Assembly: GCA_026387405.1 (NCBI GenBank) | Contig: JAPLLV010000025.1 | Span: forward strand, 1-44,008 | Source: Candidatus Omnitrophota bacterium | Lineage (GTDB): Bacteria; Omnitrophota; Gorgyraeia; Gygaellales; Profunditerraquicolaceae | Direction of reading: 5' to 3' | DNA length: 44,008 bases | Shown: positions 1 through 44,008 of the stretch, piece by piece | Layout of the letters: the number at the start of each line of letters is the position of its first letter | Numbering within the stretch: the first letter of the stretch is position 1 | The notes under the pieces: model-generated | Told to the model about the DNA's origin: nothing | Seen by the model: the letters and a program-made list of their open reading frames with translations, nothing else | Database searches by the model: none | Made by a program: the position numbers and the translations under genes

Positions 1-9
1 AAGCAATTT

Positions 10-486
10 GTGCCGAGCGAGTATTGTCTTAAATGTAAAGGCTGCTGCCGATTTAAAGAAGCGGATTCTGTCTGGACCCCCTGTCTTCTGGACGAGGAAG
101 TTCAACTCTTACTGGACAAGAAGATACCGCCTGCGGCCATGTCCCGGGAGAGAAAATTAATGGTTGTGCCTGACCCTTCGGGAGAAGGTTTTCTCTGCCC
201 GTTTTTTAAAGGCCAGGAGAATAAATGCCAGATCTATGAATTCCGGCCTTTTGAATGTCGGCTCTATCCTTTTTTGCTCAACATGCGCAACAAAAAGATC
301 CTTTTGACAGTGGACCTGAATTGCCCGTATATTAAAGAAAAGATAAACACGCAAGAATTCAAGGAATACGCTGGATATTTGGCTGATTTTCTCAATTTAC
401 CCCAACAGCTGAAGATGCTAAAAGACAATCCGCAGATACTGCAGGCTTACGAAGATGTGGCCCAGATCATGGAGCTGGATATTTGA
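10..486 (+). CDS. YkgJ-type CxxCxxCC zinc/iron-chelating domain protein
   Basis: The N-terminus carries the cluster CLKCKGCC, followed by further cysteines near residues 63, 73, 83 and 105 and the segment FRPFECRLYPF. This is the layout of the YkgJ/UPF0153 family, small proteins predicted to chelate zinc or an iron-sulfur cluster; their biochemical role is not established. The reading frame is open to the left edge of the window. The GTG at 10 places the Cys motif seven residues in, as is normal for the family, but a start upstream of the window cannot be excluded. The stop overlaps the TTG proposed as the start of the next gene, so the two are probably cotranscribed. Family assignment is good; function is unknown. 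Confidence 0.8.
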   Translation: MPSEYCLKCKGCCRFKEADSVWTPCLLDEEVQLLLDKKIPPAAMSRERKLMVVPDPSGEGFLCPFFKGQENKCQIYEFRPFECRLYPFLLNMRNKKILLTVDLNCPYIKEKINTQEFKEYAGYLADFLNLPQQLKMLKDNPQILQAYEDVAQIMELDI

Positions 487-1400
487 CGCAAAATTTAAGC
501 GGCATGGAATTCAAGGAATTGGCGCTTGAAGACAAAGAGATTATTAATCACTATCTGCATTCGCAAAGGCACGAGTTGTCGGTTTATGCCTTCCAGAATA
601 TTTATATCTGGAAGGCCCTTTATGAGATTTCCTGGGCTGTAATCGAAGACAACCTCTGCATATTTTTTAAAGACCATCTGGGGAGTTTCCTGTATTTGCC
701 GCCTTTAAATAAGGGGAAGAACCTTAAGGTGCTGGAAAAGGTTTTTTCCTTGCTGGATGAACTAAATTCTCCAAGGGGCATTTCGCGCATCGAGAATATA
801 GAAGAGAAGGATATCCCTCTTTACCGGGAGCTCGGGTTTGAGCTAAAATATAAATCCTGCGATTATCTTTGCCGGAGGCAGGAGCTATCCGAACTTAAAG
901 GGAATAAATTCAAATCCCAGCGTGCAAGCTGCAACCACTTTGTTAAACAGAATCAATTTGAGATCCGGGAGTTCTTTCCGGAAGATAAAAATGGTTGTTT
1001 GGAGCTTTATGGGCAGTGGAAAGAAGAGCGTAAGGCCCGGAGCAACGACCGCCTATATCAGGGTATGCTCGAAGACAGCCAGAGGTGCCTTGAGGTTTTA
1101 TTAGAAGACTATCTTCGGCTTGGTTGTGAAAGCAGGGTGATAAAGATAGATAACAGGATCAAGGCTTTTACTGTGGGTTTTAGGTTAAATCAGGATACCT
1201 TTTGCGTCTTGTACGAAGTAGCGGACCTGGCGTTCAAGGGCATCGCCCAATTTATCTTCCGCGAGTTCTGCCGGGGGCAAGAGGGTTATCAATATGTCAA
1301 CATCATGGATGACTCGGGATTAAACAACCTCAAAGAGGTCAAGCTTTCCTATCACCCCATAAAATTGATCCCCGCCTATATTATTACTAAACAAGCGTGA
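483..1400 (+). CDS. DUF2156 domain protein (GNAT-like fold)
   Basis: This 305-residue protein resembles DUF2156 proteins, which share the acyltransferase-like fold of the C-terminal domain of MprF, the lysyl-phosphatidylglycerol synthase. Features seen are an N-terminal segment rich in acidic and aromatic residues, the central stretch around FPEDKNGCLELYGQWKEER, and a C-terminal part with YQYVNIMDDSGLNNLKEVK. The last segment is the family's typical 'N-x-D-x-G-x-x-x-L-x-x-x-K' region. There is no membrane segment, so it is probably cytosolic. The start is uncertain. TTG at 483 overlaps the upstream stop, and ATG at 504 gives a version seven residues shorter; neither has a strong Shine-Dalgarno sequence. 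Substrate unknown. Confidence 0.75.
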   Translation: MTQNLSGMEFKELALEDKEIINHYLHSQRHELSVYAFQNIYIWKALYEISWAVIEDNLCIFFKDHLGSFLYLPPLNKGKNLKVLEKVFSLLDELNSPRGISRIENIEEKDIPLYRELGFELKYKSCDYLCRRQELSELKGNKFKSQRASCNHFVKQNQFEIREFFPEDKNGCLELYGQWKEERKARSNDRLYQGMLEDSQRCLEVLLEDYLRLGCESRVIKIDNRIKAFTVGFRLNQDTFCVLYEVADLAFKGIAQFIFREFCRGQEGYQYVNIMDDSGLNNLKEVKLSYHPIKLIPAYIITKQA

Positions 1401-1404
1401 AAAA

Positions 1405-2223
1405 ATGAATATGAAGTTAGGGGAAGTAGAATTTACCATATTCGATACCGAGACTACCGGCCTTGAGCCTGAGTCCGGGGACCGGATAGTCGAGATCGCC
1501 GCCATAAGATTTATGGGCGCGCAAACCTTGGCTACTTTCCAATCCCTGGTTGATCCTTGCCGCCAGATCTCTCCTGCGGCCTTTGCGGTGAACAGGATAA
1601 CCTCCGACATGCTGCTCGACGCTCCCAGAATAGAGGCGGTTATGCCGGAATTCCTGCGTTTCATCGCAGGCAGCTGCCTGTGTTCTTATAACGCCCCGTT
1701 TGACCTGGGTTTTTTGGATAACGAGATCAGGCTCTGCGGCCTAAAAGCCCTTGGGGATATCAGGGTCGCCGATATTTTAAAAATGGCGCGCAGGCTGCTG
1801 CCCGGATTAGAACGTTATTCCTTGTGGTTTGTAGCAGGAAAATTGGGGATTGAAAACAAACAGGAGCACCGCGCTTTATCCGACGTCCAGATGGAGCGGG
1901 AGGTATTCTCAAAATTAATTGAATTGCTGAACGTAAAAGGAATAGCGGATTTTGAGAGTTTCTTGAGCCTGTTCGGAGTAAATAAGAGTATCGCCGAGGA
2001 GATAAACAACCAGAAGATCTCCCGTATCCAGGAGGCCATAGGGTTAGGGGTTAAATTAAAAATAAAATATATTTCATCCAATGCCGCCATATCCGAGCGC
2101 GAGGTTGTGCCCAAAGAGATCATCAGGGAAAATAACCGCGCCTATCTGGTGGGGCATTGTTGTTTGAGAAACGAGGAGCGCACTTTCAGGATCGATGGGA
2201 TACTGCATCTGGAAATCTTATAG
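1405..2223 (+). CDS. DnaQ-family DEDDh 3'-5' exonuclease fused to WYL-like domain
   Basis: Residues 10-165 form an RNase T/DnaQ exonuclease. Motif ExoI has D14 and E16 (FDTETTG), ExoII has D100 (YNAPFDLGFLDNE), and ExoIII has H155 and D160 (HRALSDVQME), so the DEDDh metal-binding set is complete. A linker of about 40 residues is followed by residues 207-272, which look like a WYL domain: an A-I-x-x-G-x-x-(L/V)-x-(I/L)-x-Y opening, then EREVVPKEI, then RAYLVGHC and TFRIDGI. WYL domains usually bind nucleic acid or ligands in regulators. The protein is therefore likely a stand-alone nuclease rather than the replicative polymerase III epsilon subunit. Its 3' end overlaps pabB by 29 bp, so translation is probably coupled. 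Confidence 0.85.
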   Translation: MNMKLGEVEFTIFDTETTGLEPESGDRIVEIAAIRFMGAQTLATFQSLVDPCRQISPAAFAVNRITSDMLLDAPRIEAVMPEFLRFIAGSCLCSYNAPFDLGFLDNEIRLCGLKALGDIRVADILKMARRLLPGLERYSLWFVAGKLGIENKQEHRALSDVQMEREVFSKLIELLNVKGIADFESFLSLFGVNKSIAEEINNQKISRIQEAIGLGVKLKIKYISSNAAISEREVVPKEIIRENNRAYLVGHCCLRNEERTFRIDGILHLEIL

Positions 2224-3568
2224 AGCGGGCCTTGACCCGCTCGCCATCTTTGAAGTCTTAAGCCGTAAGAAAAACTGTTTTTTTCTGGACGCAAGCTTGA
2301 GGCGCAAAGAAGCTTCCGCCAGATATTCTTTTCTGGGGATAGAGCCGTTTTTTATCCTGGAAACCCGCGGTCGCGACCCCTTCCCCCAATTAAGGAGCCT
2401 TCTTGATGCCTATAAGATGTCTTTTCCAGGCTCCGGTATTCCTTTTCTGGGCGGTGCGGTGGGGTATCTTAGTTATGACCTGGGATTGGTTTTAGAAAAG
2501 AAGGTAAGGCCTTTGCCTAAAGAACATGTGGATATTCCGGAAAGCCATTTTGGATTTTATAACACCGTAATCGCGATCGACCATTTTAAGAAATTATTTT
2601 ATATCTGTGCCAGCGGCTTCCCGGAGAAAAAATATTCTCTTGCCCAGGCCCTTGCCAAGCGCAATTTCAAGAAGATGGCTGGTTTGTTCTCGGCTATAAA
2701 CAGTAAGAATGTTGCGAGATACAGATCCGCAGTAGTTCATCCGGCGCAGGATTTAGATTCTAATTTTTCCAAAGGAGGATATTTTAAGGCGATAGGAGCG
2801 GCCCAGGATTATATCCGCGCCGGAGATATCTATCAGGTTAACCTGGCCCAGCAATTTTTCACCAAAAGCACTTTATCCAGCCCGGAACTTTATTGTCGGC
2901 TAAGGGCCAGGAGCCCCTCAAGTTTTGGCGCCTTTCAGGACTGCGGGGATTTCCAGATCATCAGTTCTTCCCCGGAGAGATTCTTGCAGCTTGCCGGGCG
3001 CAGGGTGGTGACCCGGCCGATGAAGGGTACCCGGCCGCGGGGGAATAACAAGAGAGAAGACGCGCAGCTAAAGCATGAGCTTAATCATAGCGCCAAAGAT
3101 AAGGCCGAGCTATTGATGATCACTGACCTGGAGAGGAACGATCTAGGCAGGGTTTGCAGCTATGACTCGATCAAGGTTACCCGCTTACGGCAGCTTGAAA
3201 CTTACTCCACCGTATTCCAGACCACCGCAACCGTAGAAGGAGAACTGCATAAGGATAAGGATAGGATCGATCTATTGCGCGCCTGTTTTCCCGGCGGCTC
3301 GATCACCGGGTGCCCTAAGATACGTTCCATGGAGATCATCGAAGAATTAGAGCCGAGCCGGCGCGCTATTTATACCGGCTGCCTGGGGTATTTGAGTTTT
3401 TCCGGAGGAATGGATTTTAATATTCTCATCCGCACGATGCTTAAAAAAGGCGAGCGGGTGTCTTTCGGGGCCGGAGGCGGGATAGTAGCGGATTCGCAGC
3501 CGGAAAAAGAATACGAAGAGACGCTGGTCAAGGCAAAGGCGATGATTAACGCGCTAGGTGGGTATTAA
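2195..3568 (+). CDS. pabB: aminodeoxychorismate synthase component I
   Basis: This chorismate-using enzyme converts chorismate plus ammonia or glutamine nitrogen to 4-amino-4-deoxychorismate in folate synthesis. The 457-residue length is typical. K277 in PMKGT corresponds to the catalytic lysine of PabB, where anthranilate synthase TrpE has alanine. Other conserved blocks are KAELLMITDLERNDLGRVC, YSTVFQTT, FPGGSITGCPK, and the C-terminal GGGIVADSQPEKEYEET. The start ATG at 2195 lies inside the exonuclease gene; no other start codon occurs before the conserved DPLAIFE segment, so the 29-bp overlap looks real. The stop overlaps the pabC start by one base (TAATG), which indicates a pabBC operon. 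No glutaminase gene (pabA) is in the window. Confidence 0.95.
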   Translation: MGYCIWKSYRAGLDPLAIFEVLSRKKNCFFLDASLRRKEASARYSFLGIEPFFILETRGRDPFPQLRSLLDAYKMSFPGSGIPFLGGAVGYLSYDLGLVLEKKVRPLPKEHVDIPESHFGFYNTVIAIDHFKKLFYICASGFPEKKYSLAQALAKRNFKKMAGLFSAINSKNVARYRSAVVHPAQDLDSNFSKGGYFKAIGAAQDYIRAGDIYQVNLAQQFFTKSTLSSPELYCRLRARSPSSFGAFQDCGDFQIISSSPERFLQLAGRRVVTRPMKGTRPRGNNKREDAQLKHELNHSAKDKAELLMITDLERNDLGRVCSYDSIKVTRLRQLETYSTVFQTTATVEGELHKDKDRIDLLRACFPGGSITGCPKIRSMEIIEELEPSRRAIYTGCLGYLSFSGGMDFNILIRTMLKKGERVSFGAGGGIVADSQPEKEYEETLVKAKAMINALGGY

Positions 3569-4389
3569 TGAAGAAAATAATCTTTTTAAACGGTAAATTC
3601 ATCCCGGCGGATGAAGCCAGGGTTTCAGTTCTTGCGCCGGGTTTTTTAAATGGTCTGGGCCTCTTTGAGACCATGCGCGCCTATCAAGGGAAGATCGTAT
3701 ATCTTGATGCGCACCTGAAAAGGATAACCCTTTCCTCTAGATTGCTCCGGCTAAGATCCCTCTATTCGCTTAAAGAGTTAAGGAATTTGATCCGGCAGGC
3801 AGTGAAGTCAGGCGGCTTTGACGATGCCTACGTAAGATTAACCATTACAAAATCGTTTTCCGGGACGGATACCCTGCTAATAGTGAAAGAACATGTTCCT
3901 CTTTCCGCGAATATTTACCTGCAGGGTTTTTCTTTATGCCTCCATGAGCTCGCCAGGAATCCAGTTTTCTTACCGGCGCAAGTTAAAACAACCTCCCGGA
4001 TCTTCTTTGAACTCGCCTATCAGCAAGCCAGGGAGAAGGGGTTTGATGAGGCGCTTATCCTGGATGATCAAGGTTATATCTCAGAGGCAAGCAGGAGCAA
4101 TATCTTTTTAATCAGAGGCAGCGAGATCTTTACCCCCGGCTTGGACTGCGGGTGTCTGGATGGCATAACGCGCAGAGTTATTTTTGACCTGGCCGCAAAA
4201 TTTAAGATCGCAATGTACACCGGTAAGCTGGTCATCCAGGACCTGCTGGATGCGGACGAGGCATTTTTAACCAATTCTTTGATCGGCGTGATGCCTTTGG
4301 CTCGTCTTGAAAGGAAAAAGATCGGTGACGCAAGATGCGGAAAACTGACAAAGTTTTTGCAAGTAAAATACAGCTCCCTTTTAAGTTAA
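3568..4389 (+). CDS. pabC: aminodeoxychorismate lyase / class IV PLP enzyme
   Basis: This is a fold-type IV PLP enzyme of 273 residues. Visible hallmarks are the N-terminal NGKFIP and GLGLFETMRAYQGKI, the PLP-binding lysine K140 (VKTTSR), then EALILDDQGYISEASRSNIF, the cofactor-binding and specificity region, and GCLDGITRR. Class IV members include branched-chain aminotransferase, D-amino-acid aminotransferase and 4-amino-4-deoxychorismate lyase. The one-base overlap with pabB makes the lyase, which yields p-aminobenzoate plus pyruvate, by far the most likely role. The 3' end overlaps the truncated hypF by 55 bp in another frame. Confidence 0.88.
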   Translation: MKKIIFLNGKFIPADEARVSVLAPGFLNGLGLFETMRAYQGKIVYLDAHLKRITLSSRLLRLRSLYSLKELRNLIRQAVKSGGFDDAYVRLTITKSFSGTDTLLIVKEHVPLSANIYLQGFSLCLHELARNPVFLPAQVKTTSRIFFELAYQQAREKGFDEALILDDQGYISEASRSNIFLIRGSEIFTPGLDCGCLDGITRRVIFDLAAKFKIAMYTGKLVIQDLLDADEAFLTNSLIGVMPLARLERKKIGDARCGKLTKFLQVKYSSLLS

Positions 4390-5474
4390 AAAAGGGGGTC
4401 CTGGCTCTGGGGCCTCAAACCAAGAACACCCTTTGTTTTGCTAAGGGCAGCTCTGCCATTTTGAGTCCGGTGCTTGGCGATTTGAATAATCCGGAGGATT
4501 ACGAGAGATTTGAGCAATCGGTAAAATATTTTTTAAAAAAACAGCCCAAGGTCATCGCTTATGATCTGCACCCGGAGTATCAGTCTACGAAATACGCCTT
4601 AAATCTGGCGCCTGTCGCCTATCGCCTGGCGCCTGTCCAGCATCACCACGCGCATATTGCTTCTTGCATGGCGCAAAATAGCTTAAAAAATCAGCGGGTG
4701 ATCGGCGTAGCCTTTGACGGCACGGGTTTAGGCGAGGATAATTCTGTTTGGGGAGCGGAGTTCTTCGTCTGCGATTACAGGACTTATCGCAGGGTAGCGC
4801 ATCTAAAAGAGATCCCTTTATTAGGCGGGGAAAGGGCGGTAATTGAACCCTGGAGATTGGCTGTTTTTTGGTTGTATCTTGCCTATAAAGAGAGGCTCTG
4901 GAAACTAAAAATAGACTTTGTCCGGGCGCTGGAGAAGAAAAAGTGGCAGGTGTTAAAGAACATGTATCTTGCGGGATACAATTCTCCCCGTGCCAGCAGC
5001 ATGGGCCGGCTTTTTGATGCCGCGGCAAGCATAATCCTGGCGAAAAGCAATGCCGCTTTTGAGGCGGAGTTAGCCATAGAGCTGGAAAAATTAGGCAGCA
5101 CCTATGCGGCCCCCATAGGCTCAGGGTATAAATTCAATTTAACTTTTAATGACAGGATGCATATTATAGATCCGCTTCCCATGTTTAGGGGGATAGTCTC
5201 GGATTTGCGCGCCAAAGTACCCCAAGAAGAGGTCTCTTATAAGTTTCATCTGACCGTAGCCAAAATGCTTAAAGAAACATGCCTGGTATTGCGTAAAAAA
5301 TACAGGCTGAACAAGGTGGTTTTGGGCGGCGGGGTCTTCCAAAATAAGCTTTTACTTCGCCTGGGTTTGGACTTATTATGTAGAGAAGGATTCGAGGTAT
5401 TTATCAGTAAAAATGTAGCTTGCAATGACTCCGGGGTTTCTCTTGGGGAGGCAGTCATTGCCGGGTTGCGTTAA
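4335..5474 (+). CDS. hypF: HypF C-terminal carbamoyltransferase (Kae1-like) domain only
   Basis: The 379 residues match only the C-terminal half of HypF, which transfers a carbamoyl group to the terminal Cys of HypE to make the CN ligands of [NiFe] hydrogenases. Visible HypF blocks are QTKNTLCF, the metal-site QHHHAHIASCMAQ, VAFDGTGLGEDNSVWGAEF, NSPRASSMGRLFDAAAS, LGGGVFQNKLLL and CNDSGVSLGEAV. The usual N-terminal acylphosphatase, two C4 zinc fingers and YrdC domain (roughly 350-400 residues) are absent. There is an in-frame stop at 4326-4328 just upstream of the ATG, and pabC occupies the upstream DNA, so the missing half is not simply unannotated. Proximity to hypC and hypD supports the maturation role. 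A separate YrdC or acylphosphatase protein would be required. Confidence 0.88.
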   Translation: MRKTDKVFASKIQLPFKLKKGVLALGPQTKNTLCFAKGSSAILSPVLGDLNNPEDYERFEQSVKYFLKKQPKVIAYDLHPEYQSTKYALNLAPVAYRLAPVQHHHAHIASCMAQNSLKNQRVIGVAFDGTGLGEDNSVWGAEFFVCDYRTYRRVAHLKEIPLLGGERAVIEPWRLAVFWLYLAYKERLWKLKIDFVRALEKKKWQVLKNMYLAGYNSPRASSMGRLFDAAASIILAKSNAAFEAELAIELEKLGSTYAAPIGSGYKFNLTFNDRMHIIDPLPMFRGIVSDLRAKVPQEEVSYKFHLTVAKMLKETCLVLRKKYRLNKVVLGGGVFQNKLLLRLGLDLLCREGFEVFISKNVACNDSGVSLGEAVIAGLR

Positions 5475-5565
5475 GTTTTTCCCGCTCGCCGTCATAATCC
5501 AGGAATAAGCCTAAATGGCTCGCGGGATTTCGCTAAATGCGCCTTCGGCGCAGGTGGGTGCTCAA
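5475..5565 (+). promoter_or_regulatory. hypC leader with hairpin and Shine-Dalgarno, shared with asnB
   Basis: This 91-bp gap separates hypF from hypC. Its 3' part (5533-5565) contains the hairpin GCGCCTTCGGCGC at 5539-5551 (5-bp stem), then AGGTGGG, then GTGCTCAA, directly before the ATG. The segment running into the start codon is 33/36 identical to the sequence in front of the asparagine synthase-like gene at 38504, with the same 14-nt spacing from hairpin to start codon. AGGTGGG is a plausible ribosome-binding site. Whether the hairpin regulates translation or is just a dispersed repeat cannot be told from this window. Confidence 0.5.
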
Positions 5566-5775
5566 ATGTGTTTAGGTATTCCCATGAAGGTAATAAAGAT
5601 CAACGATGATTTTGCGCAGGTTGAGTCTGGAAGGCTATTGCGCACCATCAATATCCAGATGTTGCCGAACGTCAAGACCGGGGATTATGTGATAGTGCAC
5701 GCAGGATTTGCCATAGAAAAACTAGACCCTAAAAGGGCCAAAGAAACCTTGAGGCTGCTAGATGAAATTCGTTGA
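5566..5775 (+). CDS. hypC: HypC/HybG hydrogenase maturation chaperone
   Basis: This is a small OB-fold chaperone of 69 residues beginning MCLGIPMKVIKI. In this family Cys2, exposed after removal of Met1, binds the Fe(CO)(CN)2 unit together with HypD and hands it to the hydrogenase large subunit. The middle GDYVIVHAGFAIEKLD is also typical. A longer open frame exists from 5515, but only the ATG at 5566 puts cysteine at position 2 and follows a Shine-Dalgarno sequence, so that start is chosen. The gene overlaps hypD by 14 bp, which suggests coupled translation and the expected HypC-HypD stoichiometry. Confidence 0.96.
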   Translation: MCLGIPMKVIKINDDFAQVESGRLLRTINIQMLPNVKTGDYVIVHAGFAIEKLDPKRAKETLRLLDEIR

Positions 5776-6868
5776 CGAGTTCCGCAGGAAAGACCTGATC
5801 CTCTCCGCTGCTAAGAAAATAAGAGAGCTCGCTCCGAAGGAAAACCTTAATATTATGGAGGTCTGTGGGACTCACACCCAGAGCTTCTTCCGTTTCGGCC
5901 TGCGCTCATTATTGCCGGATACGGTCAGGCTTATCGCCGGGCCGGGGTGCCCGGTGTGTGTCTCAAGCCAACAATATATAGATAGCGCGATCAGTTTATG
6001 CAGCAATAAAGATGTGATCATCTCTACTTTCGGGGATATGCTGCGCGTGCCGGGGAGCACGATGAGCCTTGAGCAGTCAAGGTCTTGCGGCGCCGAGATA
6101 AGGGTCGTGTATTCGCCGTTCGATGCCCTAAAGATCGCCCAAGGCAATCCCGAAAAGAAGATCGTCTTCCTGGGGGTAGGTTTTGAGACTACTGCCCCTA
6201 CCATAGCCTTAAGCGTCTTGGCCGCCAAAAAAATGAAGATAAAGAATATTTCCTTCCTTGTTTCTTTAAAACTCATCCCTCCGGCAATGCGGACTTTACT
6301 GGAAGACGAGAGGTTGAATATCTCGGGGTTTTTGTGCCCCGGCCATGTCTCGGCAGTGATCGGGACAAGACCATATGCCTTTATCGCCCGAAAATATAAG
6401 ATCCCTTGTTGCGTAGCCGGATTTGAGCCTCTGGATATTATTGAAGGCATATATTTAATTATCCGGCAAATAGTTACGAAAAAACCCGGCGTATTAAATC
6501 AGTACGCGCGGGTAGTAACTGAAAGCGGCAACAAAAGGGCGCAAAGAATAATGTCAAAGGTTTTTGTAGTCAGAGACGCCCTCTGGCGCGGCCTGGGCGT
6601 GATCCCTAAGAGCGGCCTTTTCTTGCGTAAGGAATTCTCGCAGCTTGATGCGCAAAGACTTTTTGCCTTACCAGCGACCAGCGAGCGACCAACGACCAAC
6701 GACCAACGACTAACGACTAAATGCCGCTGCGGGGACGTTTTGAGGGGGATAATTTCTCCGCCGGACTGCCCGTTATTCGCTAAAATATGTACTCCGGAGA
6801 ATCCCGTTGGGCCATGTATGGTTTCCTATGAAGGGGCATGTAGTGCTTATTATAAATACCAAAAATAA
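5762..6868 (+). CDS. hypD: HypD hydrogenase maturation protein
   Basis: HypD is the [4Fe-4S] scaffold on which, with HypC, the Fe(CN)2CO moiety is assembled. The 368-residue protein shows all the family blocks: MEVCGTHTQSFFRFGL, AGPGCPVCV, GFETTAPT, GFLCPGHVSAVIG, GFEPLDI, and the C-terminal CRCGDVLRGI, DCPLF and GPCMVSYEGACSAYY with the cluster cysteines. Just before CRCG, at DNA 6674-6719, a run of 7-bp tandem repeats encodes a Thr/Asn/Arg-rich patch (around ERPTTNDQRLTTK). It replaces the usual linker but keeps the frame, so the protein is probably functional. The gene overlaps hypC. Confidence 0.96.
   Translation: MKFVDEFRRKDLILSAAKKIRELAPKENLNIMEVCGTHTQSFFRFGLRSLLPDTVRLIAGPGCPVCVSSQQYIDSAISLCSNKDVIISTFGDMLRVPGSTMSLEQSRSCGAEIRVVYSPFDALKIAQGNPEKKIVFLGVGFETTAPTIALSVLAAKKMKIKNISFLVSLKLIPPAMRTLLEDERLNISGFLCPGHVSAVIGTRPYAFIARKYKIPCCVAGFEPLDIIEGIYLIIRQIVTKKPGVLNQYARVVTESGNKRAQRIMSKVFVVRDALWRGLGVIPKSGLFLRKEFSQLDAQRLFALPATSERPTTNDQRLTTKCRCGDVLRGIISPPDCPLFAKICTPENPVGPCMVSYEGACSAYYKYQK
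6674..6719 (+). repeat. 7-bp tandem repeat array inside hypD
   Basis: Units of the form ACGACCA or ACGACTA follow one another at 6692, 6699, 6706 and 6713, with a close variant (GCGACCA) at 6685 and degenerate units back to 6674. The array is in frame within the linker of HypD. A similar heptamer array (CTGTCAA/CTGTCTA) lies at 12103-12130 in another gene. Confidence 0.85.
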
Positions 6869-6923
6869 ATCGAAACTCAAACCTATTGAGAACAAGAAAG
6901 CAATGGAATACCTGTTCGCGCAC

Positions 6924-7044
6924 GAAATTTTTTGCCGTCTGCTACGGTTTACGGCTCGATTCCGTTCGAGTCTTACGCTTTCAAAGCTATGGTTACTCGC
7001 TTCATCTCGCCGTAAAACCTTGCAGACATCTGCCAAAAAATTTC
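6924..7044. repeat. Long imperfect inverted repeat (MITE-like) between hypD and lipoprotein gene
   Basis: The 226-bp stretch between hypD and the chosen lipoprotein start holds a palindromic element. The left arm, 6924-6955, begins GAAATTTTTTG. The right arm, 7009-7044, ends CAAAAAATTTC. The inner parts of the arms (a GTCTGC block and a GGTTTACGGC-like block) also pair with few mismatches and small indels. About 53 bp of loop lies between. A second small hairpin follows (CCCGC-TTT-GCGGG at 7046-7058). No transposase is present. Such elements are consistent with a non-autonomous dispersed repeat or a long terminator or processing structure. Confidence 0.7.
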
Positions 7045-7094
7045 TCCCGCTTTGCGGGATCCCGCTGAATTTAAAATTTTGGTGCGGGATAATT

Positions 7095-9479
7095 GTGCGC
7101 TCACAGGTATATCCATTGCTTTTTCTATTTTTGGTTTTTTATTTTTTATCCGGTTGTGGGCAGAGGGATAAACGGGCCGAGGGGTACGCGTCTAGATCCG
7201 AGTCCTACTATCGCATGGCTGTAGCCGATTATAAGCAATTGATCGCCCGCGGCAAAGACCTGGATAAGCTGTATTTTGCCCTGGGCCGGCTTTATTATCG
7301 TCACGGCGAATTCTCCCAAGCCATTGAGGCGCTTAAAAAATCGCAGGACACTCAGGCACACAGGCTCCTGGCCCTTTCATATTTCAGGTCAGGGGATTTT
7401 ACTGCGGCGAGCGAGGTATTTAGCAAAGAGGAATTTTTCGACGATGAGTACCTTTATTATTATGGACTGACGTGTGAAAAATTAAATCTCTTTGACTCCG
7501 CGCTTAAGGTTTACGCAAAAGTTAAGGGCAAAGAATTCCTGGCTAAGGTGAGGCAGCGTATGGAGATCATCGACCGCTCCGGAAGCCTGCCTGCCGGACA
7601 GGCAGGCCTGCCCCTTATACAGGATATTGCCCCGGATGTTTACGGGATGCTTAAAAAAGCCCCTGCGGCGCAAGAATATCCTCAGGCAGGCGGGTTGATA
7701 CTCTATTGTGACGAGAACGTGGAGATTACCCCGGAAAACACCGAAGTTTCCTCCGCGCACGTCCTGGTAAAAATTTTGAATGAGCGGGGCAAGAAGAGCT
7801 TCTCGGAAACAAGTATCGATTACGACTCTACCTATGAAAAGGTGGAACTGGAATTTGCCCGCACCATCAAGCCCGACGGTACAGTGGTCACGGTGGGCTC
7901 CCGGCATACCCGGGATGTCTCTAAGTACCTGAATTTTCCTCTCTACAGCAATGCCCGCGCCTTCATCATTTCCTTCCCGGAGATAACCGACGGCGCCGCT
8001 ATCGAATACAAATTCAAGATCAACCGCCACGAGCTGATCAACAAAAAAGATTTTGTGCTGAATTATTCGCTAAAGAACTCTGAGCCGACTATGGAGGCAT
8101 ATTTTACGGTGCGTCTCCCCAAAGGAAGGGATCTGAAGATAAAGTACCTTAATACCCAATACAACGATCCGGACAGAGACCTGGCCCCCAAAATAAAAGA
8201 AGAGAATAATTATACGGTTTATAAATGGGCATTCAAGGATATACCTCAGATTCTCCCGGAGGCGGATATGCCTCCGGCTGTGGAGATAAATCCGACATTC
8301 TTGATCTCCAGTTTTTCCGGGTGGCAGGATATCTACAGGTGGTGGTGGGGTTTGGCCCAGGACAAGATCAAGGCCGACGACGCGATCAAGGCCAAGGTGG
8401 CAGAGCTGACCAAGGGTTTAAAAGGCGCTGAAGAAAGGGCCCGGGCGATCTACAACTTCTGCGCTCCCAAGATCCGCTATGTGGCCGTGGAATACGGCCG
8501 GGCAGGATACGAGCCGCACGCGGCTGCGGATGTATTCAAGAACAAGTACGGCGACTGTAAAGACCAATCCATACTTCTGGTGACTATGCTCAAGGAGGCG
8601 GGGGTGGACGCAGTGCCGGTGTTAATACCCACCAAGGATTCTTACAATTTAGATCCTGATTTTCCAGGAGTATTTTTCGATCATTGTATCGCCGCCGCCT
8701 TCATAAACGGCAAAAGCATCTTTCTCGACCCCACTGCCGAGACCTGTTCTTTCGGTGACCTGCCGTCTGATGACCAGGCGCGCCGTGTGCTTGCCTTCAG
8801 GGAAGACGGCTATAAGATTATGGAAACTCCGCTCTTTCCGGCGGAGCATAATTTTACAAAACAGCGCCTGGAGATAAAAGTGGGAAAAGACGGCTCTGTC
8901 CAGGCCAGGAGGTTCGTTTATACGGGGGGAGTGTATGAACAGGCCCAGAGGTATTGGTTATTATTTACGCCTCCGGAGCTGGTCTCCGAGACCCTCAAGC
9001 AGAAGATACAGGAGGTTTCTATAGGCGCGTCTTTAGATAAATACGAGGTAGAGAATCTCAACGACCTTAATAAGCCTTTGGTTTTACAATATAGTTTCTA
9101 TGGTCCGGAGTATCTTATGCTGGCGGGGTCCTTAGAGGTCATGCCGCAGCTGGCTATAGTCGACTCTTCTTTAACCGCCAAGGATAAACGCAAATTTCCC
9201 ATTGAATTCCAGATACTGGAAACCAAGGAAACTATTTTCCAGATAGAGCTGCCGCGCGGCGTAAGGGTGAAGTACCTTCCTGAAAGCCTGGAGGCGCAAA
9301 GCCAGTGGGTAGATCTATCGGCGCAGTACACTTTTAAAGATAACAAAATATATTTTTACCAGAAGTCGCAGCTAAAAAAAACCAAGGTCATGGAAAACGA
9401 ATATCCGGATTTCAAAAAATTCTTCGAAGGTTTCGCCAGAAAAATCAAGCAGCGGGTGATACTGGAAAAAAAGCCGTAA
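7095..9479 (+). CDS. TPR lipoprotein with DUF3857 and transglutaminase-like domains
   Basis: The GTG start at 7095 gives a lipoprotein signal peptide (MRSQ, hydrophobic core, LSGC with lipid-attachment Cys21). A longer frame from 6807 is rejected because it runs through hypD and an inverted repeat. Residues 35-150 look like TPR helices (the tandem Y-x-x-A/G-x-x-Y pattern). Residues about 195-360 match DUF3857 (KILNERGKKSFSE, LEFARTIKPDGTVV). Residues about 425-560 are a transglutaminase-like core with the triad Cys488 (YGDCKDQS), His530 and Asp545 (FLDPT). The rest resembles the C-terminal beta domain of DUF3857 proteins. The protein should face the periplasm or the outer membrane. Substrate unknown; such proteins are often near polysaccharide genes. 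Confidence 0.88.
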   Translation: MRSQVYPLLFLFLVFYFLSGCGQRDKRAEGYASRSESYYRMAVADYKQLIARGKDLDKLYFALGRLYYRHGEFSQAIEALKKSQDTQAHRLLALSYFRSGDFTAASEVFSKEEFFDDEYLYYYGLTCEKLNLFDSALKVYAKVKGKEFLAKVRQRMEIIDRSGSLPAGQAGLPLIQDIAPDVYGMLKKAPAAQEYPQAGGLILYCDENVEITPENTEVSSAHVLVKILNERGKKSFSETSIDYDSTYEKVELEFARTIKPDGTVVTVGSRHTRDVSKYLNFPLYSNARAFIISFPEITDGAAIEYKFKINRHELINKKDFVLNYSLKNSEPTMEAYFTVRLPKGRDLKIKYLNTQYNDPDRDLAPKIKEENNYTVYKWAFKDIPQILPEADMPPAVEINPTFLISSFSGWQDIYRWWWGLAQDKIKADDAIKAKVAELTKGLKGAEERARAIYNFCAPKIRYVAVEYGRAGYEPHAAADVFKNKYGDCKDQSILLVTMLKEAGVDAVPVLIPTKDSYNLDPDFPGVFFDHCIAAAFINGKSIFLDPTAETCSFGDLPSDDQARRVLAFREDGYKIMETPLFPAEHNFTKQRLEIKVGKDGSVQARRFVYTGGVYEQAQRYWLLFTPPELVSETLKQKIQEVSIGASLDKYEVENLNDLNKPLVLQYSFYGPEYLMLAGSLEVMPQLAIVDSSLTAKDKRKFPIEFQILETKETIFQIELPRGVRVKYLPESLEAQSQWVDLSAQYTFKDNKIYFYQKSQLKKTKVMENEYPDFKKFFEGFARKIKQRVILEKKP
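7586..7606. repeat. Palindromic CCTGCCTG element inside a coding region
   Basis: CCTGCCTG at 7586-7593 and CAGGCAGG at 7599-7606 form an 8-bp stem with a 5-nt loop. It encodes a short LPAGQAGLPL-like patch between the TPR and DUF3857 parts of the lipoprotein. The same core occurs as a perfect 22-bp palindrome at 14078-14099 in an intergenic region, so this is a dispersed palindrome that has entered a gene in frame. Confidence 0.75.
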
Positions 9480-9485
9480 AATAAT

Positions 9486-11417
9486 ATGCCCAAATCATCT
9501 TTTTATCCCCAGGGCGAGCGTCGTAAATATCTGCGCCTGGATTCGGCGTATCCCGTGCAGTTCAAGTTTATAAATGCCGATACAAATGAGGAGCTGTCTT
9601 CCTGGATCCAGGGTTTTACCAGCGATATCGGCAAGGGCGGGATCTGCCTCAAGGTGCATAAATTTGGCCCAGAATTTATCCAATTACTAAAAGAGGGCCG
9701 CGCGCTTATTGTGCTGGAATTGGATATGCCTATTACTAAAAAACCTGTCCCCGCAAAAGCCACTATCTCCTGGTTCAACTTTTTAGAGGGGGATCCGGAG
9801 AAATGCCTTATCGGGCTTAATTATTCCGAGATAGACCCGCGCGAAAACAATAAAATCATGCGTTTCACCCGGTCAAAAAAGATCTTCGTTCCCCTGGTTA
9901 TCGCTACAATTATTCTCCTGGCCGCGGCCTTCGCGGTAGATAGCTGCATCAATATAAAATTGATCCGCGGCAACAAGGTTTTGGTTGAACAGCTGGTCAA
10001 GGTCTTAAGGGATTCCGGTATCGCCAAGCAAAAGATAAAAGAGATAGCCCGGGAAAAAGAGGGCCTCAGCATTAAGATCAAAGCCCTGGGAGTGCGCATC
10101 AGGTCTCTGGAACAGGAAAAGCAACAAACCCGGGCGCAGGCATCCAGGATGCCCGAACTCAATTCCCAGATTGAAAAATTGCTCCAGGAAAAGGGAGGTC
10201 TTCAGGAACAACTGGTTACCGTAAAGAATAGAGAAGATGTTGTAAACGAGGAACTGGTGCGCCTCGATGAAAGAAAAGCGGTTTTAGAAAAAGCGAATTT
10301 AGATAAAATGTACCAGTGGTTGACGGTACACCAGAATCCGCGCACAGGCCTGGTTATGAGCTTTGAGGGAGATAGTGATATCGCCGGGTGGGCGTTTACC
10401 TATGATCAGTCCTTAGTAATCCAGTCTTACAGTATTTTTTCTGATTTTTCCCGGGCAAAAAAGATATTGGATTTTTATAACCAAAGGGCAAAGAGGATAA
10501 ACGGGCTATTCGTGAATGCCTATTATGTATCTGACGGCGCTCCGGCAGAATACGTCATCCGCTCCGGGCCGAACCTGTGGCTGGGAATTGCCGTTTTACA
10601 GTATACCAAGCAAAGCAAAGATACTGCTTACCTGGGATTAGCCAGGGATATTGCCCGGGAGATCATGGTTTTGCAGGGTCAGGATTCCGACGGAGGTTTG
10701 CGCGGCGGCCCGGAAGTACAGTGGTACTCCACTGAACACAACCTGGATGCCTATGCCTTTTTCAATATGCTCTTTGAGCTTACCGGCGAACGCCGATATA
10801 AAGACGCCGGGCAGGCAATACTAGGGTGGTTGGTCAAATACGCCTATGGCAAGGCAGAACTGCCGGTAAAGCGCGGCAAGGGAGATTCAACCATTGCCAC
10901 CGATACCTATGCCTGGTCCATTGCTGCGGTCGGTCCCCGGAAACTTGAAGAACTGGGGATGGATCCGGACAAGATCATGGAATTCGCCGAATCCACCTGC
11001 GCAGTGGAGGTCAGCTATACCCGTCCGGAAGGTAATACGCTCAAGGTAAAGGGATTTGATTTTGCTCCCCGGCAGCACGTAGCCAGAGGCGGGATAATTT
11101 CCACGGAATGGACCGCCCAGATGATCGTGTCTTTTAAGATAATGGCGCGCTATTATTACGCCAGGAATATGGCGGCTAAGGCTCAGGGTTATGACCAGAA
11201 GGCCGATGAGTATCTGACGCAATTAGGTAATCTGGTCATCTCCAGCCCTTCGCCCACGGGGCAAGGAGAGGGATGCCTGCCTTATGCTACGCAGGAAATG
11301 GCTGATACCGGCCATGGATGGGTGACCCCCAAGGGTAAAACCACGGGTTCTATCGCGGGTACTGCCTATGCGCTCTTTGCGTATTATAATTACAATCCGC
11401 TGGAGATGAAAGATTAA
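9486..11417 (+). CDS. PilZ domain - TM - coiled coil - alpha/alpha-toroid protein
   Basis: Residues 10-120 form a PilZ domain with the c-di-GMP motif R13-x3-R17 (RRKYLR) and D47-I-G-K-G-G. One transmembrane segment spans about 133-151. Residues 165-270 are a charged coiled coil. Residues 275-640 are rich in aromatic, Gly and helical repeats (SDGGLRGGPEVQWYSTEHN, DTYAWSIAAVG, GHGWVTPKGKTTGSIAGTA), suggesting a six-hairpin/alpha-alpha toroid of the kind found in glycosidases and lyases. The inferred topology is PilZ in the cytoplasm and the toroid outside, so cyclic di-GMP could signal across the membrane to a glycan-active domain. The stop overlaps the next start by one base (TAATG). Catalytic activity is not proven. 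Confidence 0.75.
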   Translation: MPKSSFYPQGERRKYLRLDSAYPVQFKFINADTNEELSSWIQGFTSDIGKGGICLKVHKFGPEFIQLLKEGRALIVLELDMPITKKPVPAKATISWFNFLEGDPEKCLIGLNYSEIDPRENNKIMRFTRSKKIFVPLVIATIILLAAAFAVDSCINIKLIRGNKVLVEQLVKVLRDSGIAKQKIKEIAREKEGLSIKIKALGVRIRSLEQEKQQTRAQASRMPELNSQIEKLLQEKGGLQEQLVTVKNREDVVNEELVRLDERKAVLEKANLDKMYQWLTVHQNPRTGLVMSFEGDSDIAGWAFTYDQSLVIQSYSIFSDFSRAKKILDFYNQRAKRINGLFVNAYYVSDGAPAEYVIRSGPNLWLGIAVLQYTKQSKDTAYLGLARDIAREIMVLQGQDSDGGLRGGPEVQWYSTEHNLDAYAFFNMLFELTGERRYKDAGQAILGWLVKYAYGKAELPVKRGKGDSTIATDTYAWSIAAVGPRKLEELGMDPDKIMEFAESTCAVEVSYTRPEGNTLKVKGFDFAPRQHVARGGIISTEWTAQMIVSFKIMARYYYARNMAAKAQGYDQKADEYLTQLGNLVISSPSPTGQGEGCLPYATQEMADTGHGWVTPKGKTTGSIAGTAYALFAYYNYNPLEMKD

Positions 11418-12055
11418 TGTTAGAGTCGCAGGCGTGGCTCAAGATCTATAAAAAGCTTTACGCAAAATTCGGTCCGCAGCATTGGTGGCCGGCGGATTCG
11501 CCTTTTGAGATGATGGTGGGGGCTATCCTGACCCAGAATACCAACTGGCAGAACGTGGAGCGCGCGATCCATAACCTAAAAAGCCACAATGCGCTTTCGC
11601 CGAAAAAAATGCATAAAATTAATATTCGGCGGTTAGCCTCGCTTATAAGGAGCGCCGGTTATTATAATATAAAAGCCAAACGCCTGCGCAGCTTCCTGGA
11701 TTTTTTCTTGAAGGTTTATAACGGCGATATCCGCGGGATGCGCGCTGCTTCCACCGAGAGCCTGCGTCAGGGGTTACTCTCGGTAAACGGCGTGGGCCCT
11801 GAGACCGCGGATTCGATCCTTCTCTATGCCCTGGATAAGCCGGTGTTCGTGGTGGACGCTTATACCAGGCGTGTGCTTATAAGGCACGGCTTGATCACAG
11901 AGGATTCGGACTACGGCCAGATCCAGGATCTATTCATGCGGAATTTAAAAAAAGACGCCCGGCTTTTTAATGAATACCACGCGCTTTTAGTGAAACTGGG
12001 CAAGGATTATTGCTTGAAGCAGAAAGCGAGGTGCCAGGTATGCCCTCTTATGTAA
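11417..12055 (+). CDS. HhH-GPD DNA glycosylase, endonuclease III/MagIII-like
   Basis: This 212-residue protein has the HhH-GPD core: LTQNTNWQNVERA near the N-terminus, the helix-hairpin-helix VNGVGPETADSIL, and the catalytic aspartate in VVDAYTRR. The lysine that gives Nth its lyase activity is replaced by Glu (GPETAD), which argues for a monofunctional base-excision glycosylase such as the 3-methyladenine type. The C-terminus has three cysteines in C-x6-C-x2-C spacing but ends two residues after CP, so the fourth [4Fe-4S] ligand of the family is absent. No nearby frameshift restores it. The 3' end overlaps the beta-barrel gene. Confidence 0.85.
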   Translation: MLESQAWLKIYKKLYAKFGPQHWWPADSPFEMMVGAILTQNTNWQNVERAIHNLKSHNALSPKKMHKINIRRLASLIRSAGYYNIKAKRLRSFLDFFLKVYNGDIRGMRAASTESLRQGLLSVNGVGPETADSILLYALDKPVFVVDAYTRRVLIRHGLITEDSDYGQIQDLFMRNLKKDARLFNEYHALLVKLGKDYCLKQKARCQVCPLM

Positions 12056-12765
12056 AAAAAGTTTTAGGTTTCCGGTTATCGCTCGCTATTATTTTTTTCT
12101 TTCTGTCAACTGTCTACTGTCAACTGTTAACCAGTTCTTTCGCCGCCCCCTGCTACGGGACCAAAATGCCGGAGAAGAAAGAAATTTTTACGGGGTTACA
12201 GAGCTACGTCATTTTTAATAGAAACCTTGAGCATGACTCCGGAAAATTAAGGAGCACTCAGGAGTTCTTGCTTTTATCTTACGGCGTTTATGATTGGCTT
12301 GCGCTTGATTTGAAAGGCGGGGCAGGGAATATCAAGAAGCATTCATCGGGGACCGGAGATATTGATTATCCCACCTACCTCGCGGGGGGATATGGTTTTC
12401 GCGTAAGGCTTTACCAGGCGAATAACAAAAAGGCGGTGTTTGGCTTCCAACATATCAGCGTTCATCCCAAGACGGTGAGCGCCGAAGGCTCCAAAAACAA
12501 GGCAGTGCTGGACGACTGGCAATTTTCATTATTGGGTTCTTATGATTTCAAGAAACTTACCCCCTATCTAGGCATGAGGTGGTCAAGGATCGGTTATATC
12601 CATTGGAAAGATAAGAACCGCCAACTGGTAAAGTCTGACCCTGCCAGGGATATCGGCGTGATCTTGGGATTTGACCTGCCGCTGTCGGAAAAAATATGGC
12701 TTAATCTCGAAGGGAGCGTGGCGGACAGCGAAGCGGCCGCGTTTAGTATAAATTATGCATTTTAA
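12040..12765 (+). CDS. Predicted outer-membrane beta-barrel protein
   Basis: The chosen ATG at 12040 yields a clean signal peptide (MPSYVKK, hydrophobic core, likely cleavage at SSFA-AP). A longer frame from 12010 would put charged residues in front of it. The mature protein of about 205 residues alternates polar and aromatic residues in amphipathic strands (FLLLSYGVYDWLALDLKGG, YLAGGYGFRVRLY, WQFSLLGSYDF, IGVILGFDLP) and ends with NYAF, a terminal aromatic typical of barrels inserted by BamA. I recognise no specific family. The signal-peptide coding region contains a heptamer array at 12103-12130. The start overlaps the preceding glycosylase gene. Confidence 0.65.
   Translation: MPSYVKKVLGFRLSLAIIFFFLSTVYCQLLTSSFAAPCYGTKMPEKKEIFTGLQSYVIFNRNLEHDSGKLRSTQEFLLLSYGVYDWLALDLKGGAGNIKKHSSGTGDIDYPTYLAGGYGFRVRLYQANNKKAVFGFQHISVHPKTVSAEGSKNKAVLDDWQFSLLGSYDFKKLTPYLGMRWSRIGYIHWKDKNRQLVKSDPARDIGVILGFDLPLSEKIWLNLEGSVADSEAAAFSINYAF
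12103..12130 (+). repeat. 7-bp tandem repeats in a signal peptide coding region
   Basis: Four successive heptamers can be read: CTGTCAA, CTGTCTA, CTGTCAA, CTGTTAA. They encode the LSTVYCQLLT part of the signal peptide of the barrel-like protein. The unit length and the alternating CAA/CTA ends are like the array in hypD at 6674-6719. Confidence 0.75.
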
Positions 12766-12817
12766 GCCAATTCCAGACCCGCGGTGGAAGTATTTTGGGC
12801 GTTTTTGAGGAATATAA

Positions 12818-13945
12818 ATGATTAATAAGAGAAGGTTGATCAAGCTTACCCGGGATCTGATCCGCATAAATTCCGAGAATCCTCCGGGAGACGAGGTCGG
12901 GATCGCCGCTTTCGTCAAAGGATTTATGCATAGGCTGGGAGTCAGGGTAAACATTTATGAGTTTAGAAAGAATCGCTCTAACGTAATAGCTACTTTAAGA
13001 GGGAGGAACCCGCTAAGGTCGCTTCTGATCACCCCGCATCTTGATACGGTGCCGCAAGGAAAGAATTGGAGATTCCCGGCTTTTTCCGGGAAGATCCATA
13101 ACGACAGGATATACGGCCTGGGGGCTACGGATTGCAAGGGGAATCTGGCTGTATCCATGGAGGTGATCAATAGCCTGGTTGAAGAAGAGAGAGTTTTGGA
13201 TTATAATCTGGTTTTCGCCGCCACTGCCGATGAGGAGGCCGGTTCAGGCCTGGGGCTTATACCTTTGCTGGAAAAACGCCTGCTCATTGCGCACGCGGCA
13301 GTGGTCCTGGATGCCGATGAATTCGATATCATCGTGGCCCAGAAGGGGCTGATCCACCTTAAGCTAAAGATCCAGGGCAAAAGGGCGCATGGCGCCTATC
13401 CCTGGTTGGGGGAGAACGCCATAAATATCGCGGCAAAGATAATCCGTGATCTGGAAAAATGCAGATTCAGATACAGGAAAAACCGCTTACTTAAGGGCCC
13501 CACGGTCAATGCAGGGACGATACACGGAGGAGACAAGGTAAACGTGGTGGCGGATTGGTGCGAGGTGGAACTGGATTTTAGGTTTCTGCCCGGAACAAAA
13601 GCGCAAGATCTCCTTTCGGTCTTGAGAGGTATTGTGAAAAGATATACCCGTAGGTTCAAGATACAGGTCCAGGGTATCCAGGAGCCTTACGAGATAGATA
13701 TGCGGCATCCGCTGGTTATGGGCTTATCGCGCGTGATGCGGCGGCTAGGCATTCCGGGGCATATCCGCGGCTCTGAAGGCGCCACCACCATAACCTTCTT
13801 TCAGCGCAAGAATATTCCCGCCGTAGCCACGGGTTTCGGTAAAGGCGGATGCGCCCATACTATAGACGAATACGCGAGTATCGATGATCTCTATAAAGGC
13901 GCGCATGTTTTAGAGGAGTTTTTAAAGAGCTATAGATTTGGATAA
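12818..13945 (+). CDS. M20 family metallopeptidase (ArgE/DapE/CPG2-like)
   Basis: This is a di-zinc amidohydrolase or peptidase of 375 residues. Metal and catalytic motifs are HLDTVP near residue 74, GLGATDCKG near 106, ADEEAGSG near 136, DADEFDI, and GCAHTIDEY near the C-terminus. The dimerisation domain begins with GKRAHGAYPWLGENAI. ArgE, DapE and carboxypeptidase G2 share this layout, and the sequence alone does not settle the substrate. A GAGGAAT Shine-Dalgarno precedes the ATG. It is separated by 52 bp from the gene upstream and is followed by a repeat-filled gap. Confidence 0.88.
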   Translation: MINKRRLIKLTRDLIRINSENPPGDEVGIAAFVKGFMHRLGVRVNIYEFRKNRSNVIATLRGRNPLRSLLITPHLDTVPQGKNWRFPAFSGKIHNDRIYGLGATDCKGNLAVSMEVINSLVEEERVLDYNLVFAATADEEAGSGLGLIPLLEKRLLIAHAAVVLDADEFDIIVAQKGLIHLKLKIQGKRAHGAYPWLGENAINIAAKIIRDLEKCRFRYRKNRLLKGPTVNAGTIHGGDKVNVVADWCEVELDFRFLPGTKAQDLLSVLRGIVKRYTRRFKIQVQGIQEPYEIDMRHPLVMGLSRVMRRLGIPGHIRGSEGATTITFFQRKNIPAVATGFGKGGCAHTIDEYASIDDLYKGAHVLEEFLKSYRFG

Positions 13946-13974
13946 GAGCTTGTTGCTTAGCCCCAAGAATACTG

Positions 13975-14032
13975 TTCGAGCGAGCCGGAAAATTTATCTT
14001 CTCGACTCAGCCACTTCGTGGCTTCGCTCGAA
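13975..14032. repeat. REP-like inverted repeat
   Basis: The 211-bp gap 13946-14156 has no gene. This first element pairs TTCGAGCGAGCC (13975-13986) with GGCTTCGCTCGAA (14020-14032), with one extra base. It contains an inner hairpin, GCCAC-TTC-GTGGC, at 14010-14022. Confidence 0.75.
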
Positions 14033-14049
14033 GAATAAACGTATTATTG

Positions 14050-14099
14050 TTCGAGCGAGGCGCCGCAGGCGCCGAGTCCCTGCCTGCCGGCAGGCAGGG
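14050..14099. repeat. Second REP-like repeat with 22-bp perfect palindrome
   Basis: The element begins with the same TTCGAGCGAG as the preceding repeat, continues with the hairpin GGCGCC-GCA-GGCGCC (14059-14073), and ends with a perfect 22-bp palindrome at 14078-14099 (CCCTGCCTGCC and its complement). After it, AAGGAG at 14142-14147 serves as the ribosome-binding site of the PAC2 gene. Confidence 0.8.
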
Positions 14100-14156
14100 A
14101 GAACATAAGGAGGTATCTTACTTCAGCAATAGACTCACTATTAAGGAGTAGCAACT

Positions 14157-15131
14157 ATGGAAGCGATAAAGATTGCTAAGAGGCCGCGGCTAAGAAGTCC
14201 CTATTTGATCTGCGCCTGGCCGGGGATGGGTGAGGTGGCTTTTAAGGCAGCGACGTATCTCATAGAAAAGCTTCAGCCCGAGGAGTTCGCTGAGATCAAC
14301 CCCCAGGATTATTTTTATACTACTGCCAGCGTTATCCAGGAGGGCATATTGAGCATACCGCAGCTCCCCTATAGTAAATTTTACTATTGGCGCAACAAAA
14401 CGGGGAAAAACGATTTAATTATATTTGTAAGTAATGCCCAGCCTGACCTGGCGCGGGCAGAGGGCTATTGCCAGAATATTATCTCCCTGGCCAAGAGTTT
14501 TAAGGTGAAGAGGGTTATTGGTTTTGCCGCCAGCCCCCAGCCCATAGACCATCTGCATGCCCCCAAGGTATGGTTTTCGGCGACCTCTACACAGACGAGA
14601 GACCAGCTTAAAAAATACAATCTTGATCTTTTTGCCGAAGGCGCTATCAGCGGCATGAACGGATTATTTTTGGGCCTGGCCAAGAGAGAAGGACTCGACG
14701 GTTTTTGTCTTTTGGGCGAGATACCGCTTTATACCATCCAGATCGAAAACCCCAAGGCCTCCTATGCGGTGCTCGATGCCCTGAACCGGGTCTTAGGTAT
14801 CAGCCTGGACCTGGCCCCCCTTCTGGAACAGTCGCGTTCATTCGAGGGAGAGATCAACAAGCTCCTCGATTTTCTGAAGCTGGGAAACCCCGGGCACGGG
14901 GAAGGCCCTATCGGAGAAGAGGAGATCGAGAGGATAAAAAAATCTCTGGGGCAGTTGACAAAGCTGCCGCTTTCGGTAAAGGATAAGATTGACAAGCTTT
15001 TCCTTGAGGCGAAAACCGATATCAATAAGGCCACGGAACTCAAAGCAGAGCTGGATAACTGGAATATCTATAAAGAATACGAAGACCGCTTTCTGGACTT
15101 ATTTAAGAAATCCAAGGATAAGAACAATTAA
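14157..15131 (+). CDS. PAC2 family protein
   Basis: This 324-residue protein resembles the PAC2 (proteasome assembly chaperone 2) family: an N-terminal LICAWPGMGEVAFKAATYL, central LIIFVSNAQPD, VIGFAASPQPIDH, GAISGMNGLFLGLAKREG and LLGEIPLYTIQIENPKAS. The C-terminal 90 residues are helical and charged. In archaea and actinobacteria, family members occur with or without proteasomes; no proteasome gene is visible here, so the role is unknown. A strong AAGGAG precedes the ATG. The stop is separated by one base from the next gene. Confidence 0.85.
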   Translation: MEAIKIAKRPRLRSPYLICAWPGMGEVAFKAATYLIEKLQPEEFAEINPQDYFYTTASVIQEGILSIPQLPYSKFYYWRNKTGKNDLIIFVSNAQPDLARAEGYCQNIISLAKSFKVKRVIGFAASPQPIDHLHAPKVWFSATSTQTRDQLKKYNLDLFAEGAISGMNGLFLGLAKREGLDGFCLLGEIPLYTIQIENPKASYAVLDALNRVLGISLDLAPLLEQSRSFEGEINKLLDFLKLGNPGHGEGPIGEEEIERIKKSLGQLTKLPLSVKDKIDKLFLEAKTDINKATELKAELDNWNIYKEYEDRFLDLFKKSKDKNN

Positions 15132-15132
15132 A

Positions 15133-15759
15133 ATGGAGAATCACAAGATAAAAGCGGTGATCTTCGATCTGGGAAACGTACTGCTCGATTTTGATCACAG
15201 GATCGCTGCCGGGAAAATATCCCCATATACCGACAAGACGCCCGACGATATTTTTAACCTCTTTTTTGACTCTCCCCTTACGAGAGATTTTGAGTGCGGA
15301 AAGATTTCCCCTGAATATTTTTTCTCTAGAATAAAACAGACGCTAAAGCTAAAAATCGGGTATGATAAGTTTGTCCCTATCTGGAACGAGATATTTTTCT
15401 TCAGCGAAAAAAACCGCGCGGTGTACGATTTGGCCAAGCGTTTGAACCGGAATCTCACGACAGGGCTGCTTTCAAATATCAATGTCCTGCATTTTGAGTA
15501 CCTAAAAAAGACATTCCCGGTATTTGACGTGTTTCACAAGGTGATGGCGTCGTGTGAGCTCAAGGTCCAGAAACCGGACCCGTTTATCTTCGAATTAGCA
15601 GCCCAGGCCCTGGGAGTTGCATTTACCGAGGTATTTTATACCGATGACAGGCCGGAGCTGGTGGACGGCGCCCGGCAGCTAGGCATACGCGCCTTTGTCT
15701 TTCAGGGTGTTGCACGGCTTGAGTCAGACCTTAAAAGTCAGGGTGTAACCATTAATTAG
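15133..15759 (+). CDS. HAD superfamily phosphatase (subfamily IA, YihX-like)
   Basis: The start ATG at 15133 lies just behind the PAC2 stop and gives 208 residues. A longer frame from 14989 overlaps PAC2 and is rejected. HAD motif I is FDLGNVLLDFD with the nucleophilic Asp. Motif II is LLSNIN, motif III lysine is in KVQKPDP, and motif IV is YTDDRPELVDGA. The DLGNV form of motif I is shared with sugar-phosphate phosphatases such as YihX, so a small phosphorylated metabolite is a likely substrate. Cotranscribed with PAC2 and probably hypE (4-bp gap). Confidence 0.85.
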   Translation: MENHKIKAVIFDLGNVLLDFDHRIAAGKISPYTDKTPDDIFNLFFDSPLTRDFECGKISPEYFFSRIKQTLKLKIGYDKFVPIWNEIFFFSEKNRAVYDLAKRLNRNLTTGLLSNINVLHFEYLKKTFPVFDVFHKVMASCELKVQKPDPFIFELAAQALGVAFTEVFYTDDRPELVDGARQLGIRAFVFQGVARLESDLKSQGVTIN

Positions 15760-15763
15760 ACCT

Positions 15764-16774
15764 ATGTCTTATCCGAAGATCCTGCTCTCCCACGGAAGCG
15801 GCGGAAGATTGACCCACGCGTTGATCCAGGACATTTTTGTCAGGAGATTTAAAAATCCTATCCTTGGAGAGCTTTCCGACAGCGCCCGCCTGGACGGTTT
15901 ACCTAAAACAATCGCCTTTACCTGCGATGCCTTTGTGGTTTCTCCTATATTCTTCTCCGGCGGCGACATCGGTAAGCTCGCTGTCTGCGGCACCATCAAC
16001 GATTTAGTGATGCAGGGGGCAGTCCCTGAATACCTGTCGCTCGCGCTCATTATCGAAGAGGGGTTGGAATATAAGGTCTTGGAGAGCATCGCGGATTCGA
16101 TCTCGCGCACGGCCCGGCTTGCCCGGGTCTTGATCGTCACCGGAGACACCAAGGTAGTTGAGAAGAATGCCGCGGACAAGGTCTTTATCACTACCTCCGG
16201 CATAGGCAGGATCATGAAAGGCAGGCACTTGTCGGTAAAGAATATCGAGCCGGGCGATAAGATAATCGTTACCGGGGATATCGCCTGTCATGGCCTGGCG
16301 GTTTTATCCGGACGCAAGGATCTGAATTTAGGTTTTACTATAAAAAGCGACTGCGCGTTTTTGCACACCTTGCTCATCCCTGTTTTAGAAAAATACAGCG
16401 CCATAAAATTTATGCGCGACCCTACCCGCGGCGGTTTAGCCACTACTTTAAATGAGGTTGCCGAAGCCGGCGGTCTGGGGATAACTATAGAGGAAGGCCA
16501 TATCCCTCTGGCTGCCAACGCCAGGGCGGCCTGCGAATTATTGGGCATCGATCCTTTGTATATCGCCTGCGAAGGCCGGGCCATAATGGTGGTAGAGAAG
16601 GATAAGGCGTCCGATATATTAAGCATCTTGCGCCGGCATCCCCTGGGCAGAAATGCCCGGATCATCGGCAGCGTCACCAAGGGGCTCAGGGCCAAGGTGA
16701 TCTTAAATACCCGGCTGGGGACCAGGCGTATTGTGGATATGCTTACCAGCGAACCGCTGCCGAGGATCTGTTGA
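15764..16774 (+). CDS. hypE: HypE carbamoyl dehydratase
   Basis: HypE is an ATP-dependent PurM-like enzyme that dehydrates the carbamoyl group placed by HypF on its C-terminal cysteine to a thiocyanate. The 336-residue length is normal. Blocks seen are LSHGSGGRLTHALIQ, GGDIGKLAVCGTINDL, VTGDTKVV, MRDPTRGGLATTLNEVAEA, and the invariant tail ending PLPRIC, so the substrate Cys is intact. It lies 9 kb from hypFCD, unlike the usual single operon. This intact tail is relevant because the HypF partner in the window lacks its N-terminal half. The stop overlaps the next start (TGATG). Confidence 0.97.
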   Translation: MSYPKILLSHGSGGRLTHALIQDIFVRRFKNPILGELSDSARLDGLPKTIAFTCDAFVVSPIFFSGGDIGKLAVCGTINDLVMQGAVPEYLSLALIIEEGLEYKVLESIADSISRTARLARVLIVTGDTKVVEKNAADKVFITTSGIGRIMKGRHLSVKNIEPGDKIIVTGDIACHGLAVLSGRKDLNLGFTIKSDCAFLHTLLIPVLEKYSAIKFMRDPTRGGLATTLNEVAEAGGLGITIEEGHIPLAANARAACELLGIDPLYIACEGRAIMVVEKDKASDILSILRRHPLGRNARIIGSVTKGLRAKVILNTRLGTRRIVDMLTSEPLPRIC

Positions 16775-17910
16775 TGCAGAAGACCAACATCCTTTTTGTG
16801 ATCACAAAACTGGAGCTGGGCGGCGCGCAGAAACAACTCTTGGCAATGATCGGCGGTCTCGACCAGCAAAAATTCCAGCTTTTCTTATTTACCGCCCGCG
16901 AGGGATTGTTGGTCGAAGAAGCCCGGGGAATTCAAGGCTTAATATTGTTGCGTTCTAAATTCCTGGAGCGCAAGATCAACCCCCTAAAGGACATATTGAG
17001 TTTTTTCCAACTTCGTTCATTTATCAAGAAAAACAAGATCCGGATCGTGCACACCCATAGTTCTAAGGCCGGGATCCTGGGGAGGTTCGCGGCAGCGTCC
17101 TGCGGCACGGCAGCGATCGTCCATACCGTGCACGGATGGAGCTTCCACGATTTTCAGCCGGGCTGGATGCGCCGGTTATTCATTTGGCTTGAGCGTTATT
17201 GCGCTAAATTTTCCGATAAGATCATAGTGGTTTCGGATCATGACCGGAAAATCGGCCTTAAGTTATATATCGGCAGTCCCGAAAAATATCGGCTTATCCA
17301 TTACGGTATCGATTATAACGAGTTCCTCAAGTCCAACAGAGATGCCAGGAAAGAATTCGGTCTCGCCCATGAAGATCTGGTCGTAGGAATGGTTTCCTGC
17401 TTTAAGCCGCAAAAAGCGCCGCAAGATTTTATTGCGCTTGCCCGCGCGGTAAGAGAGGGGCTGGATGGCGTAAAATTTATCTTAGCCGGGGACGGAGTCT
17501 TGCGCAACCAGCTTAGGCGTTTGATAAAAAGATATAAATTGGAAAAGAACGTTACGCTTCTGGGCTGGCGCAGGGATATACCGCAATTTTTATCCTGCCT
17601 TGATGTCTTTGTTTTGACTTCTTTATGGGAAGGGCTTCCTATCGCCGCATTAGAGGCATTGGCTTCTTCTTTGCCGGTAGTGGCAACGGACACCGGAGGC
17701 ATCAGGGAGGTGATCAGCGACGGAGATAATGGTTTTCTCCTTTCGCCGGGCGATATGTCCGGACTGGCCGAGAAGGTAACAGCGCTATTAAAGGATAAAG
17801 ACCTAAAGGGGAGGATGGGGCTCAAGGCGAAAGAGTCCCTGGGGGAAACTTTTCGTCTGGAAAATATGCAAAAAAGCTACTATAATCTATATGCGGAGCT
17901 GGTAAACTGA
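16774..17910 (+). CDS. Glycosyltransferase family 4
   Basis: This GT-B retaining glycosyltransferase has 378 residues. The N-terminal half has the acceptor-side motif LELGGAQKQLLAMI and IVHTHSSKAGILGR. The C-terminal half has VGMVSCFKPQKAPQDF, ILAGDGVLRNQL, TLLGWRRDIPQFL and the donor-binding LTSLWEGLPIAALEALA with its E-x7-E spacing, followed by VVATDTGGIREVI. It probably transfers a nucleotide-activated sugar to a lipid-linked or surface glycan. ATG at 16774 overlaps the hypE stop. A 7-residue-period repeat element follows the gene rather than another cotranscribed gene. Confidence 0.88.
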   Translation: MQKTNILFVITKLELGGAQKQLLAMIGGLDQQKFQLFLFTAREGLLVEEARGIQGLILLRSKFLERKINPLKDILSFFQLRSFIKKNKIRIVHTHSSKAGILGRFAAASCGTAAIVHTVHGWSFHDFQPGWMRRLFIWLERYCAKFSDKIIVVSDHDRKIGLKLYIGSPEKYRLIHYGIDYNEFLKSNRDARKEFGLAHEDLVVGMVSCFKPQKAPQDFIALARAVREGLDGVKFILAGDGVLRNQLRRLIKRYKLEKNVTLLGWRRDIPQFLSCLDVFVLTSLWEGLPIAALEALASSLPVVATDTGGIREVISDGDNGFLLSPGDMSGLAEKVTALLKDKDLKGRMGLKAKESLGETFRLENMQKSYYNLYAELVN

Positions 17911-17926
17911 TACAAGCGAAACATTC

Positions 17927-18047
17927 GTCATTGCGAGGAGCCCCGCAGAAAGCGGGGCACCGATTGCTCCGATGCAATCGGTGCCTACTTGGCAAGCACG
18001 ACGAAGCAATCTCAAGATCGTGATTGCTTCGCTTCGCTCGCAATGAC
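17927..18047. repeat. Dispersed inverted repeat element, copy 1
   Basis: The 169-bp gap between the GT4 and moxR is nearly filled by one element. It starts with GTCATTGCGAG (17927-17937) and ends with CTCGCAATGAC (18037-18047), exact inverted complements. Inside are the hairpin CCCCGC-AGAAA-GCGGGG, ATTGC/GCAAT arms around CCGATTG, and AGCAATCTC paired with a downstream GATTGCTTC. A second copy of the family is at 23293-23393. It has no coding capacity and no target duplication that I can identify. The moxR ribosome-binding site (GAGGAG) lies just after it. Confidence 0.85.
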
Positions 18048-18079
18048 AAATTAACACTATTATACAGAGAGGAGCAGAT

Positions 18080-19009
18080 ATGGAGAACAATGCATTAAAG
18101 GAATTGATCGCTAATGTAGAAAAGGTAATTATCGGCAAGACCGAGACCATTAAATTGCTCATCGTGGGGCTGCTGACCAACGGCCATATCCTTGTGGAAG
18201 ATGTCCCGGGGGTGGGTAAGACTACTCTAAGTCTGGCGCTTGCCAAATCCATCGGCGGAGATTTTAAGCGCATCCAGTTTACCCCGGACCTCCTGCCTTC
18301 TGATGTTACCGGAGGGTTTGTCTATAGCCCAAAGACAGGAGAATTCGATTTCCGCAAGGGGCCGGTTTTTACCAATATCCTTCTCGCAGATGAAATCAAC
18401 CGTACCACGCCGCGCACCCAGTCGGCGCTACTTGAGTGCATGCAGGAATATAGAGTGACCCAGGACGGTAAAACCTTTGTATTGTCCCAGCCGTTCATGG
18501 TAATAGCCACGCAGAACCCCATAGAATATCAGGGTACGTATTCTTTGCCCGAGGCCCAGATAGACAGATTTTTAATGAAGATAGACATGGGCTATCCCTC
18601 TTTTGAAGAGGAGGTAAGGGTGGTCACCGGACAGAAGATCAGGCATCCGATAGAGGATTTGAAATCCGTTATCCGTATAGAGGAAGTCCTCAGTCTTCAG
18701 GAGAAGGTCAAGAACATCGAAGTCTCTTCGCACATCTTGGAATATATCACCCGCCTCGTAACTGCCACCCGCGCAAATAAAGAGGATATAAAATTAGGCG
18801 CTTCCCCCCGTGCCTCCATTGCCCTTATGAAGGCCTCCTCCGCCTGGGCGCTGCTTGAGGGAAGGGATTATTGTATACCGGACGATGTAGTCAGGATGGC
18901 GCCCGGTATATTAAAACACAGGGTGATTATGCAGCCCAAGGCCATGGTAGCAGGCAGGACCGCGGATTTAATAGTCTCGGAGCTGCTTCAGAATACGGCG
19001 ATCTCCTAA
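18080..19009 (+). CDS. MoxR family AAA+ ATPase
   Basis: This 309-residue AAA+ ATPase has Walker A GVGKTTLS (K47), Walker B LLADEINR (D104, E105), the sensor 1 region VIATQNPIEYQGTY, the arginine-finger region LPEAQIDRF and sensor 2 SPRASIALMKAS. MoxR ATPases act as chaperones, usually with a von Willebrand or DUF58 partner. The adjacent DUF58 and TgpA-like genes form the standard module. A GAGGAG Shine-Dalgarno precedes the ATG. Confidence 0.95.
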   Translation: MENNALKELIANVEKVIIGKTETIKLLIVGLLTNGHILVEDVPGVGKTTLSLALAKSIGGDFKRIQFTPDLLPSDVTGGFVYSPKTGEFDFRKGPVFTNILLADEINRTTPRTQSALLECMQEYRVTQDGKTFVLSQPFMVIATQNPIEYQGTYSLPEAQIDRFLMKIDMGYPSFEEEVRVVTGQKIRHPIEDLKSVIRIEEVLSLQEKVKNIEVSSHILEYITRLVTATRANKEDIKLGASPRASIALMKASSAWALLEGRDYCIPDDVVRMAPGILKHRVIMQPKAMVAGRTADLIVSELLQNTAIS

Positions 19010-19022
19010 AAACCCTAAAAGT

Positions 19023-20258
19023 ATGCTCAAGTCATTTTATAAGAGGTGGCTTTTTATCTTCACGATCATTGTCTTTAATTTGGCCATTGCCCTAAAGACT
19101 TCCTTAGGGTTTTTTTATTTCTTTTTCTGGGCACTGCTCTGTGTGGTTATTTTAAGCCTGACCTGGCTTTTGGCGGAATATTGGGGTCTAAGGATTTCTT
19201 TTACCCGTAAGATGAGGGAGAATGTTTATGCCGGAGATGCCGTCGAGATAAAGGTGCACCTTACCAATAAAAACCCTCTTCCTTTATTTAACCTGGTGAT
19301 AAAAGATAATCTTCCCTTTGCCGCGCCCGGGGAAAGAGAGACTTTTCTTTTGGCGGAATATTTGGGAGGCGGCGGTTCCTTGTCTCTTGAGTACAGCCGT
19401 CTCTCTCCCAAAAGAGGCAAATATCTTGTCGGCCCGCTGGTGGTTTATTTTTTTGATCCCCTGGGCTTGTTTTTCCTGAAGCGTAACTTTAATGTATATA
19501 ACGAGATATATGTTTATCCCAACCCTGTTACCATAACAAAATTTCCTCCCTTAATAGAAGGGGCCATGCCTTGGTTTGGCCTGCAGACCGCGCGCGCCCG
19601 GCTCGGTGACGATGAGTTCTTCGGTACCCGCGAATATAAAGACGGCGATCCGGTAAAGACCATCCACTGGTTTTCTTCCGCCAGACATAATAAGCTTATT
19701 GTAAAGGAGTTCCAGAACCAGAGTTTTTTCCGGGTGACCATACTTTTTAACCTGCGCTATGACTATAGCTATGAAGATTCCCCGGATAGTATGGCCGAAT
19801 ACATGATCATCCTGGCCGCCTCGGTAGCAAAATATCTTCTCAGCCAGGGGGTGTTACTTGAAGTTGTGGCTCATACCGGAGAGATGGTGCGTATCCTGCC
19901 TGGTAAGGGCCAGGAACACATGGAGGACATCTTGAGGTTCCTCGCCGCCGCCGAGATCAAAAGCGAGGCCACGCTGGGAGAGCTTTTTGAAGATTACAGC
20001 CGTTCGATCCCCAATGATTCCAATGTGGTGGTAATTATGCCGGACAGGGATTGGCAATATATGGAAGGGATGTTCTCCCTGGAAAGAAGGAGCGTCTCGA
20101 TTATCCCCTTGATCCTGGCGTCCTCCACGTTTTTATATTCCGTAGATAAAAAAGTAGTGGCCAAGGATATCAAACTCAAGCTCTCCCAGGCCTTTAATTT
20201 TACGCCGATACTTTTATCCCGTGGCGATAACCTGGCAGAGGCCTTTCTTAAATTCTAA
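19023..20258 (+). CDS. DUF58 domain membrane protein
   Basis: Two N-terminal transmembrane helices (about residues 8-28 and 30-50) are followed by a beta domain and the DUF58 core with EYKDGDPVKTIHWFSSARHNKL, the defining block around residue 210. The C-terminal part resembles a vWA-like fold but lacks a complete MIDAS. Members of this family are encoded beside moxR and probably receive ATPase-driven remodelling. The stop lies one base before the next start. Function at the molecular level is not established. Confidence 0.9.
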   Translation: MLKSFYKRWLFIFTIIVFNLAIALKTSLGFFYFFFWALLCVVILSLTWLLAEYWGLRISFTRKMRENVYAGDAVEIKVHLTNKNPLPLFNLVIKDNLPFAAPGERETFLLAEYLGGGGSLSLEYSRLSPKRGKYLVGPLVVYFFDPLGLFFLKRNFNVYNEIYVYPNPVTITKFPPLIEGAMPWFGLQTARARLGDDEFFGTREYKDGDPVKTIHWFSSARHNKLIVKEFQNQSFFRVTILFNLRYDYSYEDSPDSMAEYMIILAASVAKYLLSQGVLLEVVAHTGEMVRILPGKGQEHMEDILRFLAAAEIKSEATLGELFEDYSRSIPNDSNVVVIMPDRDWQYMEGMFSLERRSVSIIPLILASSTFLYSVDKKVVAKDIKLKLSQAFNFTPILLSRGDNLAEAFLKF

Positions 20259-20259
20259 A

Positions 20260-23250
20260 ATGGACCAAAAAGATAAACTCGCGCTCTCGGAGCACATATG
20301 CGCATTCTTCCTGGTGTTTTTTGTCATCGCGCTCTTCGGTAATATCCTCTTCGGATACAACCTTTTTCTTATCGCTGCCCTTGCCTCGGGTTTTACCTTT
20401 AGCTGGCTGAACCGCAAGCTCCCCTCTCTCTGGGCAAAGATCTTCGTCACCCTGGGCACCGTCGGAATATTCGGGTGGATGGTCTATTCAGTGATAAATT
20501 CCTCGCTATACTATAAAGAGGTGATTTTATTCTGCATCAAGGCCGCCCTCCTCCTTGAGGCCGTTGTGAGTTTCGATTCCTCCAACGCTTCTTTACTTTC
20601 CCAGATGGAAGCCTTGACTATCCCCCTGTGTATGGGGTTTCCCATATTTACCGAGGAATATACGCCTTCCGCGTTCATATCCATCGGCGGTTATTTCTTA
20701 AGCTGGCTGATTCTCTTGCGGATCAAGTTTTACACGCGCTTTGCGTTGCAGCGCAGAACACGCCTGGTTAAAAGTCAGGCTAATATTTTTGCTGCGTCTA
20801 TTTTTGTGTTGGCAACGCTGGGCGCATGGACGCTATACTCCATAATCCCTTTGGAGACGCTCCAGATGCGCGGAATTTTCACGGAAAAGTCCAAGGCCGG
20901 GATTGATATTGCCCCCGATCTTTTAGAGAAAGACTATTACGGATTACAGGAGCAGATCAATAAAATGATCGTTGACCGCCATATCCCGAGCCTATCCACC
21001 TCGGAAGAGAGGCACGAGGCGCTCAAATTCCTGGAGTCTCTGATCAGGGAATTGCCGGATACCTTTGAGGTGGACCAGGCAGAACAAGGATTGGTCAGCC
21101 AGTTTAAACTGCCCGGCCCGGGCCTGGAAAAGGCATCGGGAGAAAATACCGTGCTCTTAAATAAATATGTAGAAATAAAAACCGAGCTGAATGTAAACAG
21201 ACTGAAAGAGAACATAATCGATGTTTTTAAGAATAATCCTTGGGATATAAAAGGGAGGCTTTCTGCACTGGATCAGGCAAACAAAATGCAGTCCGCCCGT
21301 ACTTTTGAGGAGGCGCGCAAAAATAATGAAAGGCTCAAAAGTACAATTGCCAAGTCTTCTCTGGAGGAGAACTTAAGAACCCAGGCCCTTGCGCTCGCCA
21401 GGCTGATGCATTTCTGGAAGGATTTCGGGCTTTACCGTCACAAGAAAGACGAGCTTAAGAAAGAGCTCCTGGAACAAAAAGAGCGTAAGTGGCGCGATGA
21501 ACTTGCCTCGCTTCTTGCGCAGATTGAGAAGATGCATGATCTCGCCGAGTTTGACCAGGTAAGAATGAAGATCCGGGACCTAAGAGAGAACGCGCCTGCG
21601 GATATCAAGGTTTTTTTGGATCCGATAGAAGAGATACTTTATGTGCGGCTGGGAATGGTGCTTTCCGGCGACGCAAAAGAGCTTAAAATGCAGGCGCAAG
21701 AGCAGAATTTATCCGGGGATAGGCTGTTGGGATTCGAAGAGAATATTGAAGCGCTTGTAACAAGCGAGGCGCCCCAGGAGCTCGAGCGTACATACAAGAC
21801 ATTGCAGCAAAGGTCCCTGTCAGACAAAATAAAGGGCTTTAAAGAAAACAAAGAGTTGGCCGGAGTCAAGACGGAACTTCTGCTCAATGAAGAAAAGGCA
21901 AGGGTCAAAGAAGCGCTGCAGGCGAATACGCCGCCGGATTTACAAGACCCTTTTTTAAAAGAACTTGAGAGGATACAGGACGATGAACAAGAACCCCAGA
22001 TTATTTCGAGTTTCCGCTACCTGGACGGATACGTGGAAGAATTTTTTAAATCCGGGTTTGTAAGCGGTACTGACCAGAAAAAGCTGCTTACGGCAATGCA
22101 GAACTTGGAGCAGCTTTATATATTTAGGCTAAAATTGAGGAACGAATTTGAGCCGCAAGAGACGCCTCCTGCCCGGGAAGAAGAGAAACAGGTCGCGGCG
22201 CAGGAAGAGCAACAACAAAAGCAGCAAACAGAGAAGCAAGAAACCGAGCCCCAGTCGAAACAGGAGAAAAAATTATTGCAGATTAAAATCCTGCCTGAGT
22301 ATCTGGAGCTTGCCTTGGGGCTTGAGCGTCAGTTCGTGGCTATGGGGATGTATTCGGATAATTCCCAGGAAGAATTGACTGCTAAGGCAGACTGGACATG
22401 TTCTGACGAAAAAGTGGCGCGCGTTTTATCCGGGAACGCCTCGACGCTCAATATTGGCACGGTCAAGATTACGGCAAAGTTTGAAAATATAGAATCTAAG
22501 CCGGCCACACTGGTAGTCAAGGAGGCCGAGCTGACGGCGATCGTTATTCCTTTTAATGATATCAGGCTCCCTCTTTGGGGGAAATTTGCGCTTAAGGCAG
22601 ACGGTTACTACACGGACCATTCCCGGAAGGATATTACGGACCTGGTTAGCTGGAGCGCGGTGCCCAAGCCGGTTATAAAGGTTGAAAAAACTACGCTCTG
22701 CGGGCTTAGGTTAGGCAAGGCCAAGATAAGCGCCGAATATAAAAATATCCAAAGCCCGGAGGTAGATGTCCGGGTAGTCCTTACTTTGTGGGTGCTTTTC
22801 AATATTATTTTCTTTATCATTTTACCCCTGGTTTTATTGGCCGCGCTCTTGCTTTTTATCTTTTTTGTCCTGACGCGGCAGAGAGAAAAGAAGCTCTCGG
22901 GTCTCTTGCGCAGTAATCCAAAAGAGGCCATCCTCTTTATCTACGCAAATGCGCTGGAGGTCTTGTCGCTATTTGAGCCGAAAACTAAAGGATTCAGCGC
23001 CCCGCTCTCGTTTGCCCGGGGCGTGGAAAAAAGATTTGGCATAAAAGATGGTGTGTTTCTTAAGCTTAGCGCAAAATATGCCGAGGCAAAGTACAGCCGG
23101 CACGCCTTAAATACAGCCGATGCCCAAGAGGCTGCCCGGCAACATAACAGTTTCTCAAACCAACTTTGCGGCGCCCGGGGCGTTATAAAATTATCCCTGA
23201 AAATGACCTTGGCCATACTGAAAAGAAGGCCCTTTTTTATCCATATATAG
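20260..23250 (+). CDS. TgpA-like membrane protein lacking transglutaminase core
   Basis: ATG at 20260 follows the DUF58 stop directly and gives 996 residues. The N-terminal 200 residues hold about six transmembrane helices, as in TgpA/DUF3488 proteins. Instead of the usual Cys-His-Asp transglutaminase domain there is a long helical, charged region (about residues 225-640), a Gln/Glu-rich linker (about 645-685) and two BIG2-like beta domains (about 690-835, including KITAKFENIESKPATLVV and KISAEYKNIQSP). A further membrane helix follows, then a C-terminal DUF4129-like domain (about 890-960, with YAEAKYSRHA). Position and ends match the third gene of moxR-DUF58-TgpA modules, but no transglutaminase motif is seen. 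Confidence 0.75.
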   Translation: MDQKDKLALSEHICAFFLVFFVIALFGNILFGYNLFLIAALASGFTFSWLNRKLPSLWAKIFVTLGTVGIFGWMVYSVINSSLYYKEVILFCIKAALLLEAVVSFDSSNASLLSQMEALTIPLCMGFPIFTEEYTPSAFISIGGYFLSWLILLRIKFYTRFALQRRTRLVKSQANIFAASIFVLATLGAWTLYSIIPLETLQMRGIFTEKSKAGIDIAPDLLEKDYYGLQEQINKMIVDRHIPSLSTSEERHEALKFLESLIRELPDTFEVDQAEQGLVSQFKLPGPGLEKASGENTVLLNKYVEIKTELNVNRLKENIIDVFKNNPWDIKGRLSALDQANKMQSARTFEEARKNNERLKSTIAKSSLEENLRTQALALARLMHFWKDFGLYRHKKDELKKELLEQKERKWRDELASLLAQIEKMHDLAEFDQVRMKIRDLRENAPADIKVFLDPIEEILYVRLGMVLSGDAKELKMQAQEQNLSGDRLLGFEENIEALVTSEAPQELERTYKTLQQRSLSDKIKGFKENKELAGVKTELLLNEEKARVKEALQANTPPDLQDPFLKELERIQDDEQEPQIISSFRYLDGYVEEFFKSGFVSGTDQKKLLTAMQNLEQLYIFRLKLRNEFEPQETPPAREEEKQVAAQEEQQQKQQTEKQETEPQSKQEKKLLQIKILPEYLELALGLERQFVAMGMYSDNSQEELTAKADWTCSDEKVARVLSGNASTLNIGTVKITAKFENIESKPATLVVKEAELTAIVIPFNDIRLPLWGKFALKADGYYTDHSRKDITDLVSWSAVPKPVIKVEKTTLCGLRLGKAKISAEYKNIQSPEVDVRVVLTLWVLFNIIFFIILPLVLLAALLLFIFFVLTRQREKKLSGLLRSNPKEAILFIYANALEVLSLFEPKTKGFSAPLSFARGVEKRFGIKDGVFLKLSAKYAEAKYSRHALNTADAQEAARQHNSFSNQLCGARGVIKLSLKMTLAILKRRPFFIHI

Positions 23251-23292
23251 CCTTTACTTGCTGCAATAAAAGTGGTAAAATAATCAAAATTC

Positions 23293-23393
23293 GTCATTGC
23301 GAGCGGCCAGAGCCGAAGCCGCGAGCGAAGCGTGGCGGGAGGCACTCACGCCTTTTTGAGATTGCTTCAACCGCTTCACTCCTTCGCAATGAC
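23293..23393. repeat. Dispersed inverted repeat element, copy 2
   Basis: It begins GTCATTGCGAG and ends TTCGCAATGAC, with AGATTGCTTC inside, as in the copy at 17927-18047; the interior is otherwise different. It occupies most of the 190-bp gap between the TgpA-like gene and the next gene. The two copies bracket the moxR-DUF58-TgpA-like module. Confidence 0.8.
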
Positions 23394-23440
23394 ATAGCCG
23401 CAAAACCCCCAATTTCAGAATATTAGGGCAGGAACAACGT

Positions 23441-24427
23441 ATGTTTATCGATAGTTTCCTCCTGGCAGGTATCTCTTTTTCCCTTTCTCTGTTTTTCGTA
23501 ATTTTATTCAAGATTTTAGCCTTAAAACACAAATTGCTTCTGAGGCAAAAGATACCTCAAGTAGGCGGTATTGCTATTTGCCTTTCCTTCATGGCCAGCG
23601 TTTTGACCGTATTTTTAAGCAGGGGATTTTTCTCCCGTCCGGCGCAAGGCATTATCCTGGCCTCTCTGGCAATGCTTATTTTTGGTATCATTGATGATTG
23701 GAGAGAGTCTTCGATCAAGGCCAAGGTTATCTTCCAGGTTATCGCTACCGCTATTCTTTATTATTTTGGCGTCAAGACCCAGATTATATATATCGGGGTA
23801 TTCTTGAACGCTATTATTACTTTCCTCTGGGTTATCGGCATTACTAATGCCTTCAATCATCTCGATGTCATGGACGGCTTAGCCGCGAGCAACGCTATTA
23901 TCGCGGCCTGCGCTTTTGGGGGGATAGCTTTCTTAAGCGCCGATTTCTCAAGCAGTATCTTGGTCTTGAGCCTATTAGGCGCAACTTGCGGTTTTATAAT
24001 CTTTAATCTTCCCCCTGCCCGGGTATACCTTGGTAATTCCGGCAGCCATCTTTTAGGGTTTATTTTGGCAGCCATATCTATAGTTATAAGTTACGCGCCC
24101 ATGAATAGAAAAGTCGCGCTTCTCGCCCCCCTGTTAATTCTGGGTTTTCCCATCTTTGACACCTTTTTTCTTATCTTGGTACGCCTGAGCAGGAAGAGAA
24201 TCCCCTTTAAAAAGAGTAATGATCATATGGTATTAAGATTTTTGAGTATGGGTGTTCCCAAGAGGACCATCCTTTTTTTTGTTCTCATAGTGGCCGGTAT
24301 TTTTTCTTTGGGCGGGGTATTTTTAACCCGCCTTTCCAATTATATCGGTATGGTTATTGTATCAGGGGCGGTATTTGTCAGTTTTGTTGTAGCCAAGGCG
24401 AGCCTGAAGATCAGCATAAATGACTAA
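23441..24427 (+). CDS. Polyprenyl-phosphate sugar-1-phosphate transferase (WecA/MraY family)
   Basis: This 328-residue protein has about ten transmembrane helices. The family's cytoplasmic loops are visible: IPQVGGIAI, the Mg-binding GIIDDWRES, NAFNHLDVMDGLA, and ARVYLGNSGSHLLGF, followed by PIFDTFFLILVRLSRK. It should start glycan synthesis by loading a sugar-phosphate on undecaprenyl phosphate. One oddity is that the loop usually reading F-x-G-D-x-G-S has Asn instead of Asp (YLGNSGS). Its position at the head of the export genes fits an initiating role. It overlaps the next gene by 8 bp. Confidence 0.88.
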   Translation: MFIDSFLLAGISFSLSLFFVILFKILALKHKLLLRQKIPQVGGIAICLSFMASVLTVFLSRGFFSRPAQGIILASLAMLIFGIIDDWRESSIKAKVIFQVIATAILYYFGVKTQIIYIGVFLNAIITFLWVIGITNAFNHLDVMDGLAASNAIIAACAFGGIAFLSADFSSSILVLSLLGATCGFIIFNLPPARVYLGNSGSHLLGFILAAISIVISYAPMNRKVALLAPLLILGFPIFDTFFLILVRLSRKRIPFKKSNDHMVLRFLSMGVPKRTILFFVLIVAGIFSLGGVFLTRLSNYIGMVIVSGAVFVSFVVAKASLKISIND

Positions 24428-25721
24428 AAAGAAAAAAATAATTATTTTAGGGGCGGGGCTGGCGGGTTTAAGCGCTGCCTGGCATTTATCTAAGAAGGGC
24501 GGGGAATATCAGATTTTCGAAAAAGAGCCCGAAATCGGAGGGCTGTGCCGTTCCAAGAAGACCTCGGGATTTACCTTTGATTGCGACGGCCACCTCCTGC
24601 ATTTCCGTTACCCCTACACTTTTAATTTAGTCAGGCAGCTTTTAGAAGACAATCTGGTTGAGCATCAGAGGAGTTCCTGGATTTACGCCTATTCCCAATA
24701 CATCCGTTACCCATTCCAGGCGAATCTTTACGGTCTCCCCCCGAAGATTATCGAGGAATGTCTTTTGGGGTTCATTGAGGCCTCCAGGAACGGCCTGCAC
24801 GTAAAGAAAGGCCCGGACACTTTCCTGGATTGGATATACCGCACCTTTGGCAAGGGGATCGCGAAACATTTTATGCTTCCCTATAACGCCAAATTCTGGA
24901 CGGTTAGCCCTAAGAAAATGACCTGTGAGTGGCTGGATGGTTTTATCCCTGTCCCGTGCATGGACCACGTGGTAGAAGGCGCGATAGAAGAAAGCCTTCG
25001 TCAATTCGGCTACAACTCTAGATTCTGGTATCCCAAAAACGGCGGGATCAACGCACTTCCTTTGGCCTTTGCCAAGAGGATTAAAAATATACACACCAAT
25101 TGCGGCGTAGAGAGGATCGACATACAGAAAAAAGAAATCACTTTGTCCTCCGGCCTCAAAGAAAAGTTCGATTATCTGATCTCTACCCTCCCTTTGCCGG
25201 AATTGCCGCAGATCATTCGAGGCATGCCCAGGGAGACCGCCAAGTTGTTTAATAAGCTAAAATGGAATTCTATCTTTAACCTTAATCTGGGGATAGAAAA
25301 GACCGACCGTACAAAAAGGCATTGGGTATATTTTCCCGATGAGGATTTCTGTTTTTTCCGCGCCGGGTTTTACCATAATTTTTCTTCCAGCCTGGTCCCC
25401 CAGGATAAGAGTTCCCTGTATATAGAGGTTTCTTATTCCAGGGAAAAGCCCGTTGATAAGAATAACCTGATCCCCGCGATAAAAAAGGACCTTAAGAGAG
25501 TGGGTTTAATGGGCGAGGGCGATACGGTTTGCGCAGAAGATGTCAATGATATCAAATACGGCTATCCTATTTACGATGAGCACTATGCAGCGGTAAGGAG
25601 CGCGATTATCAAGTACCTGGCCAAGAACGCGATTTTGCCTTGCGGCCGCTACGGCTCCTGGCGTTATTTCTCCATGGAAGACACTATTCTTGATGCCAGG
25701 CACGTGGCCAACACCCTTTAG
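24420..25721 (+). CDS. FAD/NAD(P)-dependent amine-oxidase-like oxidoreductase
   Basis: The N-terminus carries the dinucleotide-binding GAGLAGLSAAWHLS, followed by FEKEPEIGGLCRS and the active-site-like CDGHLLHFRYP. The rest resembles the protoporphyrinogen oxidase/UDP-galactopyranose mutase group of flavoproteins (433 residues, with RYPFQANLYGLP and a C-terminal GRYGSWRYFSMEDTI). In polysaccharide clusters such proteins often act on sugar nucleotides, so a mutase-like or oxidase role is possible. The exact substrate is not evident. It overlaps the upstream gene by 8 bp and is followed within 4 bp by the permease gene. Confidence 0.8.
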   Translation: MTKKKKIIILGAGLAGLSAAWHLSKKGGEYQIFEKEPEIGGLCRSKKTSGFTFDCDGHLLHFRYPYTFNLVRQLLEDNLVEHQRSSWIYAYSQYIRYPFQANLYGLPPKIIEECLLGFIEASRNGLHVKKGPDTFLDWIYRTFGKGIAKHFMLPYNAKFWTVSPKKMTCEWLDGFIPVPCMDHVVEGAIEESLRQFGYNSRFWYPKNGGINALPLAFAKRIKNIHTNCGVERIDIQKKEITLSSGLKEKFDYLISTLPLPELPQIIRGMPRETAKLFNKLKWNSIFNLNLGIEKTDRTKRHWVYFPDEDFCFFRAGFYHNFSSSLVPQDKSSLYIEVSYSREKPVDKNNLIPAIKKDLKRVGLMGEGDTVCAEDVNDIKYGYPIYDEHYAAVRSAIIKYLAKNAILPCGRYGSWRYFSMEDTILDARHVANTL

Positions 25722-25725
25722 ACCT

Positions 25726-26511
25726 ATGTATGCTTTTTACGGGCGCATAAAATCTTTTTTTTCCAATAGCAGCGTTTTGAAAACGCTGATTGTCAAAAAC
25801 TATAAGTCCAGGTACGCCAATACCGCGCTGGGCGTATTGTGGGCGGTGCTTACGCCTTTGCTTATATCGTTCATAGTTTATTTTGTGTTTAGCCATATCA
25901 CTCAGGTCAGCGAGAAGAATTTTATTGCCTATGTCATATCCGGGATGCTGCCCTGGCTCTGTTTTGCGGCATCAGTACAGGAGGGCGCCGGTTCCCTTAC
26001 CGACAACGCAGGCCTATGGAGGCAGTTCAGGGTGCCGTTAGAGTTTATGCCGGCATCGTGCGTAGCGGTTAATTTTTTAAACCTGGCGCTGGGGTTAGCC
26101 GTCGCGCAGGTCTTCTTGCTGCGGTTTTCCCCCAAAGGGATCTTTCTTTTCCTGCTTTTGCCCGTCCCTTTGGCCTTGCATTTTTTCTTTACCCTGGGTG
26201 GTGCGCTTATTTTTTCCTCCTTATCTGTCCGGCGCAAAGATACCGCCTATTTCTTAAATGTGTTTCTGCTTTTCTGGCTGTGGGCGAGCCCGGTATTCTA
26301 TTTCCGGGATAGATTTCCCGCGGCTATCCAGAGAATATTCGACTTCAATATTATCTGTCCGTTCTTAAATTTATACCGCAGTATTTATTATGAAAACACC
26401 ATTTTCAATGCAAAAGACCTATTCGCCGCAGGATGTCTGGCTTTTGCTTCTTTTTTGTGCGGCTACTATTTTTTCATAAAAAGAGAAGACGAACTTAAAA
26501 AGGCCCTTTGA
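25726..26511 (+). CDS. wzm: ABC-2 type polysaccharide export permease (Wzm-like)
   Basis: ATG at 25726 follows the upstream stop closely and gives 261 residues. The N-terminal cytosolic helix contains LIVKNYKSRYANTALGVLWAVLTPLL, the typical start of Wzm/TagG permeases (only part of the block is quoted here as motif). Six transmembrane helices can be made out, ending with the YYFFIKREDELKKAL tail. It should form the channel through which a lipid-linked glycan crosses the inner membrane, powered by the ATPase encoded 4 bp downstream. A longer frame from 25690 overlaps the flavoprotein and is not used. Confidence 0.92.
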   Translation: MYAFYGRIKSFFSNSSVLKTLIVKNYKSRYANTALGVLWAVLTPLLISFIVYFVFSHITQVSEKNFIAYVISGMLPWLCFAASVQEGAGSLTDNAGLWRQFRVPLEFMPASCVAVNFLNLALGLAVAQVFLLRFSPKGIFLFLLLPVPLALHFFFTLGGALIFSSLSVRRKDTAYFLNVFLLFWLWASPVFYFRDRFPAAIQRIFDFNIICPFLNLYRSIYYENTIFNAKDLFAAGCLAFASFLCGYYFFIKREDELKKAL

Positions 26512-26515
26512 GGAT

Positions 26516-29500
26516 ATGGAAAACGAGATCGCCTTACAGATACGAGATGTTTCTGAGCGCTACGGTATTGACTTCCTTATCAACGGCAAGGTTACGCACG
26601 AGGAGATAACAGCCGTGGATAAGGTCAGTTTCACCGTAAAAAAGGGCGAATGCGTGGCTATGCTCGGAGCCAACGGCGCGGGAAAAAGCACGATACTCAA
26701 ACTTATTGCCGGGATAATCAAGCCTGACGCGGGAGATGTCCGGGTCGAGGGCAGGGTAGCCAGTATCCTGGATCTGGGAGCAGGGTTTGACCCGCAGCTT
26801 ACCGGCAGGGAGAATATCTTTCTCCTGGCGAAGTTTTACGGGATCGCCAGGGAAGAGATCCAGCCCAAGATGGATCAGGTGATCGCGTTTTCCGGGATAG
26901 GTAAATTCATCGATGCGCCTTTAAAATGTTATTCTTCCGGCATGTATGTGCGCCTGGCTTTCAGCCTGGCCATCCACGTGGAACCGGATATAATTTTGAT
27001 AGATGATTGCCTGGCGGTAGGGGATGAGGCCTTTCAAAAAAAATGCATTGAAAAAATATTTGAACTAAAAAACCAGGGGAAAACGATCATTTTTGTCACC
27101 CACGATGCCCATTTAGTGTCTGTTTTAGCCCGGCGCGGGATTTTCGTAAAAGACGGACGTATTTTACATGACGGCCCGATCGAAAGGGCCATTGTTTGCT
27201 ATACCCAGATGGTCGGCGATATTAACGGCATAGGTATACTGAATAAAGATAACTTATCGGTGATATTTAACAACGGCAAGATTTATATAAACTGGCGGAA
27301 TGCCCCGCTCTCAAAAGGGTTCGGAGGCTTTGCCGTTATACGGACCGGGCAGGGAGAATTATTCTCCAAGGATTTGTCTTGGAGGGTAGAACTGGAGGGT
27401 ATGGACAGCCTCATGGCAAGGGCAACCGATGCGGAAGCAAAAGTTATCCAGGCCTGGAGTTTGAAGCTCGCTGAGGATAATTGTATAGATTGGCAGATCG
27501 ACACGGCTGCCGGGGCACAAGAGAAGGAATATTTCAGCCGGATCAATCTTATGCTTAACGAGAGATTCACCCACTGGTCTACTCTGGGCAAAGAAGGTGT
27601 TTTCCCTTCACAATACCCTTCAGTCAGAGAGTGGCAGGTTTTAGACGCGCAGGAGCCGGATACGGACGGAGGCGGTATCATCTCCTGCCGCAGTGAAAGC
27701 CCTGACGAGGCAGCCCTGCCCGGGGTGGTGCTGGAATCGGCTAAAAAAGACGATTTTTTAGTTGCGCGGGCCTTGATCACCGGGCCGGAACAGTCGGCAA
27801 GGGTTCTTTCGCTGGAGGCGATGCCCGCAACAAAAGGGAACAGGTTCTCCGGCAGGATCAGGTTATTTGAGAACAACCAGGAACTGGCGAGTTATCTATC
27901 CTTTAGGAAAGCAAAATTCATCCAGGAACACACTATTCAGAAACTGGGTACAAAATTGTTCTTTGACCGCGGCCGCCTGCGTTTATTCTATAAGGAATCC
28001 GAATTGACCAAGGCCAATTGTTTTTTCGGGGCCTTATACGCCAAAGACAGGTGGTTTAGTTCTTTTGACGCCGCCTGGAGCTTTAAAAAACAGGACGAAC
28101 AAACAATTTTAGTGAGCGCGTACTGGCCGGAGTTAAAAGCCAGGCATGCCTGGCAGGTTTCATTAGTGGACCAGTTCAGGATTTCCTGGAAGGTTGTATT
28201 AGAGACGGAAGATGACCTGGAGGTGTTGTCTTGCCGTAACGGCATTTATTTATCCACCGGCTATAAAGATTGGTTCAGTAGTTACGAAGAAGGGGTGTTC
28301 CCCGGAGAATTCCAGTGGCAGGACATGGTTTTGGAAAACCCGCTAAGAAAATCCGTAGGGGTAAAGAAATCCGGGCTTTATCCCGGGGTTGCATTGGAAA
28401 CTCGAGAATCGGGTGTAAATAATACCGTCGCTATCCAAAATAGCGATTCCCATTATCAATCCCGGATAATCTATGCCGCGGCGGTTCTCCCCAGGGCCGT
28501 GGAAGGGTTCAATTGTCCGGCCGGCAGGCGCGAAATATTCTCCGGGGTTATCCAGTTATATCCCAGCGCGGAACTGGTCGAAAAGTATCTGGAAGTCAGC
28601 CAAAAAGAAAAGCTGGACAAAGAGTTGAGCCTGCAGGCACGGGCCATAGAAACACATACCATTCAGAAAGGCCCGATAAAAATAATCTTTGACGCGGCGT
28701 CTTTGCGCATATTTTATAATGAGCTGGAAATAAGCGAAGGCCGCGGCATCCGCTCGGTATTCGACGTGCACAAGATCAACAAACAGCTTAATTCCGACTT
28801 CGCCCTCTGGCAGGTGGATAAGGTATCCCTGAACAGGATGAAGTGTGTTTTACGCTGGGTGGATATCGCCAGTATCTCGCAGGAATGGGATATCAGCATA
28901 GAAGACAACCGCATTGATCTATTGCTTACCATGACCTCCTACGATAATACGGATATTTTTAACGAACGTACCGGATTGCTCTTGTCCCGGAATTATAAAC
29001 AGTGGGTTACGGCTTCCGGTGAGGAGGGTGAGGTAAATTATGATTTCTCCGAACGCAGCAAAGGAGTAGCGCTTAAAAACAACAAAGCCGGCCGCATGCA
29101 TGTGCGGGAATTTATTCAGCAAGGTACGGTTTATCCCGCCGCTTCATTCTCTTCATTTTTAGACCGGCAGGAGCAGGTAGTTTCCCTGACCGTGGATAAA
29201 GATAACGGATTAGGCCTGTATTTTTTTAAAGTCAAGCCCCGTGAGGCAGCAAGCAAAACGCCCGGGACATACGTTTATTTTAAAGGCAGCGTGATCTTTA
29301 AAGAGCCGGAGCCGGCAGATAAAGACCCGGAAGATCATTTAAGCGGACACATTATTAATCTTCCCGGGCTTAAGGCGCTAGATTTACGTTTTGATAACGG
29401 GGCGATAAAACTGTTCTGGGGGAAAAAAGAAATAACCAAGGGGTTGGGTTTTTATACCTCTTTTTGCTGCGCAGGCCTTTGGCATGATTCCAGCCAGGCA

Positions 29501-30010
29501 ATATGGAAGAAGAATAAAATTTGCGCGCAAAGCTTGGAAGTTACGGGTACCTGGGCCTGGATCCCGGTGATACAATCGTGGCGGATAAAGACCGAGGGTA
29601 AAAAGATCATCCTGGATATCGAGACTGAAGTTTACCGGGAATTTTATCTGGAATCCGAAGAGGTCAATCTATTCTTGACGGATGAATACCGTAAATGGTT
29701 CGCCGGTAAAAGGCGCGGCCCTTTTTATAACGAATTCAGCCAAAGCGATTTATTCCGTTTTCGCATCTGGATAAGCAGGGTGGCTGACGAGAGGATGGGG
29801 GTGGAGGCGAGATTATTCCGTCTGCCCGCCGTATCTTTGAGGCCTCAATCAATTGCCCGGGACGCGTATTTAGTTATTGAAAATGCCAATATACTCCGGG
29901 ATAAGGGCCGGCTTATCCAATACATGAGACTGCCGGACAGGGAGCAGGCTTTGATCAGGCCATGCCATTATAATTCTTTTAAAGGCGTTATAGAAGTGGG
30001 CAGGATATAA
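26516..30010 (+). CDS. wzt: Wzt-like ABC ATPase with four tandem copies of an unrecognised domain
   Basis: Residues 1-235 are an ABC ATPase of the Wzt type: Walker A GANGAGKST (51-59), Q-loop region, signature YSSGMYVRLAFS, Walker B ILIDDCLAVGDEAF and the switch FVTHD. The usual Walker B glutamate is Asp here (IDD instead of VDE). Normal Wzt adds one C-terminal glycan-binding domain of about 170 residues. This protein adds about 930 residues in four related domains, R1 246-470, R2 478-700, R3 719-935, R4 955-1164. Each opens with an F-x-x-G-x-(L/I)-x-(L/I)-(F/Y)-(Y/W) strand and a short E-(L/I)-(T/S) turn. Each then has tryptophans, a (L/V)-x-L-x-x-x-Y-x-x-W block, and ends F-x-G-x-I-x-(L/V). 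The same domain starts the next protein. Confidence 0.9.
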   Translation: MENEIALQIRDVSERYGIDFLINGKVTHEEITAVDKVSFTVKKGECVAMLGANGAGKSTILKLIAGIIKPDAGDVRVEGRVASILDLGAGFDPQLTGRENIFLLAKFYGIAREEIQPKMDQVIAFSGIGKFIDAPLKCYSSGMYVRLAFSLAIHVEPDIILIDDCLAVGDEAFQKKCIEKIFELKNQGKTIIFVTHDAHLVSVLARRGIFVKDGRILHDGPIERAIVCYTQMVGDINGIGILNKDNLSVIFNNGKIYINWRNAPLSKGFGGFAVIRTGQGELFSKDLSWRVELEGMDSLMARATDAEAKVIQAWSLKLAEDNCIDWQIDTAAGAQEKEYFSRINLMLNERFTHWSTLGKEGVFPSQYPSVREWQVLDAQEPDTDGGGIISCRSESPDEAALPGVVLESAKKDDFLVARALITGPEQSARVLSLEAMPATKGNRFSGRIRLFENNQELASYLSFRKAKFIQEHTIQKLGTKLFFDRGRLRLFYKESELTKANCFFGALYAKDRWFSSFDAAWSFKKQDEQTILVSAYWPELKARHAWQVSLVDQFRISWKVVLETEDDLEVLSCRNGIYLSTGYKDWFSSYEEGVFPGEFQWQDMVLENPLRKSVGVKKSGLYPGVALETRESGVNNTVAIQNSDSHYQSRIIYAAAVLPRAVEGFNCPAGRREIFSGVIQLYPSAELVEKYLEVSQKEKLDKELSLQARAIETHTIQKGPIKIIFDAASLRIFYNELEISEGRGIRSVFDVHKINKQLNSDFALWQVDKVSLNRMKCVLRWVDIASISQEWDISIEDNRIDLLLTMTSYDNTDIFNERTGLLLSRNYKQWVTASGEEGEVNYDFSERSKGVALKNNKAGRMHVREFIQQGTVYPAASFSSFLDRQEQVVSLTVDKDNGLGLYFFKVKPREAASKTPGTYVYFKGSVIFKEPEPADKDPEDHLSGHIINLPGLKALDLRFDNGAIKLFWGKKEITKGLGFYTSFCCAGLWHDSSQAIWKKNKICAQSLEVTGTWAWIPVIQSWRIKTEGKKIILDIETEVYREFYLESEEVNLFLTDEYRKWFAGKRRGPFYNEFSQSDLFRFRIWISRVADERMGVEARLFRLPAVSLRPQSIARDAYLVIENANILRDKGRLIQYMRLPDREQALIRPCHYNSFKGVIEVGRI

Positions 30011-30012
30011 AT

Positions 30013-33000
30013 ATGTTTAAGCACTGGATAAAAAGATTTGCCGATCATTTTAAGAACAAGGGGATCATCTACGCATTTTATCGCGGCTGGAAATATCTGG
30101 CATATCTCACTAAGCTTCCCCTGCCCCGCAGGAAAAGAAGATTTATCAACAGCGTTTCCTGCGGCAGGCTTCGCGTTGCCTTTGTGCCCGGAGGGCTTAA
30201 GCTTTATTGGGGCGGGACCGAGCTTACCAGCAATGTGGGTTTGAACGTGGCATTATGCACCCTGGGCGCCTGGACTGATTCTTCCAAGGCAAGCTGGGAA
30301 GTGCTGGAAAGAAGACAAGACGCGCTGGTGATTAAAAGCAGGTTGCGCTATCTTCCGCTGGCCTTGATCTGGCGTCTGGAGATAATCGGGGAAAGAAAAC
30401 TTATCTGGCAGGCCAGGCTTGAGATAGAAGAGGATATCAGGATAGACAAGCTGCGGGTGTTGGTTATATTAAATAATAAATACAGGATGTGGCTGACCTC
30501 CAAGGCCAAAGGCATATTTTCCCAAGAGAAAACCGATATTGTTCCTGCGGCCGATTATCTGGCTGAACCGTGGCTGGGGGTCTATCCCGGAGAAAAGAAA
30601 GATCTTTATCCCGGGGTTATCCTTGAATTTCTCGGTAAGGCTAAAAATGCGTCCCCCTTAACAGAGCAGCTTTCGCTTAATACCGGCACAGCGCATCTCT
30701 TGGGAGCAGAATTCTCTTTCGACCAGTATGATGAAGATGTCTATTATCTTCCCGGTGAATACGAGTTATTTTCCGCGGAGCTGGACATCCTGGATTATTC
30801 CCGTTTTATGCCTTTTATCAGGGGCCTGAGGAGCAACGTTCAACCTGACGGCTCAAGGCTGATGAAGTCCGGCCGGCCCAAGGTGTTATTGCTTAATCTG
30901 CCCTGGGAAAAAGATGGCCGATGGGGTGTGCGCGCAGGTTCCCGCTGGCCGCATTTAAAGGATGATGCCGAAGAAGGCAATTATTTACCTTTTCCATTTT
31001 TTATGGCATATGCCGCAAGTCTTCTAAAAAAGCACGGTTTCCAGGCGCAGGTAATAGATGCGCTGGCGCAAAAATTACCCGCGGATAAAATAACCGAACA
31101 CATTGATAAATTTTCTCCCGACATATTGCTTGTAGAGACCTCTACGCCTTCCTTGAACTACGACCTCGCCTTGTTAGAGAAGATCGGGAATAAAGATTTT
31201 AAGGTTTGCCTCGCCGGCCCCGATACCAATGTCAGAGAACCGCAATTTCTTAAAAAAAATAGCTTTATAGACTTTGTCTTGATCGGGGAATACGAACATA
31301 CCCTGCTTGAACTTACAGAAGCCCTCTGGGGTGGAAAACCTCTTGAGGGGGTCAAGGGATTAATGTATCGCGATAAATGGGATATCACCTTGAATCCGGT
31401 CAGGCCGTTAATAGATCTGGATACCCTGCCCTGGCCCTTGAGAGAAGGGTTGCCTATGGACAAGTACCTGGATACCCCCGGAGGCATACCTACCCCTTCT
31501 GCGCAGATGCTTGCTTCCCGCGGCTGTATTTTTAAATGCAATTTCTGCCTTTGGCCGCAGGTCATGTACCAGGGTAATAGCTACCGTACCCGCAACACCA
31601 CGGACGTGGTTGATGAAATGGAATACCTGGTTAAAAAAATGGGTTTTCGCTCCATATATTTTGACGATGATACTTTTAATATCGGCAAACCAAGGATGCT
31701 TGATCTATGCGCGAAGATAAAGGAGCGCGGATTGGATAATATCCCCTGGGCGATCATGGCCCGGGCGGATCTGATGGACGAGGAAGTGCTGCGCGCGATG
31801 AAAGACGCAGGGCTGGTGGCGGTAAAATACGGGGTAGAGTCCGCTGCCCAAAAATTAGTGAATAATTGCGGGAAGAACCTGGATCTAGAGAAGGCCAGGA
31901 GGATGATCCTTTTTACCAAGGAATTGGGGATCAAGGTCCATCTTACCTTTACTTTTGGCCTGCCTGGTGAGACCAAGAGAAGTATTGACGAGACGATCGC
32001 CTATTGCCTGGAGCTCGCGCCGGATTCGGTGCAATTCTCCATTACTACCCCTTTTCCCGGCACAGCGTATTTTCAGGAGCTGGATAAAAAAGGCCGGATC
32101 ATCAACCGGGATTGGGATGAATATGATGGGAACTTTAAGAGCGTTATACGCCTGGAAGCCCTGACCAATGAGGACCTGGAAGCCGCGCGCAGGAAGGCCT
32201 GCGCGGCCTGGGAGGAAGCCAAGGCGGGCGGCCTTAGCTTAAATGATTACTGGTTAAAATTCAGCGATTCCTATCGCAGGCGCGGTTTGCTCTCCAGCGT
32301 TAAAAAAACAATTAATTACCTAAAAAAACATAACCTTAAAGAACTAATTAATAAAGTCAGGGCCGATAACCTGGATATTATGGGTATTTTTAACGGGAGG
32401 TTTGCCTTTAAGGGGCCATCGACCATACAGATAGACCTTACCGATTATTGTAATAATGACTGTTTGGCCTGTTGGTGTAATTCCCCGCTTTTAAGCCAGG
32501 AAAGATTGAATAAACCTAAAGATACACTGCCTGCTAAGCTGGTGAAAGAACTTATCAGAGAGGCGCACGGGATGGGGTTAAGGGATATCTATTTTTCCGG
32601 AGGAGGCGAGCCATTTATGCATCCGGATATCCTGGAGATACTTGAATATGCCAAAAGTTTAGGTATTTCCTGCGGGGTGAATACCAACTTTACCCTTATA
32701 GATGAAAAAGTTATTGCGCGGTTGATCGGCTTGAGGCTCGATCATCTTACCGTGAGCGTCTGGTCGGGGAGCGCGGAAACTTATAAGGCCCTGCATCCTA
32801 ATAAGTCGGAAAAAGACTTTTACCGCATCCGCGATATGCTCTGTTTGTTAAACAGCAAGAAAGACGTTTTTCCGGATATAAAGATCTATAATGTTATCTG
32901 CAACCTCAATTACCAGGAGATCCGTCAGATGCTGGAATTTGCGCGCCTGACAAAATCAGAGTTTGTGGAATTTACCGTAGTGGATACTATGCCCGGAGCT

Positions 33001-33543
33001 ACGGACAAACTCATCCTTTCGCCGGAACAGGGGCTTTGTGTCCGGGAGCAGTTTAAGGCGCTTCAAGGTGAATATTTGGATTGTCAAAACGGCTGCCGGC
33101 CCAAGGTGCTTAACCTTGAGACTTTCCTGCGCCGCGTGGAAAATCTGGATTCTCAAACAGCCCAGTATGACTCTAAATTCATTGATACCATGCCTTGTTA
33201 CATCGGATGGCTTTTTGCCAGGATCATGCCTAACGGAGATGTGAACTCCTGCCTTAAATCGCACCGTTTTCCCGTGGGCAACATACATAAGCACTCCTTT
33301 AAGGAGATCTGGAATTCGTCCAAGCAGGTCTATTTCCGCAAAAAAACGCTTAAGGCGCGCAAGGACGACGCCTTTTTTACGTTGATAGGCAATGACCCGG
33401 AATGCAGGATGGGTTGTTATAAAAGTTGTGATGATATAGGAAGAAACGTGTTTATGCACCAGCGGATCAATGATCTCTACCCTTATGAAAGGCGTATCCT
33501 GGGGTTAATGGGGAAAGCCAGATTTCTCCGGCCCAGGGATTAG
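30013..33543 (+). CDS. Fusion: Wzt-repeat domain, B12-binding, radical SAM, second radical SAM with SPASM
   Basis: This is a 1176-residue multidomain protein. Residues 50-265 are a fifth copy of the domain repeated in the upstream ATPase (LRVAFVPGGLKLYW, ILNNKYRMWL). Residues 290-440 are a cobalamin-binding-like Rossmann domain (KVLLLNLPW, ADKITEHIDKFSPDILLVETS) without a DxHxxG motif. Residues 495-700 are radical SAM domain 1 with C505-x3-C509-x2-C512, followed by FGLPGETKRSIDETI. Residues 800-1000 are a second radical SAM domain with C813-x3-C817-x2-C820 and FSGGGEPFMHP. A SPASM-like cysteine region starts at C1062. One chain thus holds two [4Fe-4S]-SAM centres. I infer modification of the exported glycan or lipid; the chemistry is unknown. 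Confidence 0.88.
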   Translation: MFKHWIKRFADHFKNKGIIYAFYRGWKYLAYLTKLPLPRRKRRFINSVSCGRLRVAFVPGGLKLYWGGTELTSNVGLNVALCTLGAWTDSSKASWEVLERRQDALVIKSRLRYLPLALIWRLEIIGERKLIWQARLEIEEDIRIDKLRVLVILNNKYRMWLTSKAKGIFSQEKTDIVPAADYLAEPWLGVYPGEKKDLYPGVILEFLGKAKNASPLTEQLSLNTGTAHLLGAEFSFDQYDEDVYYLPGEYELFSAELDILDYSRFMPFIRGLRSNVQPDGSRLMKSGRPKVLLLNLPWEKDGRWGVRAGSRWPHLKDDAEEGNYLPFPFFMAYAASLLKKHGFQAQVIDALAQKLPADKITEHIDKFSPDILLVETSTPSLNYDLALLEKIGNKDFKVCLAGPDTNVREPQFLKKNSFIDFVLIGEYEHTLLELTEALWGGKPLEGVKGLMYRDKWDITLNPVRPLIDLDTLPWPLREGLPMDKYLDTPGGIPTPSAQMLASRGCIFKCNFCLWPQVMYQGNSYRTRNTTDVVDEMEYLVKKMGFRSIYFDDDTFNIGKPRMLDLCAKIKERGLDNIPWAIMARADLMDEEVLRAMKDAGLVAVKYGVESAAQKLVNNCGKNLDLEKARRMILFTKELGIKVHLTFTFGLPGETKRSIDETIAYCLELAPDSVQFSITTPFPGTAYFQELDKKGRIINRDWDEYDGNFKSVIRLEALTNEDLEAARRKACAAWEEAKAGGLSLNDYWLKFSDSYRRRGLLSSVKKTINYLKKHNLKELINKVRADNLDIMGIFNGRFAFKGPSTIQIDLTDYCNNDCLACWCNSPLLSQERLNKPKDTLPAKLVKELIREAHGMGLRDIYFSGGGEPFMHPDILEILEYAKSLGISCGVNTNFTLIDEKVIARLIGLRLDHLTVSVWSGSAETYKALHPNKSEKDFYRIRDMLCLLNSKKDVFPDIKIYNVICNLNYQEIRQMLEFARLTKSEFVEFTVVDTMPGATDKLILSPEQGLCVREQFKALQGEYLDCQNGCRPKVLNLETFLRRVENLDSQTAQYDSKFIDTMPCYIGWLFARIMPNGDVNSCLKSHRFPVGNIHKHSFKEIWNSSKQVYFRKKTLKARKDDAFFTLIGNDPECRMGCYKSCDDIGRNVFMHQRINDLYPYERRILGLMGKARFLRPRD

Positions 33544-33552
33544 CGCATAAGA

Positions 33553-35040
33553 ATGGAAAACGCACCCTCGACAATCAAGAATGCCGATATCCTATTAGTG
33601 GTGGCTCCTCCCTTTTTTGTGAAGATGCCGCACATCGGCGTAGGTTATCTGGAGAGTTTTCTTGCCGCAAAAGGTTTTAAGGCGCAGGTTTATGATCTAA
33701 GCCTTAAGCTGCATAATAACGCCAAGGAGGACCTGAAGCGTTTCTGGCGCGTGGATTGCGTTAATTCTTATTTCCAGAGCGAGATCGCGGAGATAATTTT
33801 TAAGAGCTTCAAGAAAGAGATCGAGCGATTCGTGGATGATGTTTTGGCCGTTCCCACGGGAGTTATCGGATTCTCGGTGAACATGATCAGCATATATCTG
33901 GCCAACCGCATTGCCAAAATGATCAAGCTGGAAGATCCCTATCGTCTTATTGTTTTCGGCGGACCCGGCGCGTTCTATAGCCATCCGCGCGACCAGATCA
34001 AGCCCAGCTTCGCCGACGTCTATGTGGTGGGAGAAGGCGAGGTCACGCTTGTAGAGATACTCACCGCGCATAAGAATAACCAGGATATCCCCGACATACC
34101 GGGCGTGCTTTTAGCAGAAGACCTGGGTAAGCGCCAGCCCTTATTGCCGCCGAATATCCAGGATCTGGATGATATCCCTTTCCCCACATTTACGGGTTTT
34201 GACCTAAAAGAATATAACCAGGGAGAGGAGTATAAGCCCCTTCCGATCCTATTAAGCCGCGGCTGTATCCGCAGGTGCGCCTACTGTATTGACTATATGA
34301 TGTGGCCGAAGTTCAGGGCCAGGTCTGCCCGGCACGTGATGGATGAGATCCGCTATCAGGCGGAGCATAACGGAGCCAGGGCCTTTGAGGTGATAGATTT
34401 GACCTGTAACGGAAACTTAAAGCAGCTCTCTCAATTGTGCGATCTGATCATTGATTCGGGCCTGGATTTTACCTGGGTGAGTTACGCCATTATCCGCAAG
34501 GATATGAGCTTTGAACTATTACAAAAGATGAAAAAGGCGCGCTGCGATACCCTGATATACGGAGTGGAGAACGGCTCAGACAGGGTATTAAAACTTATGA
34601 ACAAGGGTTATACCGCCAACGATGCCTCGGAGGTCATCCGCAATACGCACAAGGCCGGGATACGCACCAACATAAATATTATCGTGGGTTTCCCCGGAGA
34701 GACCGAAGAGGATTTTCAGCAGACCATAAAATTTATCCAGGATAATAAGGATTATATCAATGAGGTCACCAATATCTCCGGGTGCACCTTGTTCCCTACT
34801 GCCGATATCGGCAGGAACAGGGGAAAATATGGGGTCTTCTGGGACGAGGATAGCGATCCCATGCTTTTTTACGATGCCAACGGCCTGGACCGCGAAGAAA
34901 GAAACAAGCGGGTAGCCCGCTTAGTGGAAATAGTCAATAACCTTAAATTAACCAAATCCATCGTGAATAAGCCTTCATTGAACCCGGAGGTAGAGCAGTT
35001 GATGGATCTTTTGGAAGGGGAAGATGAGAAGCCCAAGTAA
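33553..35040 (+). CDS. B12-binding domain radical SAM protein
   Basis: The N-terminal 200 residues are a B12-binding-type domain (ILLVVAPPFFVKMPHIGVGYLESFL in part, GVIGFSVNMIS, IVFGGPGAF, YVVGEGEVTL), again without the DxHxxG motif. The radical SAM core has LSRGCIRRCAYCIDY, giving C-x3-C-x2-C, then IYGVENGSDRVLKLMNKGY and VGFPGETEEDF. This layout is shared by BchE-like and class B methylases and other B12-dependent enzymes. Eight bases separate it from the double radical SAM gene, with which it is probably cotranscribed. Substrate not identifiable. Confidence 0.88.
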   Translation: MENAPSTIKNADILLVVAPPFFVKMPHIGVGYLESFLAAKGFKAQVYDLSLKLHNNAKEDLKRFWRVDCVNSYFQSEIAEIIFKSFKKEIERFVDDVLAVPTGVIGFSVNMISIYLANRIAKMIKLEDPYRLIVFGGPGAFYSHPRDQIKPSFADVYVVGEGEVTLVEILTAHKNNQDIPDIPGVLLAEDLGKRQPLLPPNIQDLDDIPFPTFTGFDLKEYNQGEEYKPLPILLSRGCIRRCAYCIDYMMWPKFRARSARHVMDEIRYQAEHNGARAFEVIDLTCNGNLKQLSQLCDLIIDSGLDFTWVSYAIIRKDMSFELLQKMKKARCDTLIYGVENGSDRVLKLMNKGYTANDASEVIRNTHKAGIRTNINIIVGFPGETEEDFQQTIKFIQDNKDYINEVTNISGCTLFPTADIGRNRGKYGVFWDEDSDPMLFYDANGLDREERNKRVARLVEIVNNLKLTKSIVNKPSLNPEVEQLMDLLEGEDEKPK

Positions 35041-35143
35041 ATATATATTGGTTTTATGGCTCTTGGCCTTGGCGGCAGCCATAGAGATATACCACAGCCT
35101 GCTTAAAAAGCTGCGCGGCTGGACCTTATTTCCCGGAGGGTAA
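35024..35143 (+). CDS. Small single-pass membrane protein, 39 residues
   Basis: ATG at 35024 opens a frame of 39 codons. It starts inside the end of the upstream gene in another frame (17-bp overlap) and ends 4 bp before the TTG of the next gene. The product has a basic N-terminus (MRSPSKY), a hydrophobic segment of about 15 residues (ILVLWLLALAAAI) and a basic tail ending LFPGG. A Shine-Dalgarno (GAAGGGG) lies 4-5 bases upstream. The end of the gene also carries the Shine-Dalgarno of the following glycosyltransferase. No family is recognised; it could be a genuine small membrane protein or a chance frame. Confidence 0.45.
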   Translation: MRSPSKYILVLWLLALAAAIEIYHSLLKKLRGWTLFPGG

Positions 35144-35147
35144 CCCA

Positions 35148-36344
35148 TTGAAGATCCTGCTGATCCATCCCCACGATATTTATTCGCCCAATGAGCCCTG
35201 GACGATCCGCATCGTCAGCCTGGCCAGAGAGTTCAGGAGCAAGGGGCACCAGGTAAGGCTTGCTTATGCCCCGCTTGAGGTGAGAGAAGCCAAGAGGAGC
35301 GTGGAATTAGAAGGCGTAGAATTGATCACCCTGACAAGAAAGGCAGGGCTGGGCAGCCTCTTCGCTAATATCAAGAAGATAAAAAAATGCGCAGAATGGG
35401 CGGATATCATCCATTTCCAGAAATGTTTTCACTATATCGCCATCCCGGCCCTGGTAAGCGGTTTCCTTTTAGATAAGCCGCTGCATTATGATTGGGATGA
35501 TTGGGAAGAGAAGATCTGGTATCATTCCAATCGCGAGTCTATGCATACCGCCATATTTGGAAATTTTGTCAGGATACTGGAAAGATTTTTACCGGTTCTG
35601 GCAGATACGGTTTCTGTTGCCAGCAAGAAGCTGGGAGACCTGTGCATAGGTTTTGGGGTGAGGCCCTGCCGCATATTCAAGGCCCCGGTAGGGGCAGACC
35701 TGAGGAGATTCAGCCCTCTTATCAGCGGAGAAAGAATAAAGAGAAAATATCATCTTGAGAACAGCAGGGTAGTTTTGTATCTGGGGCAACTGCACGCCGG
35801 CCAGTACGTGGATATGTTTATTCAGGCGGCAAACGCAGTTTTACATAAACAGCCGGATGCGGTTTTCTGGATTCTCGGGCAGGGGTATATGGAGCACCAT
35901 TTAAGGCAAGCGGCAATAGACTATGGTATTGAGGATAAGGTATTTTTCATGGGTTCTGTCCCGCACGATCTGATACCGCAGTATATCGGCGCAGCGGATA
36001 TCTGCGTGGCTTGTTTTGAGGATAACGAAGTAACCGTATGTAAAAGCCCTTTAAAGATCGTGGAATACCTGGCCAGCGGGAAAGCGATCGTGGCTTCGTT
36101 AGTGGGAGAGACCCGGAATATGGTCGGCGGAGCGGGATTTTTAGTTGAGCCGGGTGATTATCATTCCCTGGCCGATGCCATTGTGAACGTGTTAAGGAAT
36201 CCCCGGTTAGAGCAGGAGTTGGGGCAAAGGGCCAGGCTGCGCGCAGAACGCAGGTATAATTGGGAGAATACCGCCGGTAATATTATCCGCGCTTATGAAA
36301 CGGCAATAGCGCTGCATAAGAATAACGTAGGAGGGGAGATATGA
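35148..36344 (+). CDS. Glycosyltransferase family 4
   Basis: This 398-residue GT-B enzyme starts with TTG at 35148 (KILLIHPHDIYSP), eight bases after GGAGGG. The C-terminal half has VVLYLGQLHAGQYVDMF, WILGQGYMEHHLRQ, FFMGSVPHDLIPQYIGAADICV and the donor site region KSPLKIVEYLASGKAIVAS with E-x7-type spacing shifted to the C-terminal side. The N-terminal half shows HFQKCFHYIAIPALVSG. Sugar and acceptor are unknown. It overlaps the HEAT gene by 4 bp (ATGA). Confidence 0.88.
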   Translation: MKILLIHPHDIYSPNEPWTIRIVSLAREFRSKGHQVRLAYAPLEVREAKRSVELEGVELITLTRKAGLGSLFANIKKIKKCAEWADIIHFQKCFHYIAIPALVSGFLLDKPLHYDWDDWEEKIWYHSNRESMHTAIFGNFVRILERFLPVLADTVSVASKKLGDLCIGFGVRPCRIFKAPVGADLRRFSPLISGERIKRKYHLENSRVVLYLGQLHAGQYVDMFIQAANAVLHKQPDAVFWILGQGYMEHHLRQAAIDYGIEDKVFFMGSVPHDLIPQYIGAADICVACFEDNEVTVCKSPLKIVEYLASGKAIVASLVGETRNMVGGAGFLVEPGDYHSLADAIVNVLRNPRLEQELGQRARLRAERRYNWENTAGNIIRAYETAIALHKNNVGGEI

Positions 36345-37441
36345 GACACTGGATGAAAGAATACGATTCAAGCGAAGTGAGCATTGATGAGTGCCTGGAG
36401 ATGCTGCAGGATAAGAGCGCGCAGAAACGGGCCGCCGCCGCAGCCGGCTTGGGCGAAATAAAAGACACCTTAGCCGTGCCCGCGCTCTTGGGGCTATTGA
36501 TGAATGATACGGATCCCCTGGTCAGGACTAACGCCGCTGTAGCCCTGGGCAAGATAAAGGATAAATCCGCCGTCCCCGCGCTTTTGAAGGTGTTAATGGA
36601 GGACAGCGCGCAAGAAGTGCGCTCCAACGCAGCTTTAACCTTGGGGGAGATAGGAGATTTAAGAGGCACTGTTGCTTTATTGAATATAATAACACAGGAG
36701 AAAGAGGGGGTATTATATCAGAACGCTATAATCGCTCTCGGCAAGATAAAGGACAAATCCGCTGTCCCCGCGCTCTTAAAAGTCATGACAGAAGATGCCT
36801 CGCCAGAGGCGCGTTCCTATGCAGCACTGGCATTGGGTGATATAGGAGATCCTGTCGCTGTCCCCGCGCTTCTGAAAGTATTAATGGAGGCACAAGAAGA
36901 AAACGTGCGCAAGGGCGCCGCTGTAGCCCTGGGCAAGATAAAGGACAAATCCGCTACCCCCGCGCTGCTCAAGATCCTCATGGAGGATTCTGCTGAGGAT
37001 GTGCGTTCACAAGCCGCCCTGGCTTTAGGCGAGATAGGGGATTCTACGGGAGTGCCTGCGTTGTTAAAGGTCTTAACAGAGGCTGCCCAAGAGGGGATCC
37101 GTCTCAGCGCAACTATTGCCCTGGGTAAGATCAAGGATAAGGCCGCTATCCCCGCGCTTTTAAAGGTCCTTATGGAAGACCCTTCTGCTGAGGTGCGTTC
37201 CCAGGCCGCCCTGGCCTTGGGAGATATGGGGGATAAATCTGTAATACCGGCATTGCTCAATGTGCTGATGGATGATCTGGCAAGTTGTGTGCGCATCAGC
37301 GCTACCGATGCCTTATCAAGGGTGGGCGATCGCTCCATCGTTCCTACGCTTCTGGGGGTAATGACCCAGGACGATGACGATGAGGTGCGCAAGGCCGCCT
37401 CCGAGGCATTACGAACCATAAAAATGCGCCTGGCGAGGTAA
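36341..37441 (+). CDS. HEAT-repeat protein
   Basis: Ten to eleven helical HEAT/PBS-lyase-like repeats of 32 residues follow a short N-terminal stretch of about 25 residues. The consensus is A-x-x-A-L-G-x-I-x-D-x-x-x-V-P-A-L-L-x-x-L-x-x-D. Alternating repeats read GKIKDKSA and GEIGD-like, so the true unit is 64 residues. There are no catalytic residues, signal peptide or membrane segment. It is likely a cytosolic scaffold or adaptor. Its position between two glycosyltransferase genes suggests it organises glycan enzymes, but this is inference. Confidence 0.88.
   Translation: MRHWMKEYDSSEVSIDECLEMLQDKSAQKRAAAAAGLGEIKDTLAVPALLGLLMNDTDPLVRTNAAVALGKIKDKSAVPALLKVLMEDSAQEVRSNAALTLGEIGDLRGTVALLNIITQEKEGVLYQNAIIALGKIKDKSAVPALLKVMTEDASPEARSYAALALGDIGDPVAVPALLKVLMEAQEENVRKGAAVALGKIKDKSATPALLKILMEDSAEDVRSQAALALGEIGDSTGVPALLKVLTEAAQEGIRLSATIALGKIKDKAAIPALLKVLMEDPSAEVRSQAALALGDMGDKSVIPALLNVLMDDLASCVRISATDALSRVGDRSIVPTLLGVMTQDDDDEVRKAASEALRTIKMRLAR
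36542..37309 (+). repeat. 192-bp tandem DNA repeats within the HEAT gene
   Basis: Near-identical DNA segments beginning GCCCTGGGCAAGATAAAG (or a close variant) start at 36542, 36734, 36926 and 37118, exactly 192 bp apart. Each unit encodes two HEAT repeats. The strong nucleotide similarity suggests duplication or gene conversion more recently than the origin of the HEAT fold. Confidence 0.85.
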
Positions 37442-37444
37442 CCG

Positions 37445-38386
37445 ATGAAGACGTCCATAATTATTCCGGTTTTTAACGAAGGAGAGAACTTGAGATTGCT
37501 TCATCCTAAACTCATCGAGGTCATGGAGGCCTTGGGCAGGGATTACGAAGTTATTTATATAGACGACAACAGCCGGGACGATAGTTTAAAGTTGTTAAGA
37601 CAGTTTTCCAGCGCCAATGGCAAAGTCAAGGTTATACATTTAGCGAGAAATTTTGGCCAGACGCTCGCTATTCAGGCGGGCATAGATAATTCAGCGGGGG
37701 ATCAGTTGATCATTATGGATGCCGATTTTCAAAATGACCCGCTGGACATACCAAAGTTACTGCTAAAGATGGAAGAAGGCTATGACGTGGTAAGCGGATG
37801 GAGAAAGCACAGGAAGGACCCGCTATTCAGCAAGAAGATACCTTCTTTTATCGGCAACAGCGTAATTACTTTTTTATTCGGCGTTAAGATCCATGATCTA
37901 GGCTGCGCCTTAAAGATTTATAAAAGGGACGTTATCGCGAATATAAGGTTATACGGAGAGATGCATAGGCTTCTGCCTTTATATGCAGTGATGCGAGGGG
38001 CATCTATTGCCGAAGTAGAGGTATCGCATAACCCGCGCTCCGCAGGTAAGACGCATTATGGGTGGTCGCGCGCCTTTAAGGTAAGCCTGGATTTGATAAC
38101 CGTGCGATTCTTTGATAAATATTCCACAAAACCCATATATGTTTTCGGCGGGGTCGGTATCTTTATGGCGATCTTAGGCACGCTGGTTGGGGCAGGGGTT
38201 ATTATCAGGACCATTATGTTTAAAGGCGCATGGATCAGCCCATTGCTATTCATTTCTTTGATGCTTTTTACCATGGGAGTACAGATGGTGTTTATGGGGT
38301 TATTGGCGGAGATAATCATTCGTATCTATTACAAATCACAAAAAGAAGAAACCTATTTAATAAAAGAAATAATATCAGCTAAATAA
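37445..38386 (+). CDS. Glycosyltransferase family 2, DPM1/GtrB-like polyprenyl-phosphate sugar transferase
   Basis: The N-terminal GT-A domain starts TSIIIPVFNEGENL, with YIDDNSRDDS, HLARNFGQTLAIQAG and the metal motif MDADFQNDP. The C-terminal part has two transmembrane helices (about residues 235-258 and 270-292). This matches DPM1/GtrB/ArnC enzymes, which transfer a sugar from a nucleotide to undecaprenyl phosphate. The product would be a donor for the GT39-like transferase encoded further downstream. The start lies 3 bp after the HEAT gene stop; the leader of the AsnB gene follows. Confidence 0.9.
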   Translation: MKTSIIIPVFNEGENLRLLHPKLIEVMEALGRDYEVIYIDDNSRDDSLKLLRQFSSANGKVKVIHLARNFGQTLAIQAGIDNSAGDQLIIMDADFQNDPLDIPKLLLKMEEGYDVVSGWRKHRKDPLFSKKIPSFIGNSVITFLFGVKIHDLGCALKIYKRDVIANIRLYGEMHRLLPLYAVMRGASIAEVEVSHNPRSAGKTHYGWSRAFKVSLDLITVRFFDKYSTKPIYVFGGVGIFMAILGTLVGAGVIIRTIMFKGAWISPLLFISLMLFTMGVQMVFMGLLAEIIIRIYYKSQKEETYLIKEIISAK

Positions 38387-38503
38387 CCTCCCGCGTGGAA
38401 AACGCGCGGGATTTCGCTTCCCGTTCGCTAACGCTCACGGGATTTCACTGGATAAATGTTTTTTGTGTTCAAAAATGCGCCTTCGGCGCAGGGGTGTGCT
38501 CAA
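38387..38503 (+). promoter_or_regulatory. Structured leader of the asparagine synthase-like gene
   Basis: The 117-bp gap can form three hairpins: CCCGCG/CGCGGG (38390-38410), CCCGT/ACGGG (38420-38441) and GCGCC-TTC-GGCGC (38477-38489). The last, followed by AGGGGTGTGCTCAA and then the GTG start, is 33/36 identical, start codon included, to the hypC leader at 5533-5568. The CGCGGGATTTCGCT sequence found upstream of hypC is also present here. AGGGG is a plausible ribosome-binding site. There is no T-run after the first hairpin, so a terminator is not supported. Confidence 0.5.
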
Positions 38504-40396
38504 GTGTGCGGAATCTGTGGGTTCATTTCTAGTAAAGAATACTCTATTCCTAGGCAGGATATACTGCTAAACATGCTTAATGCGATCCGGCACCGTGGGC
38601 CTGACGACGAAGGGGTATTTTTCGACAGAGAAGCAGCCCTGGGCACAAGAAGATTAAGTATCATAGATTTAGAGCTCGGGCATCAGCCGATGCATAACGA
38701 AGACAGCTCAATCTGGATAACCTACAACGGAGAGATATATAATTTTCGCGAATTGAGAGAAGAATTGGTCCGAGAGGGGCACGTTTTTTATACTAAGACC
38801 GATACCGAGATAGTGATCCATGCCTATGAAGAATGGGGCTATGAATGCGTGAAAAAATTTAACGGTATGTTCGCTTTTGCCATCTGGGACAAGCGGGACA
38901 ATTCTTTATTTTTGGCCCGTGACCGCTTTGGCATAAAACCGTTATATTATTCCGGATTTAACGGCCAGTTTTTATTTGCCTCAGAAATAAAATCAATTCT
39001 TAAATTTCCCGGTTTCTCCCGCGAATTAGATCTATGCGCTCTCGACCAATACTTAACCTTTGAATATGTTCCTGCTCCCCGTTCCATATTCAAAGAGATA
39101 AACAAGCTGCCGGCTGCGCACACCCTTATTTATAAAGATAATTATGTCGCCATCAGTAAATATTGGGATATTGACTTTTCAAGTCAGTCGTCTGTTTGCG
39201 ATGAAGGGGAGGTAAAGGAGCGGTTATTATTACTTTTAAAGGATTCAATAAAGAGGCAGATGATAAGTGATGTCCCTCTGGGGGTCTTCTTAAGCGGAGG
39301 GATCGACTCCAGCACGATCACGGCCCTGGCAAGCGGTTTATCGGCAAACAGGCTTAAAACATTCTCCATCGGTTTTAAAGAGCGTTCTTTCGATGAATCT
39401 AAGTATGTAAAACAGGTAGTGGATCTATATCGCACCGAGCATTATCATAACGATTTTACGATAAAAGAATTATCGGGTTTGTTGCCGGAGGCCGCCTCTT
39501 TACTGGATGAGCCATTTGGCGACGCCTCTTTTCTCCCCACGTTTTTACTTTCGAAGTTTACGCGGCAGCAGGTTACGGTTGCCTTAAGCGGTGACGGCGG
39601 GGATGAATTGTTCGCAGGATACCCTACTTATCAGGCGCATAGGCTCGCCGACTATTACTGCCGCATCCCGAGTTTTATCCAAAAAGGGGTTATTGGAAAT
39701 ATCGTAAAGCGCCTGCCGGTATCAATGAGTAATTTCAGCCTTGACTTTAAAGCAAAGAAATTTATTTCTTCCGCGGCTTATCCCCTTCCCTTACGCCATA
39801 TCATATGGATGGGTTCATTTAGCCCTCAAGAAAAAGAACAATTTTACAGCCCCTCCTTTAAAGAAGTATTAGGCGGGCAAGACAGTTTACGATCTTTGTA
39901 TGGTTATTTTGATCGTTTCCCGGAAAGCAGCGAATTGAACAGGCTGCAGTATTTCGATGCGAAAACATATCTGCAGGATGATCTTCTGGTTAAGACCGAC
40001 CGGGCGAGCATGTTTAATTCGCTTGAGGTGCGCGTCCCTTATCTGGACCATAATATAGCAGAATTTGTTTTCAGCCTGCCCGCTAATTTAAGGCTCCGTA
40101 ATTTTCAGACCAAGTATATTCTTAAAAAAACCGTAAGTAATATTTTGCCCGGGAATATAATCAACCGGGCGAAAAAGGGGTTTGGTATGCCGGCGGCATT
40201 TTGGATCAAGGGAGAACTTAAGGGCATGATGCTGGATGTTTTTAAAAAAGAAAAGATCGAGAAAGAGGGATGGTTTGGGTATGGGTACATAGATCGATTA
40301 CTGCAAGGGCATTTCGCCGGTAAGGCGGATAACCGCAAGAAGATCTGGACGCTTTTTATGTTTGAACTATGGTTAAAAGAATACCTTTGTATTTAA
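38504..40396 (+). CDS. asnB: Asparagine synthase-like glutamine amidotransferase
   Basis: This 630-residue protein has an N-terminal class II glutaminase and a C-terminal AANH synthetase domain. The chosen GTG at 38504 gives MCGICGFIS, so Cys2 becomes the catalytic N-terminal nucleophile; the longer frame from 38456 would bury it. Other motifs are RHRGPDDEG, YNGEIYNF, the PPi-loop FLSGGIDSS and ALSGDGGDELFAGY. In surface-polysaccharide clusters such proteins often amidate sugar carboxyl groups rather than make asparagine, so the symbol only indicates family. It is preceded by a leader like that of hypC. Confidence 0.9.
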   Translation: MCGICGFISSKEYSIPRQDILLNMLNAIRHRGPDDEGVFFDREAALGTRRLSIIDLELGHQPMHNEDSSIWITYNGEIYNFRELREELVREGHVFYTKTDTEIVIHAYEEWGYECVKKFNGMFAFAIWDKRDNSLFLARDRFGIKPLYYSGFNGQFLFASEIKSILKFPGFSRELDLCALDQYLTFEYVPAPRSIFKEINKLPAAHTLIYKDNYVAISKYWDIDFSSQSSVCDEGEVKERLLLLLKDSIKRQMISDVPLGVFLSGGIDSSTITALASGLSANRLKTFSIGFKERSFDESKYVKQVVDLYRTEHYHNDFTIKELSGLLPEAASLLDEPFGDASFLPTFLLSKFTRQQVTVALSGDGGDELFAGYPTYQAHRLADYYCRIPSFIQKGVIGNIVKRLPVSMSNFSLDFKAKKFISSAAYPLPLRHIIWMGSFSPQEKEQFYSPSFKEVLGGQDSLRSLYGYFDRFPESSELNRLQYFDAKTYLQDDLLVKTDRASMFNSLEVRVPYLDHNIAEFVFSLPANLRLRNFQTKYILKKTVSNILPGNIINRAKKGFGMPAAFWIKGELKGMMLDVFKKEKIEKEGWFGYGYIDRLLQGHFAGKADNRKKIWTLFMFELWLKEYLCI

Positions 40397-40418
40397 CTCA
40401 ACCAAAAACTCGAAGAGT

Positions 40419-41570
40419 ATGCAGTTAGGTAGAATAGTGAAAGAGTATATCGCGCCTCCGCTGCTTTCGAAATGCAGGGCGTTGCGATCATTAGGTAAGG
40501 AGTTGTGTTTTTATAAGCGTATTTTTAGTCTAGGCACTATTATAAAAGGCTCGTTAATCTACTTTCTTTATGCCTTTTCATTTGATAAAAATTATTTTTC
40601 GCCTCTAACTATAAATTTCTTGATTACTTCTCGTTGTAATTTTAAGTGTAATATGTGCAGCTATAGTTTAAAGAAAGATTCGGTTACCAGCGAGATATCA
40701 GGAAACAATATTGAAAGATTCCTTAACTCGAGATTTGGTTTTGCCCCGTTTATATTTTTCAGCGGCGGGGAACCATTCGTTAGGGAAGATATGCTGGATA
40801 TATTGGCAATTGTAAAAAGACACGGAATCAAGTGCGGGGTAAATACGAACGGTTATCTATTGGATAGTTTGAAAATTAAAAAATTAATAGGCCTTGAGCC
40901 GGAATTGATCGTCTTCTCTTTACACGGGCCGCAAAAAATTCAAGACGCCATAACCGGCGTTGAGGGGAGTTACGACAGGGTCACCGAGAATATTCTTTCA
41001 TTCTGTAAATCTAAAAGAAAAACAACTAAAGTTATTTTAAGCTGCTCAATAACAAAGGCCAACCTTGATTATTTAGAAGAGGTCCCCCCGCTTGCCAAAA
41101 GATTAGGAGTCGATGCTGTGAAGTTTGAGCACCTGAATTTTATTAGCAGCCAGGAAATCAAAATAAATGATAGCTATTTTAGAGAAGACAACCATTCCCT
41201 AAGCACGCTTATTGACGATTTTGGAAATACCGAAGAAGGGCGTATTGAAAAACTGATAGATACATTGAGGAAAATTAAACAAAAGCATAGAAGGTTTGTG
41301 CTGGTCAAACCAGATTTGAGCGATAGCGAGGTCAGGAATTGGTATGCGGATATATTTAATTCAAAAAGGAAGTGTTTCTTTATCTGGCATTCGATTTTTG
41401 TCCGTCCGGACGGCGCTGTTATACCCTGTCAATTTATGCAGGATTATGAATTGGGCAATATTAAAGAAGACGGCCTTCGAGAGATATTCAGCGGTGATAG
41501 GATTGTCGCTTTGCGGGGTTTGTTAAGAAAACAGTTATTACCGGAATGTCTGCGTTGTTGTAAGTTGTAA
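40419..41570 (+). CDS. Radical SAM protein with SPASM-like C-terminus
   Basis: This 383-residue protein has a radical SAM core with C-x3-C-x2-C (SRCNFKCNMCSYS), IFFSGGEPFVRED and CGVNTNGYLLDS. The C-terminal region has KRKCFFIWHSIFVRPDGAVIPC and ends with ECLRCCKL, so it probably binds an auxiliary cluster as in SPASM/twitch proteins. The 60 N-terminal residues contain a hydrophobic segment (IKGSLIYFLYAFSF). Proteins of this group act on peptides, sugars or lipids. The location suggests a glycan-related substrate. The DNA from here on looks AT-richer than the region upstream. Confidence 0.85.
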   Translation: MQLGRIVKEYIAPPLLSKCRALRSLGKELCFYKRIFSLGTIIKGSLIYFLYAFSFDKNYFSPLTINFLITSRCNFKCNMCSYSLKKDSVTSEISGNNIERFLNSRFGFAPFIFFSGGEPFVREDMLDILAIVKRHGIKCGVNTNGYLLDSLKIKKLIGLEPELIVFSLHGPQKIQDAITGVEGSYDRVTENILSFCKSKRKTTKVILSCSITKANLDYLEEVPPLAKRLGVDAVKFEHLNFISSQEIKINDSYFREDNHSLSTLIDDFGNTEEGRIEKLIDTLRKIKQKHRRFVLVKPDLSDSEVRNWYADIFNSKRKCFFIWHSIFVRPDGAVIPCQFMQDYELGNIKEDGLREIFSGDRIVALRGLLRKQLLPECLRCCKL

Positions 41571-41630
41571 AGTTATCCCAAGGCTCATTATGTCCGAGGA
41601 ACGTTATTTTCTATAACCTCACGATATAAG

Positions 41631-43328
41631 ATGAATAAATACAAAATTATTTATTTTATGATATGCGTATCTATCATATCTTTTGCCCTGATAACTAATT
41701 ACATGTGGGTTAAGGCGGATAATTCTGTAAACGGGGTCGATTCAAGTAATCACCTATTTTTTTCCATAGAATTTTTCTACCGCTTCACCGACATAATTTA
41801 TGCCCAAACTTTATCGTTATGGCAAAAGGTTGCAGCTTATGTGGATTTGCTTGGAAGCCCTGTGAGAGGGAGTACGGTCTATTGGCCCAACGGGCTTAAT
41901 GCCACCACCGCCTTTTCCTACCTCTTATTTGGTAGGTCGCTATTTTCGGCAAAAGTGAGCATGTTTCCTTATCTTATTATCCTGCTTTCGTCGACGTATC
42001 TAATCGGTAAAAAAATATCCGGCGATTTTTCCGGGGTTTTATCAGCCTTCATATTATTTATGTACCCGCTTATCTTTGAAAGCTCCCGGCAGTTCCAGCT
42101 GGATCTTCCTTTAGCCGCCATGGTAAGCCTTGTAATTTATTTCTTTCTGCAAAGCGACCATTTTCAGCGGAGGCCGTATTCTATTTTATTAGGAATCGCT
42201 TTAGGGTGGGCAATGCTGATAAAAGGGCAAGCTATTTTGTTTGTCCTTTGCCCCATGCTTCTCATGATAATGAAAGGGATGTCCAAGAAGAGGTGGGGAG
42301 TTTTTACGAATATTTTTCTAGTGTTAATACTTGCAGGAATGATTGCTTCAATCTGGTGGTACGGGCAAGTTGGTTTGGCCAGGCTTAGTTTGATGGAGCA
42401 TGTTTTTTCCGCCCGAAAAGCGTTAGAAGCGCAGTTGCCTATGGGGAAGAAATATTCTATCGAGGGCATTTCTTTTTATATCTTTCAGCTGCCGTCTGTT
42501 TTGAGTTTTCCGTTTTCTATCGCCCTGGCGGTGTCCCTGGCGGCTATTATTAAAGGAAAATGTAATCATAAAGGATTATTGTTGAGCTGGTGCATTCCGC
42601 CTTTTTTGTTTTTTTCGTTTGTCATCACAATAAAGCACTCTCGTTTCATCATGCCGGTTTTACCGGCTTTCGCCATCATAACCGCATCGGCAATAGGGCA
42701 GATAAGAATCAAGGTGTTGCGCGGGATAATATCGGTTGTTATCGTTGTTTTTGCCCTGGTTCAGTTTTACGTGCTTTCCTTGTTTGCCTGGGATAAAAGA
42801 GATGTTCGCCTGGGGCCAATCGGTATTTTTGGCAGGTTGGCTTACGGCAGCGATTACGAGTCTTTCCCGCCTCATTTTAATGATATCAAGCTCGATCAAG
42901 TGGCCCATATTATCGAAAAGAGCAGCGATATAAGAAAAACGGTGGACATAATCTCTATAGGGTCGGGGGGCGTGCCTTCTAGTTTTGAGACGCTTTACTG
43001 GTTATGCCTTAACAATCCCCATTTCTCACTTACGGATTTTATCGAGATGTATAGAGACGCTTTTATTAATTTTAACTCGGCTGATTTTATCGTATTCGAT
43101 ATGCCGGACGGTATTGCCGCTAAATGGCCGACTAAAGATGAGCTCATTAGGATCTTAAAGGCAGGGCATGAGAATAAGATACGGCAGCTTGAGCAAACTG
43201 ACTCTCGGCCGTGGGAAGGCCTGCTTTCGTGTGTTGAAGCGGCACAAAACAACTTTATCCTTATCGGCCAAGTCCACAGGTCCATGAATAAGACGTATTA
43301 TATATACAAAAGAATACGTGCGGCATAA
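41631..43328 (+). CDS. GT39-like polytopic glycosyltransferase
   Basis: This 565-residue protein has about ten or more transmembrane helices in its first 400 residues. The first periplasmic loop after helix 1 holds the acidic NGVDSSNHLFFSIEFF, in the position of the DE-type catalytic motif of PMT/ArnT enzymes, and a later TTAFSYLLFGRSLFSAK region. The last 160 residues are soluble. GT39 and ArnT enzymes use polyprenyl-phosphate-linked sugars, such as those made by the GT2 upstream. A 60-bp gap without clear signals precedes it. Sequence similarity is modest, so the family call is tentative. Confidence 0.7.
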   Translation: MNKYKIIYFMICVSIISFALITNYMWVKADNSVNGVDSSNHLFFSIEFFYRFTDIIYAQTLSLWQKVAAYVDLLGSPVRGSTVYWPNGLNATTAFSYLLFGRSLFSAKVSMFPYLIILLSSTYLIGKKISGDFSGVLSAFILFMYPLIFESSRQFQLDLPLAAMVSLVIYFFLQSDHFQRRPYSILLGIALGWAMLIKGQAILFVLCPMLLMIMKGMSKKRWGVFTNIFLVLILAGMIASIWWYGQVGLARLSLMEHVFSARKALEAQLPMGKKYSIEGISFYIFQLPSVLSFPFSIALAVSLAAIIKGKCNHKGLLLSWCIPPFLFFSFVITIKHSRFIMPVLPAFAIITASAIGQIRIKVLRGIISVVIVVFALVQFYVLSLFAWDKRDVRLGPIGIFGRLAYGSDYESFPPHFNDIKLDQVAHIIEKSSDIRKTVDIISIGSGGVPSSFETLYWLCLNNPHFSLTDFIEMYRDAFINFNSADFIVFDMPDGIAAKWPTKDELIRILKAGHENKIRQLEQTDSRPWEGLLSCVEAAQNNFILIGQVHRSMNKTYYIYKRIRAA

Positions 43329-43375
43329 AAATATAAAACCAATGCCTAACCTATAGGACTGCGCCGGAGTTAATC

Positions 43376-44008
43376 ATGAGATTGCATAAAGTTGCTGCGG
43401 TCTTTAAGGTTGTTATGGTAGTGCTCGTGACCTCAGTAGTGTTTTTGGCATCCGCAGAGTTTATATTAAGGAATTTCACTAGTTATGGTATCGAATATTT
43501 TACGTCTTTTACCAACAATAACAGGATTATAGGTGGGGTTATATATGACAGTTATCTGGCAGAAATTATGGGAAAATTCGTCCAGGATTGTAAAAGCGGT
43601 AAAAATAAGAAACCAATAGGCGCATATAGAGTTATGGTTTTAGGAGATTCTATTGTCCGCGGCGGGGAACTAAAAAAGGGAGAATCGGCGTTTCCAGAAC
43701 TGCTAAAAGAGATGTTGCAAGAAAAATACGCCGGAACCAAGTTTGAATTTCTGGTTCTCGCGGCAGGAGGATGGAGTACCGTGGAAGAGGTTTCAGAATT
43801 TGCAAGATACGCAGGATGTTTTTTACCAGACCTGGTAATCCTTGCCTATTGTCATAATGATGCCGCAGAGTCGAGCCAGAGAATAAGAAAATTGCACGGG
43901 AGATCCATATTAGCATATTATAAGACTGATATTGTTTATGTATCGCAGATACCGTTTAACCGGTATCTTACAGAGAGGTTTCTTATCTTCAGATTGATCA
44001 ATAAATCA
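43376..44008 (+). CDS. SGNH/GDSL hydrolase-like protein, 3' end outside window
   Basis: The frame begins with ATG at 43376, six bases after GGAG, and runs through the end of the window (211 codons seen). Residues 8-27 form an N-terminal membrane anchor. SGNH block I is seen as VMVLGDSIVRGG (Ser92), a block II-like AAGGWS around residue 131, and a block III-like YCHND (Asn161). The Asp-His block expected near the C-terminus would lie beyond the window. Such enzymes often add or remove O-acetyl groups on surface glycans. The gene starts 47 bp behind the GT39-like gene. Confidence 0.75.
   Translation, partial: MRLHKVAAVFKVVMVVLVTSVVFLASAEFILRNFTSYGIEYFTSFTNNNRIIGGVIYDSYLAEIMGKFVQDCKSGKNKKPIGAYRVMVLGDSIVRGGELKKGESAFPELLKEMLQEKYAGTKFEFLVLAAGGWSTVEEVSEFARYAGCFLPDLVILAYCHNDAAESSQRIRKLHGRSILAYYKTDIVYVSQIPFNRYLTERFLIFRLINKS

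Follow-up and report, generated by a model that had tools for sequence, protein, structure and literature searches.

Results

The window analysed here, a 44,008-nt stretch of a Candidatus Omnitrophota genome, carries genes for glycosyltransferases, an ABC exporter and several radical SAM proteins (Table 1). The gene directly following the exporter ATPase starts with ATG and encodes a chain of 1176 aa uninterrupted by internal stops. An initial annotation had read it as two radical SAM units joined in one frame, the first preceded by a B12-type domain, the second followed by SPASM-like cysteines, and the whole headed by a module related to glycan export. Each of these features was recovered. 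The Pfam Radical_SAM domain (PF04055) matches twice above its cut-off (7.5e-40 together; 74.5 and 72.8 bits separately, one match covering aa 502-664), and both halves have the CxxxCxxC motif of the superfamily within it, at C505/C509/C512 and C813/C817/C820. The first motif is nearly invariant among 43 orthologues and the second is present in 37/37, which argues against a chance occurrence of either. The B12-binding domain (PF02310, aa 331-434) scores 37.5 bits against a cut-off of 32.1 and gives the first half the N-terminal trait of class B radical SAM enzymes by sequence, cobalamin binding itself being a prediction; the genome also contains a cobalamin riboswitch, which indicates only that B12 is handled. 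In the second half, PF13186 matches at aa 1062-1112 (41.6 bits, cut-off 21.5), and the region shows both the C-x9-15-G-x4-C signature and distal cysteines of SPASM proteins, with C1062, C1080, C1135 and C1139 retained in 37/37 orthologues. As the invariant distal cysteines number only four, this half may hold fewer clusters than full SPASM proteins. Core 2 has two additional conserved cysteines, C822 and C887. The N-terminal module, hereafter Nmod, has four homologous repeats towards the C-terminus of the exporter ATPase encoded upstream.

Table 1. Features of the locus, with positions in the window, strand and basis of assignment.
Feature	Position	Strand	Basis or remark
GT4 glycosyltransferase	16771..17910	+	relatives adjoin WecA in many cassettes
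WecA/MraY-type polyprenyl-phosphate sugar-1-phosphate transferase	23441..24427	+	PF00953; nearest NCBIfam WecA, below cut-off
FAD-dependent oxidoreductase of the PRK07208 type, with weak similarity to UDP-galactopyranose mutase	24420..25721	+	
Wzm-like ABC-2 permease	25690..26511	+	PF01061
Wzt-like exporter ATPase, 1164 aa, four C-terminal Nmod repeats	26516..30010	+	ABC_tran, Nmod HMM; TagH/Wzt-type NCBIfam below cut-off
Exporter Nmod repeat 1	27242..27736	+	Nmod HMM
Exporter Nmod repeat 2	27938..28399	+	Nmod HMM
Exporter Nmod repeat 3	28664..29152	+	Nmod HMM
Exporter Nmod repeat 4 (last)	29369..29842	+	Nmod HMM; W-x-D-S-x2-A-x-W, as in the Nmod of the fusion protein
Nmod - B12-type radical SAM - radical SAM/SPASM fusion, 1176 aa	30013..33543	+	open frame, Pfam, orthologous fusions in G030, G212, G319, G156
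Two predicted helices, aa 2-34	30016..30114	+	AF2 secondary structure
Nmod, about aa 43-275, beta-supersandwich, galactose-mutarotase-like fold	30139..30837	+	local HMM, AF2, Foldseek PDB
B12-binding-type domain, aa 331-434	31003..31314	+	PF02310
Radical SAM core 1, C505-x3-C509-x2-C512	31516..32004	+	PF04055; Cys nearly invariant
Helical linker between halves, aa about 740-790	32230..32382	+	AF2 model, split orthologues
Radical SAM core 2, C813-x3-C817-x2-C820	32437..32943	+	PF04055
SPASM-type auxiliary cluster region, C1062-x12-G-x4-C1080 ... C1135-x3-C1139	33196..33429	+	PF13186
Second B12-type radical SAM protein, syntenic partner of the fusion	33553..35040	+	
GT4 glycosyltransferase, syntenic partner	35148..36344	+	
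GT2, AsnB-type amidotransferase (XrtA/EPS type), further radical SAM/SPASM protein	37445..41570	+	order identical in G212, G319

The helices at the N-terminus of the fusion have counterparts in other Nmod-B12-type radical SAM proteins and are a possible membrane-surface anchor. The full-length AF2 model (pTM 0.44) does not predict the placement of the domains relative to each other and thus lends no support to a shared active-site path between the halves.

The surrounding genes follow a conserved order, namely GT4, WecA-like transferase, FAD-dependent enzyme, Wzm, Wzt with n Nmod copies, the radical SAM pair, a B12-type radical SAM protein and GT4. In 46 of 50 cases the five genes preceding the ABC-Nmod gene include a Wzm-like permease, and the FAD-dependent oxidoreductase is found upstream in 23 of the 29 loci lying clear of contig edges. 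The locus shows the arrangement typical of Wzm/Wzt-type export, as the ABC-2 permease adjoins a TagH/Wzt-type ATPase inside a glycosyltransferase cluster. Synteny with WecA-like, Wzm and glycosyltransferase genes indicates that the ABC pathway exports a glycan linked to undecaprenyl, although it is from one WecA-like gene that we infer the lipid carrier. The exporter ATPase gave no match to the C-terminal jelly-roll Pfam domain of Wzt at E 0.01, and its Nmod repeats have a predicted supersandwich fold, so we dropped a jelly-roll reading of its C-terminus.

Nmod is the new part of this system. Its AF2 model (pLDDT 88, pTM 0.86) resembles the galactose-mutarotase-like supersandwich in Foldseek searches of the PDB, with E about 1e-6 and TM up to 0.67 to glycoside-hydrolase-associated domains, while sequence searches of Pfam and PDB gave no relatives beyond chance. 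It contains no invariant His or Glu and hence no sign of mutarotase catalysis. Judging by the PDB matches, the fold is common among carbohydrate-active enzymes, but it also occurs in proteins that have no known sugar ligand, such as the YidC periplasmic domain. Nmod represents a new family of modules that probably bind carbohydrates. It is encoded by 73 of 384 Omnitrophota genomes, about 20% of the sample, and of 58 relatives, the 12 with the enzyme pair, and no others, encode it. Its fusion partners are exporter ATPases, B12-type radical SAM proteins, SPASM radical SAM proteins and PMT-type glycosyltransferases. The PMT fusions tie Nmod to glycosyl transfer, and other chains physically tie the exporter to radical SAM domains: ABC-Nmod2-SPASM in G353 and G261, ABC-Nmod5-SPASM in G277, and a single 1902-aa ABC-Nmod2-B12rSAM-Nmod-SPASM chain in G255. 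The motif W-x-D-S-x2-A-x-W, which was picked after inspecting the sequences, occurs in 27/39 last exporter Nmods and in 18/21 and 17/24 Nmods of B12-type radical SAM proteins, compared with 4/33 and 3/40 in other exporter copies, a distribution that common descent of the Nmod copies could explain without a common ligand.

Tandem radical SAM fusions had been presumed rare by the initial annotation. This does not apply to Omnitrophota, where 20 of the 43 genomes with the B12-type half encode both orthologous halves as a single chain. The complete Nmod-B12rSAM-SPASM arrangement recurs in four other genomes (G030, G212, G319 and G156), Nmod sits between the two halves in seven genomes, and the halves are joined in its absence in G192, G166, G120, G110, G329 and G244. 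A further 15 genomes encode the halves by two genes within one locus; the second half has its own gene start in G037, G048, G035, G012 and eleven others, the very finding that had been named as refuting the two-step chain. In such split genomes, the linker of the fusion matches the C-terminus of gene 1 and the N-terminus of gene 2. On the tree, the halves have switched between the fused and the separate state at least six times; they also co-evolve (Mantel r = 0.83, 0/2000 permutations). Taken together, these results describe a conserved pair of enzymes in which fusion recurs, and the split orthologues rule out a single obligate tandem enzyme. The single two-step chain is accordingly one arrangement of a separable pair.

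Discussion

Recurrent fusion, conserved adjacency and co-evolution all argue that the two halves share a pathway, and on these comparative sequence data they probably share a substrate as well. Their action in succession on one bound substrate, as first proposed, is plausible. The nearest named relatives of the B12-type half are sugar-acting enzymes. HpnJ (TIGR03471) is its best family match at 4.4e-72 and 243.5 bits, below the cut-off of 577.6, and likewise scores highest among families for the homologue that stands alone in G445; its substrate is lipid-linked glucosamine (PMC12583986). AprD4, which acts on the pseudodisaccharide paromamine (PMC5461906), scores 119.6 bits (NF033070, cut-off 500), and no PDB structure is closer to the first half than its structure 6fd2, either in sequence (8e-28) or in fold. 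As every NCBIfam match listed falls well short of its cut-off, homology does not allow a reaction to be assigned, and transfer from HpnJ, BchE, AprD4 or the tungsten-oxidoreductase maturase family was dropped.

On balance, with confidence a little better than even, we favor the view that the fusion joins two enzymes of a WecA-initiated Wzm/Wzt-type pathway, in which Nmod docks the glycan, the halves modify it and the Nmods of the exporter admit the modified chain. We infer the substrate and chemistry of the pair as follows. Firstly, Nmod would dock an undecaprenyl-diphosphate-linked glycan at the inner membrane face. Secondly, the B12-type half, which has affinity to HpnJ and AprD4, would perform one radical modification, such as C-methylation, dehydration or ring rearrangement, and the SPASM half would perform another, an oxidation or epimerisation, for instance, in which C822 or C887 may serve as hydrogen donor. 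Lastly, the exporter Nmod array, chiefly its last copy, would bind the modified glycan and admit it to Wzm. This admission step is modelled on the jelly-roll domain with which known Wzt handles capped O antigen, a domain that certifies a chemically modified glycan end before export (PMC9445017). As a bolder extension, which is rather doubtful, the system could be an exporter-tethered radical assembly line, in which one lipid-linked glycan, kept on the shared docking module, is passed between a glycosyltransferase, two kinds of radical SAM enzyme (one of the B12 type and one to many of the SPASM type) and the export ATPase, with the order rearranged per lineage by domain shuffling. Such a system would be comparable to modular synthases, but devoted to glycan tailoring and export.

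Several other explanations can be weighed against this export pathway. Fusion might serve co-expression or membrane localisation alone, with each half acting on an intermediate of its own within a single pathway and no substrate binding shared between them. The 15 genomes with separate genes, the lack of inter-domain placement in the full-length model and the joined chains devoid of Nmod all fit this scenario, but it is precisely this pair that has been fused repeatedly, in seven genomes with Nmod between the halves, and we regard this scenario as unlikely. It is also conceivable, though quite improbable, that the pair modifies a small lipid or a lipid-linked monosaccharide and that the ABC transporter exports this lipid with no polymer involved. 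HpnJ, the top family for both the B12-type half and the G445 homologue, has bacteriohopane-linked glucosamine as its substrate, and the ATPase is similar to TagH and other lipid-linked exporters; however, the glycosyltransferase runs, the WecA-like starter, the AsnB/EPS-type genes and the tandem Nmods of each exporter suit a longer glycan. Very unlikely is a RiPP-like system, in which the SPASM proteins mature a peptide or protein bound by Nmod. Characterized SPASM enzymes mostly have peptide substrates, and many SPASM families are peptide maturases, several of them among the NCBIfam relatives. Even so, intergenic gaps of at most 107 bp throughout 23441-43328 leave no room for a precursor gene, for which reason this option was dropped; glycosyltransferases also abound in the cassette, and the sugar enzyme AprD4 is the structure closest in sequence to the first half. 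Finally, the genome is a draft of 84 contigs, but an artefact of its assembly, or two genes read through in frame, is exceedingly improbable and was rejected on account of independent fusions, as the junction recurs uninterrupted at 68% identity in a separate Omnitrophota MAG from Lake Pavin (JAPLLU010000033.1, contig C35 of G030) and in other divergent genomes.

The tailoring of exported bacterial glycans by radical SAM enzymes is a little-charted field. We found no published account of this system in the open literature, and radical SAM proteins go unmentioned in the main survey of Omnitrophota. The way in which these parts are reshuffled among Omnitrophota suggests that a surface glycan undergoes a radical chemistry that is coupled to export and so far undescribed. 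Enzymes that share a substrate can be predicted from a domain found alike in the exporter, in two kinds of radical SAM protein and in glycosyltransferases, and this domain would open to test the surface display of Omnitrophota, the gating of export by radical modification and the benefit of fusing two radical SAM centers.

The closest parallels to the favored export pathway are the Wzm/Wzt systems of E. coli O9a and Aquifex, which likewise combine a Wzm permease, a Wzt with C-terminal domain(s), glycosyltransferases and a WecA-type starter (PMC9445017). Known Wzt proteins have a jelly-roll dimer, whereas the Omnitrophota exporters have one to five tandem supersandwich modules; unlike in the known systems, these modules are common to the exporter and the radical SAM enzymes, and the modification would be radical if our proposal holds. 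The multimodule polymerase/terminators of Klebsiella O4/O7 are similar in that the catalytic modules for ABC-dependent glycan assembly are divided among proteins with one or several modules, but those modules are glycosyltransferases, kinases and methyltransferases, and the abstract of that account names no radical SAM enzyme (PMC11231755). HpnJ differs in gene context, the B12-type half here being fused to Nmod and a SPASM enzyme, and AprD4, a radical SAM diol dehydratase, is a single enzyme of apramycin biosynthesis, unlike the fusion. Another two-centre chain is FbiC, the FO synthase, which lacks B12 and SPASM domains as well as a docking module and has small-molecule substrates; the CofG and CofH families are not among the best 25 of 75 NCBIfam matches. 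Like the fusion described here, this CofG-CofH protein has two radical SAM domains per chain, in its case for one product, and its two parts are joined in many bacteria but encoded separately in archaea (PMC11917521).

Results

The fusion protein is encoded, as the initial annotation held, by a single uninterrupted frame, which opens with ATG 2 bases past the end of the preceding gene and carries both proposed CxxxCxxC motifs (C505/509/512 and C813/817/820). Radical_SAM (twice), B12-binding and SPASM domains score above the Pfam cut-offs, and the N-terminal 290 residues of the protein have no Pfam match. A profile seeded from this N-terminal stretch (the module, hereafter Nmod) recovered four copies, ~235 aa apart, within the C-terminal portion of the ABC exporter ATPase encoded upstream. 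Nmod is confidently modeled as an all-beta fold (AlphaFold2 with 30 homologues; pLDDT 88, pTM 0.86), and its Foldseek neighbours are the supersandwich domains of GH38, GH63, GH36, GH97 and heparan-lyase enzymes and of YidC (TM 0.4–0.67); no sequence relatives were found in Pfam or PDB. Since none of its charged residues is invariant, binding would be a likelier role for Nmod than catalysis. The motif W-x-D-S-x2-A-x-W, picked post hoc after inspection of the sequences, is common to the last exporter Nmod and the Nmods of B12-type radical SAM proteins and is mostly missing from the other exporter copies.

Among named relatives, the closest is a Candidatus Omnitrophota MAG titled LacPavin sediment. 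Co-occurrence is strict among 58 relatives, as the 12 bearing Nmod are exactly those in which one or other radical SAM half has a close orthologue (>40% identity). Nmod was present in 73/384 genomes of the phylum sample, with several classes represented, in 1/345 sampled genomes from the phylum of a Thermodesulfobacteriota record (L050) and in 0/349 from that of a Geminicoccaceae record (L049). In the single genome outside the phylum the set is simple, consisting of Wzm, a single-Nmod ATPase and a B12-type radical SAM protein that stands alone and shares 52% identity with the corresponding half in the window.

The upstream neighbourhood is conserved. A Wzm-like permease gene lies no more than 5 genes upstream of the Nmod-bearing ATPase gene in 46/50 cases, and in 28/29 away from contig edges; at these 29 loci, an FAD enzyme (23) and a WecA-like transferase (16) are also encoded upstream. 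Downstream of the radical SAM pair lie one more gene for a B12-type radical SAM protein and one for a GT4 enzyme, often joined by GT2, AsnB and further SPASM genes, and farther along the window's contig are GT2, PMT and additional radical SAM genes. Judged by established knowledge of Wzm/Wzt pathways, this layout is that of an ABC-dependent surface-glycan locus. The source genome yields 43 matches to Radical_SAM and also carries a cobalamin riboswitch. At two loci (L039 and L041), radical SAM/SPASM genes follow one another in runs near the exporter, downstream of the pair. Within the window, a protein without Pfam match lies between a MoxR/DUF58 pair and the WecA-like gene, with a weak homologue (30%) upstream of WecA in G004, and a HEAT-repeat protein has a glycosyltransferase gene on either side; in G030, a protein with 58% identity to it adjoins the GT2 gene.

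Chain architectures were obtained by running local profiles over the fetched loci, and their counts depend upon these profiles and upon genomes selected for holding Nmod. PMT-type glycosyltransferases bear Nmod as well (L053, L056), and one chain joins an exporter ATPase, three Nmods and both kinds of radical SAM domain (G255). In G353, the SPASM domain fused to the ATPase lacks CxxxCxxC and may be inactive, possibly a degenerate radical SAM domain retained for binding. The triple-SPASM chains have CxxxCxxC in every unit, and there appears to be an insertion inside the first.

Architectures and coordinates of the proteins discussed (G, sampled genomes; L, fetched loci; B12rSAM and SPASM, the two kinds of radical SAM unit)
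Feature	Genomes	Coordinates	Length (aa)
ABC-Nmod(1-5)			
Exporter ATPase	window	26516-30010	1164
Nmod-B12rSAM			
Nmod-B12rSAM-SPASM	window, G030, G212, G319, G156	window 30013-33543 (+)	1176 (window)
B12rSAM-SPASM	G192, G166, G120, G110, G329, G244		
B12rSAM-Nmod-SPASM-Nmod	seven genomes		
B12rSAM-B12rSAM-SPASM	G139		
Nmod-B12rSAM-B12rSAM	G134		
Three SPASM-type units	e.g. G035, G003, G239	L036:10463-14785, L042:1322-5638, L115:3793-8031, others	1412-1472
Nmod2-3-SPASM			
ABC-Nmod2-SPASM	G353, G261	L146:8470-12039 (G353)	
ABC-Nmod5-SPASM	G277		
ABC-Nmod2-B12rSAM-Nmod-SPASM	G255	L118:5067-10775	1902
Protein without Pfam match	window	20221-23250	1009
HEAT-repeat protein	window	36341-37441	366
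Giant open frame	G000	C13:1-41572 (-)	13,857

Discussion

Tandem radical SAM fusions had been considered rare, which does not hold in this phylum, as orthologous halves share one chain in 20 genomes; nor do the halves occur only in that form, being separate genes within the same locus in 15 others. One piece (G030:C18) was left out of the separate cases, as it represents the opposite end of the fusion in G030 (728-nt overlap at 97%). Nine loci, including four that abut a contig edge, encode the first half without the second. Fusion is a repeated event: on a quick tree of 36 pairs, the fused or separate state changed at least six times, five of the changes being forced by starred branches. Between the two halves, distances show a correlation of 0.83, to which shared organism history contributes, and 0/2000 permutations were as high. 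Based upon these counts, state changes and correlation, the pair is therefore a lasting functional unit, whether one protein or two. A parallel is known from FbiC versus CofG/CofH, a radical SAM pair that also exists fused or split (PMC11917521). The two halves could plausibly perform two radical modifications on one bound substrate, as originally hypothesized.

Several catalytic clues are available. The families nearest to the first half are HpnJ and BchE, and its nearest relative in PDB is AprD4. HpnJ acts upon bacteriohopane-linked glucosamine (PMC12583986) and AprD4 upon paromamine (PMC5461906), sugar substrates in both cases; because every family score is far under its curated cut-off, these relatives would indicate no more than the class of substrate. 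Nine cysteines are nearly invariant in the second half, a SPASM enzyme: three belong to the radical SAM cluster, four (C1062, C1080, C1135 and C1139) fit an auxiliary cluster, and the remaining two, C822 and C887, may have a catalytic or ligand role.

Known Wzt systems carry, behind the ATPase, a domain that binds the chemically capped glycan, certifying it for export (PMC9445017). The Nmod repeats occupy the analogous place, except that here the same module is also found on enzymes. Most simply, enzymes and exporter would bind the same glycan via Nmod, with its presumed radical modification preceding, and perhaps gating, export. The individual pieces are of known kinds, and there are precedents both for Wzt-linked binding domains and for radical SAM fusions; one docking module shuffled between exporters, radical SAM enzymes and glycosyltransferases appears to be new, no description having been found in the literature searched.

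Outside the window, an entire 41,572-nt contig (L160–L162) is one frame, open at both ends; it encodes a B12-binding domain, a Radical_SAM domain and apparent methyltransferase and P-loop kinase stretches. Giant ORFs are already known in Omnitrophota (PMC10066038), and one with several catalytic domains merits attention.
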